Of a stretch of 64,000 bases of DNA, positions 1 through 64,000 are shown piece by piece (the first letter of the stretch is position 1; every line of letters starts with the position of its first letter). The DNA is from Natrinema sp. SYSU A 869. GTDB lineage: Archaea; Halobacteriota; Halobacteria; Halobacteriales; Natrialbaceae. Location of the stretch: the NCBI RefSeq assembly GCF_019879105.1, contig NZ_CP082247.1, positions 620,001-684,000 of the forward strand, in the 5' to 3' direction. Position numbers and translations under genes: made by a program. The notes beneath the pieces are model-generated. The model had not been told where the DNA came from. It was given only the letters and a program-made list of their open reading frames with translations, and did no database searches.

Positions 1-92
1 GTGATGTTCATCGACTGTGCGTCATCGCCAGAGGTTCGCTGACTGTCCTCGGAAAGGACGACCATCGGCTGATTGCCCATTTGCTCTGCCAT
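1..92 (-). CDS. thermosome subunit, N-terminal end (partial)
   Basis: The reverse strand from 92 reads MAEQMGNQPMVVLSEDSQRT, then SGDDAQSMNI up to the window edge. This is the conserved start of the haloarchaeal group II chaperonin (thermosome) subunit, an ATP-dependent cytosolic protein-folding ring. Only about 30 residues lie inside the window, so the ATPase and apical domains cannot be checked. The start is supported by a TATA-like box about 30 bp upstream and almost no leader, as usual in haloarchaea. Which paralogue (alpha, beta or gamma) cannot be told. Confidence 0.85.
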   Translation of the reverse strand, partial: MAEQMGNQPMVVLSEDSQRTSGDDAQSMNI

Positions 93-118
93 AACTACTC
101 ATATGATTGATTGAGGTT

Positions 119-128
119 CTATATATAC
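119..128 (-). promoter_or_regulatory. TATA box of the thermosome gene
   Basis: An alternating T/A run (tatatata core) lies 27-36 bp upstream of the start at 92 on the reverse strand, the usual archaeal TATA distance for a leaderless transcript. Confidence 0.6.
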
Positions 129-461
129 GCTTCGGTATAGGATATATCATCGTCCTAAGATATAATCGACCTAAAGGAGTATAGATCTGGGTCGACGCAG
201 ACGCACAGTCACCACATCCGAGGCGCTTCTGTGGAGCCAGGTGCAGTCGGTTTCAGTCGCACAGGACAGTGGATCAGGGAACGCCGAGACGGCATTCTCG
301 CTCACCATCCGAACGACATCTACCAGCCAGAACAGTGCTCTCCAAGGTGTTACACTGCCGCCGGATAGTGTTAGCGGCGTGGAGTTGATCCAGGCCTCGC
401 TCACAAGCCAGAGACAACAGTGATGAGAGTATTAGTGATATGATATCTCAGGAAAGAAGAC

Positions 462-693
462 ATGATCGACGCATATGTGCATATCTTGGCTGATCCCGGC
501 GCCGTCACGACCGCGGTGAATGAGATCGGTGAACTCGGTGCAGTCGGGACGGTCCGTCGTGACTAGTGAATATAATATCATCGCACAACTTGACCTCAAC
601 GATCCGGATGCCCTCCCCAGGGTCGTTGCGGACGACATTTACGCCGTCACAGGTGTTATCGACACGGTAACGAACGTCGCCTTCACACCGTAA
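462..693 (+). pseudogene. Lrp/AsnC ligand-binding (RAM) domain protein, frameshifted
   Basis: Frame 1 from the ATG at 462 gives MIDAYVHILADPGAVTTAV and stops at 566. A different frame continues with SEYNIIAQLDLNDPDALPRV and ends at 693 (..VTNVAFTP). Joined, this is a stand-alone RAM domain of about 77 residues, as found in haloarchaeal Lrp/AsnC small proteins that sense amino acids. The break is a one-base shift between about 550 and 563, where the beta-3 strand begins. No HTH is present, so it would have been a stand-alone effector domain. A sequencing error cannot be excluded. Confidence 0.7.
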
Positions 694-945
694 CTGCGCG
701 CCCTACCAACCCGGGAGGCTCCCAGTCAAGCCGAGCAGCGCGAGTCGTAGTCTCGGGCCTGCCACGCGTCGCCCCCTCCGAGAAGTCCGCAACAGGACCG
801 TGTTGAAGCGACGCTGCGTCGTTCCGCGACCCAGCGCGGGATGAGCGTGGCCCCAACGCCAGGCCGCGCACCGCAAAGACGGTACGCAACCCGAGAGATG
901 GCGCGGTGCCCGCTGACGGCACGGTTATGGGTTCTAGGAGGCCGC

Positions 946-1422
946 CTGGCTCTGGGTGACGTTCGAAAAGCGCTCACACTGTTCCGACAGGCCAGCGAGA
1001 CCGCAAACGACCGCGGCCTAGAGACGGTGTCGGAGGACTGCATTGCGGTGAATCTCGAGGCGACCGAGCGCGAGGCGACCATTGGGAAACCACTTGCCCT
1101 ACCGGCAAACCACTTCCTCGTGCTCACCGGCGTGACGGGCTGTGATCAGGGTGCGGCGATCAAACAGCCCGTGACGACGGAGGGCCACGAGCTCCTGCAG
1201 GGCGACGCGTTCCCGGCCGAGTTGTGTCTCGGCGAGCATGCCATTCGGGAGGTCGTCACCGACCTCGAGACGATGGGACTCGTTGAGACATGGATCGACG
1301 CGTGGGAGCGCGACGGCCGCGTGAAACAGATCACGACAACGTTCGAACCGGTGTGGGTCCACGAGGCTACCGACCCGTACACAACGGAGTCGGAATATCT
1401 GGTGGCGATGAACAGGCACTGA
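946..1422 (+). pseudogene. Orc1/Cdc6 3' fragment (winged-helix end)
   Basis: The frame from 946 to the stop at 1422 aligns closely with the C-terminal 160 residues of the complete Orc1/Cdc6 at 16845-18065: shared blocks are VRKALTLFRQ, NLEATEREATI, LPANHFLVLTGVTG and TDLETMGL. The AAA+ ATPase part is missing, and upstream sequence shows no homologue. It is thus a 5'-deleted copy of the lid and winged-helix DNA-binding region. Several substitutions (for example WDQGTT to CDQGAA) suggest drift after loss of function. Confidence 0.8.
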
Positions 1423-1540
1423 GCGCCAGTGCCAGCGACATCGTCCCAATGCAATACCTCTGGGTCTACAACCCGTGTGTCACCGTATCGCATGAGGCCG
1501 AGGGTTCGATCCTGCCACCATCAGAACGCGCCCGACGCAC

Positions 1541-1777
1541 ATGAATCTGGGAGCGCTACGTCCTGCGGAGGGAACACACAAGGAGGTCGTCTCGGAGATC
1601 GCGACTGAATTCGACGTCGGTGAGGAACCAGTCACCGCGGAGATTGCTTCGGTCTCCGACTGGCTCCCGCGACTCGACGAGTTCCGCGATATCGGAACGT
1701 GGCGTCTTGTCCAGAACTGGCTCAAGTCTGGTTCTGGACAAGCCACAAGTCAACTAGGCTTAAAAGAAGGATATTGA
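1541..1777 (+). CDS. small hypothetical protein, weak
   Basis: An ATG frame of 78 residues with an acidic, haloarchaea-like centre (EIATEFDVGEEPVTAEIASV, then SDWLPRLDEF). The composition looks like once-coding sequence, but I recognise no family, and no convincing TATA box precedes it. The last 20 residues run into sequence just upstream of an IS605-type end, so the 3' end may be altered. It may equally be the tail of a lost larger gene. Confidence 0.3.
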   Translation: MNLGALRPAEGTHKEVVSEIATEFDVGEEPVTAEIASVSDWLPRLDEFRDIGTWRLVQNWLKSGSGQATSQLGLKEGY

Positions 1778-1825
1778 CAAGAACGACGATTTCAATGTCT
1801 CCACTGCATAGTGGCAGTGCAGGAG

Positions 1826-1866
1826 TTCACTGACAAGCCTCGGGGCTTGACCCCGAGGCAGTTGAT
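1826..1866 (+). repeat. orphan IS200/IS605-type right-end hairpin
   Basis: A perfect 9-bp stem (GCCTCGGGG / CCCCGAGGC) with a 5-base loop, preceded by ttcactgacaa and followed by agttgatc. This pattern matches the 3' end of IS1341-type TnpB elements in haloarchaea, where the hairpin is both the DNA end and the 3' part of the guide (omega/sot) RNA. No tnpB remains next to it, so it is a solo end. Confidence 0.45.
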
Positions 1867-1970
1867 CAGAGCTGGTATGCAACTCTCGCTCAGCGGAGAA
1901 CCAGATGGCTGCGCCTGATACCGACGTCTGTTCCGGACAAATGAGAATCAGATGCCGTCTGGCCCCTGTA

Positions 1971-2936
1971 TTATACTGACTCGTTCAGGAGATTACTGAT
2001 ATGCTCATTGATCGCTTCGAGATCCTTGTCGAACACACCAAACATGGTAAAATGCCCCCACAAGCTAGGGATCGGTCGCAACTCACTGTCTGGAATCATC
2101 TTCTCCTCGTATTCGCAGTCTCGCACCGGGAAAAACATATCCTCCTCAAACGGCATGACGTATACTTTCGCCACAACTCGGCCAAGCGCTGCTTCAAGAT
2201 CCCCATCGGTATTTCGGCTCACGTCGCCATGCTGCCATTTCGTCGCCATCGTGAGTAAATTATTCGGGTCCATTGGAAGAAACCAATTCTCCCAGAAGTT
2301 TGCCATGAAATCATCGACTGACTGGAACCCTGCCCGCTCCCAGGCCTGTTCGGATTGGTGATAGAACTGGGTGCTTAGACCCATGACCGACCAGATAAGA
2401 GCGTGTCGCCGCAGCCCTGTGTGAACGGCGTGCGGCTCCGTATAAAACCCATCATTCCATGCGGGGTCTGAACAGATCATCTCTTTGTGGGCCTCGATAA
2501 AAAGCTGGTCGTGTGGTGTGACCTTGGCCGTACCAGCGATCGGGGCAGCCCGCTTGACCATATCCGGATACCGAACGATCCACTCATAGGTTTGCTGTGC
2601 ACCCATTGACCAGCCAAGGATGAGTTGGAATTCTTTAATCTCAAACTCCTCCGTGATGAGTTTGTGCTGGGCGCGGATGTCGTCCTCAATCATCACATCC
2701 GGGAAATAACCCATGCCACCGTCTTGCGGCGGCGTGTTGTGCGGTGACGTCGAGAGGCCATTCCCGAGCTGATTCGGGAGAATGACGAAATACTCTGTCG
2801 GGTCGATTGCCATATCTTCGCCGATAAACCGTTCCATATCCCGGTGGGTCCCGGAATACATATGGGGAAAGAGGATAACGTTATCCTTCTCGTCATTCAG
2901 GTCCCCGAACGTCTGATAGGCGGACGCTAGGCTGCC
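1971..2936 (-). pseudogene. MetX-like alpha/beta hydrolase, 5' end lost
   Basis: From the only in-frame ATG (2861) the frame gives 296 residues of an alpha/beta-hydrolase of the homoserine O-acetyltransferase (MetX) superfamily, with nucleophile elbow GWSMG and a late H in LWGHFTMFG. Conserved family sequence (ASAYQTFGDLNDEKDNVILF) continues upstream to about 2936, but no start codon occurs before an in-frame TAA near 2990. The first strand and part of the oxyanion region are therefore untranslatable or translated from a non-standard start. Function in this subfamily is uncertain (acyltransferase or esterase). I call it a 5'-truncated gene. Confidence 0.65.
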
Positions 2937-3335
2937 TTCTCTGGAACGAACGATCCACGCTTGAGGAGGACTGTGATCGCTGTTGCGGCTTGGTTACTTT
3001 TCGTTGTGCTTTCTCGAGCCACCTACGGCGCAATACTACAATTATCTTCATGTATACGATATTGTCTTACCAAAAATTATCGTATTTCGATGGATCGCTC
3101 TCTTGTACTGGCTGTCAACCTCCGTGGCAGTTTCGTTGACGCCTGAGAGCGCTCCGTTCATGAAATGCGAACGGATTATCCTCGAAACGTGTCGGGTAGA
3201 AACTTCCAGAGTGTGCCAATCTTTACAGATCATCGTCGCTTACCAACGCCACTGCCTCATTTCGGATCGCCAACACAGTGAGCGTCGTGTTTAAAACGGT
3301 CTCAACCCCACTGCATTCTCGAGACACACTGGTCG
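2937..3335. other. non-coding stretch
   Basis: I see no gene in these 400 bases: short frames only, no tRNA, no strong hairpin. It lies between the truncated hydrolase and a tnpB remnant and probably holds the left part of that lost element. Confidence 0.4.
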
Positions 3336-3776
3336 GTGCGGGCGAACGCAAAGACGCACAATTTCTGGGCGTTCCGCGCGTTCACCGATCGACTTGCGTG
3401 TACTGCCGAAGAGTTCGATATCACCGTCGAAGTCCGGCCCGAAGCGTGGACCTCCCAAGGGTGTCCGAATGCGGGCCCGCGACAGAGACGACGCGGCATC
3501 AAGACACGCTCACGTGTCCGTGTGGCTTCGAGGGCCACGCGGACCTCACGGCGTCAGAGACGTTCCTCCGACGCCATGAATCGACCGTACCACGGCCGAT
3601 GGCACGGCCCGTGTGCCTCAGTGGGACGACCACCGATGGTCGGCGTCACCACGCGCTCACCGTCCCAACGAGGAGCAGACAGACCCGTGAGTTACCGCCG
3701 GGGAATCGGCGTATCCGACCCCAACGGTGGAATCCTCGCGCTTCAGCGCGGGGAGGATGTCAATCTAGCACTCAAG
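3336..3776 (+). pseudogene. IS1341-type tnpB 3' remnant with right end
   Basis: Pieces in three frames rebuild the C-terminus of a haloarchaeal Tnp[21 protein letters not shown], then [12 protein letters not shown] with the first zinc cysteines, then [20 protein letters not shown] in another frame. At least two frameshifts break it, and the RuvC-I part is gone. The end is marked by a hairpin at 3732-3759 (cctcgcgc/gcgcggggagg) followed by atgtca, the typical right end. Non-functional. Confidence 0.75.
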
Positions 3777-3814
3777 CGTTTTCTGCAATGGTCACACCAC
3801 CCAAGAGACTGAGC

Positions 3815-3888
3815 TTCTACACTGTACACTACATAGTGCTCGGTATTAATCCCGTCGGCACATCTATTAGTGTGTGGATTCTACACTG
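3815..3888 (+). promoter_or_regulatory. direct repeats upstream of the wHTH/VapC operon
   Basis: The 10-mer ttctacactg occurs at 3815-3824 and again at 3879-3888, the second 20 bp ahead of the start at 3908. Both sit in tgt/aca-rich surroundings (acactgtacactacatagtg). The placement suggests an operator for the DNA-binding first gene product; this is inference. Confidence 0.4.
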
Positions 3889-3907
3889 GGGTAGAGGTAA
3901 ATCGGAC

Positions 3908-4270
3908 ATGTCTGGGAACACCGGACGCGACGAAAGTGGACAGTTTGAGTCTGAGCTTGACAACGAGGACATCATGAGCTACTTCATCAAAGGACGGCCA
4001 TTCCACACCGCACAAGAGGTGGCAGACCGGTTTGGTATTGACCGGTCAACCGCATACCGACGGTTGAGTCGGTTAGAAGACGAGGATAGACTTGAGAAGG
4101 TTTCTCTTGGCAGTCGAACGGTTGTCTGGTGGTACACAGCGGACACGGAAGCAACTCCCGATGAGATCGGTCCTGATGACCCGCTCTTCTCTGCTCCAAA
4201 GTTCTCAGTTGATGAGCCCGTTGATGAAGACGAGATTGACGATGTCCTCTACGGCGAGATTGAGGGATGA
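3908..4270 (+). CDS. wHTH antitoxin-like protein of a VapBC-type pair
   Basis: 120 residues. An acidic N-terminus is followed by a winged helix (about residues 20-70) with recognition region [20 protein letters not shown], then an acidic C-terminal tail that could wrap a toxin. The stop overlaps the next ATG (ATGA), so translation is probably coupled to the PIN-domain gene. By position and size it is the antitoxin and autorepressor. I chose the ATG at 3908; the same frame is open much further upstream, but that part is tnpB debris. Confidence 0.8.
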
Positions 4271-4722
4271 GCGGCCCAGGAACCACACCCTTGTTCGTTG
4301 ATACGGGCGCGTTTTTCGCTCATTTTGTTGCAACATCTCCTCGCCACGAGCGTGCTCGTGCAGTGATGGATGCTATCCAAGCAGGTGATCTCCGCTTTCG
4401 TCCGATATATACCACGGGATATGTCCTCAGTGAACTGACAACGCTAATCCTGCGTAAGAAGAACCACGAGAAAGCCATGGACACGTTGAGTCGCATCCGG
4501 AATTCACCAGTAGTGACTATTCTCCACTCAGATGAATCGCAGTTCGAATCAGTCTGCGATGAATTTGAGCGGTTCGATGACCAGCAGATTTCATTTGTAG
4601 ATCATACGACTAGCACGCTCGCAAGTGAATTTGACGCGGAACATATCTTCGCCTTCGATAGTGATTTCCGGACGCTGGGATTCTCGCTTGTTCCGGACGA
4701 CATCAATCTCCCAGAGGAGTGA
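4267..4722 (+). CDS. PIN-domain ribonuclease toxin (VapC-like)
   Basis: 151 residues of a PIN domain: acidic residues D12 (LFVDTGAFF), E56 (YVLSELTTL), D112 (SFVDHTTS) and D131/D133 (FAFDSDF) form the expected metal site. VapC toxins are Mg-dependent RNases that cut tRNA or rRNA when the antitoxin is lost. It overlaps the wHTH gene by 4 bp. Length and active site are complete, so it is likely functional, in contrast to its decayed neighbours. Confidence 0.88.
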
Positions 4723-4771
4723 TCAATAGCTGCGAATCAGACGTCCGATAACGAGTGACCCGCTGTGACGG

Positions 4772-5810
4772 TTACCGTTCCTCGTCTGCGAACAGCTCTT
4801 CCTCAAACTCCGAGAGTAGACTTGGATCGAGGTCCGGGAGCGTCCAGTCTGCCGGAAGGTCATCGGTTATCCCTGTTTCATGAGCAAGCTGGCGAATCCG
4901 CTGTTTCACGTCCGGATTCAACGTGAATGAGTAGTCGATCTCCTCTTCCCACTCCCAGTACATCGGAACATGGGGGTTCAGGAAGCCCCGCTCTAGGTCT
5001 GCAACCGCTCCAAAGTAGTACCGCGTTGGACCAACCTCGAACGTCATTCGTTCGATGGTTCCAGTAAGAGTCTCAGACGTCACTAATTCTTCGAAAACAT
5101 CGATTGCCGTGTGCTGGTCAGCATAGAACGCCGTTTTGAGCGTTATGCTCGTCCACTTGTGCTCTGTGTCGGCCAGTGCGCGTAACTGGTCACCCACTGA
5201 ATGGGCAGGATGACCGATCCCCCATCCGTGTACGATTCTTCAAACGCTACCGCAAATTCGCCCACGTACTCAGGAATCACACCCAGGTACGCGAGTGCCT
5301 CCGCCGGGACCGAATTGATGCCCTCGGAGAGGCGGGTCCGGACGAGAGAGCGCCCCATCGCGTTCGCAATCACGTGTGCAACTTCCGGAAGCCTGTCTTC
5401 TCGTGGGTCATACGCGTCTACGAACTCAACGAGCATATCCCAGCCATTCGCTTGCGCTGCCGTATCCAGCCCCTCGGCAAGTGACTCGTAGTACGCAAAC
5501 AATATGTCGTGATGAGTATCGTCAGAGCGCGATTCAGTCTGTGTCGATTTTTCGTCAGTGCCGTCTCGTACTCCGCGACTGCACGATAGAGGGCCGACAG
5601 GTCGCCTTCTTTAGCTTCCTCGATGATGTCTGAGAGGTCGCTCACGAGTGCCGGGTATTCGGTCTCGACAGCCACTGAATCAGGAGCCGGGTCGGCTGGT
5701 GACGATGAGTCAATTGGTGTATCGTCGGTGGATTCAGACGAGCACTCATAGAGCCTGAAACGCGAAAGGGTATCGAACGACGCACCACAGTGGTCACACT
5801 CGTAGCTCAT
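4772..5810 (-). pseudogene. zinc-finger-start hypothetical protein, two frameshifts
   Basis: Reverse strand from 5810 reads MSYECDHCGASF (a CxxC knuckle), an acidic linker and AEYETALTKNRHR. The frame then moves near 5500 to AYYESLAEGLDTAAQANGW and on to EESYTDGGSVILPIQW, and moves again near 5195 to DQLRALADTEHKW, ending at 4772 (EEELFADEER). The three frames abut without overlap of content, so one ancestral gene of about 340 residues is inferred. Family unknown. Two independent shifts argue for decay rather than a read error. Confidence 0.6.
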
Positions 5811-6034
5811 TGGTCAGTGAGTCTCGTCGTCTCTCCAGGAATGTCCACATCCGCTGGCAGAACGATCCGGCGTTCGGTGTACTCGAGGTCCCCCGACCAG
5901 TAATCGATCGCGGCCCGGCGACAGGACTCGACGGTCTCGAACGCGCGCCGCGAGGTCTGGTCCTCGAGGACGTCGCCGAGCAACGCCCCAAGTTCGCGGA
6001 CGTCCTGCCGGACGCCCCTGTTGTGCAGTCTCAT
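5807..6034 (-). pseudogene. ppc: PEP carboxylase N-terminus fused to a foreign tail
   Basis: The first 50 residues (MRLHNRGVRQDVRELGALLG, then EDQTSRRAFETVESCRRAAI) match the start of haloarchaeal phosphoenolpyruvate carboxylase, a protein of about 900 residues. After residue ~50 the frame switches to GDLEYTERRIVLPADVDIPG, which is instead similar to the tail LEYTERRVILPRDAEIPGET of the coiled-coil protein at 26156-27127. The stop at 5807 overlaps the start of the next reverse gene (5810). This is a recombination scar, not an enzyme. Confidence 0.75.
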
Positions 6035-6201
6035 GTCCTTTGAGATATGGTAAAAACCTAGCAGGAGCAGCGATCGCCCTTCTGGACTCGTACCCTCGAG
6101 ACGCGACGGCGGAGAGTGGCCCGGTACTGAGACGGTCGTGCGGAACGAACCGGTGTTGAGCTAGCGGTAGCGTCCCAGCGCGGGCGACGAATAACCAGAA
6201 T

Positions 6202-6248
6202 GGATAAATACCGGAGGGTGGCAATATGTTGCCATGGTGTTTCGCTAG
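6202..6248 (+). promoter_or_regulatory. TATA box, NrpR-type operator and 4-codon leader
   Basis: TATA-like ggataaatacc (6202-6212) is followed after 6 bp by the perfect palindrome TGGCAATATGTTGCCA (6219-6234), readable as GGCA-N6-TGCC. NrpR repressors of methanogens bind GGAA/GGTAA-N6-mirror sites. The same layout stands before the symporter gene (9733-9762). The last A of the palindrome begins ATG GTG TTT CGC TAG (6234-6248), a tiny frame that touches the aminotransferase ATG. Confidence 0.65.
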
Positions 6249-7574
6249 ATGTCCCGCAACGAGCCCTCCTCGAACGAGACCATCGAGCGTCAGTACGAAG
6301 AGTACGTGATGCCGATCTGGAAGTCGTTAAACGTTCCCATCCGCCGCGCGACCGACTGTACGGTCGAGGACTTCGACGGGAACGAATATCTCGACGTCTT
6401 CTCTGGGATCTCGGTGACGAACGTGGGCCACCGCAACGGTGCGGTCGCCGACGCGGCGACGGCCCAGCTCGACGAGTTCGTCCACGGCTGTTCCTACGTC
6501 CATCCGAACAGACCGGTCGCCGAACTGGCCGAACGACTCGCCGAGATCACCCCCGGCGACCTCCGGAAGAGCTTCTTCTGTAACTCCGGAACCGAAGCCG
6601 TCGAGGGCGCCATCAAGCTCGCCCGAAAGTACACCGGCAGCAAAGAGGTCGTCGCCCTCGAGATGGGGTTCCACGGCCGGACGCTGGGCAGCCTGGCGCT
6701 GACCGGCAATCACACCTACAAACACGACATGGGGCCGACGATCAACGACGCGGTCCACGCACCGGCACCGTACCGCTACCGGTGGCCCGACGAGACGAGG
6801 TCGGCGTCCGAATTCGCAGCTCGCTCTGCCGCCGAGATCGAACACGTGATCGGTACCCATACGAGCGACGATCTTGCCGCGGTCGTCGTCGAACCGATCA
6901 TGGGCGAAGGTGGTATTATTGTGCCACCAGAAGGCTGGCTCGAGCGGGTCCGGGAGATCACTCACGATCACGGCGCGCTCCTCATCGTCGACGAGGTCCA
7001 GACGGGCTACGGGCGGACGGGAGCGATGTTCGCCAGTGAGCACGTCGACGTCACCCCCGACATCCTCACGCAGGCCAAGGGCATCGCGAACGGGCTCCCG
7101 CTCGGTGCGTTTACCGCGCCACCGGAGATCGCGGACGCGTTCGACGCGGGCGACCATCTCTCGACGTTCGGCGGTAATCCGATCGCCTGTGCCGCCGCGC
7201 TGGCGACGATCGACGAACTGCAAGGCGGGATCGTCGCCGAGACCGCGGAGAAAGGGAGGTGGCTCTCGGAGCGCCTCACCGAGCTCGCGGCCGACTTCGA
7301 CGTCGTCGGCGAGACCCGCGGGCGCGGGCTCATGCAGGGCGTGGAACTCGTCGACCTGAGTGCGACCGGGCCACGCGACGCCGCGCCGGCCCCGGACAAG
7401 ACGCTCGCGGCGGCCGTTGCCGACGAGCTTCGGGAACGAGGCATCATCATGGGCGTCGGCGGCTACTACAAGAACGTGCTCCGGTTCCAGCCGCCGCTTA
7501 CGATCTCCACCGAGCAGCTCGACCGAACGCTCGCGGCACTCCGAACGGTGCTCGCGGAGGCAACCGATGAGTGA
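6249..7574 (+). CDS. class III aminotransferase (omega-amino acid type)
   Basis: 441 residues, the normal length of PLP-dependent class III aminotransferases (GABA, beta-alanine, ornithine or alanine-glyoxylate type). Visible: cofactor loop NSGTEAVEGA (about 112-121), D248 in IVDEVQTGYGRTG, and Schiff-base lysine K277 in TQAKGIANGLPLG. The next gene, a ureohydrolase, overlaps its 3' end by 8 bp. A sensible job is to transaminate the omega-amino acid released from a guanidino acid (for example 4-aminobutyrate from 4-guanidinobutyrate). Exact substrate cannot be read from sequence. Expression is probably set by the operator at 6219. Confidence 0.88.
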   Translation: MSRNEPSSNETIERQYEEYVMPIWKSLNVPIRRATDCTVEDFDGNEYLDVFSGISVTNVGHRNGAVADAATAQLDEFVHGCSYVHPNRPVAELAERLAEITPGDLRKSFFCNSGTEAVEGAIKLARKYTGSKEVVALEMGFHGRTLGSLALTGNHTYKHDMGPTINDAVHAPAPYRYRWPDETRSASEFAARSAAEIEHVIGTHTSDDLAAVVVEPIMGEGGIIVPPEGWLERVREITHDHGALLIVDEVQTGYGRTGAMFASEHVDVTPDILTQAKGIANGLPLGAFTAPPEIADAFDAGDHLSTFGGNPIACAAALATIDELQGGIVAETAEKGRWLSERLTELAADFDVVGETRGRGLMQGVELVDLSATGPRDAAPAPDKTLAAAVADELRERGIIMGVGGYYKNVLRFQPPLTISTEQLDRTLAALRTVLAEATDE

Positions 7575-8574
7575 GGATCGATCGCGCGCCCGCGCGTTCC
7601 GGGAGCGCCACGACGGGGCCGGTCTCGAACTCGCGTACGCCGGCCAGCAGACGTTTCTCAAGGGCGAGCCGCGAGACGTCGAGGACCTCGACGACGTCGA
7701 CGTCGCCGTGCTGGGCGCCCCCCTCGACGCCGCTGCGAGCAACAGACCGGGCGCACGCTACGGCCCAGCGGCCGTTCGCGAGGCGAGTACCTGGTGGGCG
7801 TACCTGTCGGGCTACAAGGGTGGACTGACGAACATGAACACGCGCGCCCAAGTCGACTTCAGCGATCTGACGGTTGCCGACTGCGGCGACGTCCCGGTCT
7901 TCCCGCAGGACCAAGAGACGTCCGCGGAGAGCATCACCGCACACGTCGCGACCGCGGCCGAACGGGCGTTCCCGGTGATGATCGGCGGTGACCACTACTG
8001 TACGTATCCCGCCTACCGCGGGTTCGCGGAGGCGATCGACGCCGAGCGCGTCGGTCTCGTGCAGATCGACGCCCACACGGACACCGCCGAGGAGAGTCCG
8101 ATTTTCGGCGAGCACTTCCACGGCTCGCCCACGCGGCTGATCGCGGAGTCGGACTACGGCGACTACGCGAATATCAGCCAGATCGGGATCCGGGGGTACG
8201 AGTCGCCGGGGTTCTTCGACTTCGCCGAGGAGACCGGGCTGGGCCTCTACACGATGCGCGACGTCCACGAACGGGGTATCCGTGACATCGTCACCGACGC
8301 GATCGACCACGCCGCCGACGGGGCGGACGCCGTCTACCTGACGTTCGATATCGACTCGGTCGATCCGAGCGTCGCGCCGGGCACGGGGACGCCCGAGCCC
8401 GCCGGCCTGAGCAGTCGGCAAGCGCTCACGATCATGGAGATCCTCGGGACGCACGACGCGATCGGCGCCGCGGACCTCATGGAGGTCGCTCCCGACCACG
8501 ATCCCACGCGATCGACCCAGACGCTGGCTGCCTACCTCCTCGTCACGCTCCTCGAGCGCCAGTTCGCGGAGTAA
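7567..8574 (+). CDS. agmatinase/guanidinobutyrase-family ureohydrolase
   Basis: 335 residues of the arginase/agmatinase fold, which hydrolyses a guanidino group to urea with a dinuclear Mn centre. All six metal ligands are present: H143 (GGDHYCTYP), D168/H170/D172 (DAHTD) and D261/D263 (FDIDSVDPS). NRPGARYGP (59-67) is typical of the agmatinase branch. The ATG at 7567 overlaps the aminotransferase, so the two are co-translated. With a transporter and transaminase alongside, a guanidino acid (guanidinobutyrate or guanidinopropionate) fits as well as agmatine. It ends one base before the convergent regulator gene. Confidence 0.88.
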   Translation: MSEDRSRARAFRERHDGAGLELAYAGQQTFLKGEPRDVEDLDDVDVAVLGAPLDAAASNRPGARYGPAAVREASTWWAYLSGYKGGLTNMNTRAQVDFSDLTVADCGDVPVFPQDQETSAESITAHVATAAERAFPVMIGGDHYCTYPAYRGFAEAIDAERVGLVQIDAHTDTAEESPIFGEHFHGSPTRLIAESDYGDYANISQIGIRGYESPGFFDFAEETGLGLYTMRDVHERGIRDIVTDAIDHAADGADAVYLTFDIDSVDPSVAPGTGTPEPAGLSSRQALTIMEILGTHDAIGAADLMEVAPDHDPTRSTQTLAAYLLVTLLERQFAE

Positions 8575-9630
8575 CTACGTCCGGCGGGCCCGCACGACCG
8601 AGACCCGCTCGAACCGCGAGCGCGGCACGAGGCCGGACAGCGTTTCCCACGACTCGGCGTAGCCGTCCGCCGTCAGTAGCGAGAGGACGAGTTCGCCGAC
8701 CGCCCCGTAGGTCATCGACGCGAACCCCCAACCCGGTTTTTCAGTCGGGAACGGGCCGTCCTCGCGGGGCTTCCGGACGTCGAGGACCCCACCGAGTCGA
8801 TCGCGCGCCTCGATCGCGAGGTCCACGGCCTCGTCGTACCGCGTGAGCGGGAACTCCCGGTTGTCGACCACGAACAGGGCGGGCACGTCGCTGTCGTCGA
8901 ACGCGGGCCGGACCGCGGTGCGCCCCGCTTCGGTCAACAGACTGACGACGTCGACCGTCGATCCCTCGCCGCTGATCGCATCCGTATACCGCAGGACTGC
9001 CCCGCCGTTGTCGGGATCGAACGCCCCCTCGTGGGGAAACGCGTCGGCGTCATGGCCCGCATAGTACTCGACGATGCCGGCCGTCCGGAGCTCGGCGTTG
9101 ATGCCGCGCGAGAGCAACACCCCGTCGAGCGTGATACTCGAGGGGGCAGAGAGGCGCACTAGGTCGGCCGATTCGCTGTCGGCGCTTGCGAACACGTCCT
9201 CCTCGATCGCGAGCCGGATCGGCCCGAGCGGCGTCTCGGCGAGCGGTTCGATCGCATCCAGTGCGGCGTCGAGCTCCGCCCGCGGGACGGTGATGGAGGC
9301 GGCGACGACCTCACCGGTGTCCTCGAACGGATCGTACGTGACTTGCCCGGTCAGCGTTCGGATCCGCTCGCGGACCTGCTCGAGGCGGGCGCCGACGTGG
9401 CCCCGCTCGAGTTCCGACTGGCCCTCCGGCGTCAGACAGCGCCCCTTCCCGGGTATTTTCTTGGTATAGCCGGCGTCGTCCAGGTTCGAGAGCATGAGGC
9501 GCACGGTGCGGCTCTTGATGGAATACCCGTGCCGGTTCAGCAGGTCGACCAGCCGGATACTACCGATCGGTTCGTGACCGTCGATGAGGCGGAGGAGATC
9601 GTACGCTCGACGGTCGAGATTCTCGGGCAT
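8575..9630 (-). CDS. NrpR-like nitrogen repressor
   Basis: 351 residues. The N-terminal 75 residues are a winged helix (RLVDLLNRHGYSIKSRTVRL, then LTPEGQSELERG), followed by one NrpR (DUF128) effector domain, recognisable by SSITLDGVLLSRGI, TAGIVEYY, TDAISGEGSTVDVVSLL and a late FASMTYGAVGE. In methanogens NrpR represses nitrogen-assimilation genes and is released by 2-oxoglutarate. This protein has one effector domain rather than the two of some homologues. It lies convergent to the ureohydrolase and divergent from the symporter, whose promoters share an NrpR-like operator. The start at 9630 follows a TATA-like cgtttatt; upstream in-frame ATGs would extend across the symporter promoter. Confidence 0.85.
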   Translation of the reverse strand: MPENLDRRAYDLLRLIDGHEPIGSIRLVDLLNRHGYSIKSRTVRLMLSNLDDAGYTKKIPGKGRCLTPEGQSELERGHVGARLEQVRERIRTLTGQVTYDPFEDTGEVVAASITVPRAELDAALDAIEPLAETPLGPIRLAIEEDVFASADSESADLVRLSAPSSITLDGVLLSRGINAELRTAGIVEYYAGHDADAFPHEGAFDPDNGGAVLRYTDAISGEGSTVDVVSLLTEAGRTAVRPAFDDSDVPALFVVDNREFPLTRYDEAVDLAIEARDRLGGVLDVRKPREDGPFPTEKPGWGFASMTYGAVGELVLSLLTADGYAESWETLSGLVPRSRFERVSVVRARRT

Positions 9631-9732
9631 AGCCCTACGGCTCTCCCAGAGTCCAATAAACGTATCCGTCGTCGGGCCAGGCCGGACGCGGCGGCCCACG
9701 GCCGCCCGACGGACTCCCATGATAGAAACTGT

Positions 9733-9762
9733 TAAATACCATAATGTGGCAATCCTTTTCCA
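9733..9762 (+). promoter_or_regulatory. TATA box and NrpR-type operator of the symporter
   Basis: TATA-like ttaaatacc, then 6 bp, then TGGCAATCCTTTTCCA (9747-9762), i.e. GGCA-N6-TTCC. The right half equals the methanococcal NrpR half-site and the left half equals the operator at 6219. TATA-to-operator spacing is identical at both promoters, so a bound repressor would block the transcription start region. Confidence 0.65.
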
Positions 9763-11195
9763 TGGTAGTGTCGCCCATTGACACAGGTGTACTGACACTC
9801 TACATGCTCGGCCTGCTCGCTGTCGGGTACTGGGGGTATCAAAAATCGGACACGCTCGACGACTATCTCGTTGCGGGTCGGAACATTCCGATCTGGATGT
9901 ACATACCCGTCATGTCGGCCGTCATCCTCGGCGGCGCCTCGACGATCGGCGGTGGCGGCCTCGGCTACCAGAACGGGATCTCCGGGGCGTGGCTCGTCAT
10001 TATGCTCGGGCTCGGCACCATCGCGCTTGGGCTCCTGATATCGACGAATCTCGCCAGTCTCAAGGCCTATTCGCTCGGCGAGGTCCTCGAGCGGCGGTAC
10101 GACCGCTACTCCGGGACGATCGGGGCCGTCATTGCCGGGATCTACGCGCTCACGCTCGCGATCACGCAGACGATCGCGATCGGCAAGGTGTTGAGCGTCC
10201 TGTTCGGCTTCGAGCAGAACACGATGATTCTGGCTGCCGGGGCCATCGTCATCAGTTACACGATGCTGGGCGGAATGCTCTCCGTGACGATCACCGACTT
10301 CGTCCAGTGGTGTATCATGACGGTCGGAATCTTCTTCCTCGCCCTGCCGCTCGGCCTGGACGCCGTCGGCGGTTTCTCCGGCCTCGCGGCCGAACTGAAT
10401 CCCTCGTACTTCGATATCACCGCGATCGGGTGGCAGACGATTGCCAGCTATTTCCTGCTGTACGTCCTCGGCATCATGATTGGTCAGGACGTCTGGCAGC
10501 GGGTCTTTACGGCCGACTCGACGGAGACCGCCCGCACGGGCACGATCGCGGCCGGGTCGTTCGCCGTCGTCTACGGAATCGTCACCGCCCTCCTCGGGGC
10601 GATCGCCGTCGTGCTCCTCCCGAACCTCGCGGATCCCGAACTCGCGCTCCCGCGGTTGATCCTGGAAATCGTGCCGGTCGGCTTCTCGGGTCTCATCCTC
10701 GCGGGCTTCATCTCGGCGATGATGTCGACCGCGGACTCGGCGCTGCTCGCCTCGAGTACCCTGTTCACGAATGACGTGTACAAACGCTTCGTCAATCCCG
10801 ACGCCTCGGACGAGACCTATGCGCGCGTCTCCCGTACACTCATCCTCGTACTCGGCGTCGTGATGGTCTACGCGGCGATCGCGATCGGCAACGTTGTCCA
10901 GGCTCTGTCGCTGACCTATGCCCTGCTGAGCGGAAGCATCTTCGTGCCCATCTTCGCGGCGTTCTTTTGGGAGAGGGCGACGTGGCAAGGCGCCCTCTCA
11001 TCAATCTTCATCAGCGCGACCGTCGTGATCGCGACCATCTGGCTGCACGGCTTCGCGTCGAACCTCCCGATCATCTACGGCCTAGCCACGAGCGTGGTTT
11101 CGTTCACAACAGTGAGTCTCCTCACCGGGCCGCCCGCACAGGAGAAACTCAGCGCCTGGGTCGACAGCCTCGACTCGTCGCCATCTGCTGACTGA
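9762..11195 (+). CDS. sodium:solute symporter (SSS family)
   Basis: 477 residues, about 13 hydrophobic segments, typical of the SSSF (PutP/PanF-like) family. Marks are DDYLVAGRNIPIW near residue 30 and GFISAMMSTADSALLASST near 330, the sodium-site segment of the LeuT fold. It imports an organic solute with Na+; next to the ureohydrolase and transaminase the likely cargo is a guanidino acid, polyamine or omega-amino acid. I prefer the ATG at 9762 over 9744 because the latter sits inside the operator region. An NrpR-type site controls it. Confidence 0.88.
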   Translation: MVVSPIDTGVLTLYMLGLLAVGYWGYQKSDTLDDYLVAGRNIPIWMYIPVMSAVILGGASTIGGGGLGYQNGISGAWLVIMLGLGTIALGLLISTNLASLKAYSLGEVLERRYDRYSGTIGAVIAGIYALTLAITQTIAIGKVLSVLFGFEQNTMILAAGAIVISYTMLGGMLSVTITDFVQWCIMTVGIFFLALPLGLDAVGGFSGLAAELNPSYFDITAIGWQTIASYFLLYVLGIMIGQDVWQRVFTADSTETARTGTIAAGSFAVVYGIVTALLGAIAVVLLPNLADPELALPRLILEIVPVGFSGLILAGFISAMMSTADSALLASSTLFTNDVYKRFVNPDASDETYARVSRTLILVLGVVMVYAAIAIGNVVQALSLTYALLSGSIFVPIFAAFFWERATWQGALSSIFISATVVIATIWLHGFASNLPIIYGLATSVVSFTTVSLLTGPPAQEKLSAWVDSLDSSPSAD

Positions 11196-11309
11196 CCCGC
11201 TCGCTCGCCAGCTACTCGAGCGCTACGACGCGGGCCCACAGCGAGCGCGCGGCTAGTCGTCTGCATCTGCTCTCGCGGGCGGCACGCCAGCGGCCGAGCC
11301 GGGTGTGCT

Positions 11310-11615
11310 CGTGGAGGTGTGCCACCACCTGAGGCCGACAACAATCTGGTCGTCGACACCCATAAGAAGGTGATAATGACGATTGGGGATATGTCAAACT
11401 ACACCACCCCAGTCGTCGACCGGAGAGACCCAACGAGCGGGTAAACCATCTACCACCACGACCGCGTCCGAACAGCCCGCGGTCAGCCCCATGTGTCCAA
11501 TCGCTGCTAGCATCTGATCCGGAAGTTCCTCGGTTACAAGGAAGAACAGGTCGGGACACCGGGGACCGCCGATCACTGTCTCGACGCGGTTCGCTACGCC
11601 TGTATGGGGGCCAGC
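11310..11615 (+). pseudogene. terminase large subunit 3' remnant
   Basis: Nucleotide-level similarity to the end of the terL gene at 19780-20104, including gaggccgac..caatctg, aagaaggt and FLGYK then ADHCLDAVRYACM in the final frame. Several frameshifts and a TGA just before the last block make it unreadable. It is followed by the ~100-bp repeat also found downstream of terL, so this is a decayed copy of the same module end. Confidence 0.7.
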
Positions 11616-11688
11616 GACCAGGTGGGGCGCCGCAGTGGGGCCGCAGGCGTCGAGTCACGGCCCGCCACCAGTGGCGGACGTCCGGCCC

Positions 11689-11790
11689 TGCGCTCCCAGC
11701 GGCTGGGGGCACGAACGGCCGGTACGCGACCGAGCCCCACGGCTGGCGTGGTCACACTCTCTGTCTCTCGTCCAAATCGCGGCCTCGAGC
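11689..11790 (+). repeat. ~100-bp repeat R, copy 1
   Basis: Contains gctcccagcggctgggggca, gcgaccgagccccacggctg and ctctctgtctctcgtcc. Further copies lie at 20593-20699 and 21275-21360 in the same orientation. All three lie downstream of terL-type sequence. Function unknown; it marks the module edge. Confidence 0.7.
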
Positions 11791-12134
11791 GGAAGACCAG
11801 TGGTGCTCGGCTCGCTGTCAGTGCCGGGCAGATGCGGAGTCGCCATGATCTGTGACCGTGTCCGTCTCGGTGGGGACTGGCACTTTCACCTCAGTTAGCT
11901 GCTGGGCGGGCTGATCGAGAGGGCTGACGCTCGGTGACGGTAGTGATGCCAGCCAAGTCCTGCTGCGCAACAACCCACGATAGGCTCGTCTCGCGCCGCC
12001 AGGGTGACAGCGTCACTCGTCGCGATCGGACGTGATCACGGAGAAGACCTGCCCGGAACGGAACGCCCTCGAGAGGGGAGAGGTGGGGGTTTAAGCACAG
12101 CCCTGTGGCCCGTTCCCACGGAGGACGACCAACG
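11791..12134. other. GC-rich non-coding stretch
   Basis: No recognisable gene. A TATA-like gggtttaagc at about 12086-12096 probably serves the small gene at 12135. Confidence 0.35.
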
Positions 12135-12434
12135 ATGCCTGACCGACACACTGCCCTCACTGACCGACGACGCGAGCGAGCACCGTTTGAACCGGGCGAC
12201 CGGGTCCGCATCTCGATCGCTGAGCCTGACGATGTCGACCGCCGCCACAATGGCAAGTGGGGGACTGTCGAGAACGTAGTGGGTGGCGACGACCTGGACG
12301 AGCTGTTGGAGCTGGACGATCCACGGCAGTCGTGGTGTGTCGATGTGCGGACCGACGACGGCATGCTGGTCCCGTCCCATCCGCACGATCTTCGCCCGCT
12401 CGGCACAGACGGCAAGCGGGAAGATGGTCCCTGA
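12135..12434 (+). CDS. small SH3/KOW-like hypothetical protein
   Basis: 99 residues. After a charged start (MPDRHTALTDRRRERAP) comes a compact beta-rich unit: FEPGDRVRISI, GKWGTVENVVGG and WCVDVRTDDGMLVPSHPHDL. The pattern of a GDRVRI strand followed by a G-x-GTV turn is that of KOW/SH3-type barrels that bind nucleic acid or proteins. I do not recognise a named family. It stands alone amid provirus debris, preceded by a TATA-like ttaagc about 40 bp upstream. The ATG at 12135 is preferred because it fits that promoter and removes an unsupported 10-residue extension. Confidence 0.6.
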   Translation: MPDRHTALTDRRRERAPFEPGDRVRISIAEPDDVDRRHNGKWGTVENVVGGDDLDELLELDDPRQSWCVDVRTDDGMLVPSHPHDLRPLGTDGKREDGP

Positions 12435-13398
12435 GTGATCCGGCCCGACTCTTGTCGCGGCCGCCATCGACTCGCTCGAGCGGCGGCAGCGATTTCACTC
12501 GTGGGTGGGTCTCGTGGATGGGTGCACTCTAGGCGCTCCATCCATGCAGACCGAGCTGCCTGCCTCCGATGACGCCCGTAGCGCCCTCGTCCTGTCTGGC
12601 ACTGCTCGAGACCTCGCAAGTAGCTCAACCGACAGGGCACTGCTATCGCCGATGCGATCCAGGCGCTCTAAGACGGGGCCGACAAGTCCCACATTCGCAC
12701 TACGGCACGGCCTGCATACATGCGAGTTGCAGATGGGCGGCTCTGCGCACGCCTGCAGCGACACCCGGTCTGTCAGAGCGAGCAGTACAACGGTCTCTGA
12801 CTGGGTATCGGTTCTGACCGCATTCGCTCCGTCCGACGCCCACGCGCGGACGCTATCAACTTCACGGGTCGCGAGATGCCGCACAGATGAATGTGGCGAC
12901 ACGGAGTGAGCGCCAGTACGATGAGCCACCGAGGCGTGGAACAACTCGCGATTGTCTTTGCTCATAGCCGACCAGGGGGCAGGTCCTCCCAGCCCGCGCC
13001 GCGATCGATTGGCCACAGCCCGTGGTCACCCAAGCGCGTGGCAGTGGCCGTCGCTGCTGGCGACGGCGTCCGATCGCGCCGCGAGCGGCGCCTGACGGCG
13101 TGGGAGCAGCGAGTGCGCGGGCGATGACCCGAGTCCGCCTTGGGCGCTTGAGCGCCAGGGTGGCAGCACCGGTAGTCGCATCTGGGCACACGCGGCCGCC
13201 ACCCCAGCAGGGGCTCTCGCACTGTCCGCTACTCCCGGCTCGAGACAGGCCGTTCCCACCCAAAGCGGCCGCTGGACGGCTGGTACTGTGGAACAGCCAG
13301 AGACACACATCGTTCCGCTGGAACAGGCCGGTCACCGCCTGCACACGGTTGTATGGATCGGTAATATTATATCAGATCGCAGGATGCTAACTAGTTAC
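12435..13398. other. long GC-rich stretch without a clear gene
   Basis: Frames are open on both strands because of high GC, but no protein pattern, start context or known motif convinces me. A TATA-like taatattatat at 13360-13371 belongs to the gene at 13399. Probably remains of the provirus-like element. Confidence 0.4.
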
Positions 13399-13743
13399 AT
13401 GGTTGGGAATGCCACCCGGAACGTCGAAATGCAGCACTTGTCCAAGAACGTTCTCTGTGAGATACTCTCGCACGAACGGCGCCGGTTCACCCTGTACTGC
13501 CTTGAGAGATATCGGACTCCGATGGCACTCGCCGATCTAGCCGACGAAGTAGCACGCTTGGAATATGATGCCGCGACGCTTCTGCAGATCCCAGGTGAAG
13601 ATGTGAAGGAGATCTATCTGGACCTCTATCATTCTCATATCCCGAAGCTGGAAGAAGCAAACCTCCTTGAATACTCTCAAGAAGAGGACACGGTGTATCT
13701 CACATACGAACTCTCCGATCTCAATTTAAGTGAGATTATCTGA
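13399..13743 (+). CDS. haloarchaeal winged-helix protein (DUF7344-like)
   Basis: 114 residues. Core: VLCEILSHERRRFTLYCLER (helix 1), MALADLADEVARLE, then DLYHSHIPKLEEANLLEYSQ (recognition helix and wing). This order is that of the large haloarchaeal HTH family called DUF7344, usually short regulators near mobile or surface genes. TATA-like taatattatat ends about 28 bp before the ATG at 13399; the ATG at 13384 is possible, and 13429 would remove part of the basic start. A relative, frameshifted, lies at 48683-49056. Confidence 0.75.
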   Translation: MVGNATRNVEMQHLSKNVLCEILSHERRRFTLYCLERYRTPMALADLADEVARLEYDAATLLQIPGEDVKEIYLDLYHSHIPKLEEANLLEYSQEEDTVYLTYELSDLNLSEII

Positions 13744-14242
13744 CTTCTTCGGAGTGGGCGTGACGCTCACCGACCTCGCCGAAGGCCACATTCGGGTTGC
13801 CGGTCTTGATTTCGACCGTTCCCAGCTCATTCACCGCAGCATCTGGGCCGATGCTCACATACCCTCGTTCGCCGCGAGCGCTACCGTCTCCCTGGTCGCC
13901 ACTATCTTCGATATCGACAGGACGCTGTTTGCCCATCTCAACAGGGGGGGATCGGTCCTGGGTCAGAGCGATCGTGGTGCTAAGTCGCTCTTGTGGAGAC
14001 TGGCGGACGAGTACGTTTACAAACGCCACATACTCCCGCGCTCCGGGCTGAGACGCCGGAAGACAAGAGAGCGGCGATCACTCCGCCGGGTTGTTCAGGC
14101 CAGTTCCGCTGTACTACAGCAGAGCGTGTGGGTTTGTCGCGGCCGTCGGGCGAGGCCGGCGTCTTCGGGTCGGCCTTGTTGCTGGGCACTTGCTTGGGGT
14201 GGCCGGCGATCGCCCCACCGGAGGCCAGCGTGACGCGAGTGG
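13744..14242. other. possible remnant of unknown gene
   Basis: The reverse strand from 14029 to 13736 stays open for 97 codons and ends ..AFGEVGERHAHSEEVR; its second half (RGYVSIGPDAAVNELGTVEI) has a natural amino-acid mix, but I cannot name a family and no promoter is visible. The rest holds nothing I can support. Confidence 0.25.
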
Positions 14243-14818
14243 TCTCGAGCAGTGCAAGCATGGCGCCGGTGGTGATCGCGTGACCCAAAGGGGGCGCCAG
14301 CAGCCAGTGACGGCCTGGGCGCATGAGCTACTCCTCATCGACGGTACCAGAGACGTCGCACGGAACATACCGCTCGCGGGGGATAGTCGGTCGCGTCGCG
14401 GCAGGCTCACTTGGGAGAGTTGGCTCGGCCAGTTCCGCCAGCCGGGTTTCGCCGGCCGCAGTAATTTCGTAGACGCCACCGGTGGTCTGGCGGACGTCGC
14501 CAGTCGACTGCAGGGCGGCACACCGTTGGGCGACCGTCAGTGGATGGGCCTCACAGTGGGCCGCAAGCGGCGCTATTTCGAGCGGACCGTGTGCGGCAAG
14601 CACGGCCAAGGCCGTCTGCCGTGAGCAGGAAGTCATGGCGCAACACGGTATGTAATGGTCTATCATGATATAAATCCCGGGGTGACGTCTCTCCTCGCCC
14701 GGACCGTAAGGCGGTGGCCCTCCCCTCGCCGCCATCGAGACGCACGACCGGACCGGCGACGCTGCCGACACCAGTCCGGACGTCCTGCTCGAGCGCGGCA
14801 CAACGCTGCGCGACCAGC
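14243..14818 (+). repeat. ~580-bp direct repeat, copy A
   Basis: Near-identical to 20692-21277 in the same orientation (from ctcgagcagtgc to ctgcgcgaccagc). It carries a whole wHTH gene on the reverse strand and, 3' of it, a piece of a forward frame (AAIETHDRTGDAAD). Together with copy B it brackets the terminase and Orc1/Cdc6 genes. Confidence 0.85.
14328..14636 (-). CDS. small winged-helix protein, duplicate 1
   Basis: 102 residues: MTSCSRQTALAVLAAHGPLE, APLAAHCEAHPLTVAQRCAA, LQSTGDVRQTTGGVYEITAA, then GETRLAEL. This is a compact winged helix (about residues 5-65) with a flexible tail RERYVPCDVSGTVDEE. A TATA-like atttatatc lies about 30 bp upstream, overlapped by a tatcatgata palindrome that could be an autoregulatory site. 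The copy at 20783-21091 differs at only a few residues. Likely a plasmid or provirus regulator. Confidence 0.72.
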   Translation of the reverse strand: MTSCSRQTALAVLAAHGPLEIAPLAAHCEAHPLTVAQRCAALQSTGDVRQTTGGVYEITAAGETRLAELAEPTLPSEPAATRPTIPRERYVPCDVSGTVDEE

Positions 14819-15135
14819 ACGTCGTCTGCGACGAGTGGTCCGCGACCGAGCGCCACCTCGAGGACGTCCTCGCCTGACATGACCACGGGGAGCGGCCCGC
14901 AGGCCGGCTCTATTGCGAGCATAAACCCGCGCACGGTTGGCTCCTGAGCAACGAGCTGCTCGAGGTTTCGTCACGGGCAGCTACGCGCTGCGCGACGGCC
15001 CTCGCCTGTGGTCACCCGTGGCGAGCCACCGACCGCGACCGCCACTCGGATCACCGGACTCACTATCGGCCGGGCGAGCAGCCGGGCGCTACGTTCATTG
15101 GTGGCACGCGACTACCACGGCTAACCGCGATTCGT
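14637..15135. other. fragmentary region before the Orc1/Cdc6 fragment
   Basis: Holds the wHTH promoter, a start-less forward frame ending at 14876 (VLLERGTTLRDQHVVCDEWS then ATERHLEDVLA) that looks like a broken phage gene, and at 15091-15135 the motif shared with the region in front of the intact Orc1/Cdc6. Confidence 0.4.
15091..15135 (+). repeat. Orc1/Cdc6-upstream motif, copy 1
   Basis: acgttcattggtggcacgcg followed by actaccacgg lies directly before the ATG at 15136. The same block precedes the intact gene (16801-16844), and a weaker version is at 16550-16577 (gttgctagcacgccactccc). The partial dyad (TGG..CCA; ATTG..CAAT in the second copy) makes it a candidate promoter, operator or origin element. 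Confidence 0.5.
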
Positions 15136-15640
15136 ATGAGCAAGTACGACGACCTCTTCGCCGAGACCACGCCGGATGAGAGCGTCTTCGCCGACAAGGG
15201 GGTACTTGATCCCCTCACGAAGCCCGTGGAGATCTCTGCCCGCGACGCCCAGGAACGCGAGTTCGCCAGGATTCTCACTAGCGTCCACGACGGCTACCTC
15301 CCGCCGACGGTCGCGGTGTACGGCCCGCCCGGCATGGGCAAGACGCTGACGACGCGGCGGGTCTGCCGCGAGTTCGCCGCCCGCCACGACGCCGTTGCGG
15401 TGGAGTACGTGAATCTCACGGAGTGTCGGACGCTGTTCAGCGCCGCCAACGAAATTTTGGCCGCGCTGACCGGCGCCAAGAAGGGGGCCTACGAGGGGGT
15501 GGACGGCGTCTTCGCCGGGCTCTGGGCGGCCCTCGCCGACTACCCCGCCTAAACGGTGCTCCTCCTCGATGAGATCGACCACGTCCGCCACGACGCGAAC
15601 GAGTTCCTCTACTGGCTCTTGTGCGGCGAGGGCACCCGCG
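15136..15640 (+). pseudogene. Orc1/Cdc6 5' fragment with nonsense codon
   Basis: Starts MSKYDDLFAETTPDESVFAD and keeps Walker A (VYGPPGMGKTLTTRR) but stops at 15550-15552 (..ADYPA, TAA) where the intact copy continues. Beyond the stop the same frame still reads TVLLLDEIDHVRHD (Walker B), then diverges near 15640 after CGEGTRA. So it has a nonsense mutation plus deletion of the lid and winged-helix half. It may at most yield a 138-residue ATPase stub. Confidence 0.85.
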
Positions 15641-15745
15641 CTTGCGGAAGCAATCGCTGTCGCGTCCACACCTGAACGGCCGACACCGTCGGACACGATG
15701 GTGTATCCACTGCTGTTTAAGGTCGTACGGAGCGAGTATTCAGAT

Positions 15746-15997
15746 ATGGCCACGGATCTCACCGAGCGGGTGCAAGAGATCGCCGACGCACGAGGAAAAC
15801 GCGAATCGGAGATCCTCGAACAAGCCCTCGAGCGTGGCGTCGAAGACCTCTGGATCGAGGTCGTCCTGTCGCGATACGTGAACGACGAAATCGATCGAGA
15901 GACGGCAATCGAACTCGTCGGTCGGGACCGGGTCAAGCGTGCAGAACGCGAACTGCAGGCGGTTTCCGACGATGTGCAGTGGGGGCTCGATGCGTGA
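15746..15997 (+). CDS. antitoxin of a PIN toxin pair
   Basis: 83 residues, mostly helical: MATDLTERVQEIADARGKRE, SEILEQALERGVEDLWIEVV, then YVNDEIDRETAIELVG. The N-terminal half resembles a ribbon-helix-helix-like DNA-binding antitoxin (regularly spaced hydrophobics and EILEQALERG), the C-terminal half a toxin-binding helix pair, the common plan of antitoxins paired with DUF3368 PIN toxins. Its stop (TGA 15995-15997) overlaps the toxin GTG (15994), so translation is coupled. Confidence 0.75.
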   Translation: MATDLTERVQEIADARGKRESEILEQALERGVEDLWIEVVLSRYVNDEIDRETAIELVGRDRVKRAERELQAVSDDVQWGLDA

Positions 15998-16461
15998 GTC
16001 TCGCGGTCGCTGACACGGGGCCCATTATTCATCTCGACGAGATCGATGTGCTCCACGTGCTCTCGACCATCGATCACGTTCTGCTTCCACAGACAGTGTA
16101 CGATGAACTCGCGGCGGGCACGGTTCCGCCTGCGCTCGGCGACATCGAGTACGAACTCGTCGAGGCCGACGCGGCCGCACTCGATGTGGAGTTGGATCCC
16201 GGCGAGACAGCCGCTCTTGCGGTCGCGGCTGAACGTTCAGCGGTGTTTCTGACCGACGACCTTGCAGCCCGGAACGCCGCTGCGGAGCGCGGTGTCGAGG
16301 TGCATGGGTCGATCGGGATTCTCGTGCTCGCGTATAGCCGTGGCGAGCTCAGTAAACCGACGGCGATCGACCACATGCGAGCGCTTCAGGCAGAGACGAG
16401 CTTGTTTATCACGGACGCAGTCGTGGAGCGAGGGATTGCGCTGCTCGAGGCGTCGTCCTGA
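15994..16461 (+). CDS. PIN-domain toxin (DUF3368-like)
   Basis: 155 residues from a GTG that overlaps the antitoxin stop. Metal-site acids: D7 (AVADTGP), E38 (VYDELAAG), E71 (PGETAAL) and D88/D89 (FLTDDLAARNAAAERGVEV). The segment LTDDLAARNAA..GVEVHGSIGIL is the hallmark of DUF3368 PIN proteins. Predicted RNase toxin; it may stabilise the surrounding element. An ATG at 15979 in the same frame is an alternative but would bury more of the antitoxin end. Confidence 0.82.
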   Translation: MSLAVADTGPIIHLDEIDVLHVLSTIDHVLLPQTVYDELAAGTVPPALGDIEYELVEADAAALDVELDPGETAALAVAAERSAVFLTDDLAARNAAAERGVEVHGSIGILVLAYSRGELSKPTAIDHMRALQAETSLFITDAVVERGIALLEASS

Positions 16462-16844
16462 CGTCGGTCGCCCGTGACCCGATCGAACGCGTGCGGTGAG
16501 GTCTCGCCCGAACGTCACCAGTGTGGCTATCGGGCCGGTATGTGAGACGGTCGTTGCTAGCACGCCACTCCCACGGGTACTCCCGACCGCGCTACGATGC
16601 GACGCTCATCAGCGATCCCGAACGGCTGTGCACGACTATGCCGGTGCGTTCGCCCCGCGTTGACCCTGTACGGGCACCAGCAGTCCGACGAGCGCCTGCC
16701 CCGGTATGCGGCAGTCGGCTCGCAGTTGCGTGGGGCACGCCGTCGGCTGCAGCGTCGACCACCGAACCGGTCCGACCGGCACCGGTCGCGCACGGGCGAT
16801 ACGTTCATTGCTGGCACGCCACTACCACGGTCAATTGCGATCGT
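16462..16844. other. Orc1/Cdc6 upstream region, possible origin
   Basis: No gene. Holds two versions of a repeated motif (16550-16577 and 16801-16844), the second ending at the ATG of the Orc1/Cdc6. Initiator genes of haloarchaeal replicons commonly sit beside their origin, so this is the best origin candidate in the window. I do not see classic G-stretch origin recognition boxes or a strong AT-rich unwinding zone. Confidence 0.35.
16801..16844 (+). repeat. Orc1/Cdc6-upstream motif, copy 2
   Basis: acgttcattgctggcacgcc followed by actaccacggtcaattgcg directly ahead of the ATG at 16845; flanking ATTG and CAAT and inner TGG/CCA form an interrupted dyad. Confidence 0.5.
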
Positions 16845-18065
16845 ATGAGCAAGTACGACGACCTCTTCGCCGAGACCGCACCTGCGGACAGCGTCTTCGC
16901 CGACAAGGGCGCGCTCGATCCGCTCGCGGAGCCTGCGGAGATCCTCGCCCGCGGTGCCCAGGAACGCGATCTCGCCACGATCCTCGCTGGCGTCCACGAC
17001 GGCTATCTCCCGCCGACGGTCTCCATCTATGGCCCGCCGGGGACCGGCAAGACGCTGACGACGCGGCGGGTCTGCCGCGAGTTCGCCGCCCGCCACGACG
17101 CCGTTGCGGTGGAGTACGTGAATCTCAAGGAGTGTCGCACGCTCTTTAGCGCCGCCAACGAGATCCTGTACGCGCTGACCAGCACCAAGAAGGGTGCCTA
17201 CGAGGGGTTGGATGGCGTCTTCACGGGGATCTGGGACACGCTCGAGGCGTATCCTGAGTGGACTGTCCTGCTGCTCGACGAGATCGACCACGTCCAGCAC
17301 GACACGAACTACGAGCCCAACGAGTTCTTCTACCGGCTGCTCCGCGGCGAGGGGAAGCTCGCCCGCGGGATCTCGCTCTCGGTCTGGCTAGTGAGCAACG
17401 AGTTGCTCGAGGTCGACCTCCGGCTGGACAGCCGCGTCGCAAGCGCGATGAGCGACGAGGCGGTCTGCTTCCCGCCGTACGGGGCCGATGAGTTAGCGGC
17501 ACTCCTCAAGCCCCGACTCGAGCAGGCGTTTCGTGACGGCGCGGTGCCGACGGAGGTCCGCGACGAGGGCGCCCGGGAGGCGGCCCGGCGGTGGGGCGAC
17601 GCCCGGAAGGCTCTGACGCTCTTTCGCCAGGCCGGCGAGACGGCCAACGACCGCGGGTTCGCCCGGGTGACCGACGAGTGCATCGCGGCGAACCTCGAGG
17701 CGACCGAACGCGAGGCGACCATCGCGAAACTGCTCGCCTTGCCGGCAAACCACTTCCTCGTGCTCACCGGCGTGACGGGCTGGGATCAGGGGACGACGAT
17801 CAAACAGCCCGTGACGACGGCGGAGATTCACGAAATCGTGCGGAGCGACCAGGTCCCGGCCGCCCTCCGCTTCGGCGAGCGCACGATCCGCGAGGCCGTC
17901 ACCGATCTCGAGACGATGGGCCTCCTCGAGACCTGGATCGACTCACGGGGCCGTGACGGCCGGGTCAAACAGATCGAGACGACGTTCGACCCCGGTTGGG
18001 TTCGGGAGGCGATCGAACCCTACGCCGCGACGTCGCCGGCGTTCGCCGCTGTCAACGATACTTAA
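16845..18065 (+). CDS. Orc1/Cdc6 replication initiator, complete
   Basis: 406 residues of an archaeal Orc1/Cdc6: AAA+ domain with Walker A IYGPPGTGKTLTTRR (about 62-76), Walker B TVLLLDEIDH (140-149) and sensor-1 region WLVSNELLEVDL; arginine and lid features ARRWGDARKALTLFRQAGET; then the winged helix ending VNDT. It binds origin DNA and loads the helicase. It belongs to a divergent, element-borne group rather than the housekeeping ones. The start at 16845 matches the start of the broken copy at 15136; the open frame further upstream (to 16521) is only GC-driven. Terminase genes follow downstream. Confidence 0.9.
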   Translation: MSKYDDLFAETAPADSVFADKGALDPLAEPAEILARGAQERDLATILAGVHDGYLPPTVSIYGPPGTGKTLTTRRVCREFAARHDAVAVEYVNLKECRTLFSAANEILYALTSTKKGAYEGLDGVFTGIWDTLEAYPEWTVLLLDEIDHVQHDTNYEPNEFFYRLLRGEGKLARGISLSVWLVSNELLEVDLRLDSRVASAMSDEAVCFPPYGADELAALLKPRLEQAFRDGAVPTEVRDEGAREAARRWGDARKALTLFRQAGETANDRGFARVTDECIAANLEATEREATIAKLLALPANHFLVLTGVTGWDQGTTIKQPVTTAEIHEIVRSDQVPAALRFGERTIREAVTDLETMGLLETWIDSRGRDGRVKQIETTFDPGWVREAIEPYAATSPAFAAVNDT

Positions 18066-18206
18066 GTCAGGGCAGCTTCCTATGAAACTGGAATAAAGCG
18101 TCTCAGACGACATTCTTACTCATCTCTGGGCAAGAGTCGCCGCTACCTGTTTCACTTTCACTTCGGTATCCGGCAAGTTATACCGGACAGTCACGAACAC
18201 TATCCC

Positions 18207-18547
18207 ATGAGCCGCCCACCCACACCGTCCGGTCGCGACCGGCTGCGGCGCGTGGCCGGTGCTGGCTGAGTGGTGGCTCCCCGCACCATGACGGCATCCA
18301 GTCCCCCTCCGAACGCACCGACCGCGAGGCAGTCCTCGACCGCCTCGCCGACACCATCGAACTCACCCACGACCGAATCGCGGCCAGCGACCCCGACACG
18401 GCCGCCGAGCAGGAACTCCAGATCAAGTGGATCCGCACGCTCGGCTATCTCTCGGGGCAGTACCGCAAGCTGCTCAAAGACGAGGACCTCGACGAGATGG
18501 CCGCGGAACTCGACCTGCTGCACGCCGACGACGGAGGACCGCGATGA
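18207..18547 (+). pseudogene. terminase small-subunit-like gene, frameshifted
   Basis: ATG at 18207 gives MSRPPTPSGRDRLRRVAGAG and stops at 18267-18269. A shifted frame carries on as HHDGIQSPSERTDREAVLDR, ADTIELTHDRIAASDPDTAA and YRKLLKDEDLDEMAAELDLL to the TGA at 18545-18547, which overlaps the terL start. Size (~109 residues), position directly before terL and helical make-up suit a small terminase (DNA-recognition) subunit. A TATA-like agttatacc is about 30 bp upstream. One-base shift near 18265. Confidence 0.65.
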
Positions 18548-20104
18548 GCGATCCGACCAAACGCGAACTCGAACGGGAACTCGCGGCCCTCAAACACCAG
18601 TTGGAGGGGCCACCAGACGACGCCCCGACCGACGTGACGGTCCAGTGGCGCGACGCCGCCCCCGAGGCCCGGCCCACGGGGATCGACTACGATCCCGAGA
18701 CGGCCACGCTCACCTACGATCTCTGGGCGGCCCAACGGGAGTGTCTCGCGGCGCTCACCGGCGGCGAAGCGGATCTCGTCGCCTGCCTCGCGGGGTATGG
18801 CAGCGGGAAGTCCATCCTGGGCGCGCGCTGGCTGCTCACCCAGGCGCTGGCCCACCCCGACAGCCGGTTTCTGGCGATGGGCGTCGACTTCACCAAGGCC
18901 CGCGACAGCACGTTTCGCATCCTGTTCGACCAGCTTGCCCGGCACACGGACGGCGATGGTGACACGGGCCCACAACGGGCCCGAAACCTCGCCGGTGGTC
19001 GCCGACTACACCCGCAGCGCCAACCGACTGACGCTGACCACCGGCGCGACGATCATCCTCGGGGCGGCCGACAGCTGGAACCGCTACGCCGGCGACGAGT
19101 TCGGCGCCATCTGGCTCGACGAGCCCAGCCACTACGAGGCCGACCTCCACGACCTCCTCGAGATGCTCGGCAGCCGGCTGCGCGGCGTCGCCGGGCCGAA
19201 AGTGCAGTGTTGGACGCTGACCGGTAACGGCTACAACGACGCCTGGGAGATCCTCGGCCAGCGCCAGGACAAAACCGGCGACCCGATCGGGCTCGCCATC
19301 GAGGTGGTGCGGGCGTCGACGCTCGACAACCCGTATCTCGATCCGGGCACCCGCGAGCGCTTCGAACGCCAGTACGCCGACACCGACCGTGAGGCCCAGG
19401 CGCTGCGCGGGGGGTTCGCCGCCGCCCAGGGATTGGTCTACAGCGGTTTCAGCCGCGATCGACATGTGATCCCCCATGCCACCGCTTGCGAGCGTGCCGG
19501 CGACAGCTGGCGGGTCTACGGCTACGACGCCGGCTGGGACGACCCTCGGGTCTGTCTCGAACTCGGCAAGACGTCGTACGAGCAACTCGTTGTCCTCGAC
19601 GCGTTCTACGAGTCGGAAAGTCACCTCGAGGACGTCCGGGCCTGGCTCGCCGACAACGGAAAGCCACGGGGGACGATCTACTGCGATCACGAACCCGCCC
19701 AGATCGACAAGCTCAACCGCGCGGGCTACTCCGCCGAGAAAGCGACGAAGGACCTCGACGAGGGGATCGCCGAGGTGCGCAAACGCCTCGAGGCCGACGG
19801 CAATCTGCCCGTCGACAACCGTGAGAAGGTAATCATGGTCATGGGTGGGGTTCCCGGCGGCACCCACCTCTCGTCGCCGACGGGGGAAACGCGGCGCGCG
19901 GGCGAGCCACCCTGTGGCGAGACAGCCAGCGCTGAGGCAACGCAATCAGAACAGCCCACCGTTGGGCTCCTGATTTCCGAGCGCTGCCAGCACCTGATCC
20001 GGGAGTTCCTCGGCTACAAGGCAGACCACGTCGGCAAGGCGACCGCCGAGGACCACTGTCTCGATGCGCTGCGCTACGCCTGCATGAGCGTCGCCGGGCG
20101 ATAA
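18544..20104 (+). pseudogene. terminase large subunit, one frameshift
   Basis: Start overlaps the small-subunit stop. Residues 1-140: MSDPTKRELERELAALKHQL, then Walker A CLAGYGSGKSILGARWL (81-97). Near 18960-18985 the frame shifts and continues HNGPETSPVVADYTRSANRL, Walker B GAIWLDEPSHYEADL, motif WTLTGNGYNDAW, then an RNase-H-like nuclease part (VYGYDAGWDDPR, GTIYCDHEPAQIDKL) ending FLGYKADHVGKATAEDHCLD. Total about 520 residues, normal for TerL, the ATP-driven DNA packaging motor and headful nuclease. Apart from the single shift the gene is open, so a read error is possible. Confidence 0.82.
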
Positions 20105-20373
20105 GTGCCCGCGAGTACTGGTCGCTACTCGGTGACGAGCCGGCCGGCTGCCGCCGCCCGTGCCCTCGCGGTCGCGGCCCGTCTCCTCGCCGCGGAGCCA
20201 TGGAGTCGATTGCCCAGCCTCGGACAGCCGCTCGCGGTGGGCGGTCAGATGCCCCTGTGGAAGGCGGCTCGCAGTAAGCGGACACGACACTGGCACCCGG
20301 TGACGGCCGTCCGAACGGGCTACCGGACCCAGCTCGGGGGGAGCTATACGACGTTCGCTACCGAAGGGGGCGC

Positions 20374-20550
20374 ATGGACCGCCGCAAGCGGCTTGGATTG
20401 CGGCTGCACCGCGCGCTGCTTTATTGGGGGCTGCTACGTCACCCACGCGGGCGAGCGGCGGCCCGCGAGCGGTATACGCCGACCGGCAAGCGCCGGGCGC
20501 CGCCGGACGACCCCGAGGCGGCTGATGGCGGCGACCGATCCGGCGACTAA
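20374..20550 (+). CDS. 58-residue YWGLL microprotein, paralogue 1
   Basis: MDRRKRLGLRLHRALLYWGL, then LRHPRGRAAARERYTPTGKR and an acidic end. It aligns with the 55-residue product at 28198: both share RKRLGLRLHRALLYWGLL, HPR and ERYTP. Conservation across two distant loci with different third bases supports real coding. A basic amphipathic helix followed by an acidic tail suggests a small DNA-, membrane- or protein-binding peptide. Function unknown. It lies downstream of terL. Confidence 0.7.
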   Translation: MDRRKRLGLRLHRALLYWGLLRHPRGRAAARERYTPTGKRRAPPDDPEAADGGDRSGD

Positions 20551-20592
20551 CCGGCGGCCGGTGGCCGTGGCGCGGTGAGCGGGTGGCGGCCG

Positions 20593-20699
20593 CTGCGCTC
20601 CCAGCGGGTGGGGGCACGACCGGCCGGTTAGCGACCGAGCCCCACGGCTGGCGCGCTCACTCTCACTCTCTGTCTCTCGTCCGGATCGCAGCCTCGAGC
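20593..20699 (+). repeat. ~100-bp repeat R, copy 2
   Basis: ctgcgctcccagcgggtggg .. ctctgtctctcgtccggatc, similar to 11689-11790. Its end runs into the 580-bp direct repeat copy B. Confidence 0.7.
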
Positions 20700-21277
20700 A
20701 GTGCGAGCGTGGCGCCGGTGGTGATCGCGTGACCCAAAGGGCAAAGGGGCGCCAGCAGCCAGTGACGGCCTAGACGCGTGAGCTACTCCTCATCGACGGT
20801 ACCAGAGATGTCGCACGGAACATACCGCTCGCGGGAGATAGTCGGTCGCGTCGCGGCAGGCTCACTTGGGAGAGTTGGCTCGGCCAGTTCCGCCAGCCGG
20901 GTTTCGCCGGCCGCAGTAATTTCGTAGACGCCACCGGTGGTCTGGCGGACGTCGCCAGTCGACTGCAGGGCGGCACACCGTTGGGCGACCGTCAGTGGAT
21001 GGGCCTCACAGTGGGCCGCAAGCGACGCTATTTCGAGCGGACCGTGTGTGACAAGCACGGCCAAGGCTGTCTGCCGTGAGCAGGAAGTCATGGCGCAACA
21101 TGGTAGATAATGATCTATCATGGTATAAATCTCGAGGGTGACGTCTCTCCTCGCCCGGACCGCAAGGCGGTAGCCCTAACCTCGCCGCCATCGAGACGCA
21201 CGACCGGACCGGCGACGCTGCCGACCGGACCAATCCGGACGTCCTGCTCAAGCGCGGCACAACGCTGCGCGACCAGC
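20692..21277 (+). repeat. ~580-bp direct repeat, copy B
   Basis: Same orientation and nearly the same sequence as 14243-14818; differs by a short insertion (gggcaaag near 20742) and scattered substitutions. The distance between matching points is about 6.45 kb. Holds the second wHTH gene. Confidence 0.85.
20783..21091 (-). CDS. small winged-helix protein, duplicate 2
   Basis: 102 residues, MTSCSRQTALAVLVTHGPLE onward, nearly identical to the product of 14328-14636 (AA to VT and P to S changes in the first helices). Same promoter layout: tatcatggtataaat about 30 bp upstream on the reverse strand, where the palindrome is imperfect compared with copy A. Conservative differences suggest recent duplication or ongoing gene conversion. 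Confidence 0.72.
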   Translation of the reverse strand: MTSCSRQTALAVLVTHGPLEIASLAAHCEAHPLTVAQRCAALQSTGDVRQTTGGVYEITAAGETRLAELAEPTLPSEPAATRPTISRERYVPCDISGTVDEE

Positions 21278-21360
21278 GGCTGGAGGCACGAACGGCCGGT
21301 GCGCGACCGAGCCCCATGGCTGGCGCAGTCTCTCTGTCTCTCGTCCGGATCGCGGCCTCG
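21275..21360 (+). repeat. ~100-bp repeat R, copy 3
   Basis: agcggctggaggcacgaacg .. tctctcgtccggatcgcggc. It abuts the end of direct repeat B, as copy 2 abuts its start. Confidence 0.65.
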
Positions 21361-21738
21361 CGCGGCGGGCAGTCACCGTTCGAGTGGGCGCACCCAGCGG
21401 CTACCGATTAGCGACGCGCCTATACCGTAGTGAACCGCCGCGAGCAGGAGGTGCGAGCCACGGCCCACACCACCACTCGCGGGCGGTGGGCGCCGGCCCG
21501 CTGGTGGGTCGGGGAACCCCGATAGGACCGATCCGGACTGGGCGCCGGTGTGGTGCTCGACACCAGCCACGCCGCGTGCGGCTCGAGCGACGCCAAATCC
21601 GGCCGCGTCGCCAGCCGGCTGGGGAGCCGGCGGCGTGGGGAGACGCCGACCCGTGGGCCGGATGGGGCAGGTGCAGACTGCCACGAGAGGACAGGGCGCC
21701 CGCCGAGCCGTTCGGCCCGTGCCCAGGCACCCCACGCA
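21361..21738. other. GC-rich non-coding stretch
   Basis: Nothing recognisable; open frames are GC-driven. It ends at the stop of the nuclease-like gene. Confidence 0.35.
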
Positions 21739-22377
21739 TCAGCAGGACGCGGCTGCCGTCGGTGCCGATGGGGCCACTGCTGTGAGACCGTAGTTGAACG
21801 CCGTATTGCCGCTCGCACGCGCCGGATGCTGGGAGGCGTACGCCTGCCACTCGAGCGTATAGTCGCCGTCCAACTCGAGGACGCGATCTTGACTCGCACG
21901 CCGACGTGCCGCCTCGGGCCAGGCCAGCCGCCCGCCGACAGTCCGGCCGTCAGAGAGTGTCAATGCGTCGTCATTCGCCCCGCTGGACTGGTTGTCCCAT
22001 GTAAGGGTGTCGGTCGTCAGTATCACCGCCACACCCCGATCACAGTGCCCGGCCGCGACACGCGTTTCGAGCCGCTCGAGATCGGCGAGAGACGCATAGC
22101 AGCCCATATCCGTCGGGTCATTGCCAAACTGAAAGGTCTCGTCGGCCGGCTGTGCCTCGAACGGCTTCGTTGGAGACGTCAGTTCCACGGCCATGGTGGT
22201 CTCGCCGTCGGCCAGCCAGAGATCAACGATGACATCGCCGACCGGATACTCGGCGCGGATCGTCAGCGACGGGAACTGCCGGTGGAGTGCCCACGCAAGT
22301 GCCTGCTTGAAATCGGCTTCGCTGTGGAAGACGCGTGGGAGCTGCTCGAGCGAGGCGGCAAGGAGCGCGGCCTGCAT
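21739..22377 (-). CDS. PD-(D/E)XK nuclease-like hypothetical protein
   Basis: 212 residues. The core FHSEADFKQALAWALHRQFP (helix with E), PVGDVIVDLWLADGETTMAV and ELTSPTKPFE resembles the alpha-beta-beta core of PD-(D/E)XK nucleases: E in the first helix, D of IVDLW, and ExT in AVELT where ExK is usual. The lost lysine makes activity uncertain. A middle region (CDRGVAVILTTDTLTW) continues the beta sheet. TATA-like gcttatgag lies about 28 bp upstream of the start at 22377. It stands alone beside provirus debris, so a defence or mobile-element nuclease is possible; this is inference from fold pattern only. Confidence 0.6.
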   Translation of the reverse strand: MQAALLAASLEQLPRVFHSEADFKQALAWALHRQFPSLTIRAEYPVGDVIVDLWLADGETTMAVELTSPTKPFEAQPADETFQFGNDPTDMGCYASLADLERLETRVAAGHCDRGVAVILTTDTLTWDNQSSGANDDALTLSDGRTVGGRLAWPEAARRRASQDRVLELDGDYTLEWQAYASQHPARASGNTAFNYGLTAVAPSAPTAAASC

Positions 22378-22501
22378 ACGTCGTCTCCACTGAGAGTGCT
22401 CATAAGCCCTGTCGAAGCTCTCGCACAGCGCAATCCCCCAGTAGTGATTAGCCCTCCAACCCACTATTGGCTTCTCTCTTCGAAACCAGAGAGGAGTTGC
22501 G

Positions 22502-24094
22502 CTACGAACCACCAATCTCTTCGACGTCTTCTGCCTGGATCTCGAATCCATACGTGAGGTCACCAACAGAAACCGAACGCTTCCATCCTGTAAGTGCAAA
22601 GTCAGCTGTGTCGCCCGGTTCGAGGTCGACAGTCTTCATCCGGTGCTCACCGTCCGGTCCTCTCACGGTGAGCCGATAGTCCGCAGTAACGTTCTTCACT
22701 GTCGCGGACCTGCTACTGTATTCGGCGTCATAGACTGGAGCATACTCAGTACCGCCAATCTCGAAGGAGATCGAGGAATCTATCACTTCAAGTTTCCCTT
22801 CGAGCTCAGGGTCCAGATCAAAGTCAGGCTCAAGTTCGTCGATCGGGACAGAAACGCTAACACGCCGAACATCAATTTCATACTCGGCTGCCCCCTCACA
22901 GTTTTCTAAGCTCATACTCGAGTAAATTCGCCTCTCGCCTTTTTCAATACGCTCTCTGCCTGTACCCGGTCCGCCAGGGGTACCTATCCGCGTAATTTCT
23001 TCCCCATCATCCGAATAGACACTCACCTCAGCTCCGAAGGAGAGGAGGTACGTTTCGGGAGTGGTTTTCTCGACCTCTATGCGGGCCTCACACTCGTCTG
23101 ACCCATTCCGTATGAGTGCGTGATCCTGAACCTCCAGATGCTCTGCAGCTCTCTCGGAGAGGATTACTTCCCCCTCTGCATCGATCTCCTCGTTGTGATC
23201 GTTGACCAGTTCAGCTTCTTCGATCTCATAGTCCGACGTTCCAATCTGAACGAGATAACTCTCGACGTCTTCGGTACAGGATCCCTCAATTTCCTTTTCA
23301 TCTGATTCGCCTGGCTCAAGGTTAGTGAACCCACGATCGAGATCATCGCTATTCACGGTCGCACTGACGACGTAATCGTGAGTGACGTTTGTGACACCGA
23401 TAGTGACCCGACACTGGCCACTCCCGGGTTCGTCTACCCAGTTGAACCCGTGGTCGACTTCGATCTTGTCCTCGAGTTCGGGATGGATGTCGACGTCAGC
23501 CTCTATCGCGTCGGCAGAGATGATAGCACTAAAATTCACGACCTCGAACGTATACTGGTCAGTACCTTCGCAGTCATTGAAACTGACCGTGTAGAATCGA
23601 TTCTCGTCCTCACCGAGCTCGCCCCTCTCAACACTTGGTCCAGCTTTTTCTGCGATCGTCTCACCGTCGTCAGAATAGAGCGTTACCTTCGTCTCAAAGG
23701 AGACGTGGTACTCGTCGTCGCTGCTGATTCGTTCGAGTTCCGCGGCAAACTCACACCCGGCCCCGTCCGAGTCGAGTGCGTGATTGAGAACGTCCAGATG
23801 CTCTTCTGCTTTATCAGGAAGGATTACATCTGGTTGCTCTTCTGGTTCGGCGTCCTCATCGTCTTCAGCGTCGCCCTGATCTTGATCCTGCTCCTCTTCG
23901 CCCTGGATTTCGTATTCCTCTTGATCGGTATCGTTAGTACTGTTGTTCCCATTCAGGCCATCGTTTTCGTCTCGATCCTGATCTTCGATGTCACCACTAG
24001 CTTCCTCTTCAGACTCGTCCTCAGCCTCGGAACAGCCAGCGAGTGTCGTAGAGAATATAATTCCAGTACCCGCTAAGACCGATCGTCTATCCAT
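22502..24094 (-). CDS. Tat lipoprotein with duplicated domain
   Basis: 530 residues. Signal MDRRSVLAGTGIIFSTTLAG then C21 is a twin-arginine lipobox start, so the protein is exported folded and lipid-anchored outside. Residues ~22-90 are an extreme acidic linker (E/D/Q runs). Two related units follow: one with EEHLDVLNHALDSDGAGCEF and VTLYSDDGETIAE, one with AEHLEVQDHALIRNGSDECE and VSVYSDDGEEITR, each followed by an acidic beta-sandwich-like segment with paired cysteines (NDCEG, ENCEG). Extracellular role unknown. The promoter region upstream is strongly AT-rich. Confidence 0.8.
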   Translation of the reverse strand: MDRRSVLAGTGIIFSTTLAGCSEAEDESEEEASGDIEDQDRDENDGLNGNNSTNDTDQEEYEIQGEEEQDQDQGDAEDDEDAEPEEQPDVILPDKAEEHLDVLNHALDSDGAGCEFAAELERISSDDEYHVSFETKVTLYSDDGETIAEKAGPSVERGELGEDENRFYTVSFNDCEGTDQYTFEVVNFSAIISADAIEADVDIHPELEDKIEVDHGFNWVDEPGSGQCRVTIGVTNVTHDYVVSATVNSDDLDRGFTNLEPGESDEKEIEGSCTEDVESYLVQIGTSDYEIEEAELVNDHNEEIDAEGEVILSERAAEHLEVQDHALIRNGSDECEARIEVEKTTPETYLLSFGAEVSVYSDDGEEITRIGTPGGPGTGRERIEKGERRIYSSMSLENCEGAAEYEIDVRRVSVSVPIDELEPDFDLDPELEGKLEVIDSSISFEIGGTEYAPVYDAEYSSRSATVKNVTADYRLTVRGPDGEHRMKTVDLEPGDTADFALTGWKRSVSVGDLTYGFEIQAEDVEEIGGS

Positions 24095-24728
24095 ACTGAT
24101 ATTTTTGAGAGCTTATTAATAATATTGGCGAAAATATTGTATATATGTATTATTTTATAATCGTTCTGTGTGCATCCACCTCGTCGTGAACGGCGGGAAG
24201 GAGGTCAACAAGACGCCACCAGTCGTATTGAATCGGTCGCCAGCACCCTCGGTCGCGAGCCACAACGAAACGGTGAGTGGTGCCACTGAGACAGCGGATC
24301 GCGGCAGCATGAATGCTGCGACCGGATTTGTCCGTAGCCTCCGTCGAACGGCACACCAAACGGGCTGCGCTGCTGGATCTCGCCAAGACACGAGACAGCG
24401 CGGTTTCAGCCTCGAGTACCTCACTGCCACCGGTCGTGATAGGCCACTTGTATCTCTCGTGTCCACAAATCGGTCCCAGCGTGGCTTCGTTTCGTTCTCG
24501 CCACACCAACGCTATGACCGCCTAGCTCATATCGTGCGACTAGAGACCGCTGCTCGAAGGAACGTATCGCGCGAGGCGGGTACCCTTTCGAGTTAACAGT
24601 GCTGTCAGCCCGTTCCTTCGCTACAGGTAGGTCTCGAGGGAGGACTCGAGCTTCGCTGGCTATAATAGAATCTAATACGGAATAGCCAACCCTAGAGCAG
24701 GCTATTCTGGGTTTGATTATTCGGCAGG
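24095..24728. other. intergenic region with promoter
   Basis: 24110-24160 is AT-rich (tattaataatattgg, tatatatgtattatttta) and holds the lipoprotein promoter. From about 24160 to 24600 both strands have open frames, but I recognise no protein; it may be an old gene fragment. A weak palindrome surrounds tagagcaggcta near 24690. Confidence 0.35.
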
Positions 24729-25799
24729 TTACTCCTCGCGATTGCTGCCCGAGCGCCATCGCAGGCGCACCTCATGGGTCGTTCCGTCCTCGTCCTCTCG
24801 AGTCCCCTCGGTTACGGAGATGGGCTCCTGTGGCGAGTTGCGCTCGGCGACGGTGGTCTCGTTCACCGAATGCATTCCCTCGACGTTCGTTGGAGACGTC
24901 CCCTCGGAGTGATCGGTAAGATCCTCCCGGAGCTGAGAGAGGTACGCCGCCACCTCGTCGCGGTTCATGTCTGCATCCAGCACCGAAGGTTCGATCCGCG
25001 TCTCGACAACCTCGCTGGCACGACCGATGATGACTGCGTTGACCACCGCACCCAGCAGCAGGATGACGCCGCTGAAATACAGCCAGGTGACTAACAGGAT
25101 GATACTCGCGATAAGATTGCCCCCACCTCCGCTCAGGGATGCATACACCTGGAACAGCACCTGTAGGACCGCCCAGCCGACGGCCCCGACAATCGTTCCT
25201 GGGAGCACGTCCCGTGGCTCGACGTCGATCTCTGGAAACAGGTAATACATCGGGAAGAACGCGATAACGAGCCCGACGACGAGCAGCAGGGGGACCGCAA
25301 ACTCGATGAACGGGACAAACGAGAAGAACGCGACCACGCTGGTGGCGACGACCATCGCGATGATCCCCAGCGTGAGAGTGATCAGCATCAGCAGTCCGTT
25401 TTTGATTTGGCCGACGAACGACTCCTGCGTGGTCGTCTCGTAAATCTCCGAGAAGGCGGTGTCAATCCCGCGGAACACCTTGAGCGCCCCCCAGACGAGC
25501 GTGAGAATCCCGATGATGGACGCGCTGACGGTCGATCCGGCGCCGGCGCCTGACTGTTGTTCGATCATCACCTCGATAACCCCGCCGACCGACTGAGAGA
25601 CGTTGCTGGTAGCGAGCTCGATGACCCGCTGCTGCAGTCCGGGATCAACGAACGATACCGCGAGGAGGAAGAACATGACCAGCGGAACGAGCGAGATGAA
25701 CGCGCTGTAGGCGATACTCCCGGCAAGGAAGGTGATGTTCTTCTCGCTAAAAACGGTCTTGACTACCTTCGCCTGCGACACAGCCGACTCGGTATTCAT
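24729..25799 (-). CDS. YihY/BrkB-family membrane protein
   Basis: 356 residues, six predicted membrane segments in the first 280: AGSIAYSAFISLVPLVMFFL, later MVVATSVVAFFSFVPF and LIASIILLVTWLYFSGVILL. Family marks are FRGIDTAFSEIYE and FPEIDVEPRDVLPGTIVGA. The C-terminal ~75 residues are hydrophilic and acidic. The family was once annotated ribonuclease BN in error; its transport or envelope role is unsettled. The start at 25799 is chosen since it begins just before the cytosolic N-terminus typical of the family. Confidence 0.85.
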   Translation of the reverse strand: MNTESAVSQAKVVKTVFSEKNITFLAGSIAYSAFISLVPLVMFFLLAVSFVDPGLQQRVIELATSNVSQSVGGVIEVMIEQQSGAGAGSTVSASIIGILTLVWGALKVFRGIDTAFSEIYETTTQESFVGQIKNGLLMLITLTLGIIAMVVATSVVAFFSFVPFIEFAVPLLLVVGLVIAFFPMYYLFPEIDVEPRDVLPGTIVGAVGWAVLQVLFQVYASLSGGGGNLIASIILLVTWLYFSGVILLLGAVVNAVIIGRASEVVETRIEPSVLDADMNRDEVAAYLSQLREDLTDHSEGTSPTNVEGMHSVNETTVAERNSPQEPISVTEGTREDEDGTTHEVRLRWRSGSNREE

Positions 25800-26155
25800 G
25801 GTTTCCGTATCACAGTCCGGACAATTAGTCCATGGGCTTGGATGCAGTCCACCTTCCATGGGCAACGGCCGTCTTCAGGGCCTTCAGGTGGACTTCCTGT
25901 CTGTCAGAAATCACTTTCATTTCAGTGTCAACCGCATCGAGCTCCGGAACTGTTCTCCGTGGACAGCCGTCGTCTCCCGTTAGGTATTCGAAGCCGTCGC
26001 TACTCTGTGACTGCCGAGACTGCTCGAGCGGGGACACCCACAGCTACCGAACCGACATTACACCCGCCAGCATGATGGTCACTGGTGTCGTAGCGGGGGT
26101 GTCTCGATCTCTCGAGGTGGGTTCACCAGGTCGTGTCCATGGTCATCCGAAGACG
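25800..26155. other. intergenic stretch
   Basis: Promoter of the YihY gene on the reverse strand; otherwise no gene or strong repeat that I can support. Confidence 0.35.
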
Positions 26156-27127
26156 TCAGCTGTCTTCGGAGGCCGTCTCGCTCGTGATCGCCTTCGCATC
26201 GGTGCTCGAGTCAGTCGGGACCGCGGTGCTCGAGTCCGGACCGATATGTGAGTTAATTCCCGTACTGGCACTCGGCGCCGTCGTCTCACCGGGTATCTCG
26301 GCGTCTCTCGGAAGGATCACCCGGCGCTCGGTGTACTCGAGGCTGTTCTTCCGTTGCGTGCGTTTGCGGACCGCGAGGCGGTGTTTGGAGAGTTCGAGGA
26401 CCGCGTCGATCGTCCTCGAGACGAGTTTCTTCGCGTAGGTTTCGCTGATACCGTCTTCCTGTCGGCGGATCCAGTGTTTCAGGTCGGAGGCGGTGACGTA
26501 CTCGTCGATGGATTTGCAGCCGTCCATCCAGGGATCGTCGCCGACGGTCGGGTCAGTTCTAGCCTGCCAGAGTTTCGCGGCCAATCGCGTCGGGAGGGAG
26601 TTGGCGGTCGATCGGCGCATGTCCGCATCCATCCGCGCGAGTTGCTGGATCGGCAGGAGGTCTCCGTGGGCGAGGGCAACGGTGTCGGTTCCGTCCAGGG
26701 GATCGCTCGAGTCGGGGACGCGGTAGTACGGGCGTCCGTCGTCTTTGGTGAACTTCTCGAGGCGATCGCCGGCGATCCGGATCTCGTGGGGGGTGACGGT
26801 GTCCGTTCGGAGGTGAGCTCCCTTCTCGAGTTCGCGAGACTGGAGTTCCCGGACGCGGTCCTTGTTGGCGGCCGCTTTCCTGAGTGCGGCCTCGGCGGCG
26901 CGGTTCGTCTCGGTCGCCCGGGACTCGCACTCGGTCAATCGGTGCTCGAGATCAGTGATTCTGCCGTCCTTTTGATCGCACTCCTCTTCGAGGGCTGCGA
27001 TGCGCTCGTTCTTCCGATCGCACTCCGCCTCGAGATCGGTGACGCGGTCCTCGAGGGCCGTCACGTGATCGCGGAGCGCCTCGAGTTCGCGCACGAGGGG
27101 CTGCTGGTCGCTCGAGTCACTCCCCAT
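26156..27127 (-). CDS. coiled-coil protein of haloarchaeal mobile elements
   Basis: 323 residues. Residues ~10-100 form a long coiled coil with heptads (LEALRDHVTALEDRVTDLEA, RIAALEEECDQKDGRITDLE). A globular part follows, with LARMDADMRRSTANSLPTRL, WMDGCKSIDEYVTASDLKHW and LVSRTIDAVLELSKHRLAVR. A basic/acidic tail includes NSLEYTERRVILPRDAEIPG. The ATG lies within the end of the upstream gene (overlap 11 bp), so both form one operon. The tail also occurs fused to a ppc fragment at 5807. Likely a plasmid or provirus DNA-handling protein; function unknown. Confidence 0.65.
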   Translation of the reverse strand: MGSDSSDQQPLVRELEALRDHVTALEDRVTDLEAECDRKNERIAALEEECDQKDGRITDLEHRLTECESRATETNRAAEAALRKAAANKDRVRELQSRELEKGAHLRTDTVTPHEIRIAGDRLEKFTKDDGRPYYRVPDSSDPLDGTDTVALAHGDLLPIQQLARMDADMRRSTANSLPTRLAAKLWQARTDPTVGDDPWMDGCKSIDEYVTASDLKHWIRRQEDGISETYAKKLVSRTIDAVLELSKHRLAVRKRTQRKNSLEYTERRVILPRDAEIPGETTAPSASTGINSHIGPDSSTAVPTDSSTDAKAITSETASEDS

Positions 27128-27554
27128 CGCGATCACCCTGCTCGTGTGTTGGGTCGTCAGCGCGTTCGACGTCGTCGACGGTCCCCGGAGCTGGTCCACG
27201 GTAGGTCGTCGTGAGCGAGTCACAGCCGATGACCGTCGGGGGATCACCGTCGTCCGACCGCTCGGGAAGCATCACCCCCGATCCGAACAGCTCGAGGCCG
27301 ACGCGCATCGCTTCCGCATCGATCTCTCGGAGTCGGCGTGTCGTTTCGCGGTACGTCTCGTCGTCGATCGCGAGCTCGGTGGTCTCGTCGGCAGTTCGGA
27401 CGTCCGTGAGGATACTTCGGGTTAGTTCGGTGATCGACTCGAGGCGTTCGCGGATGGAGTCGTCAGTGATCTTGCCATCGCTGGCTCGAGCGGTCGGCGT
27501 CGATGCGTGTGGTCGGTCGGGGCTTTCAAGACCCCGCGAATCGTCGTTTGACAT
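27117..27554 (-). CDS. partner of the coiled-coil protein
   Basis: 145 residues, acidic: LESITELTRSILTDVRTADE, then TYRETTRRLREIDAEAMRVG and LELFGSGVMLPER. Helix-rich centre with disordered ends, no known motif. It overlaps the coiled-coil gene by 11 bp and is divergent from the phiH1-repressor-like gene, a layout typical of a lysogeny or copy-control switch where the first genes face a regulator. Family not recognised. Confidence 0.6.
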   Translation of the reverse strand: MSNDDSRGLESPDRPHASTPTARASDGKITDDSIRERLESITELTRSILTDVRTADETTELAIDDETYRETTRRLREIDAEAMRVGLELFGSGVMLPERSDDGDPPTVIGCDSLTTTYRGPAPGTVDDVERADDPTHEQGDRDGE

Positions 27555-27656
27555 GGCTTCCGTAGGGAGGTTACGGGAGCTTCTCGCGGACTCGGTGCCG
27601 CAAACACCGATCCGCTATTCTGTAACTCTGAAACCGAGAGAGTCACGTAGAGCTTC

Positions 27657-27669
27657 CGTACACGGTACG
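27657..27669 (+). promoter_or_regulatory. palindrome touching the repressor start codon
   Basis: CGTAC-ACG-GTACG, a perfect 5-3-5 inverted repeat, ends exactly one base before the ATG at 27670. In a leaderless or short-leader gene a protein bound here would cover the transcription start. Candidate autoregulatory operator of the divergent 27555-27669 region. Confidence 0.55.
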
Positions 27670-28050
27670 ATGCACTCCCCTGACATAAATCTTGACTACA
27701 TATGGCGTTTGGTTAAGACTGCAAATGGTGTTTTACCCCCTCGAGATGCTACTGGTTTTTCTGTGCTGCTGGCGGTGTATCGCGAATATATGGTCGAGCG
27801 GGTCCCATGGATGGCTCCTGTTGATTACGAGATTCTGCTCTTCTTCGACGAGCACCATATCCAAGTTTCTCCAAAAGTGATTGCAGCGAACATCGACTAC
27901 GATCGTCAGTATGTGGGTAAGCGATGTGGGACACTCGCTGATGCAGATCTTCTGGAATCCGTTGGTACCGGCCTCTATCAGCTCACGGATACCGGGCACG
28001 CATATCTCGAGGGCCAACTCGACGTGAGCGAACTCGAGATTGACGAGTAG
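27670..28050 (+). CDS. phiH1-repressor-like winged-helix protein
   Basis: 126 residues. The winged helix lies in the second half: WMAPVDYEILLFFDEHHIQV, SPKVIAANIDYDRQYVGKRC, TLADADLLESVGTGLYQLTD and TGHAYLEGQLDVSE. This D-x-x-ILxFFxEH..SP..IA.NI.Y.R.YV..R pattern is that of the phage phiH1 repressor family, common in haloarchaeal proviruses and plasmids. The N-terminal 45 residues form an additional helical part. The start at 27670 is chosen because the palindrome ends there; the longer open frame upstream overlaps the divergent gene. Confidence 0.8.
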   Translation: MHSPDINLDYIWRLVKTANGVLPPRDATGFSVLLAVYREYMVERVPWMAPVDYEILLFFDEHHIQVSPKVIAANIDYDRQYVGKRCGTLADADLLESVGTGLYQLTDTGHAYLEGQLDVSELEIDE

Positions 28051-28197
28051 TTTGATCGGACTTCGACTGCGTTACTCGTTTTGATTGCTACTACTCAGAA
28101 AGCCCCGCCCGCGGTGGCTTGGTCGATCACTTCAAACCGATACCGGTTGAAAGAGATAGCCCCATTCGTATTAGCCGATCTCCGCTGAAGTGATCGT

Positions 28198-28365
28198 ATG
28201 GGCCTCCGAAAGCGCCTTGGGTTACGGCTGCACCGGGCACTGCTTTACTGGGGGCTCCTAGACCATCCGCGCAGTCATGAATACGTGAAAGAGCGGTACA
28301 CGCCCCTCGGTGGGGTACGGGAGTCGGATTCCCTGGACGAAAATAACGGCTCTGGAGAGCGATGA
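28198..28365 (+). CDS. 55-residue YWGLL microprotein, paralogue 2
   Basis: MGLRKRLGLRLHRALLYWGL, then LDHPRSHEYVKERYTPLGGV and an acidic, asparagine-containing end. Homologous to the 58-residue product at 20374 through the basic helix (RKRLGLRLHRALLYWGLL) and RYTP, but GC-poorer at third positions, so selection acted on protein. TATA-like ttcgtatta lies about 30 bp upstream. It stands alone between the repressor and the glycan locus. Confidence 0.7.
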   Translation: MGLRKRLGLRLHRALLYWGLLDHPRSHEYVKERYTPLGGVRESDSLDENNGSGER

Positions 28366-28435
28366 AAATTGAAGCACTATGTTATCCCATCATTCGAGAG
28401 ATGGTTCCCGATCAGTTCCGCAGTAGCTTGCGAGT

Positions 28436-29572
28436 CTACCACTCGTCGTCGATCGCACGACGGTAACACTGTTCCGCTTGTTCAGCGACGGTATCCCAGT
28501 CATATTGTTGGGCTCGGGCCGTGGGTTCCGTGTTCGGCCGCTCGCCAGTGAGGGCTCGCTCGAGTACTGCTGCGAGGTCGTCGGCGGTCGGAGACGCGAG
28601 GAAGCCCGCGTCACCGATGACCTCGGAGGCAGCTGATTCGGGATGCTCCGCTGCGATAACGGTACAGTCCGCGGCCATCGCCTCCGCGAACGTGATCCCG
28701 AAGCCTTCGCGGGTCGAAGGCGAGGCGAAGACGTCCGCCGCGCGCATGTGGGCGAGTACGTCGTCGTACTCCTCTAAAAATCCGAGCATCGTCACGCGGT
28801 CGGCGTGCTCGAGGGCTTGGGCTTGTTTCTCGAGGCGATCGCGTTCTGGCCCATCACCGATGATGCCGAGGGTCGCGTCGGGGACAGTGTGTGCAATTTT
28901 GTCGAAGGCCTCGAGGAGCAGATCGACGTGCTTGTCCTTGATCAGGCGGCCCGCGTAGAGGACGGTGAAGCCATCACTTGTCGGCTCTGTCGATTCGATC
29001 TGGTTCACGTCGATTCCGTTCGGGACGACCTCGATCCGATCCCGGGACGGGCCGATTTCGGTGAGTCGATCGGCGGTGACGCTCGAGACGGCGATCGGAT
29101 AGTGTGGCGTTTTGGCCGTGAGTCGCTCGATGCCCTTGCCAAAGGGAGCAAGCCGACCGAGGTAATCATCCCAGTAGTCGAGCCAGACTTCGTGCCAAGT
29201 TGTGATTAGCGGCGTGTCGGTTCCGAGGGTGGTGAGCTTCGAGGCGAGGACGGGAAAGTAAGGAAAGAGAGATGCGACGATGATATCGTGATCGTCGACG
29301 TTTCGTCGGAGATGTGGGAGTAACCGAGCGGAGAAGTCAATCGCTTCCGTGATCGATCGGCGTTCGTCCTCGTAGAGCTCTTGCGCCGGTGCGACGCCGT
29401 AGAGTGTCATCCCTTCATAGTCCATCACCTGTGGACCGTCCCAGAAGTGGCGGCCGTAAATCGTGACATCGTGCCCCTCTGCTGCAAGGCGAGTGCCGAT
29501 TTCGTGGATGCGCTTTTCCGCACCGCCTTTCACGAAAGGAAAAACAACGTTCGTCACGAAACCGATATCCAT
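28436..29572 (-). CDS. GT4 glycosyltransferase
   Basis: 378 residues of a GT-B fold family 4 retaining glycosyltransferase. N-domain with FVKGGAEKRIHEIGTRLAAE; C-domain with VVPNGIDV, FTVLYAGRLIKDKHVDLLLE, GIIGDGPERDRL and the nucleotide-binding SPSTREGFGITFAEAMA with the E-x7-E signature. It transfers sugar from a nucleotide-sugar to a lipid-linked or surface glycan on the cytosolic face. It is divergent from the sulfatase-like gene at 29677, sharing a 104-bp promoter region. Confidence 0.88.
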   Translation of the reverse strand: MDIGFVTNVVFPFVKGGAEKRIHEIGTRLAAEGHDVTIYGRHFWDGPQVMDYEGMTLYGVAPAQELYEDERRSITEAIDFSARLLPHLRRNVDDHDIIVASLFPYFPVLASKLTTLGTDTPLITTWHEVWLDYWDDYLGRLAPFGKGIERLTAKTPHYPIAVSSVTADRLTEIGPSRDRIEVVPNGIDVNQIESTEPTSDGFTVLYAGRLIKDKHVDLLLEAFDKIAHTVPDATLGIIGDGPERDRLEKQAQALEHADRVTMLGFLEEYDDVLAHMRAADVFASPSTREGFGITFAEAMAADCTVIAAEHPESAASEVIGDAGFLASPTADDLAAVLERALTGERPNTEPTARAQQYDWDTVAEQAEQCYRRAIDDEW

Positions 29573-29676
29573 CGATGACAGGTAGGCGAACGGGTGCTAA
29601 TGACCTTACGGTATGACATCGGTGTGTTGTCTCGAAGTCTAAAATTATAACACCCTCCCACCAGTTCTCACGAGTA

Positions 29677-30957
29677 ATGAGTATAGAGCCGGACAATGTG
29701 ATCTTGCTTTCGGCGGACGCCCTCCGGGCGGATCATCTCTCCTGTTATGGCTATCATCGGGATACCTCACCCGTGTTAGATGAGTTCGCCGAAGAGTCGA
29801 TTCGGTTTACCCAGGCCTATAGCGCGAGTTCTCACACCCGCGAAGCAGTCCCCGCATTACTCACTGGCGAGTATCCCGACGTCGCCATCGACGCGAATTA
29901 TCGGCTCGTGGCGGACACGATCGCGTCTCGGCTTTCGGAGGCAGGGTTCAAGACTGGTGGTTTCCACTCGAATCCGTTCGTCTCGAGAGCATATGGCTTC
30001 GATCAGGGATTCGACGAGTTCGATGACGACCTCCACTTCGGGCAGCACAAGCTTGTTGCGCTAGCCCAGCGAGCATTGGATAAGTTGCGGAATCGGCACT
30101 ATGCTCGAGCGGAAGAGATCAACGATCGGTCTCTCTCGTGGGTTGATTCGTTGGCTTCTAACGACTCGTTCTTCCTCTGGAATCACTACATGGATACGCA
30201 CGGTCCATACGAACCACCGGAAGACTACCAGCGGCTGTACTGTCAGGAGACGGTTTCGGATAGCAAAGCTCAATCACTCTACCAGCGTGCGATCAAGGAC
30301 CCGGATTCGATTACGGATGAAGAACGCCAACTGTTGATCGATCTGTACGACGCCGAAATCCGGTACAACGACGAACGGATCGGAGAGTTTCTGGAATCGC
30401 TTCGAAAGCGGAATCTGCTCGAGGATTCGTTGCTGATTGTTACAGCTGATCATGGCGACGCCTTTGGGGAACACGGCTATTACGAGCACCCACGATACCT
30501 GCACGACGAGATTACGCATGTGCCGCTGTTCGTCCGTCCACCGGGTGGCGTTGACGGCTCAGAGGTGGCGTCACCGACGAGTACACTAGACGTTGCTGCG
30601 ACACTCGAGGACGTAGTCGGTGCTACTACGCAGAGTGAGGGACAGTCATTGCTCGAGTTAGGCGGTAAGAGCGATACGGTCGATCGAACAGTATTTCTCC
30701 AAGCACGTGGCGAAGATGAGCATAGCCACCTCCGTCGGTACGCGCTTCGGACGGCTGATGGCGCATGTTTCTGCGAACGCGATCGAGAGAACGACATACT
30801 CGAGTTTACGTCGTGTACGAGTCGGTCACATCGCGAGGAACTTGAGGCCCATATTGCGGAGCGGGTTCGACGCGAAAACGGTGAAGCAGCGGCAGATGAC
30901 GGCGAAGTAGACGACGAAATCGAACGACGATTGAGTGCGCTCGGATATAAAGAGTAA
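29677..30957 (+). CDS. sulfatase-like alkaline-phosphatase-superfamily enzyme
   Basis: 426 residues. N-terminal metal motif NVILLSADALRADHLSCYGY; nucleophile region SASSHTREAVPALLTGEYP lacks the C/S-x-P-S-R formylglycine motif, leaving Thr as candidate nucleophile; second metal site LLIVTADHGDAFGEHGYYEH. No signal peptide, so it acts in the cytosol or is membrane-bound by partners. Phosphotransfer or phosphodiester cleavage on glycan precursors is likelier than sulfate hydrolysis. The protein ends RRLSALGYKE, a tail shared with the other three such enzymes here. Three bases separate it from the next GT4 gene; TATA-like aaaattataac lies about 30 bp before the ATG. Confidence 0.82.
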   Translation: MSIEPDNVILLSADALRADHLSCYGYHRDTSPVLDEFAEESIRFTQAYSASSHTREAVPALLTGEYPDVAIDANYRLVADTIASRLSEAGFKTGGFHSNPFVSRAYGFDQGFDEFDDDLHFGQHKLVALAQRALDKLRNRHYARAEEINDRSLSWVDSLASNDSFFLWNHYMDTHGPYEPPEDYQRLYCQETVSDSKAQSLYQRAIKDPDSITDEERQLLIDLYDAEIRYNDERIGEFLESLRKRNLLEDSLLIVTADHGDAFGEHGYYEHPRYLHDEITHVPLFVRPPGGVDGSEVASPTSTLDVAATLEDVVGATTQSEGQSLLELGGKSDTVDRTVFLQARGEDEHSHLRRYALRTADGACFCERDRENDILEFTSCTSRSHREELEAHIAERVRRENGEAAADDGEVDDEIERRLSALGYKE

Positions 30958-30960
30958 ATC

Positions 30961-32094
30961 ATGAGAATTGCGATGATTCAAGACGACTGGTGGCCACGAA
31001 CCGGTGGCGGTCCAGTCCACGTCAAGGAGCTTTCAGTAGCGCTCGCTGATCAATTCGGCCATACGATCGACATCTATACGCGGGCGTTAGACATGGACGG
31101 GCAAGCCCACACCAACACGGAGACGTTCGCCAATGGCAACGTGAGAGTGCATCGGTTGAAGCCATCGACGGAGTACTGGAACCCGATCGGTCGCGTCTCG
31201 TCCCTCGTGACACCGCTTCCACACCTTGTCACGGAAGATTTCGATATCGTTCACGGTCACACGTTCTTACCAGCAGTCCCGACGCGGACGGCAGGGGCAG
31301 TAACCGATGCAGCAACCGTCTTTACAGTTCACGGGACAGCACTGACATCCGGCGTCGGTCGCGATGAGTCTGCTCTGTCCCACGTTAAGCGTCGTCTCGA
31401 GCGGCTATTCATCCTCAACTTCGATTACGATCACGTCATCTCGGTCAATACCGAACATCTCGACCTGCTCGGCGACCACCACACGGATCTCTCCTGCGTT
31501 CCGAACGGCGTCAACCTCGAGCGATTCGACGTCGATGTCGAGCAGCGTGATGAAATCCTGTTCCTTGGCCGTCTCGCACCCAAAAAACGGGTGAGTGATC
31601 TTATCGAGGCCTTCGATCGAATCGCAGACGAAATTCCGGACACGGACCTCGTTATCGTCGGTACTGGACCGAAGAGTGACGAACTGAAAGCGCAGGCGAA
31701 GCAACTGGGTATCGACGATCGCGTTCACTTCGAAGGGCGGGTCTCCGACGAGGCGATCCCTCGGTACTATCGGCGTGCCAGCCTGTTCGTGTTACCCTCC
31801 GTGTGGGAGGGGCACCCGCTGACGCTGCTTGAGGCATGGGCGGCCGAGGTGCCAGTCATCACGAGCGATGTCGAGGGAATCGCCGAGTTCGTCGACCACG
31901 AGGAAACGGGTTACCTCGTTCCGCCGAAGTCGCCGGCCGAGCTCGGCGACGCGATGCAGTACGCGCTGTCGAACCCGGAGGCACGGCAAGAGTGGGCTGC
32001 GAACGCCTACGACCTCGTGCAAGCTGAGTACTCGTGGGAAGGGGTGGCCGAACGGACGAACCGCATCTACGAGCGGATCGCGTCGACACGCTGA
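30961..32094 (+). CDS. GT4 glycosyltransferase
   Basis: 377 residues: start MRIAMIQDDWWPRTGGGPVH (glycine-rich acceptor loop), HGHTFLPAVPTRT, CVPNGVNLERFD, ILFLGRLAPKKRVSDLIEAF, VIVGTGPKSDELK and LPSVWEGHPLTLLEAWAAEV with the E-x7-E motif. Complete GT-B enzyme. Transcribed with the sulfatase-like gene 3 bp upstream; convergent with the phosphodiesterase gene (32112), the two ends only 17 bp apart. Likely builds the surface polysaccharide or N-glycan. Confidence 0.88.
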   Translation: MRIAMIQDDWWPRTGGGPVHVKELSVALADQFGHTIDIYTRALDMDGQAHTNTETFANGNVRVHRLKPSTEYWNPIGRVSSLVTPLPHLVTEDFDIVHGHTFLPAVPTRTAGAVTDAATVFTVHGTALTSGVGRDESALSHVKRRLERLFILNFDYDHVISVNTEHLDLLGDHHTDLSCVPNGVNLERFDVDVEQRDEILFLGRLAPKKRVSDLIEAFDRIADEIPDTDLVIVGTGPKSDELKAQAKQLGIDDRVHFEGRVSDEAIPRYYRRASLFVLPSVWEGHPLTLLEAWAAEVPVITSDVEGIAEFVDHEETGYLVPPKSPAELGDAMQYALSNPEARQEWAANAYDLVQAEYSWEGVAERTNRIYERIASTR

Positions 32095-32111
32095 GCGCAG
32101 GATTCGTTTTC

Positions 32112-33719
32112 TCACTCCATATAGCCGAGATCGGCGAGTCGATCTTCGACGCCCGACATATCCGCATCGGACTGCTCGTTCACGTATCCCGCCGCGAGTT
32201 CATCCCAGTCCGCGTACTCGATCTCATTGATGTCCCCGAGCAGGACTTCGCCGTCCGTGTTCGTATCCACAGGAATCCCGAGTGCCGCTGCGACAGTCGG
32301 TGCAATATCGTAGATTTCGGCGTGATCGTCGCAGATCAGGTCGCGGTTCGATAGGAGGATCCCATCCGGCTTGTGGTTCTTGTGAGGATAGCGCCGGAAC
32401 GTATCGAGGATAGAGCCGCTCACATCGTACTGGTAGTCCCGCGGGACGAGGACGATATCCGGTGCGTCCTCAAGGTGTTTCCCTTCGTAGACGTCTTCGC
32501 GGGGGCGGACTGCCTCAAAGACCAGCTCGCCGTTGGGATCACGGACCTGCTCGAGTTTTTTGATGAGTTCGGTGCGCGTCTCCTCGTACTCCGACTGCGG
32601 AATCTGGCCGTCCGGATCGCGGTCCTGGACGTTCAGGTGTACACCGAGACTGTTGAAATACAGTTGGAACGCCTCTGAATTGGCGTGATCGACGACCTGA
32701 TTCTGCGCGGCTACGAGCGCATCTTCGGGAAAAAACCGCTCGACCGCTCCTGCGAGCCCGACTGTGGAGAGACCACGGTGGACACGGTGTGGAGAAAGGC
32801 CGACTTTCGAGAGAACGTTCGCGGTGGTTCCGACTGCGCTCTCGAGTGGACTAGTGCTATTGTTCTCGTTGTCTTTCCCCTTCAGAGCATCCTTCTGCTG
32901 TCGGAAGTACTGCGCATCGCCCGTCGCCGTCTCACAATATCCCTGTTCGGCCAGCCACGAATTGACGTAAAACGTCCACTCGTAGTCGCCCATCCCGTGA
33001 TCCGATGCAATGAAAACAGATGGATCGTCGCCGCCGAGTTCAATAATATCGCCGACAAACTCGTCGACCTTCTCGAGGACCTGACGAATCTCGTCTCGGT
33101 CGTCGAGATCGTGGAAGATCGAGTCGGTGACCTGGAACTGGACGGCCATCAGGTCCCAGTCGTAGCGTTCGTCGAGGAAGTAGGCCATGTCTCGGCGGTG
33201 ACGGGCGACATCGACGTATTCGCTGACAGTGTCGTCGTCAGTTCCGTACTCGGGGTAGATAACGTACTCGTCGTACTCTGCTTCGTACTCCTCTCTCAGG
33301 TGTCCCGGATGGAACGATACATCTTCTTGAGCGAGATATCCAGGCACGACTGCTCCATTTTCCATCTCTGGTACTGGGTGTGTGACAGGATAGTTGATGA
33401 CTACTGAGGTGAGATCATGAGGGTCAGCTGCCTCGAATAGGTACGGAGAATCGACGTCAGAGCGTTCGATGAGTCGCTTCTCATTGCCATCCCGAGTGAA
33501 GAAGTCGAAAACACCGTGCTTGCCGGGGTTTCGGCCAGAGAGGAGAGACGGCCAAGCACATGGTGTCCAAGGAGGATGAGTACTTTTGAGATCTGAAGAT
33601 TCTCCACTGTCAACAAGACTACTGAGAGTTTGGAGGCTGCTATCGTTGATCCAGTTGTCGATCTCGTCCCAGTCCAGTCCGTCAAGACCAACAAGGATCG
33701 TCGGTGACTTTTCCGTCAT
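32112..33719 (-). CDS. type I phosphodiesterase/nucleotide pyrophosphatase-like enzyme
   Basis: 535 residues. Metal and nucleophile region: ILVGLDGLDWDEIDNW and THPPWTPCAWPSLLSGRNPG, with Thr of PPWT as nucleophile, then KHGVFDF; later FQVTDSIFHDLDD, VFIASDHGMGDYEWTFYVN (metal D and H) and DAPDIVLVP. This is the phosphodiesterase branch of the alkaline phosphatase superfamily that acts on phospho-sugars or lipid-linked phosphates. C-terminus VEDRLADLGYME resembles its relatives in the cluster. Its ATG overlaps the stop of the upstream GT4 (ATGA), so they form an operon. Confidence 0.85.
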   Translation of the reverse strand: MTEKSPTILVGLDGLDWDEIDNWINDSSLQTLSSLVDSGESSDLKSTHPPWTPCAWPSLLSGRNPGKHGVFDFFTRDGNEKRLIERSDVDSPYLFEAADPHDLTSVVINYPVTHPVPEMENGAVVPGYLAQEDVSFHPGHLREEYEAEYDEYVIYPEYGTDDDTVSEYVDVARHRRDMAYFLDERYDWDLMAVQFQVTDSIFHDLDDRDEIRQVLEKVDEFVGDIIELGGDDPSVFIASDHGMGDYEWTFYVNSWLAEQGYCETATGDAQYFRQQKDALKGKDNENNSTSPLESAVGTTANVLSKVGLSPHRVHRGLSTVGLAGAVERFFPEDALVAAQNQVVDHANSEAFQLYFNSLGVHLNVQDRDPDGQIPQSEYEETRTELIKKLEQVRDPNGELVFEAVRPREDVYEGKHLEDAPDIVLVPRDYQYDVSGSILDTFRRYPHKNHKPDGILLSNRDLICDDHAEIYDIAPTVAAALGIPVDTNTDGEVLLGDINEIEYADWDELAAGYVNEQSDADMSGVEDRLADLGYME

Positions 33720-34848
33720 TCCTGCGTGTCTTGTATCACTGAACGGTAAATCTCTTTATACTCTTTCGCCGCAGCCTCTCCGGAGAAATTCTCGCGAACA
33801 CGTTTGTACGCTCGATCACCCAATCGTTCTGCTTGTCTACTATCCGAGAGAACCAATCGCAGTTTCTCCCCGAGTTCCGTGGGCGAACGCGGTTCTACAT
33901 AGGAATGGTTCTCGCCGAGAGCCTCACGGAATGGCGGGATATCAGTGGCGACGATGGGCTTCCCATGTGCCATCGCTTCAAGCATACTGATACTAAATCC
34001 TTCCGAGATTGACGGTAGCGCAACAACATTCGCGTGGTGATAGACGGACTGGGGGTTCTTGACGAACCCGACGAATGCAACATTGTCTGCGACGCCTCGA
34101 TCCTCCGCTATCTCTTGGATTACCTTTTTCGGGGCCCTTGTCCCGTCAACACCAATTTTGCACGGGGATGTTCCTCCAGAACATGTGGTAAAGCTTCGAT
34201 CAGATCTTCTCGGCGCTTTTTCGGGTCGTATCGAGCAACATTCACGATAAGCTGTGCATCTCTGTCGATATCCGTCGTCCACTCAAGGTCGTTCCACGTG
34301 ACAGCGCCGGTCTGTCGGACCTGCTCTACGTCAATACAGTTGTGTGCTACCTCTGTCTGCGCCCACCGTTTGTACACTGTCGGTAGCGATTGTTTCACAG
34401 CGTCAGACACGCACACGTTAGCATCTGCAAATGGACTCGTGAGAAGATCCGGCACTTTTGCCGTCATAGGCCGATTGTTATACGACGTGTGGACTGTCGA
34501 AACGACAGGTGTCTGGGTAAGTTTACCAACAACTCTCCCGATTGCACCACCTGTCACCATGTGTGTATGTATGAGATCGTAGTTATGTTTCTGCAAGTGC
34601 TGTTGGAGAGACATAACAGATTTTACCGAGAGCGGATTATCACCTAATCGGTGAACATTGATCTCGTGCTGTTCAAACTCTGGAACAAGTTCGTCCTTTC
34701 CCCCTAAATATGCTATTTCAATATTAATCTTATCGCGCAGATGTTTCGTGATATTCAGTATTACTTGTGGTGTTCCGGCAGCTCCTAGTTGTCCAGATAA
34801 CATCAGTACCCGTTCCGGCTTTTGGATCATTTTGTCTGATTGTACCAT
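33716..34848 (-). pseudogene. GT4 glycosyltransferase with one frameshift
   Basis: Frame 1 from 34848: MLSGQLGAAGTPQVILNITK, IHTHMVTGGAIGRVVG, HNCIDVEQVR, LIVNVARYDPKKRREDLIEA to LTGQGPRKR and a stop at 34120-34122. A second frame resumes APKKVIQEIAEDRGVADNVA, then LPSISEGFSISMLEAMAHGK (E-x7-E motif) and ends QDTQE at 33716. The break is a one-base loss in a GGGGCCCC run near 34132-34139. Otherwise complete at about 377 residues. A homopolymer read error is plausible; if real, the glycan lacks one sugar step. Confidence 0.8.
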
Positions 34849-35078
34849 GATTTAGATTTCATAGTATATCTGTAGTATACAACCCGATCTAACATTTTCG
34901 ATTCGTAATGCATGAACCGCTACAAGAACCTGAGACTGATAACATTTCCGCTAATACTGACAGACTCCAGAAAATGTCGGTAAGCACATATTGTGTTGCT
35001 GGTCTATCAGGATTCGGATCCTCCTTCGGTAGCAATCAGATTTTCGCTCATTACTCAGATTGCGTAATCGGCCAGTAT
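34849..35078. other. intergenic stretch
   Basis: Holds the GT4 promoter (AT-rich, tttcatagtatatctgtag near 34860) and the 3' flank of the next reverse gene. No gene seen. Confidence 0.35.
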
Positions 35079-36509
35079 CTATAGATATCCTAGATCCTCT
35101 AGTTGCTGCCTACTATGCTCGGAAAGTTCGACTTGCTTCTCGCCAGTCGGATCAAGCGGCAACCCTTCATCATCTGCGATTTCAAGCAACCTCTCTGTGA
35201 CTCCACTGCAGAGGTCCGTATCGTCTGAATCCTCCTCGCTTCCAACGTTAACTGTCCGGGCTTCGCCGTCGTGAGGGTCTATGAGTTTGTATTTGTTCGT
35301 CCGAACCATACGAAGTCGCCGATTAATGAGTTTTCGAACGTCCGTTTTTTCCCGGCGATTGCCGAGGCTTAAGTCCCGGTCTGGTGGATGGAGATACGTT
35401 GCACACACGTGCTCTCGCTCGCCGTCCTCATACAGCGAGTTTGAGGATACCGTCTCGTCAGGAGGGATAGTACAGTCAGCCAGTGAGAGAATTGTTGGAT
35501 AGAGGTCACGAAGTTCGATAAGTGAGTCGGTTTCGGTAACGGTGTTCTCTTGGGGAGTACGGACAATCAGCGGAATCTGAACTAACGTGTCGTGAAGACC
35601 GTACTGATGGTCCATCAGCCCGTGATCGCCAATATTTTCACCGTGATCGCCGGCGACAATGACTGCAGTGTCCTTTGATAACCCCGTTTCATCAAGCGTA
35701 TCGAGAATCTGTCCGAGGAGTTTATCAGTGTATACGAGCTCCGCCTTGTAGAGTCCACGGAGGGCTTCAAATTCAGCGGTTCCCATCTTAACTTCGTCGA
35801 AGAGGTATTTCCAGGGATCTTGGTTGACGGTCTTTGTCCCCCCTATATCTGAGACATACTGGGCTGCCAGTTCATCCGGTGGGTTGTATTCTAAGTGTGG
35901 TTCAAGAAAGTTGACAAAGTAGAAGAAGGGCTCAGCATCGTTGGTGTGCTTTTGAAGCCATCGTGAGGTACGAGTAGCTGTCAGCTGACCTCCCTTGTCA
36001 GATCGACCTGACAGGAATTTCGCATACAGCGTGTTAAGGATGGTCTTTGGTACGTTCCTTACAGAGAGATTGTCGACAAGAGCTAATAGTTGCTCATTGA
36101 AGCTATCTTTCCCGAAGGCAGCGGAGATGTCGTCGCCGTTCCAGAAGAGGTCCCACTTCATTGACAATGCGTCAAACCCTACGTCGAACCCAAACTCAGG
36201 GCTGATCCATGGGTTCCCAGAAATACCGACCGTTCGATAGCCACTGTCACTCAGCGCGGCTGGTAGGGGTGTCACAGATGGGTCAAACGTCGGCGAGTCG
36301 TAGTGTGCGCCGTGGTCGTGCGATCGCTGTCCCGTAAACATAGATGCGTGGGAAGGGAGTGTCCATGGTGAGGTCGAGAATACCGACGAGAAATACTCGC
36401 CAGACTCCGCTAATCGCTTCAGTGCTGGCAACTCGTCTGCTTCAATCATCTCTGAGACAATGTCAGCACGAGCAGTATCAAAAATTACAAACAAAATATT
36501 TGATCGCAT
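35079..36509 (-). CDS. sulfatase-like alkaline-phosphatase-superfamily enzyme
   Basis: 476 residues. NILFVIFDTARADIVSEM (first metal site), FSTSPWTLPSHASMFTGQRS (Thr in place of the formylglycine Cys; PSHASMFTG is a common sulfatase-family context), HGAHYDSP, FVNFLEPHLEYNPP, VIVAGDHGENIGDHGLMDHQ (second metal site), and a C-terminal NKYKLIDPHDGE strand. Ends QQLEDLGYL. It may transfer or remove phosphate-type groups on the surface glycan. TATA-like ctttataac about 30 bp upstream gives a nearly leaderless transcript. Codon use is AT-richer than in the window's nitrogen locus. Confidence 0.82.
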   Translation of the reverse strand: MRSNILFVIFDTARADIVSEMIEADELPALKRLAESGEYFSSVFSTSPWTLPSHASMFTGQRSHDHGAHYDSPTFDPSVTPLPAALSDSGYRTVGISGNPWISPEFGFDVGFDALSMKWDLFWNGDDISAAFGKDSFNEQLLALVDNLSVRNVPKTILNTLYAKFLSGRSDKGGQLTATRTSRWLQKHTNDAEPFFYFVNFLEPHLEYNPPDELAAQYVSDIGGTKTVNQDPWKYLFDEVKMGTAEFEALRGLYKAELVYTDKLLGQILDTLDETGLSKDTAVIVAGDHGENIGDHGLMDHQYGLHDTLVQIPLIVRTPQENTVTETDSLIELRDLYPTILSLADCTIPPDETVSSNSLYEDGEREHVCATYLHPPDRDLSLGNRREKTDVRKLINRRLRMVRTNKYKLIDPHDGEARTVNVGSEEDSDDTDLCSGVTERLLEIADDEGLPLDPTGEKQVELSEHSRQQLEDLGYL

Positions 36510-36690
36510 ATTATTGCTAGCTCTAACGGAAGTTATAAAGCTTGTGAAGATACCTGTTTAGCTCTGACAACCAGTTTAGCTCTGGGGATCTATTTAAATC
36601 TGATATTTACAGATCGAATAACCTAACAGTTCGCGTAATCTCTGCAAGAGAAAGAGTAACTTTTTAACTATCTATGCCACTGGATAGGTT

Positions 36691-38313
36691 ATGGTTTCGG
36701 CGTCTTGGCGGCGAATTTTTCGCCTTCTTCCTCTTCTGGCAAGTTCGATCTGGTCAGTGTTTCATCCTGGACTTTGGCCGGTGCTCCCTGCGGGCTTTTT
36801 AGCGACTCTTCTTCTGCTGCTGTACGATAACGATCGACTGAGTCTGAGGAGCGTCGTGACTGAATCAATCGCGGCTGGATTAGTATACCGCGCCACAATT
36901 TGGATAGCGACTCCTTCGATGATCGGCATGGATCCCGACAAATATGCTGTCGCGATCAGTGTTGTCTCAGATGAAGGAATCGGAGCAATCTCTGATTTGG
37001 GGTTTTATGGGTCTACCCCCATCTACCATATTATTCATGTTATCGTGATGGACGTGTCTGGACTAAGTCCTGCAACGACTCTTCAATTGACCTCAACAGT
37101 TCTCTACGCGATCGTCCCTGTAGTCACAGTCGCGCATCTAACGACAGTTCTCAGCGGACACCGAGCAGCAAAACTTGGGTCCATCCTCGCAGCAGCTGGA
37201 GGGTCTACTATTGTCTATTCTACCCTTACGATACCACAAAGTACGATGCTAATTCTATGGTATCTTGTTGCATCAATCCTGATTATAGGCCAGCATAATC
37301 TATTAAGAACGCTGCTTTTGGTCATCTTCCTTGCGATTATGGCCGGTCTCCATAAGCTCGGAGCATTACTTCCCCTCGGGGGAATCACCGCAATAGCAGT
37401 AATTTATCTCATCGGCATCATACGTGACAGTCGTGCGCTAACTATGCGTCATCTGGGCCACTATTTCCTCATTTCGGGCCTGATATTTGGAGTTCAAATG
37501 GTATGGTTGACAGCTTGGATTAAAGGTACCATCGCAAAACTTATCTATATTGTATCTGGTAGCACAATCGAACCAACAGTTGATACACCTGCGGCAACAA
37601 CAATTGACGGATTAGATAGCCTCATTTTTGAGCATGGATCCTGGATGGTTTTAATGTTGGCTGCAGGAATTGCGGGCATCTGGCTGTTCTATACACAATC
37701 AGACCGGAAGACTGCCGGTTTATTAGGGATTGTCGGCACGTCTACTTTAATCATCATCGGAGCTATTGCATCCCCGTTTAGTCTTTCTGTGGAACGGGCG
37801 ATTGGAATTGGAGAGCCCTTTTTTATCATATTAGCAGTAATCGGCGCCGTCATTCTTTCAAAGCAGACAAACCGCTCAGTGGCACCAGTTATCGTTGCTC
37901 TATTGCTGATCACGCAACTCGTGGGTGCTGGTGCAGTCCCAGATCACCCCGTCGAAGTACAGGAATATCTCACTGATGACGAGGTTAACGCGAAGCAATG
38001 GGCGAATGCACATCTTGATCAAGAAATATACGGGAACTATTTTATCGCTCAAGAGATAACTGATTTTGAAGGTGAACGTGCCACACACAAAACGGGAGAA
38101 GGTGGAGGGTTTCCGGAGGGGTGGTCACCTGCCAGTGAGTATCTTGTAACGGGGAACCTCTCCGGAGCAGATGGATGCTTCTTCCTACGGAAAGGTCAAG
38201 ACAAGGTCCAGTACAATGGATTGCATCAGCTGACATACGACCCCATCACCCGGTTGGAACATTCTAATCGGTCGGCTGTTTTCGAGAATTCAGACGTAGT
38301 AATTTACTGTTGA
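36691..38313 (+). CDS. multi-pass membrane protein, GT-C-like
   Basis: 540 residues with about 12 membrane segments up to residue ~430 (for example LPAGFLATLLLLLYDNDRL, FLAIMAGLHKLGALLPLGGI), then a soluble extracellular end of ~100 residues (DDEVNAKQWANAHLDQEIYG, VTGNLSGADGCFF). The loop ATPSMIGMDPDKYAVAISVV holds an acidic D early after the first helices, as in GT-C transferases that use lipid-linked sugars. No exact family recognised; a polymerase (Wzy-like) or lipid-sugar transferase are the main options. It lies alone and divergent from the sulfatase-like gene. Confidence 0.7.
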   Translation: MVSASWRRIFRLLPLLASSIWSVFHPGLWPVLPAGFLATLLLLLYDNDRLSLRSVVTESIAAGLVYRATIWIATPSMIGMDPDKYAVAISVVSDEGIGAISDLGFYGSTPIYHIIHVIVMDVSGLSPATTLQLTSTVLYAIVPVVTVAHLTTVLSGHRAAKLGSILAAAGGSTIVYSTLTIPQSTMLILWYLVASILIIGQHNLLRTLLLVIFLAIMAGLHKLGALLPLGGITAIAVIYLIGIIRDSRALTMRHLGHYFLISGLIFGVQMVWLTAWIKGTIAKLIYIVSGSTIEPTVDTPAATTIDGLDSLIFEHGSWMVLMLAAGIAGIWLFYTQSDRKTAGLLGIVGTSTLIIIGAIASPFSLSVERAIGIGEPFFIILAVIGAVILSKQTNRSVAPVIVALLLITQLVGAGAVPDHPVEVQEYLTDDEVNAKQWANAHLDQEIYGNYFIAQEITDFEGERATHKTGEGGGFPEGWSPASEYLVTGNLSGADGCFFLRKGQDKVQYNGLHQLTYDPITRLEHSNRSAVFENSDVVIYC

Positions 38314-38499
38314 GTACTGATCAATGTTGACCTATATATTAAAACCTGAGGCTAAAAATCCGGTCAATTTATAGATTTAGTCATGCCCTCCATTATATCG
38401 AATATAGTTGGTGGGAACCACCTAATGATATAATAACTACATTCTGGTGTTATAGTAAATTAATAACCTACTTGACTATGCACATTTTTATAGAATCAT
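38314..38499. other. AT-rich intergenic region
   Basis: Strongly AT-rich; includes a TATA-like cattttta about 25 bp before the ATG at 38500. No gene. Confidence 0.4.
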
Positions 38500-39962
38500 A
38501 TGAAGAACGTTATTTTAGTCACGATTGATTGTCTTCGGTATGACCGGTGTGGATTTAACGGGCACCATCGAAATACGACCCCTAGTTTAGATTCACTAAC
38601 CGATTCGTACTTTTTCGACAATGCATACTCAACTGGGCCATATACGACGGAATCGTTCCCGGGAATATTAGCAGGGCAGCACTCTCATAATGGCGCACAA
38701 TATGGAGATCATCCTGCTTGGAAAGCTCTTCCCGGTGATTCCACGACGATCGCAAGCCACCTTTCTAAGCAGTGATATCAGACAAATGCCATAATCTCTA
38801 ACCCGGCACTGTCTAGATAAGAGAAACCGCAATACGGGAAGGTGATGAAGTGACGGTATCGGCTGTAAAATCATCATATTGGATCTGATATAGGGGACTC
38901 TGTTCCACGAGCAGCGACAATTCGGCTGCTTCAGCAAATTTCTCATAAGCAGTGTCAATCTCAGATTTCACCGGTAATGCTGTAGCAGGCTCTGAAACAC
39001 TGCTATACGTCGGGATCGAGTAACTAGACAGTGCCACAACCTATAATCCGTATTCCTTAGCGTATGTCCTATATCGATACAAACAGTATCGGTCATCATG
39101 GCCGACAACGCGAGCGAAAACTATCACTTCGTTAGCTATTGACGAAATTGATGACCGAGAGTCTAGTTCACCGTTCTTCCTCTGGACACATTACATGGAT
39201 TTGCATGCGCCTATTCATCCGGGTTCTGCATCGGAATTGGATGATATCGGGACCATCAAATCTCTGTTTTATGATGCTGGGCGAGCTGCCCGGAATCATG
39301 TTCCCTACGACCGGCTTTATGACGGGGCTCTTCGTTACGTCGATAAAAATATCGGGAAACTCATTGAACATTTAAAAGACAACAATATCTGGGGTGAAAC
39401 TACGCTTATTGTTACTGGAGACCACGGAGAGGCACTTTACGACCGGCAAGGCGTATACGGTCATCCCCGGCACTATCATTATGACGAATTATTGCATGTG
39501 CCACTTTTGATCAATATTCCTGGTGAGAATGGTCGACGGATCTCTGCACCTGTTTCATTAGCTTGGCTGCACGAGCTAGTTTCTGATGCTGTTAACATTG
39601 AGCGAGGAGAATTCCCCTCTAAGAGCGGTTCTAGAGATCTATTTCAGGAACCGGCATCGAAGCCGATTGTTTCTGATACGCTTGATGAGGAAGGGCATAC
39701 GGTCTCAGTGAGAGACGAGCAAACGAAATATATTGTCAATGAGCTAACCCCAGGTGGTGATATTGAATGGGATTATGCTAATGCTCACAGATCATATCTC
39801 TATAATAAGGACCGGGGAGAACGTAATCCTATAGATAGAGAATCCAATTTTCTTGAATTAGCCGAGTCTCTGGTAACATTACCATCAACTTTGCCACGAG
39901 TAGATGGCGACTTTGATGACGATGTCGAAGACCGATTGCGCGACCTAGGATATAAAATGTAA
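38500..39962 (+). pseudogene. sulfatase-like gene split by unrelated sequence
   Basis: The 5' part (38500-38775) encodes NVILVTIDCLRYDRCGFNGH and STGPYTTESFPGILAGQHSH, the first metal and Thr nucleophile region. About 300 bp of unrelated, stop-rich sequence follows. From about 39135 the family resumes: PFFLWTHYMDLHAPIHPGSA, LIVTGDHGEALYDRQGVYGH, HVPLLINIPGE, ending VEDRLRDLGYKM at 39962. On the reverse strand the intervening segment is open (IDTAYEKFAEAAELSLLVEQ), perhaps a captured gene piece. Unlikely to make active enzyme. Confidence 0.78.
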
Positions 39963-39964
39963 TT

Positions 39965-40633
39965 TCTAACGGGACACGCTGGCGAAACCACCAGCGATGC
40001 TCTTGGTGAGTTCCTCAAACTCCTTTACGGCCTTGATCTGCGCGTCAAGGCCGTCTACCTTGATCGAGGATTTCTACAACAGCACTGGTCTTGAACTGCT
40101 GTACGCGTACAATTACGCCTACAGTATGCCAATTATCAAGTGGGTGAGGCGATTCAAGACGAACTCAGCAGAGGCTGAGTCGCGTGATTGAACACGAACT
40201 CGCTGGGCGGGTAATATTCCCTGTGTTCATCGACTGTGTCTACCAGCGAGGAACGATACGACGAGTATGGGGTGGCGCGTCACGGCTACGCCGTTGACGC
40301 GCCGTTCATCGACCCACTACAGGATCGAGAACACTATCGCAAGCGCTTCAGCATCGAGTCAAGCTATTGATTAGCCAAGCAGAACCTTGCTCTCACCAGT
40401 TCTCGGAATGCCGGGCTTCGGTTATTGATGTTTGTCGTGAGTTTGTTGCTGCAGAACGTCTGGCGATACCTTCATTGGATGTACGTGGCGGCGCCCCGCC
40501 GTGGGGGCGCCGCCTCTGGAAGTGGCCGTTCACGGAGTTCTATGAGATGATGGTTTGTGCTGCCTGGACAGCCCCCGGTATGCGCAGAGCAGTCCCAGCG
40601 AATCAACCACTCGACGACCGGTTCTTCCCGTAG
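39965..40633 (+). pseudogene. ISH3-family transposase remnant
   Basis: Forward fragments in different frames match the C-terminal two thirds of an ISH3-type DDE transposase: LGEFLKLLYGLDLRVKAVYL, DRGFYNSTGLELLYAYNYAY, SMPIIKW, VARHGYAVDAPFIDPL, HYRKRFSIESSY, QNVWRYLHWMYVAAPRRGG and RAVPANQPLDDRFFP. Several frameshifts and stops, and no 5' third. A strong hairpin (ggcggcgcc..ggcgccgcc) at about 40487-40516 lies inside. Non-functional. Confidence 0.8.
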
Positions 40634-40815
40634 CTGTCCCTAAATTGGGGCAGCGGTCGTGAGTGGCAACATTGTCGCGTCGGCGGTGATCCGCCGCTGA
40701 CAGCGACTGACCGACGTCAGACATTACAGACGTAGATTCAGCGCCTACTGGAGGAGATCATAAGCCTCTCAATGTGATCGACTGAATATGATTCTACATC
40801 AATCCCATAATACAA

Positions 40816-41820
40816 TTAGAGTGAATTGCTGATCATACTCTGAAGCGCTTCAACTTGTTTTTGTTTAGCTTTCTTTAGCAAGTTTTGATTGACTGAAACG
40901 GGCTCGTCCTGGATATCCTCATCGAGGACTTTCTCGAAGAGAGCTCCTCTCGGCGTATCGAACCAGAACTGTGCACGGTTTCCGTAGACAAGTGTCGGCA
41001 CACAGGCGTGGATCCGATCGGAGTGTGTAACCCGCGTGTTTGCATACAAGAACAGATAATCTCGAATCGAATCGGATACGAATACGTCATCCTTGTTGAA
41101 CAAGTTCCATTGAGATTTCATTTTCTTGATTTTCTGCCAGAGGTTCCCGTAGGGTTGCTCAAACGGATAATGGTCCGTATGGACTACTCTTCTATTGGAC
41201 ACGATCTTAGGAGTAGTTTGTTTATCGAAGGTTGCAACATCATACTCGTCGGTAGCGGTCGGCGGGTCATACCACTCATTGATGAAGAACGCACAGTCAA
41301 TCCCATCATGGGCATGCGGTACGTCGTCGCTGTATGACTCGTACGCGTCCCTATCTCGAGTTATTAACCCTGCTGGCTCTACTTCATTGATAAATTGCTT
41401 GACATATCGCTGGGTTTCGCGATCGTAATCTCCACCTCCAGCTCCTAACAGAACGAGCGGGGTGTCATCCTCTACAAGCTTTTCGAATACTGGATAGTAC
41501 TTTTCCAATACGTGTTCGTATAGAATACAGCCCGGGAGAACCGCTATGTCAACATCCACTAATTCACCAATGTTGACGGTATTCTGGAGTGGAGTATGGC
41601 TAGAATGTCGATACAACTCTCCATACGCCGATTCATCCCGGCCAGAAAAGACGTTCGGCAGGAGTCCTTTCGTCTTACGACCTCCAACTAAATTTGGGTG
41701 ACCACTCGCTTCGATGATCTCTGCATCGGGGAATGCACGCTCGATAGCTGCCCTTGCTCCTTTATCGATAAATCCATTTCCAATATTTGCGATCCAGGTT
41801 CGCAATAGTAGAATTTGCAT
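40816..41820 (-). CDS. polysaccharide pyruvyl transferase family protein
   Basis: 334 residues. MQILLLRTWIANIGNGFIDK (nucleotide-type loop), ADIAVLPGCILYEHVLE-like core at VDVDIAVLPG, PLVLLGAGGGDYDRETQRYV, LITRDRDAYESY, GIDCAFFINEWY and THSDRIHACVPTLVYGNRAQ, in the family order. These enzymes add pyruvyl from PEP to sugars in surface polysaccharides, giving acidic ketals. Archaeal members are not all proven to do so. TATA-like gttatttacc about 30 bp upstream. It stands in the AT-richer part of the glycan locus. Confidence 0.8.
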   Translation of the reverse strand: MQILLLRTWIANIGNGFIDKGARAAIERAFPDAEIIEASGHPNLVGGRKTKGLLPNVFSGRDESAYGELYRHSSHTPLQNTVNIGELVDVDIAVLPGCILYEHVLEKYYPVFEKLVEDDTPLVLLGAGGGDYDRETQRYVKQFINEVEPAGLITRDRDAYESYSDDVPHAHDGIDCAFFINEWYDPPTATDEYDVATFDKQTTPKIVSNRRVVHTDHYPFEQPYGNLWQKIKKMKSQWNLFNKDDVFVSDSIRDYLFLYANTRVTHSDRIHACVPTLVYGNRAQFWFDTPRGALFEKVLDEDIQDEPVSVNQNLLKKAKQKQVEALQSMISNSL

Positions 41821-41907
41821 ACGTGTCTTGAAATTCGGAAGGTAAATAACCTTTTTGACATACGCGAAGTAGTCATATTTATGGTTTAATATTTATATGT
41901 CGAATCG

Positions 41908-42054
41908 CTATATGTTTCCCTGTAGACTCTTAATGAGTTTTGAAACAAGTTCTCGGTCCTCGTCCGAGATGCCTCCAGTAATCCACAGCATGAGAACACC
42001 CATGCCTCCAGATATCATCCCAATAGCACTCAAAGTGATTATTTCTACTACCAT
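41908..42054 (-). CDS. 48-residue membrane microprotein coupled to the flippase
   Basis: MVVEIITLSAIGMISGGMGV then LMLWITGGISDEDRELVSKL and IKSLQGNI. One membrane helix (residues ~4-28, glycine and methionine rich) plus an amphipathic acidic/basic tail. The ATG overlaps the flippase stop as ATGGTAG (42054-42048), a strong sign of translational coupling. Could be a subunit or chaperone of the flippase. No known family. The overlap and a clean hydrophobic-then-charged layout support coding. Confidence 0.65.
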   Translation of the reverse strand: MVVEIITLSAIGMISGGMGVLMLWITGGISDEDRELVSKLIKSLQGNI

Positions 42055-43403
42055 ATGAATGTTAGATGGAATAAAATAAGTCCGAAAGTTACGACTGTGA
42101 AACTAACTACAGACATCAGGACCGATTCAATTGAGACCACAAGAATATTGTGCATGAGGTACAGATCAATTGACTTGAGGATATTCATAGCAGTATACCC
42201 GAGAAGCGATGCTGTGGCGGCCCCTACTAACCCGTATTTGGGTATCAGCACGATATTGAGGACGAAATTGATTGAAACTGCGATAGTATTGTAGATGAGT
42301 ACTGACTTTGATCGGCCGAATCCGAGCATCGCCTCCCCATTCGGTCCTGTAACTGCATTCAAAAATAGTCCAAGTCCTAAAAGGACTAACAGCGGTTTTA
42401 TCTCCGCGACTTCGTACTGTTCCCCGAATAGGAATATTAGAAAATCAGGCCGAAGGGCAAGAGCAGCAAATGCGGGCGTTGTCAGCCCTAATATCCATTT
42501 TGTAGTTTGCTGGTACATTGGTGCGATGATTGCCTCGTTCCCATCAGCGAGTTGTTCAGTGAGTTTCGGATAAAGGAGAAACCCAAATGCAGACCTAAAG
42601 AGGCCGAGAAGTGAAACAATAGTAACTGCAACTTCATATATTGCTACGTGATCAGGACCCTGGTAATACGCAATGAGCATCTTATCGAGATACGATAATA
42701 ATATGAATATTGAAGACGAAATTAACAACGGAAGACTAAATCGATAGAGCTGAGTTATCTTTGCAGACTGAATGATCTGCGGTCGCCATCCTTCCGCCCA
42801 TACAAGGTACAATCCAGCCGAGGTTGTAAATAAAGTTGAAACGAAAAATGCGACTGCTACCGACGTGCTTGTGCCGAATACAAAGACTGCAACCCCTGCT
42901 AGTATGAGCTTTAATCCTGGTCGAATAATCTTAGATATCCGCACGAAACCCTTTGAGTTCATTTCTCCCCGAAGAATCCCGCCAATCAGTTTCAAGAGAG
43001 CAAAAATTGGAATCGTACATAGAAAGATATAGAGTAACAGATCAGGAGTAGCACTCCCAAATAGCTCGTTCTTGATTGTGTCTTTGAAGAGAAGTCCAAG
43101 GAATCCAGCGATGCCTCCAAGCGCAACTACAGTAAGAATTGAGACCGTAATGTACGTATCCCGGTATTGCCCGTTCTTTTCAGCTGCGATAAACCGAACG
43201 ACGCCCTGGTTCAAACCGAAGAGGCAGGGGAGAGATGCAATATTAACGAGTGAGATTCCAAGTACAACTAACCCAAATTGATCAGTAGTGAGATAGCGGG
43301 CACCGACAAGGCGAAATAAGAATCCAGAGAACATGCTCAAAACAGTGCCGAGCAAGACAAGAATACCTGCTTGACCGACATCTGCTATATCTTTTGACCC
43401 CAT
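42048..43403 (-). CDS. oligosaccharide flippase (MOP superfamily, Wzx-like)
   Basis: 451 residues, 12-14 membrane segments. N-terminal QAGILVLLGTVLSMFSGFLF, RLVGARYLTTDQFGLVVLGI and NQGVVRFIAAEKNGQYRDTY are typical of RfbX/Wzx polysaccharide flippases, which move lipid-linked glycan units across the membrane. C-terminal AVTGPNGEAMLGFGRSKSVL is also conserved. TATA-like gtttttaaag about 35 bp upstream of the ATG. A small membrane peptide is coupled at its 3' end. Confidence 0.88.
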   Translation of the reverse strand: MGSKDIADVGQAGILVLLGTVLSMFSGFLFRLVGARYLTTDQFGLVVLGISLVNIASLPCLFGLNQGVVRFIAAEKNGQYRDTYITVSILTVVALGGIAGFLGLLFKDTIKNELFGSATPDLLLYIFLCTIPIFALLKLIGGILRGEMNSKGFVRISKIIRPGLKLILAGVAVFVFGTSTSVAVAFFVSTLFTTSAGLYLVWAEGWRPQIIQSAKITQLYRFSLPLLISSSIFILLSYLDKMLIAYYQGPDHVAIYEVAVTIVSLLGLFRSAFGFLLYPKLTEQLADGNEAIIAPMYQQTTKWILGLTTPAFAALALRPDFLIFLFGEQYEVAEIKPLLVLLGLGLFLNAVTGPNGEAMLGFGRSKSVLIYNTIAVSINFVLNIVLIPKYGLVGAATASLLGYTAMNILKSIDLYLMHNILVVSIESVLMSVVSFTVVTFGLILFHLTFIW

Positions 43404-43503
43404 CTATGTTTGTCCCATATCCCTTTTCTTTAAAAACCTGTTCGCATTTGAGGCGGTTTAGAAATATGGGGTGATATCTACTAACCACGTGGCGAAACAA
43501 TGA

Positions 43504-43646
43504 TCAACTGTGTTCGTCACTGTTGACGTACTTGTCGGCGGCTACACAGTGGAGCACAGTATCAATGTTAGCGATGACAACCTCGTCGATTGTCGCCTGC
43601 GACGTGAGGTCGCCTTGGAGAAACGTTGTATCGTCGGGGATCAAGT
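43504..43646 (-). pseudogene. NAD-epimerase internal fragment
   Basis: The reverse strand reads LIPDDTTFLQGDLTSQATID, then IDTVLHCVAADKYVNSDEHS and a stop. This matches the segment VPDDATLIERDLTDPNALEG to VFHLAASKAVNSDRP of the epimerase at 55429. Both ends of the gene are gone. Confidence 0.65.
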
Positions 43647-43666
43647 CCTGAGTTCTGTTAGAGACC

Positions 43667-43927
43667 GGCATCTATAACCTCGAGACGGGCGAGCCGTACA
43701 GTTTCAATACAGTTGTCGAGATACTCAACGACGAACTCGGGACCGATATCGAGCCCGAATACGTCGAAAACCCGATTCCCGGTTCGGTGTACATCCACGA
43801 CACCTGTGCCGATTCGTCGACGATGCGCAAGGCGATCGGGTGGGAACCCGAGATCGACTTCGAGGAGGGACTCCGGCGGGTCTGTGCACAGTACACCGAA
43901 GACGACGCAGCGGCCTCGTCCCAGTAA
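43667..43927 (+). pseudogene. NAD-epimerase 3' fragment
   Basis: 86 codons nearly identical to the end of the epimerase at 45042-45989: GEPYSFNTVVEILNDELGTD, IEPEYVENPIPGSVYIHDTC, then EEGLRRVCAQYTEDDA and a stop. It begins abruptly at GIYNLETG next to the inverted fragment at 43504-43646. A duplicated gene end. Confidence 0.8.
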
Positions 43928-44925
43928 TCGGCGAGGGTACTCATCTGTTGCTCCGCCACAGTTCGGTACCCCATGTTCCGTACAAGTAGATCGATTATTG
44001 CCAGCTACTGGATCGGCCATCATCGTCACATCCACCATCACTCCAGGGCCGGTGTTCGACACGAAACCTGCAGTGCGCTGCCCGCCTGGTCCGCAGCGGA
44101 CTCGGGACTGGCCGCCAGCTTGAGCCCCGGAGAGCGGCGTTGGCTGGGACGGCTCGTGGTTCCCCACCGACGGCGACGTAAGCATGGCTGTGTCCCGTCA
44201 CGATTGCGGTGTCCTGCTCCGTGCGATGGCGCGAGTATCGCGCTGTACGATGGCCTGAGCACTGCGCGTCACGCCCCCATTTGCTCCTATCCGTACTGTC
44301 ATGACCGAGGCCGCCGAAGTGGCCGAGAGCTATGGTATCAACACGCAATCGACGATCGTACGACAGGAGCGCAGTTCGGAGCAAGCACTGTGAGTGAGAC
44401 CCGCGGACTGCACAAACGGTATATAAATCGTTTCAGTTGGTATTCTAGACTAGTCCCGTCACCGTGAGAGCGAGGGAATCGGAACGAGCTCGGTTCTGGG
44501 GAGCGGTGGACACCAACTGTTCGGGATCCCATCAGGCGCGGACTCGAGAGAGAAAGGACGGAAGAGGCGAGGCGCTGGTCTGCTTTCGGGCCGACGAGCG
44601 AACCGAGGACCCCGAGACGCGAGCGTGCTCGACAGCCACGAACGTCGTCGGCTTGATCGCCGCCGCGGGCAACTCGTCGCCAATGGTGAACACGGCAGCG
44701 TCCGTAGGCGTCGAACTGGCCGAAGAATGCGGAGCGTGCCGAAACCGAAAAGCGACCGAACGTCGGCTACAGCAACCGACGGAGCGCGCGCAGCGGGAAC
44801 GTGATGATTGCGATAACGAGGCTGATCGCTTCTTTGAGTATCGATCGTATTGCGTTGATCATACTCAGGATAACGGGAAAGAACGGGTTGTCGATGTGGC
44901 CTGCCGACGCAAGCGGCGGGACCGT
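43928..44925. other. decayed region
   Basis: About 1 kb without a supportable gene. A TATA-like ggtatataaatcg is at 44417-44429 with no clear gene behind it. On the reverse strand a hydrophobic peptide (MINAIRSILKEAISLVIAII) ends at 44767, possibly a gene remnant. Confidence 0.35.
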
Positions 44926-44985
44926 CTGTCTTCCACCTCGAAGCGTCGAAAGCCGTAAACAGCGACCGCCCTCGGACTCATGGGG
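44926..44985 (+). pseudogene. short epimerase scrap
   Basis: The nucleotides cgaagcgtcgaaagccgtaa and acagcgaccgccc repeat the block around 55650-55682 of the epimerase (AASKAVNSDRP). A piece of only about 60 bp survives. Confidence 0.5.
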
Positions 44986-45041
44986 CTCACAGACGTCCCG
45001 AGACCGTAGCGTTCTCATAGGTGGCTGCTAGTCATAGTGAC

Positions 45042-45989
45042 ATGCAGAATAAGCGCGTCCTGATAACGGGTGGGGCAGGGTTTATCGGATCCAATCTGGC
45101 AAATCATCTCGCAGCAAATAACGACGTCGTCGTGATCGACGACGAGTACCTCGGCACGTCCGAGAACCTCGAGTCTGCCGTCGACTACCACAATCGGAGC
45201 GTCCTCGAGGACGATCTCCCGACGGACGTCGACGTGGTATTCCACCTCGCGGCGCTCTCCTCCTATGCGATGCACGAGGAGAACCCCACCAAGGGAGCCC
45301 GCGTCAACGTCGAGGGGTTCGTCAACGTGGTCGAGCAGGCCCGCCAGGACGGCTGTGAGACGGTCGTCTACGCGTCGACGTCCTCGATTTACGGCAGTCG
45401 TACCGAGCCCTCGCCAGTCGACATGCCGGTCGCCGTCAACACCGGCTACGAAGCCTCGAAACTCGCCCGCGAGCGCTACGGCGAGTACTTCGCCAATCAC
45501 TATGATATGAACGTCGCTGGCATGCGCTTCTTCTCGGTCTATCAGGGCTACGGCGGCGCTGAAGAACACAAGGGCGAGTACGCGAACGTGATCGCCCAGT
45601 TCGCCGACGACATCGCGAACGGGGAGGCACCGGTGCTGTACGGCGATGGCACGCAGACGCGGGACTTCACCCACGTCACGGATATTGTCCGCGGACTCGA
45701 GCAGGCCGCGGACACCCAGCTCACTGGCATCTATAACCTCGGGACGGGCGAGCCGTACAGTTTCAATACGGTTGTCGAGATGCTCAACGACGAACTCGGG
45801 ACCGATATCGAGCCCGAATACGTCGAAAACCCGATTCCCGATTCGGTGTACGTGCACGACACCTGCGCCGATTCGTCGACGATGCGCGAGGCGACCGGGT
45901 GGGCACCCGAGATCGACTTCGAGGAGGGACTCCGGCGGGTCTGTGCACAGTACACCGAGGCCGACGCAGTGACCTCGTCCAACCAGTAG
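45042..45989 (+). CDS. NAD-dependent sugar epimerase/dehydratase
   Basis: 315 residues of an extended short-chain dehydrogenase acting on nucleotide sugars. NAD-binding ITGGAGFIGSNLA (8-20), FHLAALSSYAMHEENP, catalytic ASTSSIYGS and Y136/K140 in NTGYEASK, FFSVYQGYG, and DFTHVTDIVRGLEQA. Likely UDP-glucose 4-epimerase type; the exact sugar is unknown. The ATG at 45042 is preferred as it directly precedes the nucleotide-binding strand. Its 3' end is duplicated at 43667-43927. Convergent with the nucleotidyltransferase gene, 127 bp away. Confidence 0.86.
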   Translation: MQNKRVLITGGAGFIGSNLANHLAANNDVVVIDDEYLGTSENLESAVDYHNRSVLEDDLPTDVDVVFHLAALSSYAMHEENPTKGARVNVEGFVNVVEQARQDGCETVVYASTSSIYGSRTEPSPVDMPVAVNTGYEASKLARERYGEYFANHYDMNVAGMRFFSVYQGYGGAEEHKGEYANVIAQFADDIANGEAPVLYGDGTQTRDFTHVTDIVRGLEQAADTQLTGIYNLGTGEPYSFNTVVEMLNDELGTDIEPEYVENPIPDSVYVHDTCADSSTMREATGWAPEIDFEEGLRRVCAQYTEADAVTSSNQ

Positions 45990-46116
45990 ACTGGGCGGCC
46001 CGCTCCATCATACCGTCTTTTGTGCAGCACTATTGACCCCGCCGGTACGGCTTGTTACCACCCAGGCTGGCCATGGGTATGGCAAAGTCACGGTACAGTT
46101 ACTTCATCAGAGCAGA

Positions 46117-47100
46117 CTAGTCAGCTGGTGACTCAGGACGATTCGTGACCTGTAATTCAGAGCCGAACAACGCCTCGGAGAGCGAATACCCAGTGAGGCA
46201 GGTTCCCTCACCGACGATCGACCGCTCGAGGGCCGTCTCCTCGAGCGTCACCTCCGGAAAGATCACTGCGTCCTCAACCGTCGTATCGACAAGTGTCGCA
46301 CCGTCCATCACGTGAACGTTCGGCCCGACCGTCGCGTTCTCGAGTGTCGCACTGTCGGCCACGCACGATTCCCCATCGAGATGCCAGGCAACAGCATCGA
46401 GATAGCTCGCCGGCGTGCCGATATCGAACCAGGCACCCTCGAACGTATACGCGTAGGTTGGCTTCCGATCCTGTAGCCACTGGATGAACCAGCCGGGTTC
46501 GTCGGGGTTGTTCTCCCCAGCGAGATAGGTTGCCAGCAGCGAAAGCGAGTTCTGCGGGAAGGCATAGCAGGCGATCGAAACGAGCGTGCTCTTGGGATCA
46601 GCAGGTTTCTCCTGGAAGTCGACGACGCGCTCGCCCTCGAGTTCGACGAGTCCATAGGATTTCGCCTTTTCGCGTGAACCAACGTCGTAGGCGGCGAGCG
46701 TCGGTGCGTCGCGCTCCGCAAAGGTATCGATAAAGTCCGCAATGTCGAAACTGATCAGGTTATCGCCGGCGATGACCAACAGATCGTCATCGATCTCTTC
46801 TCGGTCGACGAGTTGCGCCAGTGCACCGACGACGCCGAACTTCTCGTCCTCGCCAACCGTCTCCTCGATCGAGAGCCGTGGCTTGTCGAACTCGCTGTCG
46901 GCAAGATACGCCTCGAAGTCATCAGCGAAGCGCTCGTTCGTGCTGATGTAGACGTCGTCGATCCGCGCGTCCACCTCGAGTTCGGCGAGGATCCGGTCGA
47001 TCACGGTATCCTCACCGATCGGGAGAAACATCTTCGGCCGCTCTTTTGTGAGCGGCCACATCCGCGTCGCATACCCTCCTGCGAGGACAACCGCGTTCAT
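46117..47100 (-). CDS. sugar-1-phosphate nucleotidyltransferase
   Basis: 327 residues. Signature MNAVVLAGGYATRMWPLTKE then RPKMFLPIGE, VIAGDNLISFDIADFI (metal D), GLVELEGERVVDFQEKP, GAWFDIGTPASYLDA, and a short left-handed beta-helix (SATLENATVGPNVHVMDGAT). It makes NDP-sugars, for example dTDP- or UDP-glucose, from sugar-1-phosphate. Start at 47100 chosen at the family-conserved first strand. Its 5' end plus upstream DNA is repeated in broken form at 47450-47625 and 52205-52506. Confidence 0.87.
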   Translation of the reverse strand: MNAVVLAGGYATRMWPLTKERPKMFLPIGEDTVIDRILAELEVDARIDDVYISTNERFADDFEAYLADSEFDKPRLSIEETVGEDEKFGVVGALAQLVDREEIDDDLLVIAGDNLISFDIADFIDTFAERDAPTLAAYDVGSREKAKSYGLVELEGERVVDFQEKPADPKSTLVSIACYAFPQNSLSLLATYLAGENNPDEPGWFIQWLQDRKPTYAYTFEGAWFDIGTPASYLDAVAWHLDGESCVADSATLENATVGPNVHVMDGATLVDTTVEDAVIFPEVTLEETALERSIVGEGTCLTGYSLSEALFGSELQVTNRPESPAD

Positions 47101-47449
47101 GCCGACTCCCCCTGACAGACACACTCGAGAGAAACCGAGCTAGGGGCGGCTGTGGCAGCCGTGGTCCGATGACCGATCCTTCCTGGAGCGCTACACTGGT
47201 AGCGCCCGGTCGCGAAAATCGCGTTCATTGTTACTAGCTATCTAGAGATGACGCAATGAAAGAGATACCGATACTGCGCATCGGTCCGTGCTAGCCGACC
47301 GAGTGGCGGTATGGACTCCCGGAACGACGACGAGTGATCGGCGAGTTTGAACCCACACACCACGTTTCATCTTGCGATAGCGAGGAAACCCCGCCGTAAA
47401 TGGACCCTGCGAACGTCGCATCCGGACAGACCACAGTGGCCGGTACAAT
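47101..47449. other. intergenic stretch
   Basis: Promoter side of the nucleotidyltransferase; a version of the first ~90 bp is repeated at about 52440-52506. No gene seen. Confidence 0.35.
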
Positions 47450-47625
47450 GGGAAGACACTCGAGGTCACCAACGAAGCGCTCGGGCGTGCTGACGGAGCC
47501 TCGTCGATCCGTGTCTTCACCTCGAGTTCGGCGAAGATCCGGTCGGTCACGGTTTCCTCACCGATCGGGAGGCACATCTTCGGGCGCTCGTTTGTGAGCG
47601 GCCACATAAACCATACCCGCGCCTC
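47450..47625 (-). pseudogene. nucleotidyltransferase 5' fragment 1
   Basis: The reverse strand reads MWPLTNERPKMCLPIGEETV, TDRIFAELEVKTRID and PSARPSASLVTSS-type drift after a frame change, matching MWPLTKERPKMFLPIGEDTV of the intact gene. The first ~15 codons (VVLAGGY) and everything past residue ~60 are missing. Confidence 0.75.
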
Positions 47626-48303
47626 ACGTTGCAGCTTGAGGTATAAAAGCCGACGACAACAGTTTGAGTACACACCACATTTCATGTGTGTTCTACTGAA
47701 CGAGTGGAGAGTACCGTCTTCGATTCTGCAGACCCATATTAGAAGGTATTTTATGGTATATTAGATTAAGATAGATTCGTATCAGGAGGAAAGCCGAGGA
47801 ACGAATTGCGACTGCTTCAGCCGATCCAACTGCTCCGGTTTCCGCCCCTGAATGACTCTCTGTGTCTGTGTGGGATCCGCGAGACATATGAAACACATGA
47901 GACTCATGAAGCGGGCCTTTCTCACAAATAAGTGGAATGTGCAGAATATGGGCCGTTTCGCGCAAAGTACTCAATAAGCGCTGCTGAAAAGAGGGGGTCA
48001 GCCGCCGTCAAATGAGGTTTGGGGAGAGTTCCGTTAGCACAACCTCTCCCCACGCGGTCTACAATCATAACTTAGTCAGCAGGCACAATCTCTCGGTTTC
48101 TCGGCTTAACCGAACACGGATGGGTTCCCAACTCATGGTAGCTACTCCTACAGGACTGGGTAAGAGCGCTTCCCTCTCTCCGGTGAGCGAACCGCTACGT
48201 GTAGCCCCACTGAACCGGTGATTCGCTGCAATCAGCAGGCATGTGTATCGGTATCGTCTGACAAAGATTTTATACACCACTGTTAAATTGTGCTCTCGTC
48301 ACC
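47626..48303. other. non-coding stretch
   Basis: No supportable gene. AT-rich patch 47740-47780 (attttatggtatattagatt). TATA-like gattttatacacc at about 48268-48280 serves the zinc-finger gene at 48304. Confidence 0.35.
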
Positions 48304-48453
48304 ATGCACTCCTGCGATTATTGCGGTGAACCCGTATCAATCGTCGAAACACCTGCTGCACACCCATGTATTGACTCGGACGAACTTCCCGAGATCATCT
48401 ACGAATGCCAGATAGGGCATCTGTGGACGCCGTCCCGACGCAAGGTGGGATAA
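48304..48453 (+). CDS. 49-residue zinc-finger microprotein
   Basis: MHSCDYCGEPVSIVETPAAH, then PCIDSDELPEIIYECQIGHL and WTPSRRKVG. CxxC at residues 4-7, C22, and C35 with H39 give a possible zinc site. A clear TATA box lies about 30 bp upstream. Haloarchaea encode many such one-knuckle microproteins; no named family recognised. The stop at 48451 lies about 110 bp before a structured repeat. Confidence 0.65.
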   Translation: MHSCDYCGEPVSIVETPAAHPCIDSDELPEIIYECQIGHLWTPSRRKVG

Positions 48454-48563
48454 CTCCGAGCCCCATACCGGGATAGGAGTAATAGCGGTGTAGCCCCGCC
48501 AGTAGCCCTGTCATGCCGAGTAGGTTGCAAACCAGCAAATATCCCACCCTGCGGGACAGGAAG

Positions 48564-48630
48564 CCTTGGCGTCGTCGGGCTGCGCCCGACTGCTTGAGGG
48601 AGCAAAGCTCCCTCTCCGTTTACGCCAGGG
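48564..48630 (+). repeat. three-way-junction element (IS605-end-like)
   Basis: Outer stem of 9 bp (CCTTGGCGT 48564-48572 with ACGCCAGGG 48622-48630, one G-T pair) encloses two perfect hairpins: GTCGGGC-tgc-GCCCGAC (48574-48590) and GAGGGAGC-aaa-GCTCCCTC (48596-48614). The flanks ggaag and aggag recall right ends of IS1341 elements, but the branched form is unusual. It could be an orphan guide-RNA scaffold, a transposon end or an independent structured RNA. Confidence 0.6.
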
Positions 48631-48682
48631 AGGAGATCGCCACTAACGAGCTATTCATCGAAAAGGGACCTGCCTGTGGGAG

Positions 48683-49056
48683 CTACGACGTTGAACGGGT
48701 ACCCCTTATTGGGTGCGGAAGTTCATTCAGATGGTTGTGGACCAATCTGAGAAGAGGTTCGATTTGGTCCCACTCTTGACCTTTGGTTATCGTGTGCTCG
48801 TCACTATCGCAATGTACGTACCCTTCACCTCAAGTTTCGGAAGATGTATGTGATACAGCGCAGCCTGCGTGTTCTCTTCCTCAAACGCAAGACCTGATAC
48901 CTGGTGAAGTGGGAGTTCACTGGCATCTTGGCCCTGTTCATAGAGAGTGAAAAGTAGCCGACGCCGAATGGGGTGACTTAACGTCTCCAGTATCTCATCA
49001 GTGACTCCGTTATCAGAGTAGCCGAGCATATGTTGATAATTCTGACAAAACTCCAT
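48683..49056 (-). pseudogene. winged-helix regulator (DUF7344-like), frameshifted
   Basis: From 49056: NYQHMLGYSDNGVTDEILET, LSHPIRRRLLFTLYEQGQD, AALYHIHLPKLEVKG, then the frame stops at 48787. A shifted frame continues GYVHCDSDEHTITKGQEWDQ then IEPLLRLVHNHLNELP to a stop at 48683. Joined, it is a normal haloarchaeal wHTH of about 124 residues with a one-base loss near 48820-48826. Related to the intact gene at 13399. Confidence 0.7.
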
Positions 49057-49457
49057 AAACCTTTTTGCCGTTGTCTGCGGTTCAATCGCGATTCATTCGC
49101 TTTTAATGCCGAAACCGGGACGTACCGCTGTTCTGAACCCGCTTTCTGTCTTCAGCATGCAACTCGTCAACTACCCCACCCTCCTCGAGCGAACCCGTTA
49201 GAGTGGGTGGTAAATCCGCCACTCGGCGTCACCGTTCCAGACTTCAGGGCAAATTAACTGCTGCCCATCCGCTAATGTGACGACTACACGGAACGAGAAC
49301 TGGATGAGCGAACGCAAGCACTCGGCGCATAACTAGTAACGGCTTCCTGACTCTCATACCAGTCAACCCATAACAAAGGATACTCATCGGGGTGTTCGGG
49401 TTATGCCGCGATGCATCGTCGGGTGGCCGACGGACGGACGGCACTCAGTTGACAACT
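49057..49457. other. intergenic stretch
   Basis: No gene recognised; promoter sides of two divergent genes. Confidence 0.35.
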
Positions 49458-51215
49458 ATGAGATGGCCAGTGATTACAGCCGAGGGAACGTCAGTCCGTG
49501 ATGCAATCGCTCAGGTCGATCAATCTGAAGGAAGCGGAATCATCGTTATCGACGATCAACGCCGGCTTCTCGGAACCGCAACAAGCGGCCAACTCAGAGA
49601 CGAGCTGTTGGAGGGCACCCCACCCACGGCACCGATTTTGTCCGCTATCGATGACGTATCTGAACAACCAATGAGTGAAGACCTATCTGTTGACGCGACG
49701 GCTGACATACCTGACGCCAAGATTCCCGTCGCAGCCAGCTCAGAGTCAACCACCGTCGAGACGGTGCTCATAGTCGGCGGCGCTGGATATATCGGCTCGG
49801 TGCTCTGTCGGCTGCTGCTTGAGGAGGGCTTCATGGTTCGCGTCCTTGATCCACTCATGTATGGCGACACCGGTATCGCAGATCTCACCGATCACGAGCG
49901 GTTTGAGCTCTACGAGGGCGACGCCCGCTCGATCGAAACGGTGCTCGAGGCAATTGAGGGGGTTGACGCCGTCGTCCATCTCGGTGAAATTGTCGGTGAT
50001 CCGGCTACTGAACTCGATCCACGAAAAACGCTCGAGTACAATCTCCATTCAACGCAGTTGCTCGCCTCGATCTGTAAGTACCACCAGCTCAATCGGTTCG
50101 TGTTCGCCTCATCTTGCAGTGTTTATGGAAAGCACGAGAATGGGACTGGACGGTTAGCCGAGGACGACGACCTCAATCCGGTCTCGCTGTATGCGCAGAT
50201 GAAAATCCAGTCCGAACGCATCCTTCGCGAGTTCGCGGACGAACGGTTCTCGCCGACAATGCTCCGTATGGCGACCGTGTACGGCTACTCACAGCGAATG
50301 CGATTTGATCTTGTCGGCAACATCCTTCCTGCAAAGGCTCACGAGCAGGGCACCATTCCCGTCTTCGGCGGTGACCAGTACCGACCGAATGTTCATGTTG
50401 AGGATGCCGCGCGGGCGTACATTGACTGCCTCACTGCACCACTCGAGGACGTCGCAGGCGAGGTGTTCAACGTCGGCTCGAACGAACAAAATTATCGGAT
50501 TGACGAACTCGCAACAATCGTTTCGGACGTATTCCCCGATGCCAGCATCGAGTATCGCGAGGAGTTAACTGATGAGCGAAGCTATCGTGTTGAGTTCGAC
50601 AAAATCCAGTCGACGCTCGACTTCGAACCCGAGCGATCCGTCCGTGATCACTGTCTCGAGTTGAAAGCGGCGTTCGAGAGCGATATGTTTCCGGACTACA
50701 CTGCGACACGATTCAACAACCACACAACCCTCGAGAGCGCCCTTCCTTCGAGGAGACGGCTGCGGTGCTCGAGGAACACGATCTACCCGCCTTTGACAGC
50801 CGGAGCGAAGCGACTGCATCTCAAGAACTACGGACTGACACCACGTGACATCCTCCCGCGCCTAAAGACGCGGGCCTCCCACCCGGTGTTGGCCGGGCAG
50901 GTCAATCCTGACGGTTGGGAGTCTACGGTTTGCGACCGACGGCGCTGGCTCTGCCACGAAGCCGTTACTCCTACCGCGTTGACGGCTCGGAGGTGTCTTG
51001 TTTTGTGTCGGTCGGCGCGGTCGGCTCACTTGTTTGATTTCGGCTCGCACCGTGGCAAACACCGAGTCAACTGCCAGTTCTCCGCGCACAAGAGGAGTAT
51101 AGTGCGGTCGAACAATCAAGCTTACGGCGCGTATTCACGGCCTGAAGGCCGGGTATTGCGCCTGTTCATCAGTATAATCCGCCCGTACTGGTACTTACCG
51201 GAATTGCAGCGCTAA
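49458..51215 (+). CDS. CBS-half/NAD-epimerase fusion with altered 3' end
   Basis: Residues ~1-55 resemble one CBS unit as found in front of sugar nucleotidyltransferases (VRDAIAQVDQSEGSGIIVID, RRLLGTATSGQLRDELLEG). After an acidic linker, an epimerase domain starts at TVLIVGGAGYIGSVLCRLLL, with FVFASSCSVYGKHENG, SLYAQMKIQSERI (Y-x3-K) and NVGSNEQNYRIDELATIVSD. The epimerase ends near 50740. There the native frame seems to be shifted: the adjacent frame reads SFEETAAVLEEHDLPAFDSR to a TGA at 50846, set by a transposon end, while the present frame runs on through transposon DNA to 51215. The domain itself may still work. Confidence 0.7.
   Translation: MRWPVITAEGTSVRDAIAQVDQSEGSGIIVIDDQRRLLGTATSGQLRDELLEGTPPTAPILSAIDDVSEQPMSEDLSVDATADIPDAKIPVAASSESTTVETVLIVGGAGYIGSVLCRLLLEEGFMVRVLDPLMYGDTGIADLTDHERFELYEGDARSIETVLEAIEGVDAVVHLGEIVGDPATELDPRKTLEYNLHSTQLLASICKYHQLNRFVFASSCSVYGKHENGTGRLAEDDDLNPVSLYAQMKIQSERILREFADERFSPTMLRMATVYGYSQRMRFDLVGNILPAKAHEQGTIPVFGGDQYRPNVHVEDAARAYIDCLTAPLEDVAGEVFNVGSNEQNYRIDELATIVSDVFPDASIEYREELTDERSYRVEFDKIQSTLDFEPERSVRDHCLELKAAFESDMFPDYTATRFNNHTTLESALPSRRRLRCSRNTIYPPLTAGAKRLHLKNYGLTPRDILPRLKTRASHPVLAGQVNPDGWESTVCDRRRWLCHEAVTPTALTARRCLVLCRSARSAHLFDFGSHRGKHRVNCQFSAHKRSIVRSNNQAYGAYSRPEGRVLRLFISIIRPYWYLPELQR
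50846..51170 (-). mobile_element. internally deleted IS1341-type element (MITE-like)
   Basis: Begins tgacatcctcccgcgcctaa with hairpin (cccgcg..cgcggg), the inverse of a TnpB right end, and ends with cacggcctgaaggccgggta and ttgcgcctgttcatc, the same left end as the tnpB element ending near 55340. Only about 325 bp lie between, without tnpB. Non-autonomous derivative of the element at 53.9-55.3 kb or a close relative. Confidence 0.65.
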
Positions 51216-51237
51216 GGCCCCTTCCTCGACGAGCGAC

Positions 51238-51450
51238 CGAAGGGAGCGAATACAGCGTTCACGAGAGCAAAACGTCCTGCACAAGCTCTCGAACTACTAC
51301 GCCCTCAACTACGACCTCGTGGCTGTGGGGGACTTGGATGCGAAGGGGTTGGTCAAACTACCGGGCAACTCCCGTAACAGGGCGGGGTGGCGGCGGGGAT
51401 GTTCCTGCGGATGCTTGAATACAAATGCAAGCGCGAAGGGACGCACTTTT
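51238..51450 (+). pseudogene. tnpB internal fragment
   Basis: Forward strand: ERQNVLHKLSNYYALNYDLV, AVGDLDAKGLVKLPGNSRNR, then after a shift MFLRMLEYKCKREGTHF. This is the RuvC-II neighbourhood of a second TnpB type. Both ends are missing. Confidence 0.7.
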
Positions 51451-51925
51451 TGACATTCTCACCACGGCTAAACAGTAGTTGCTGATTCGATCAAGAAAGC
51501 CGCGGGGATTGAGGTCTCGTCTCAGCTCCGGCTTCGTGAAACCGTGCTCAGTACTATCCAGAGAGTGTAACAGCTGCCGAATCTTTCCGTCAGCCGTTGT
51601 TCTCTCAGTCTTGCCAGTACTGAGGGGCGTACTGACTCGAGCTAATGGCCCGAGTCAGTCGCCGAGACAACCGATATCCGTACGGTATTTGTCCGAGAAA
51701 CGCCCGACGTGGCGTTACGAGCAGATTCGTCAATACCCACAGATTGTACAACGCGACAGCAAACAGAAAGTAAACGACCCCGGCGCCGAGGAGGCAACGG
51801 GGGCGCCAGCCGCCGGGACGGCTGCCAGTGGAAGGGACGAGAACCGATCTGCAGACCATCCGTGTACGACACGAGAAGACAATAATGGTATATGAGGGGG
51901 TTGAGAACGATGAAGCGAACTGAAT
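51451..51925. other. transposon debris
   Basis: On the reverse strand about 51630-51780 reads VVYFLFAVALYNLWVLTNLL then VTPRR, similar in style to the C-terminal end of IS4/ISH-type transposases; I can only suggest a remnant. Nothing else identified. Confidence 0.35.
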
Positions 51926-52066
51926 ATGGCAACCTGTGATAACTGCGACTCTCATGTTACGGCCCACTACAAGCGCGTCTTTACGGACAATCAGGGCACT
52001 CTGCATGCCTGTTCGAATTGTCAGTCTCAGAGCGAGATGCTCAACGGCGCTGGAGTCGGAGACTAG
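51926..52066 (+). CDS. 46-residue zinc-finger microprotein (DUF7563-like)
   Basis: MATCDNCDSHVTAHYKRVFT, then DNQGTLHACSNCQSQSEMLN and GAGVGD. Two CxxC knuckles (4-7 and 29-32) about 22 residues apart form one zinc ribbon, with the HVT..YxRVF strand of haloarchaeal DUF7563 proteins. Probably a small nucleic-acid or protein adaptor. It is the only intact gene in the transposon-rich 50.8-52.5 kb stretch. Confidence 0.7.
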   Translation: MATCDNCDSHVTAHYKRVFTDNQGTLHACSNCQSQSEMLNGAGVGD

Positions 52067-52204
52067 GGCTACAGGAGCCGTACCAGTGAGACTCTGCGCC
52101 ACACAGAACGAGAACTATCGCTTGGGCATGGCCTGGTTGTATAGGTCGCTACTTCCTCACCCTACATCGATGATAGCACACTTCTCGCTTCGTCGACTGT
52201 CTTT

Positions 52205-52506
52205 TTGATCGCGAGACGCGACTTGGCGAACTCACTGTCGGCAAGATGCCCTCGAGGTCACCAACGAAGCGCTCGGTCCTGCTGGAGCCCTCGTCGATCC
52301 ATGTATTCACTTTGAATTCGACGAAGATCCGGCCGGTTACGGTTTCCTCACCGATCGGGAGACACATCTTCGGCCGCTCGTTTGTAAGCGACTACATCTG
52401 CGTCGTACCCACCCGCGAGGACGACCGCGTTATGCCGACCCTCCTGACAGACATACTCGAGAGAAACCGCACTGAAGGCGACTGTGGCACCGTGGTCCAG
52501 TAATCG
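52205..52506 (-). pseudogene. nucleotidyltransferase 5' fragment 2 with upstream DNA
   Basis: Reverse strand reads NAVVLAGGYDADVV then, shifted, MCLPIGEETVTGRIFVEFKV and NTWIDEG, matching the start of the gene at 46117-47100. About 70 bp upstream of its start (ctgacagacatactcgagag, aaaccg) also match the DNA upstream of the intact gene. At least two frameshifts. Confidence 0.75.
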
Positions 52507-52516
52507 GCGCGTCGAA

Positions 52517-53292
52517 CTATCGCCGAAAAAGGGACCGAATAGCTCCCCGTAGTCGATGTAGTCCAACGATATGTCGCGAGGTACCAGCCTCCGACCCCGA
52601 CTCGGGATCGTCCCTCGTGTTGTCCCACCGCCATGCCGGAAGGTCGACGGGGAGGTTCGACGCGGCGACACCGGAAGTCACCCCAATTGAGGACGCCAGC
52701 ACGGCGATTTGCAGTTCGAATCGACCGAATCCCAGCGAGTCGGACTGCAAGAGTGTCCACACCATTCCGGAAACGAACAGCACCACTCCGGTGACGATCA
52801 ACCACTTGTCCGCGACGGACGAACCATCTTCCCGTTGCGTGAGTCGAATCACGACGACACCCGTGACGAAGTAGACGATGAACACCGCGAGGAGAGCTCC
52901 CGCGATTGACAGTGCCGCGAACGGGTTCCACGACGGCAGCGCCGACGTGAAACTGCCGAGCAGGTCGGTCGGAACGAGACCTGCGACGAACTGTACGAAC
53001 GTCTGAAGCACCGCGGCAATCAGAGAGTCGATCTCCGCGAGGATCCGGACCGCGAGCCGAATCTCGCTGTCGAGGAGCTCCCGCGCGAGGTCACGAACGA
53101 GCCCGCTGCCGAGGAGTCTGGCGAGGAGAAAGAGGCCGAATGGCGGAATCACTCCCAATATGAAGACCCAGCGCACGACCCACGAAAGGACGCCGCTTCG
53201 GGGGGCGCGACGAACCAGACGATAATGGCGAGCGGAACGATTGCAAACGGCGATTCATGGAGGACGCTGAGCGTCGTTTCGAATATGGGCAC
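52517..53292 (-). pseudogene. four- to five-helix membrane protein, frameshifted
   Basis: From a GTG at 53292: PIFETTLSVLHESPFAIVPL then AIIVWFVAP; within a C6 run (53201-53206) the frame changes and goes on as RSGVLSWVVRWVFILGVIPP, FGLFLLARLLGSGL, a middle helix pair (AALSIAGALLAVFIVYFVTG, WLIVTGVVLFVSGMVWTLLQ) and a basic cytosolic tail. About 255 residues joined. No family recognised. A homopolymer read error is a real alternative. Confidence 0.55.
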
Positions 53293-53476
53293 GGAGCAGT
53301 GAACGCACTAAAACTGGACCGAGCGTATTGAGAACCTTTCGACTTCAGAAATGAGTGAACCGAGATGAAATTGGTCGGTTAGATATCATTACAGCCGGGA
53401 GCCTCCCAGAGGGGCACGCCACCGTCATGCATGTGTCTGACTGACGTTTTAGGGCCTGAGTGTGGACGCGATTGCC

Positions 53477-53875
53477 ATGGCCACGTCAGGGTCGACACAG
53501 ACCGGAACGGATACCGGATCACAGCCGACGGGCGACGATTCCCTCTCGATACGGACCACGACGAGCATGGTTCGTCTCGGTGCGCGGATACAGCCGTGGC
53601 TCGCGTATCTCTTGGCCACGTGCTGGCCGGGCGCCGGCCACTTCTATCGCCGCCAGTGGGCGCGTGGCTGCAGCTGGATAGCGCTGTACGGGGCTGCACT
53701 CGTGGTTCTTAGTTCCGGCATGCTCCTCGCTGCGGGCTCGGTTACCGACCCGCTCCTTGTCACCGCACTCCGCCTCGAGGCGGTCGACTTCGGCGACGTA
53801 GCCATGCCGCTCGCAATCCTCGTTCTCAGTGTGGTCGATCTGTATGCGCTCACGACACTCGAGGAATGGAGTTGA
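53477..53875 (+). CDS. small membrane protein, stop supplied by transposon end
   Basis: 132 residues: polar start, then QPWLAYLLATCWPGAGHFYR (amphipathic start with PG..GHFY, common in haloarchaeal small membrane proteins of the DUF7575 sort), and three hydrophobic segments (WIALYGAALVVLSSGMLLAA, AMPLAILVLSVVDLYALTTL). It ends LEEWS with TGA at 53873-53875, which is also the first triplet of the TnpB element end (tgacatcc). The original C-terminus may have been longer. Confidence 0.65.
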   Translation: MATSGSTQTGTDTGSQPTGDDSLSIRTTTSMVRLGARIQPWLAYLLATCWPGAGHFYRRQWARGCSWIALYGAALVVLSSGMLLAAGSVTDPLLVTALRLEAVDFGDVAMPLAILVLSVVDLYALTTLEEWS

Positions 53876-54060
53876 CATCCTCCCCGCCCTGAAGGGCGAG
53901 GATTCCCGACCGCGTTGGGATATTATGGTTCGCGGTTAGAAGCCTGTTCTCGTGGGGCGAAACAGCCCTCACTACGGTCGAACAGGTGAACCGCTGGCTG
54001 TGCCAACCAGCCGTTATCCCTATCACCGCCATCCGTGGCGAGACTCGGGAGTACCTTTTG
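53876..54060 (-). ncRNA. probable TnpB guide (omega/sot) RNA
   Basis: In this family the RNA overlaps the tnpB 3' end and finishes at the right-end hairpin, reaching into flanking DNA that acts as guide. The hairpin at 53879-53905 and the position fit; the 5' limit is a guess. The guide would be copied from the end of the membrane-protein gene next door. Confidence 0.35.
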
Positions 54061-55185
54061 CCGAATGTTCTCCGCGCCGTTCACGTCCGCGTTCGCAACT
54101 GTATCGCATTTCTCACACACGTACAACCCGCGTTCAACGCGCTGATTGTCGTCTGTGTGGCCGCACGCCGAACACGACTTCGACGTACCGCGTTCCGACA
54201 CCAACTCCATGTTGATGCCTTCCGCTTCCGTCTTGTAGTTGAGAAGCGTCGTGAAGCGGTCGAACGCCCAGCCGTGTAAGTCGAGGTTGCCGTGGTCGCC
54301 CCAATTCCGAGGTTCGCCGTTCTCGTCATCTTCTCGGATACCGCCGAGGTCGCCAACGACAAGCGTCCCGACACCTCGTTCGACACACTCCTCGACAATC
54401 GCTTTCGAGAGTGCGTGCAAGAAGTGCGTCCGACGACCCGTCCGCTTCCGGTCAAGGCGGATAGTCTCGCGGGACGAAGAATCGTCGCACTTGGCTTTCA
54501 TCTTAGTGAAGTAGTATTCGTCCTCTTTGAGTGCGCCACCGGGGTACAACAGGGATTCACCGCCGAACGAGACAGCGGCGAAGTTGCAAATCCCGAGGTC
54601 AACACCAGCCACTTCGTTGCCCGGCGGTTCCGGGTCGATAGTGGTGCGACAGACGAATTGAAGCCGCCATTCGTCGCGCTTATAGACGGTGCGAACCTGT
54701 TGAATGTCCCACTCGGTCAGGTCAACATCGGGACGAGTCTGGTACTCACAGAGGATGAAGTCTGAACGGTGTTCTTTGAGGTTGCGTCCTTTCGATAGAC
54801 GAACACGGGTAAACTGTGCGTCGTGCTTGAAGCCAGCCGCTTTGAACGACACGGTAGAACGTGGGTGGGAGTCTCCGTTTTTGCGGTAGCCGGGCGGTCG
54901 GGCACGGTCGTCGCCGTTCCGACGCTTGCCGAACCATCCGTTGAACGCTTCAGCGAGTTCTTCGAGAACGCGCTGACTGGATTGAGAATGTAAGTCCGTG
55001 TAGCGTTCGTGGCCTTTGAGTTCCCCGTCATCGGGAATCTCGCCCGTTTCGTCCCACTGTTCTTGTGCGTAGTAGCGACCGACGTTCCAGAGTTTTGAGG
55101 CGGCCCACCCGAGTTGGTCGAGGTCGTCACGAACCTGTCACTGGTTCGTGATGGTGGCCTCGAAGGTTCGGATGGTTCGACTCAT
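53923..55185 (-). pseudogene. tnpB: TnpB nuclease gene with one nonsense codon
   Basis: Start MSRTIRTFEATITNQ, then TGA at 55138-55140 in place of a sense codon (one transition from CGA would restore it), then open to 53923: QLGWAASKLWNVGRYYAQEQ, RuvC-I GVDLGICNFAAVSF, RuvC-II position LVVGDLGGIRED, zinc ribbon SCSACGHTD..YVCEKCDT, RuvC-III NADVNGAENIR. About 420 residues. The usual E of the RuvC-II ExL motif is G-D here. A GTG or internal restart could still give the large downstream part. RNA-guided DNA nuclease by family. Confidence 0.82.
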
Positions 55186-55428
55186 TTCTGGCTCCATAAC
55201 TGGTTATGAACAGTGTTTTCTTAATAGTGTCGGTTGGCGTGGAATATCCGGCCGTGTAGTCAGCGGGGGTTGGCGTCATACAGTGACGGCGCGTATCCCC
55301 GCCCTAAAGGGCGCGGTTTTGCGCCTGTTCATCCCATAACGAGTACGCCGATCCTGCCAAACATAGGCACACTTTTCGGAGGTCAATGAAGTCGAATCGT
55401 TTACCGTCCTCCACTCTCGTGACCACAT

Positions 55429-56361
55429 ATGCACGACCAACACGTTCTCATCACCGGCGGCGCAGGATTCATTGGCTCACACCTGACCGAGCGATTGCTC
55501 GCAAACGGGGCCACCGTCACGGTTATCGACAACCTCTCGAACGGCCGCGAGGAGTGGGTCCCCGACGACGCAACCCTTATCGAGCGCGATCTCACCGACC
55601 CCAATGCGCTCGAGGGAGTCCTCACGAGCGACGTCGATCGTGTCTTCCACCTCGCAGCGTCGAAAGCCGTGAACAGCGACCGCCCGCGGGCGCAGTTCGA
55701 AGCGAACACACAGATGACTTACAACGTGCTCGAGACCATGCAGGACGTCGGCGTCTCGGAGCTCGCTTATACCTCGACGTCGACGGTGTACGGGGAAGCG
55801 CCGCGGCCGACCCCCGAAGATTACGCGCCCCTCGAGCCGATCAGCGTGTATGGTGCGAGTAAGCTCGCTGATGAAGGTCTCTGTTCGACATATGCGCACT
55901 CCCACGACCTGACCGTCCGCACGTTCCGCTTTGCAAACATCGTCGGCTCACGGCTGCACGGGGCAGTGATCCCTGACTTTATCGAGAAACTCCACGAGAA
56001 CCCGGACAGACTGACCATCCTCGGGAACGGTCGTCAGGAGAAGTCGTATATGCACATCGAGGACTGTCTCGATGCGATGTTGACCGTCCTCGAGCGTGCC
56101 GATGGCTCACTCGCCACCTACAATCTCGGCACGCGGACGACGACCTCCGTGACCCGCATCGCCGATATCGTCAGTGAGGAGTTAGACCTCGCTCCCGACT
56201 ACGAGTATACAGGCGGCGACCGGGGCTGGACCGGCGACGTACCGAAGATGCGCCTCTCGATCGAGAAACTCGACGCGCTCGGCTGGGGGCCACAGTACAC
56301 CAGCGATACAGCGGTCCGCAAAGCGACACGTGACCTGCTTGCAGAGGGCGTGGCGGACTGA
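55429..56361 (+). CDS. NAD-dependent sugar epimerase/dehydratase
   Basis: 310 residues. LITGGAGFIGSHLTERLLAN (7-26), FHLAASKAVNSDRPRAQFEA, TSTSTVYGEAP, Y141/K145 in VYGASKLADEG, FRFANIVGSRLHGAVIPDF, and GGDRGWTGDVPKMRLSIEKL at the end, as in UDP-glucose 4-epimerase-like and UDP-glucuronate-type enzymes of haloarchaeal glycosylation clusters. Complete and in frame. Parts of it recur as scraps at 43504-43646 and 44926-44985. Supplies a nucleotide sugar to the glycan locus; the exact sugar is unknown. Confidence 0.87.
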   Translation: MHDQHVLITGGAGFIGSHLTERLLANGATVTVIDNLSNGREEWVPDDATLIERDLTDPNALEGVLTSDVDRVFHLAASKAVNSDRPRAQFEANTQMTYNVLETMQDVGVSELAYTSTSTVYGEAPRPTPEDYAPLEPISVYGASKLADEGLCSTYAHSHDLTVRTFRFANIVGSRLHGAVIPDFIEKLHENPDRLTILGNGRQEKSYMHIEDCLDAMLTVLERADGSLATYNLGTRTTTSVTRIADIVSEELDLAPDYEYTGGDRGWTGDVPKMRLSIEKLDALGWGPQYTSDTAVRKATRDLLAEGVAD

Positions 56362-57425
56362 GTCGCACAAGCCTGGCGGCGACAGGAGCAGGAACAGCGG
56401 CCGGCGACAGCGGCAAGCGTATGAGCCAGGTTGTGGCAGCCGCAGCAGGTTGCGCGTCGTGATACACGCACCCGTGGTACCTCTCAAGTTGGCGAAGCGG
56501 CCGCCACCGAACGCCCCAGTGCTGGATCCAAACGACAACCGCGTTCGAGGTCGCCTTCTAAGATTGGTTGACTAACAAGACCCGCATACGCGGCTTATCG
56601 CGGATGGCACGTCTAGGGCCCGCTCGTGATGGGGATCGGTCGAGAAGGTTCCGCGAACGGCGAACCGACGGTGGTAGCGAACTGGAGCTGGTCGGTGCTG
56701 AGCCAGTCACAGAGACAACTGATGGGCACAGAGTCTGGAAGCGGACCCCATCCCACCGACAGCCATAGGTCCGATTCGTCGGCCAACTGGCAGCCGTACT
56801 GCTCCTTGATTAAATCACAGACGGGCGACATTTGGAACTCTCGTGCGATCCCCGTCATCGAATTACTTTCTCGCAGTAACCGAATTTCGGCCTGTTATGG
56901 GATTTTATCCATTCAAATCATATATCGTTCCCACACACTTCACAGATATCAGATTGCCATTCTACTGTTTTTACTACTACTCGCTGCACCTCACAGTGAG
57001 AACAGAACGTCTGTTCTCTTTGGTTCTCCCCTCCCATATTTCCCCTTTTAGAAATATTTCTGCCTCCTCTATTAATAAGTATATGGAATGAGGTTCATAA
57101 TTGTAGTTATTAATTGTTTTTGGATATTATTCATGCTTTTATTGGTGAGGATGTTTTCTACTAGATATATGTCGAATTAATCGCCGAACGTGACAGAATC
57201 ACACCTATATTCCACAATTTAATTCACCAGACGTTTAGAGGAACCACCTCCCTCAGCCCATCATCTCAATTTTTGAAAGTTTCTCACCGAGACATCATTA
57301 TAGTACGGTTGATCAGGGAATAGATTACCACCATCAGTGTTGATTATAAAAAAGTATACCATGCTAGGTGTTCGGTATCGTATTACCTAGGACTTATTAG
57401 CCAATGTAAATATTGGATAATTACA
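56362..57425. other. long stretch without a clear gene
   Basis: 56362-56860 is moderately GC-rich. The reverse strand of 56858-56613 is open (MSPVCDLIKEQYGCQLADES, DLWLSVGWGPLPDS), possibly an old gene piece. 56880-57420 is strongly AT-rich with many stops, like an island flank. A TATA-like taaatattgg lies about 20 bp before the ATG at 57426. Confidence 0.35.
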
Positions 57426-57590
57426 ATGCAACAACAAAGATCCGAGACCGTCGTTCATCCGGTGATCGACGCACTAGAGGGACGGACCTGTTCGTTCTGC
57501 GAGAAGGGCAAACTCGTTCAAGACATCTACAAGGGGAATGATGCCGTCATTTGCGATGTATGTGCCACACCTAGCGCACAGCTCTGGTAA
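57426..57590 (+). CDS. 54-residue zinc-finger protein (HVO_A0556-like)
   Basis: MQQQRSETVVHPVIDALEGR, then TCSFCEKGKLVQDIYKGNDA and VICDVCATPSAQLW. CxxC at 22-25 and 43-46, with the YKGNDAV strand and a final LW, matches the haloarchaeal small zinc-finger family typified by HVO_A0556. Probably one zinc ribbon; role in regulation or RNA binding is not known. It has its own promoter and stands alone. Confidence 0.8.
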   Translation: MQQQRSETVVHPVIDALEGRTCSFCEKGKLVQDIYKGNDAVICDVCATPSAQLW

Positions 57591-57913
57591 GCGGCTCGCA
57601 TCTCAATCGCGTTCTCGATGTTTGCCGCAGTACGCACCGAATCTGTGCAACGCACCTCTTTGAACAGTGCTTGCTGCAAACAGGCGCGGCTGAGTCGGTC
57701 GACAATACGACCGTTGTCTTGGATCGAATAGAGAGTCCTATCGCGCGCTATCGGCTGGTGGACGGTCCAGACAAACGGAAGGGTTCAGTCCTCAATCGTA
57801 AGCGACAGAATCTGGACTTTGCTTCGACTGAGTACTGACTATGATTTCGGACGCACCCATCTGGTAACCTGTCCGCGAGTGATCGTCGCAAAATCGAACG
57901 CGCACCGCAGCCA
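57591..57913. other. intergenic stretch
   Basis: No gene, repeat or RNA that I can support between the zinc-finger gene and the GT2 gene. Confidence 0.35.
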
Positions 57914-59182
57914 CTACCGATTGACTGCGCTTAGGAAGAACGACGAAAACACCGTCTGGAGTCCGATGATGATCGCCGTAAACGCGACGAGCGACCCCAT
58001 CGTGAACTCGAGCGTCGAGAACCCGTTCAGAATCCACTGATAGACCAGAATTCCCGCGTACGCACCACCGAGACCGAACACTGCGAGTCCGGCCGTCGCG
58101 CCGTGCTCGAGAGACAGCGATCCCGTCACGCGCTCCGTGATCGGATCCTCGGGTTTCTGGATCGGATCGCTCGTTACGGCGGCGAAGACCCCGAGGCTGC
58201 CAATCTGATAACCGACAATGGTCAGCAGACTCCCGGCGATCATCGAGTGGATCCCGAGGCTCACACTGCCGACCGATATCCCGGTATACGCAAGGCCCAT
58301 TACGGCGAGTCCGACGAGACATAATAGGAGTCCCGGTGCCGAAAACAGGTAGCCCGGCGCGTTCACGAGCATGAACCGTACGTGCCGCCAGCCATCTTTG
58401 AAGCTCTCGAGGGTTTCCTCACCCTCCCGCTCGTGGTAGATGATGGGGGTTTCGACGATCGTGAGATCTTTCGCGCCGGCCTCCATGATCATCTCGCTGG
58501 CGAACTCCATGCCGGTCGTCTCGAGGCCCATCGTCTCATAGGCCTCCTTCGTGAAGATCCGGAAGCCGCTGTGGGCGTCGCTGACCCCGGCCCCGTAGAA
58601 GGCGTTCAGGAATTTCGTCAGGAGCGGATTCCCGATATACTGATGAAGCGACGGCATTGCGCCGGGTTTGATTTCGCCCTCGAGCCGACTCCCCATCACC
58701 ATATCGGCGTCCTCGTCGCGGAGATGAGCCAGTAGGCGTGGGATCTGTTCGAAATCGTAGGTCGTGTCGGCGTCACCCATGACCACATAGTCTCCGCGGG
58801 CACGATCGAATGCGTATCGGTAGGCGTAGCCATACCCTGGTTGGTCGGGTTCGTAGATAATCGCACCCATCTCCTGCCCGATCTCAGGCGTGCGATCGGT
58901 CGAACTATCACTCAGGATAATCTCGGCAGTCAGACCGAGAGAAGCGATTGCCGTCTTCGCCCGCTCGATACATTCGGCAATGCCTGCCTCTTCGTTGAGC
59001 GTCGGCATCACGATGCTCAGCGTCGGCATCTGCTCGCTGTCCGGCCCAACAAGCAGGTTATCAGCCTCATGGTGGCTTGTCGTTTCGTGGTCGGTTTCTT
59101 GCTCGAGTCCGCCCTCGAGTGATTCTGATGTTGATTCGGCTTCCGTCGGATACGTCTGGTCTCTTCCTTCAGATCTCTTCAT
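57914..59182 (-). CDS. GT2 glycosyltransferase (dolichyl-phosphate-sugar type)
   Basis: 422 residues. A disordered acidic start (~50 residues), then a GT-A domain: LSIVMPTLNEEAGIAECIER, ILSDSSTDRTPEIGQ, GYGYAYRYAFDRARGDYVVM, DxD-type GDADTTYDFEQIP, MGSRLEGEIKPGAMP, SDAHSGFRIFTKEAY. The C-terminal ~150 residues hold four membrane helices. This is the DPMS/AglJ-like layout: transfer of a sugar to dolichyl phosphate at the cytosolic face for N-glycosylation or polymer assembly. Start at 59182 is the longest sensible; MPTLSIVMP is an alternative. Confidence 0.85.
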   Translation of the reverse strand: MKRSEGRDQTYPTEAESTSESLEGGLEQETDHETTSHHEADNLLVGPDSEQMPTLSIVMPTLNEEAGIAECIERAKTAIASLGLTAEIILSDSSTDRTPEIGQEMGAIIYEPDQPGYGYAYRYAFDRARGDYVVMGDADTTYDFEQIPRLLAHLRDEDADMVMGSRLEGEIKPGAMPSLHQYIGNPLLTKFLNAFYGAGVSDAHSGFRIFTKEAYETMGLETTGMEFASEMIMEAGAKDLTIVETPIIYHEREGEETLESFKDGWRHVRFMLVNAPGYLFSAPGLLLCLVGLAVMGLAYTGISVGSVSLGIHSMIAGSLLTIVGYQIGSLGVFAAVTSDPIQKPEDPITERVTGSLSLEHGATAGLAVFGLGGAYAGILVYQWILNGFSTLEFTMGSLVAFTAIIIGLQTVFSSFFLSAVNR

Positions 59183-59831
59183 GATGGTCAGTCGTGGTGC
59201 CGCCCTCGTACTGCGGACCCAAGACGGCGAGGTCTGCTGGTGTCACACCATCTGCCGCTCATTGCGCCGAACCGCAGAGTTGTCGACTAGGATAGCTTAC
59301 CGAAACTAGTTCCATAAGCGTTCGGTATTAGGCTAATACAATACCTTTTACTAGAAGGGAATGAATACTCATTTTATTATCTAATTATGTATGTGGGAGA
59401 ACATAAGTGGGGGATTCTGAGTGTATCCCCGAGTGGAACGACGCTACTGAGAGCGGAGGCACACTTGATATGACCCAGTCTTAGCGATGTGCGCCTGCCG
59501 TGAAACACTCATGCGCTTCGGCAGACAGAAAGACATGCGTCCCAACATGCCGCCCGTACTACTGTCAACAATTCCTGCAAGTGACATCTCTACGTTGGCT
59601 CATCATCGTGACCAACGTACCCTTGCCGTGTATTGGCCGGGCAGTCATTGATGGAATGTACGCAAATTACAGCTTAAACCGTCGCACTTTCCTGATCCTG
59701 AAATGAGCAGCCTGTCATATAATATCGTATGAGTAGCGGCTCGTCACTGCTGGAATTACCGTCTGTTCGACATCGGGAACACGTTAGCGACATAGTGAAC
59801 AGTGGGCTGACGCCAGTACAAGAGGAGCAAG
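59183..59831. other. intergenic stretch
   Basis: Promoter side of the GT2 gene with an AT-rich patch at 59330-59395. No gene recognised; short cysteine-rich frames near 59500-59570 lack support. Confidence 0.35.
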
Positions 59832-60944
59832 TCATGGCTCGGAGACGGTCACCCAGAGATGAACGGAGTACTCTGTATCTTCCATCGAGGGCTCGGACGG
59901 CACATCACTGTCGGGGAAGAGCAACCAGACGATGCGCTGGTTCTCGCCGGTCATCGTGGGCTCGAGATCGTACGTCTGGAGCCCGCTCTCGTTGTGTGCG
60001 ATCGTGGTGCTGAACCGATCGAGTTCACGTTGCTCGCGAACGATCGTTTCGTTGGCTGTCGCGTTACTGTCTCCGTCGCTATTCGCCGTCTCGTTCGCAA
60101 CCACCTCGACCTCCTGTTCGAGGACCACCACCGTGTACTCCGTCGTCTGCTGTTCGTGGTTGTCGATGCCGACGATCAGTTCCTGACTCTCGCCTTGGAC
60201 GAACTCGGTCGGGTAGTCGTCGGCGACGAGTTCGCCGTCGTCGTCTTCGGTCAACAGATAGATCGCCGAGAACTGCTCGCCGTCAGGCGGGATCATCACT
60301 GCGTACCAGACACTCCCGGCGGCGAGTATGACTGATGCTACAAGCAGGACGTTCAACGCGGCATCCGCACGCGTATCCGGCTCGAGTAACTCCGCGCGGC
60401 CGGCAGCGTACCACGTTCGGTAGGGGACCTGAAATCGATCTTCGACGGGCAGTTCCCGTCGGCGGCTGGCTGCCACGGCCGTCGCAATGAGCGTGAAGCC
60501 GCTCACCGACACTGCGATCGGTACCAGTCGAATTCCCCAAGGAGTGAAGTTCAATACGAGTCCGATTAGGGGAACGACGGCAATACTCAGCCCAAAGGAG
60601 AGCGCGACTCGCTCAAGGCCGTCGATCCCGTCCTGGGCTGCAAGCGAGTCGTACCAGCCGTCCGTATCCGAGTCATCGGCCATCATATCGCTGTCGGCTG
60701 GTGAGCCGGCAGTCGATGCGGGCGAGTCGGCAGCCTCAGGAAACAGTGCCGCGATAAACGCATAGCCTGGAACGAAGAGGACGAATGCGAGTCCGAGCGG
60801 TACCCGGAGCGGCGTCTCTCGAATCATGGGTGCCAGCGCGGACACGTTTGTCACGACGACGAGTACGACGATAGCAGCGAGATCGGCCGGCAGTTTCCTC
60901 ACTGGTCGTGGCAGCAAGAGCCACAACGAACGGAACGCAACCAT
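59832..60944 (-). CDS. DUF1616 membrane protein
   Basis: 370 residues. Two membrane helices at the start (LAAIVVLVVVTNVSALAPMI, LGLAFVLFVPGYAFIAALFP), an acidic loop, two more (LSFGLSIAVVPLIGLVLNFT, LIATAVAASRR), a fifth (AALNVLLVASVILAAGSVWY), and an extracellular beta-sandwich-like end (YPTEFVQGESQELIVGIDNH, YTVVVLEQEVEV). PGYAFxAALFP and GxxxLxFT are typical of DUF1616 (PF07760), often next to glycosyltransferases of surface glycans. Precise role unknown. Confidence 0.82.
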   Translation of the reverse strand: MVAFRSLWLLLPRPVRKLPADLAAIVVLVVVTNVSALAPMIRETPLRVPLGLAFVLFVPGYAFIAALFPEAADSPASTAGSPADSDMMADDSDTDGWYDSLAAQDGIDGLERVALSFGLSIAVVPLIGLVLNFTPWGIRLVPIAVSVSGFTLIATAVAASRRRELPVEDRFQVPYRTWYAAGRAELLEPDTRADAALNVLLVASVILAAGSVWYAVMIPPDGEQFSAIYLLTEDDDGELVADDYPTEFVQGESQELIVGIDNHEQQTTEYTVVVLEQEVEVVANETANSDGDSNATANETIVREQRELDRFSTTIAHNESGLQTYDLEPTMTGENQRIVWLLFPDSDVPSEPSMEDTEYSVHLWVTVSEP

Positions 60945-61078
60945 TCAGCTACTAGTATCGACGACAGTAATAAAAACGATCCGATAGGCGCCTGATCCGA
61001 CAACGTAGCCCTAGTTCGAGTTATTAGTGCTCCCGGTATCAATTTTCGTACTAGGATAACTCCCCTCATTATACAAAA

Positions 61079-62218
61079 TTAAGGGCTATCGGCCGCGAGA
61101 ATTCCTTCCATGATTTGGATTTCCTCGGCCTCTGAAATCTGTTCGGACTGAAAGCAAACACGGATCACCTTGTGAGCGAGCTCCGGATCGACGGCATGGT
61201 CACTCGCGAGTTGCTGCTCAAGTGAATCGATCCGTGCAGTGAGTGCGGTAAGCTCTGCATCTGATTGCGCCTGCGGAGTCGACTGCATGTCGGTGGCACT
61301 TGCCATCTGACCCGTCTGTTCCTTGGGAGTCGCATCCATCTCTTTGCAGTCGGCAGTGCTCGATGCGCCGTCTGCTCGCGGAGTCGGGGTTACGGAGCGG
61401 TCCACACTTGGCGTTGCGTCCGCTGTCTCGAGATTGTCATCGATGTCCCCGGTGGCGTCGGGCTGGGCGTTGCCACCGTCTCCGAGCGCGGTGTCTGGGC
61501 GCTCCGTACTCGTCTCGGGTGTGTCCGTAGCCGCGCAGTCAGCAGTTGTGCTGGCCTCCACGTTTGCGTCGACCGCACTATCGTCGCAGGTCACGGCATC
61601 GCTATCTCCGCCGTTAGGCTCGTTAGACTGATCATTGTCCGCATCTACCTCACCGTCCGTCTGTGTCTCCTCGAGATCCGTTTCCGCTCGGTTGAAGAAC
61701 TGCTTGACGAACGTCTGCCGGTCGGCCCAGTCGAACCCGGCAATCCCGTTGACCCGCTGGCTGATCGTCGCGCTGCTCACGCCAAGCGACTCGGCGAGGA
61801 CAGCCTGTGTCGCGTGCGGATGGTCGCGGATCTCGCGGAGCGTCTCCAGTTGTGTCTCGGTGATATCGGCCGGGGCGACTATCGACTCGTCGGTACCGGT
61901 AGTGTGGTGACTCATAGCTGACTCGTCGAACAGTGAATCATCAACTGCATCCGCTGCCGTCTCGTCGTCGGCTGCAGTCGGTTCCGCATCCTCAACCGTT
62001 GCCTCGTCTGCTTCGATAGTCCCTGGATCTCCGTACTCATCGAGTACCTGCTCAACGAGTGACGTCGTCGCACCGGTGACACGGTCAGCGATCGCTGCCA
62101 TCGATTCCTCCGGGCGTGATTCTGCGATTTCGAGGATCCGCTTATGAACGACTGCTCGCGGAACGGTCGATTTGTGATCGGTACCCCGTTTTGTAGTAGT
62201 TGCTTGTATATCACTCAT
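61079..62218 (-). CDS. two-part winged-helix regulator with long acidic linker
   Basis: 379 residues. First HTH-like unit VPRAVVHKRILEIAESRPEE..IADRVTGATTSLVEQVLDEY (about 18-65). Second HTH: ITETQLETLREIRDHPHATQ, AVLAESLGVSSATISQRVNG (about 118-157), a classic helix-turn-helix. Then ~130 residues of acidic, Thr/Ala-rich disordered linker and a C-terminal helix pair (LTALTARIDSLEQQL..SEAEEIQIMEGIL) likely for self-association. Its target is unknown; neighbours are surface-glycan genes. Confidence 0.72.
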   Translation of the reverse strand: MSDIQATTTKRGTDHKSTVPRAVVHKRILEIAESRPEESMAAIADRVTGATTSLVEQVLDEYGDPGTIEADEATVEDAEPTAADDETAADAVDDSLFDESAMSHHTTGTDESIVAPADITETQLETLREIRDHPHATQAVLAESLGVSSATISQRVNGIAGFDWADRQTFVKQFFNRAETDLEETQTDGEVDADNDQSNEPNGGDSDAVTCDDSAVDANVEASTTADCAATDTPETSTERPDTALGDGGNAQPDATGDIDDNLETADATPSVDRSVTPTPRADGASSTADCKEMDATPKEQTGQMASATDMQSTPQAQSDAELTALTARIDSLEQQLASDHAVDPELAHKVIRVCFQSEQISEAEEIQIMEGILAADSP

Positions 62219-62754
62219 ACACCTTCCGTCTCGTGAGATATTACTTCACCATCTGCTGACTTGTAGCTTTTCCAGAGATATGATAACTATCACCATTCAG
62301 CAACCTCTATATCAGAGAATAGAACAAACCGAAATGAGCCGTTCGAACGGACCGTCAATCGTCCATGTGAACATCATCGTCGTCACAAACTATTGTACTG
62401 CTTCGAGGACGTCCGCAGTTTCGTCAGACAAATCGTCACCGCATTGAAAGCGGCACGTTCGTACCAGCTTTCCAGATCAGCCGAGATTAATGTGTCCGAT
62501 TTCTGATGTCACGATGGAGCACCGATCTCGGCTGTGCTCAACACAAACGTGAGTACGCACTGCAAAAGAGCAATGTAAACCGAGATTGCCGTTCGTTCGA
62601 GGGAACGACTCGCTGCAGTGTGTTTTACGACAATTCGTGGTGAGGCGGCACCTTGTTTTACATTCCCTACTAGTGGCATGTAATTGTATTCAGGGTGCAG
62701 TAGGAGGGGCAAAACAATGATCGGCCGCCGAGAGTCCCTGTCTAAGACAGTAGT
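62219..62754. other. intergenic stretch
   Basis: Divergent promoters. 62390-62505 is open on the plus strand (LLYCFEDVRSFVRQIVTALK) without a start, perhaps a remnant. Nothing else. Confidence 0.3.
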
Positions 62755-63537
62755 ATGGCACATGATCCACCGCCGAGCACAGACGACCGAACACTGGCGA
62801 CCACCAATAAACACACTCAAGCGGTCGCCACACCACCAGTTACTGTCCACTGTTCGGGAGTGACTCACGAGTACGGCGACAATCCCTCCAGACTTCGATC
62901 CGTCTCATCGCGAACGGTAACCGCGCTCGAAGACGTCTCATTCGAGATTCGTGCCGGCGAGGTTGTCGGCCTCGTTGGTCCGAGCGGGAGCGGTAAATCG
63001 ACGGTACTCCACGTCGTTGGAGGACTACTCGAGCCGAGCAAGGGAACCGTCGACGTACTCGATACGGATCTCACAACACTCTCTTCGTCCCAGCGAACGC
63101 GACTGCGCCGCGATCATGTTGGGCTCGTCTTCCAACAGTTCCACCTCCTCTCGTCGCTGTCAGCTCGAGATAACGTCGCCCTTCCACTGGTTGAACGCGG
63201 GGTAGCACGACGCGAACGGCAGCAACGGGCTACCGAGTTACTCGAGCAGGTTGGTCTCGACGATCGTATGACCCACCGACCGGGCGAACTCAGTGGCGGA
63301 GAACAACAGCGCGTCGCGATTGCGCGGGCGCTAGTGACCGATCCCGAGATCGTCCTCGCCGACGAGCCGACGGGCGAACTCGACACGGAAACTGGCGAAC
63401 AGGTGCTTGAACTCCTCGTGGATATCGCGGACGATCAGACGGTACTCGTGGCGACCCACGACGAACGCGCAATCGAGGTAACGGATCGCGTCCTCCGACT
63501 GCTTGATGGGGTAGTGACGGTCGATGAGAGACGATAA
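62755..63537 (+). CDS. ABC transporter ATP-binding protein (LolD/MacB-like)
   Basis: 260 residues. Walker [10 protein letters not shown] (75-83), Q-loop LVFQQFHLL, signature [15 protein letters not shown] (179-193), Walker [13 protein letters not shown] and switch H in [10 protein letters not shown]. The [16 protein letters not shown] wording and single-domain form fit the LolD/MacB/FtsE group that pairs with FtsX-like permeases for lipoprotein or peptide export. The permease gene follows after 14 bp. An N-terminal ~30-residue acidic extension is unusual for the group. Confidence 0.9.
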
Positions 63538-63551
63538 CGGCTCCTTCATCT

Positions 63552-64000
63552 ATGGCTGATGAGACACCGAATCGAGATCGATGGCTGCCTCGAGGTCGGC
63601 GATTTCGGCGGTGGATCGGGCTCCTCCGGGTTGCTGTCGGCCGGCTGGTGTCGCAACTGCGACGGATACCGAGACAGACAGCAGTAACGGTTTCTCTCGT
63701 CGCGCTCACGATTGCGCTGTTGGTCCTCGTAACAGGGATTTCGGCAGGTCTCGCGACAGATTCGACGGCCGATGACGAAGCCGATGTCCGTGTGCTACCC
63801 GAGGGAGGCGGCACGCTCTCGTCGGTCGTCGATGTCGAAAGTGCACGACTCGGCAACGTCCACGAAACGACGGCGACGGTCGATGACCGTGACGGCATTT
63901 CGTACGCGACACCCGTACTCACGGAGGCCGTCCAGGTCCAATCCGAGGGAAGTGACGAACCTGAAACCGTACTCGCACTGGGCGTCGTCCCGCCGGATGA
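63552..64000 (+). CDS. ABC transporter permease, MacB/FtsX-like (partial)
   Basis: 149 residues within the window. MADETPNRDRWLPRGRRFRR, then LRRIPRQTAVTVSLVALTIA LL-type first membrane helix (about residues 41-66), followed by an acidic extracytoplasmic domain (DVRVLPEGGGTLSSVVDVES, DGISYATPVLTEAVQV). One helix followed by a large external domain is the MacB_PCD/FtsX plan. Transcribed with the ATPase. The gene continues past the window edge. Confidence 0.82.
   Translation, partial: MADETPNRDRWLPRGRRFRRWIGLLRVAVGRLVSQLRRIPRQTAVTVSLVALTIALLVLVTGISAGLATDSTADDEADVRVLPEGGGTLSSVVDVESARLGNVHETTATVDDRDGISYATPVLTEAVQVQSEGSDEPETVLALGVVPPD

What the first reader, a model, noticed from the sequence alone, without database searches (positions are those of the whole stretch)
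20374..28365. Paralogous YWGLL microproteins at two element-linked loci
The 58- and 55-residue products share RKRLGLRLHRALLYWGLL and RYTP with different codon choice, so the peptide is selected. One follows terL, the other follows the phiH1-type repressor. A family of tiny basic proteins with mobile-element genes could be an anti-defence, packaging or partition factor.
Basis: seen in the sequence. Interest (0 to 1): 0.58.

Follow-up and report, generated by a model that had tools for sequence, protein, structure and literature searches.

The report
Haloarchaeal small-protein family beside glycan genes
Two tiny look-alike proteins in this salt-loving archaeon belong to an unnamed small-protein family that sits in sugar-coat gene clusters, and one branch of the family, found in relatives, shares its genetic on-switch with the swimming-filament genes.

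Summary
Two ATG-started ORFs (58 aa at 20374-20550, 55 aa at 28198-28365) share an identical 18-residue core, with 8 of 18 codons differing. They are real genes: a small-protein family under purifying selection (dN/dS about 0.17-0.27), found in 23 of 391 sampled class genomes and 16 of 125 family genomes (two of those broken). It matches nothing in Pfam, NCBIfam, PHROGs or PDB sequences. The mobile-element reading fails: no relative in viral or phage collections, the neighbouring terL is frame-broken, and the copies share no flanking DNA. Instead, 21 of 22 copies in twelve genomes lie within 38 kb of an AglJ-like GT2 gene in a surface-glycan cluster. All ten copies of paralog group b, none in this window, carry an upstream 18-bp element that also marks the archaellum (arl) promoter in 46 of 83 arl-bearing family genomes. 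A 26-bp version hits 46 places in 125 genomes: 36 arl, 8 micro-b, 2 other; control 0. All ten b genomes have an archaellum; the window's genome has neither archaellum nor b copy. Best reading: small accessory of glycan clusters, with an archaellum-coregulated branch. The biochemical mechanism is inferred, not shown.

The parts
20374..20550 (+). small basic protein, c-type paralog (58 aa)
   Evidence: ORF; family alignment; purifying selection in group c; tree
20344..20349 (+). TATA-like CTATAC about 25-30 nt upstream of the c-type ATG (leaderless spacing)
   Evidence: sequence; AT peak at -28..-25 over 24 a/b/c loci; function inferred
28198..28365 (+). small basic protein, a-type paralog (55 aa)
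   Evidence: ORF; alignment; selection in group a; tree
28167..28174 (+). TATA-like CGTATTAG about 24-31 nt upstream of the a-type ATG, conserved in a-type relatives
   Evidence: sequence; upstream alignment; function inferred
27790..28050 (+). HTH regulator gene upstream of the a copy (context family F8)
   Evidence: phrog_2440 E 2.9e-25; recurs upstream of a-type copies
27117..27554 (-). conserved neighbour of unknown function (context family F7)
   Evidence: context; no Pfam or PHROG match
26156..27127 (-). coiled-coil neighbour of unknown function (context family F3)
   Evidence: context; only weak coiled-coil matches
28436..29572 (-). GT4 glycosyltransferase convergent with the a copy; edge of the glycan cluster
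   Evidence: PF00534 E 1.4e-34; whole or fragment beside most a copies
45042..45989 (+). NDP-sugar epimerase/dehydratase family gene
46117..47100 (-). sugar nucleotidyltransferase (context family F2)
   Evidence: PF00483 E 1.7e-39
55429..56361 (+). NDP-sugar epimerase
   Evidence: PF01370 E 3.7e-56
57914..59182 (-). GT2 glycosyltransferase, AglJ-like (context family F5), marker of the glycan cluster
   Evidence: PF00535; TIGR04182 AglJ 147.6 bits against a cut-off of 325, so related but not AglJ
18427..20104 (+). terminase large subunit-like gene broken over two frames, upstream of the c copy
   Evidence: PHROG terL matches in two frames; frames

Best explanation
The two ORFs are members of an unnamed small basic protein family of Natrialbaceae (44-71 aa in the intact members of groups a, b and c; core M-x-x-RKR-x-x-x-R-x-x-R-x-x-x-YWGLL-x-HP-x-G...Y-(T/S)-P-x-G, then an acidic variable tail). 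The family is an accessory of one kind of surface-glycan gene cluster, marked by an AglJ-like GT2 gene. One paralog group (b) is switched on with the archaellum: its promoter carries the arl operon's upstream element at nearly the same distance from the TATA-like box. I infer that the protein works in the cytosol, probably at the membrane, as a small adaptor or regulator of glycan assembly, and that the b form couples this to making archaella (archaellin is N-glycosylated in haloarchaea). The window's copies are the a and c paralogs, which lack that element, in a genome without an archaellum; they would do the same job for the general surface glycan. Shown: reality of the genes, selection, cluster linkage, shared element, co-occurrence. 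Inferred: co-expression, location, partner, adaptor role.
For: Coding and selection: dN/dS 0.17 (9 a-set sequences, one of them G391, which the tree places with c), 0.265 (9 b), 0.225 (5 c) over 44 codons; differences concentrate at third codon positions. Linkage: 21 of 22 copies in twelve F5-bearing Natrialbaceae genomes lie 0.5-38 kb from an F5 gene, the exception being G104. Micro+ genomes are F5+ in 16 of 20, against 116 of 381 in the sample. Within the window's own genus all 5 genomes with an intact copy are among the 7 F5+ of 21 (P 0.001). Distant candidates outside the family also sit in glycan contexts: G056 and G082 between F5 and a sugar nucleotidyltransferase, G250 near DUF1616 and epimerase genes, G324 near GT and flippase genes, G098 near nucleotidyltransferase and epimerase genes. 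Regulation: an 18-mer read from b upstream regions alone hit 16 places in 12 genomes with 0 in the reversed control; 7 are the arl promoter, 6 micro-b, 2 a region near an HTR-like gene, 1 other. In 125 genomes the 18-mer lies at the arl promoter in 46 of 83 arl+ genomes, 49 of 49 such sites in the operon's orientation, and at 10 of 10 micro-b genes. The 26-mer: 46 places, 36 arl, 8 micro-b, 2 other, control 0. All 10 b genomes have PF04659 (arl) against 83 of 125 overall (Fisher P 0.014). Archaellin N-glycosylation matters for archaellum assembly and motility in Halobacterium salinarum (title and abstract start in search listing, PMC6591318).
Against: The window's own copies have no such element (only one 3-mismatch match in the window, at chance level), and the genome has no arl operon, so the motility link applies to the b paralog only. 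Eighteen of 55 exact 18-mer sites listed are at neither arl nor micro-b; 15 of these 18 were inspected and lie near housekeeping or HTR-like genes. The 26-mer was defined after seeing both promoter sets, and 2 of 10 b copies (G104, G197) do not match it with at most one mismatch. G104's b copy is not in a glycan cluster. Sixty F5 regions from the class gave no further member, so most F5 clusters work without it. The helix is no more amphipathic than shuffles and the AlphaFold models are weak (mean pLDDT 57.7 and 60.1), so nothing structural supports a membrane or partner role; a transmembrane-like tail occurs only in distant, weaker candidates (G350, G323, G250). Co-occurrence P values are not fully corrected for relatedness.
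Confidence: 0.42

Rival explanations
1. It is a small nucleic-acid-binding regulator (basic N-terminal helix, acidic tail) that controls the glycan cluster or the archaellum operon, rather than an accessory of the enzymes.
For: Strongly basic core (net +5 to +9 over 38 residues in three members), invariant or nearly invariant arginines 4, 6, 10, 13, own promoter-like sequence, shared arl element in b, HTH gene upstream of most a copies.
Against: No match to any known DNA-binding family; no confident fold; the aromatic YWGLL and HPxG motifs are not those of a DNA-binding motif known to me (recalled).
Confidence: 0.25
2. One reading: a factor of mobile elements (anti-defence, packaging or partition) that travels with them.
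For: c copies lie near a broken terL and an Orc1/Cdc6-like gene (window), on a 288-kb plasmid near IS genes (G091), or near TnpB-like genes (G164); patchy distribution (16 of 125).
Against: No relative in viral contigs or phages; terL is frame-broken; paralogous copies share DNA only over the ORF and at most some 50-80 bp upstream; a and b copies hold fixed places in glycan clusters.
Confidence: 0.08
3. The shared element is a general haloarchaeal promoter element and the archaellum link of the b copies is accidental; the family is simply a glycan-cluster gene.
For: 18 of 55 exact 18-mer sites are elsewhere, at several kinds of genes.
Against: The 26-bp form is at arl or micro-b in 44 of 46 places with 0 control matches; similar spacing to the TATA-like box and the operon's orientation at all 49 arl sites; b copies occur only in arl+ genomes, 10 of 10.
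Confidence: 0.2
4. The ORFs are selectively neutral leftovers or non-coding DNA conserved for another reason (RNA or operator).
For: Some copies are broken (G144, G400, G197b); no annotated gene under the plasmid copy. No Rfam match was found, which does not decide.
Against: Third-position bias and dN/dS near 0.2 in three groups; conserved start, stop and, within groups, C-terminal tails.
Confidence: 0.03

Closest known systems
Zinc-finger micro-proteins of Haloferax volcanii (HVO_0758 and others; PMC6562870, PMC10716476, titles and abstract starts in search listing)
   Same: Haloarchaeal proteins under 70 residues, some needed for swarming or biofilm formation
   Different: No C(P)XCG pair in the window's copies (they contain no cysteine); different sequence; here the link to motility is a promoter element and glycan genes, not a phenotype
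CsmR archaellum regulon of Haloferax volcanii (PMC13286277; abstract and passages read)
   Same: A promoter-proximal element upstream of BRE/TATA at the arl operon
   Different: CsmR motif is TATCA(N4)TGATA; the Natrialbaceae element found here is ACTCACSNYTCGAWACGC(N4)CGAA
Haloarchaeal N-glycosylation (agl) genes, AglJ and AglF
   Same: The cluster in the window holds AglJ-like GT2 and AglF-like nucleotidyltransferase genes
   Different: Both score below the curated cut-offs (147.6 of 325 bits; 80.4 of 400 bits); no small protein of this kind is known to me in agl pathways (recalled)

Membership tests
Haloarchaeal zinc-finger micro-proteins | two C(P)XCG motifs | tested here: not met
   Sequences: the window copies have no cysteine
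Virus packaging or other phage factor | relatives in virus or phage genomes | tested here: not met
   none; PHROGs none
Insertion unit or MITE carrying an ORF | homology of paralogous copies extends into both flanks with defined ends | tested here: not met
   paralogs match over the ORF and at most about 50-80 bp upstream; WINa/WINc only -11 to +63; only G197c1/c2 match some 85-100 bp further downstream
Archaellum (arl) promoter-element genes, b group | ACTCACSNYTCGAWACGC element upstream, with arl-like spacing | tested here: met
   10 of 10 b copies (9 exact, 1 with one mismatch); spacing
Archaellum (arl) promoter-element genes, the window's own copies | same element upstream of 20374 or 28198 | tested here: not met
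   only a 3-mismatch match at 27450-27467 on the minus strand, chance level; no arl operon in G000
Glycan-cluster accessory | stable linkage to surface-glycan genes | tested here: met
   21 of 22 copies within 38 kb of F5
Glycan-cluster accessory | effect on glycans | not testable with these tools
   needs a deletion mutant and glycoproteomics
Any Pfam, NCBIfam, PHROG or PDB family | profile match | tested here: not met
   none for the window copies; only below-cut-off matches for distant G250

The most novel reading that the evidence does not exclude
The b paralog is a dedicated archaellum-linked switch of protein glycosylation: in Natrialbaceae one unidentified regulator binds a 26-bp element present almost only at the arl operon and at this roughly 60-residue gene inside the glycan cluster, so that cells adjust surface glycosylation when they build archaella. 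The a and c paralogs in this window are versions released from that control and kept although this genome has no archaellum.
Probability: 0.25. Interest if true: 0.72.

Novelty: new variant of a known kind. Interest (0 to 1): 0.5.

Why it matters
If right, it adds a previously unnamed small protein to haloarchaeal surface glycosylation, gives a DNA element with which the unknown archaellum regulator of Natrialbaceae could be fished out, and ties glycan clusters to motility through one tiny gene. It also shows that an ORF of 55 residues in a GC-rich genome, here seen by eye from codon-divergent repeats, can be confirmed by comparative data.

Tried and rejected
Rejected: mobile-element, packaging or anti-defence role. 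Amphipathic-helix membrane binding: the hydrophobic moment is not above that of shuffles, so not claimed. Structural RNA: no Rfam match in six loci. Fold search: not run, because both AlphaFold models were weak. Further members in other F5 clusters: 60 regions searched with a local profile, best E 0.33, worse than the best hit on reversed DNA (0.0045). The a and c promoters carry no arl element. tRNA integration at b loci: only one ARAGORN gene in 20 loci, so a tRNA-like stretch seen downstream of some b copies was left. Literature: I found no paper on this family in the searches and 85 of an open-access library; this does not cover subscription papers.

Rows dropped: G144 (5' part lost), G400 (frameshifted) and G197b (degenerate) were left out of dN/dS. 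Weak hits G162, G111, G384 and G014, G194 were not followed; G015 and G149 were looked at and not counted. One search lists 150 places and says more exist, so counts refer to the listed 150. Of 18 'other' exact sites, 15 were inspected.
Full report
Observation. The window lies in a 5.67-Mb haloarchaeal genome. I take its genus as Natrinema and its family as Natrialbaceae, by matching handle contigs to named records of equal length; this naming is an inference. Both ORFs exist as described, are 58% identical, and differ in 8 of 18 codons of the identical core. Their DNA similarity does not extend beyond the ORF start region.

Family. A single-sequence search found relatives in 20 of 391 class genomes, a profile in 23 of 391 at E 0.01 or better, and in 16 of 125 family genomes, of which G144 and G400 are broken. 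Three paralog groups appear in a tree of 28 copies: a (beside a GT4 gene and, in most cases, downstream of the F3-F7-F8 block), b (beside NDP-sugar epimerase and F5), and c (window 20374, G091 plasmid, G164, G197 twice). Within-group dN/dS is 0.17 to 0.27 (G391 was counted with a there, but the tree puts it near c). A TATA-like AT peak at -28 to -25 over 24 loci suggests leaderless promoters. No Pfam, NCBIfam, PHROG or PDB sequence match exists for the window's copies. AlphaFold gives two helices (3-18, 27-33) with low confidence.

Context. Genes around 32 loci were called and clustered locally, listed, and those of the window named by profile searches. Recurrent neighbours are GT4 and GT2 glycosyltransferases, nucleotidyltransferases, epimerases, sulfatase-like enzymes and flippases. 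F5 is a GT2 related to AglJ but below its cut-off. Twenty-one of 22 copies in twelve genomes lie within 38 kb of F5; b copies, G104 excepted, within 0.5-4.7 kb. F5 occurs in 116 of 381 genomes, and in 16 of 20 genomes with the small protein. A scan of 60 other F5 regions found no more members, so the small protein is an optional part. The copies of G104, G350, G323 and G065 are not in such clusters. G056 and G082 are distant candidates placed between F5 and a nucleotidyltransferase; their E-values (9e-5 and 0.0035) are modest.

Regulation. Upstream of the b genes an 18-bp stretch is conserved even in G104, whose copy is elsewhere in its genome. Written as a pattern before I knew its other sites, it hit 16 places in 12 genomes, 0 in the reversed control. 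Seven are between archaellin genes and the arlCE-first arl operon, judged from the translated neighbours (gene names recalled) and from PF04659; six are the b genes. Over 125 genomes (pattern widened at one letter after seeing the arl sites) the listed 150 places include 49 at arl in 46 of 83 arl-bearing genomes, all in the operon's orientation, and all 10 b genes; of 55 exact sites 28 are arl, 9 b and 18 other; the reversed control has 5 matches. Fifteen of the 18 others were inspected: gatA region 3, HTR-like region 4, pgk/GNAT region 3, five singles (these gene names are my reading of the translations). So the 18-mer is not exclusive. A 26-bp extension, defined after comparing both promoter sets, gives 46 places: 36 arl, 8 b, 2 other; control 0. 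The TATA-like box begins about 39-41 bases from the start of the element in both sets in G376. The b copy occurs only in arl-bearing genomes (10 of 10, against 83 of 125; P 0.014). The window's genome, G107 and G091, with a or c copies only, have no arl operon; G391, with one non-b copy, has.

Mechanism. Shown: real genes, selection, glycan-cluster linkage, shared element in b. Inferred: co-expression with archaella; a cytosolic accessory or regulator role in glycan assembly. Archaellin N-glycosylation is important for archaella in Halobacterium salinarum (PMC6591318, title and abstract start), which makes the link plausible. The Haloferax archaellum regulator CsmR binds a different motif (PMC13286277, abstract and passages).

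Verdict. Its mobile-element meaning is not supported; a glycan-cluster family with an archaellum-linked branch is. The window's own two copies are the branches without the archaellum element.

Noticed in passing
window 18427-20104: Terminase large subunit-like gene split over two reading frames, next to an Orc1/Cdc6-like gene (16845-18065): remains of a virus or plasmid element.
   Followed up: partly
window 26156-28050: Conserved three-gene block (coiled-coil F3, F7, HTH F8) that recurs upstream of a-type copies and of one c-type copy in other genomes; function unknown. A piece resembling F3 also lies at 5807-6034.
   Followed up: partly
L178-L187, L188-L199: The 18-bp element also occurs near gatA-like, HTR-like and pgk/GNAT-like genes in several genomes, without explanation.
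   Followed up: partly
G239:C5:707355 and G330:C21:39415: The only two places of the 26-bp element that are neither arl nor micro-b; G239's is close to a polyprenyl synthase-like gene (L191).
   Followed up: partly
L073, L086, L088 downstream of b copies: A stretch resembling the 3' end of a tRNA gene follows some b copies; possible integration scar.
   Followed up: no
L079, L003 upstream of a copies: Palindromic CTAGTACTAG-like repeats upstream of some a copies, possible operator.
   Followed up: no
L093, L095 and L099: Distant candidates in other haloarchaeal families carry hydrophobic, transmembrane-like C-terminal segments after the core.
   Followed up: partly
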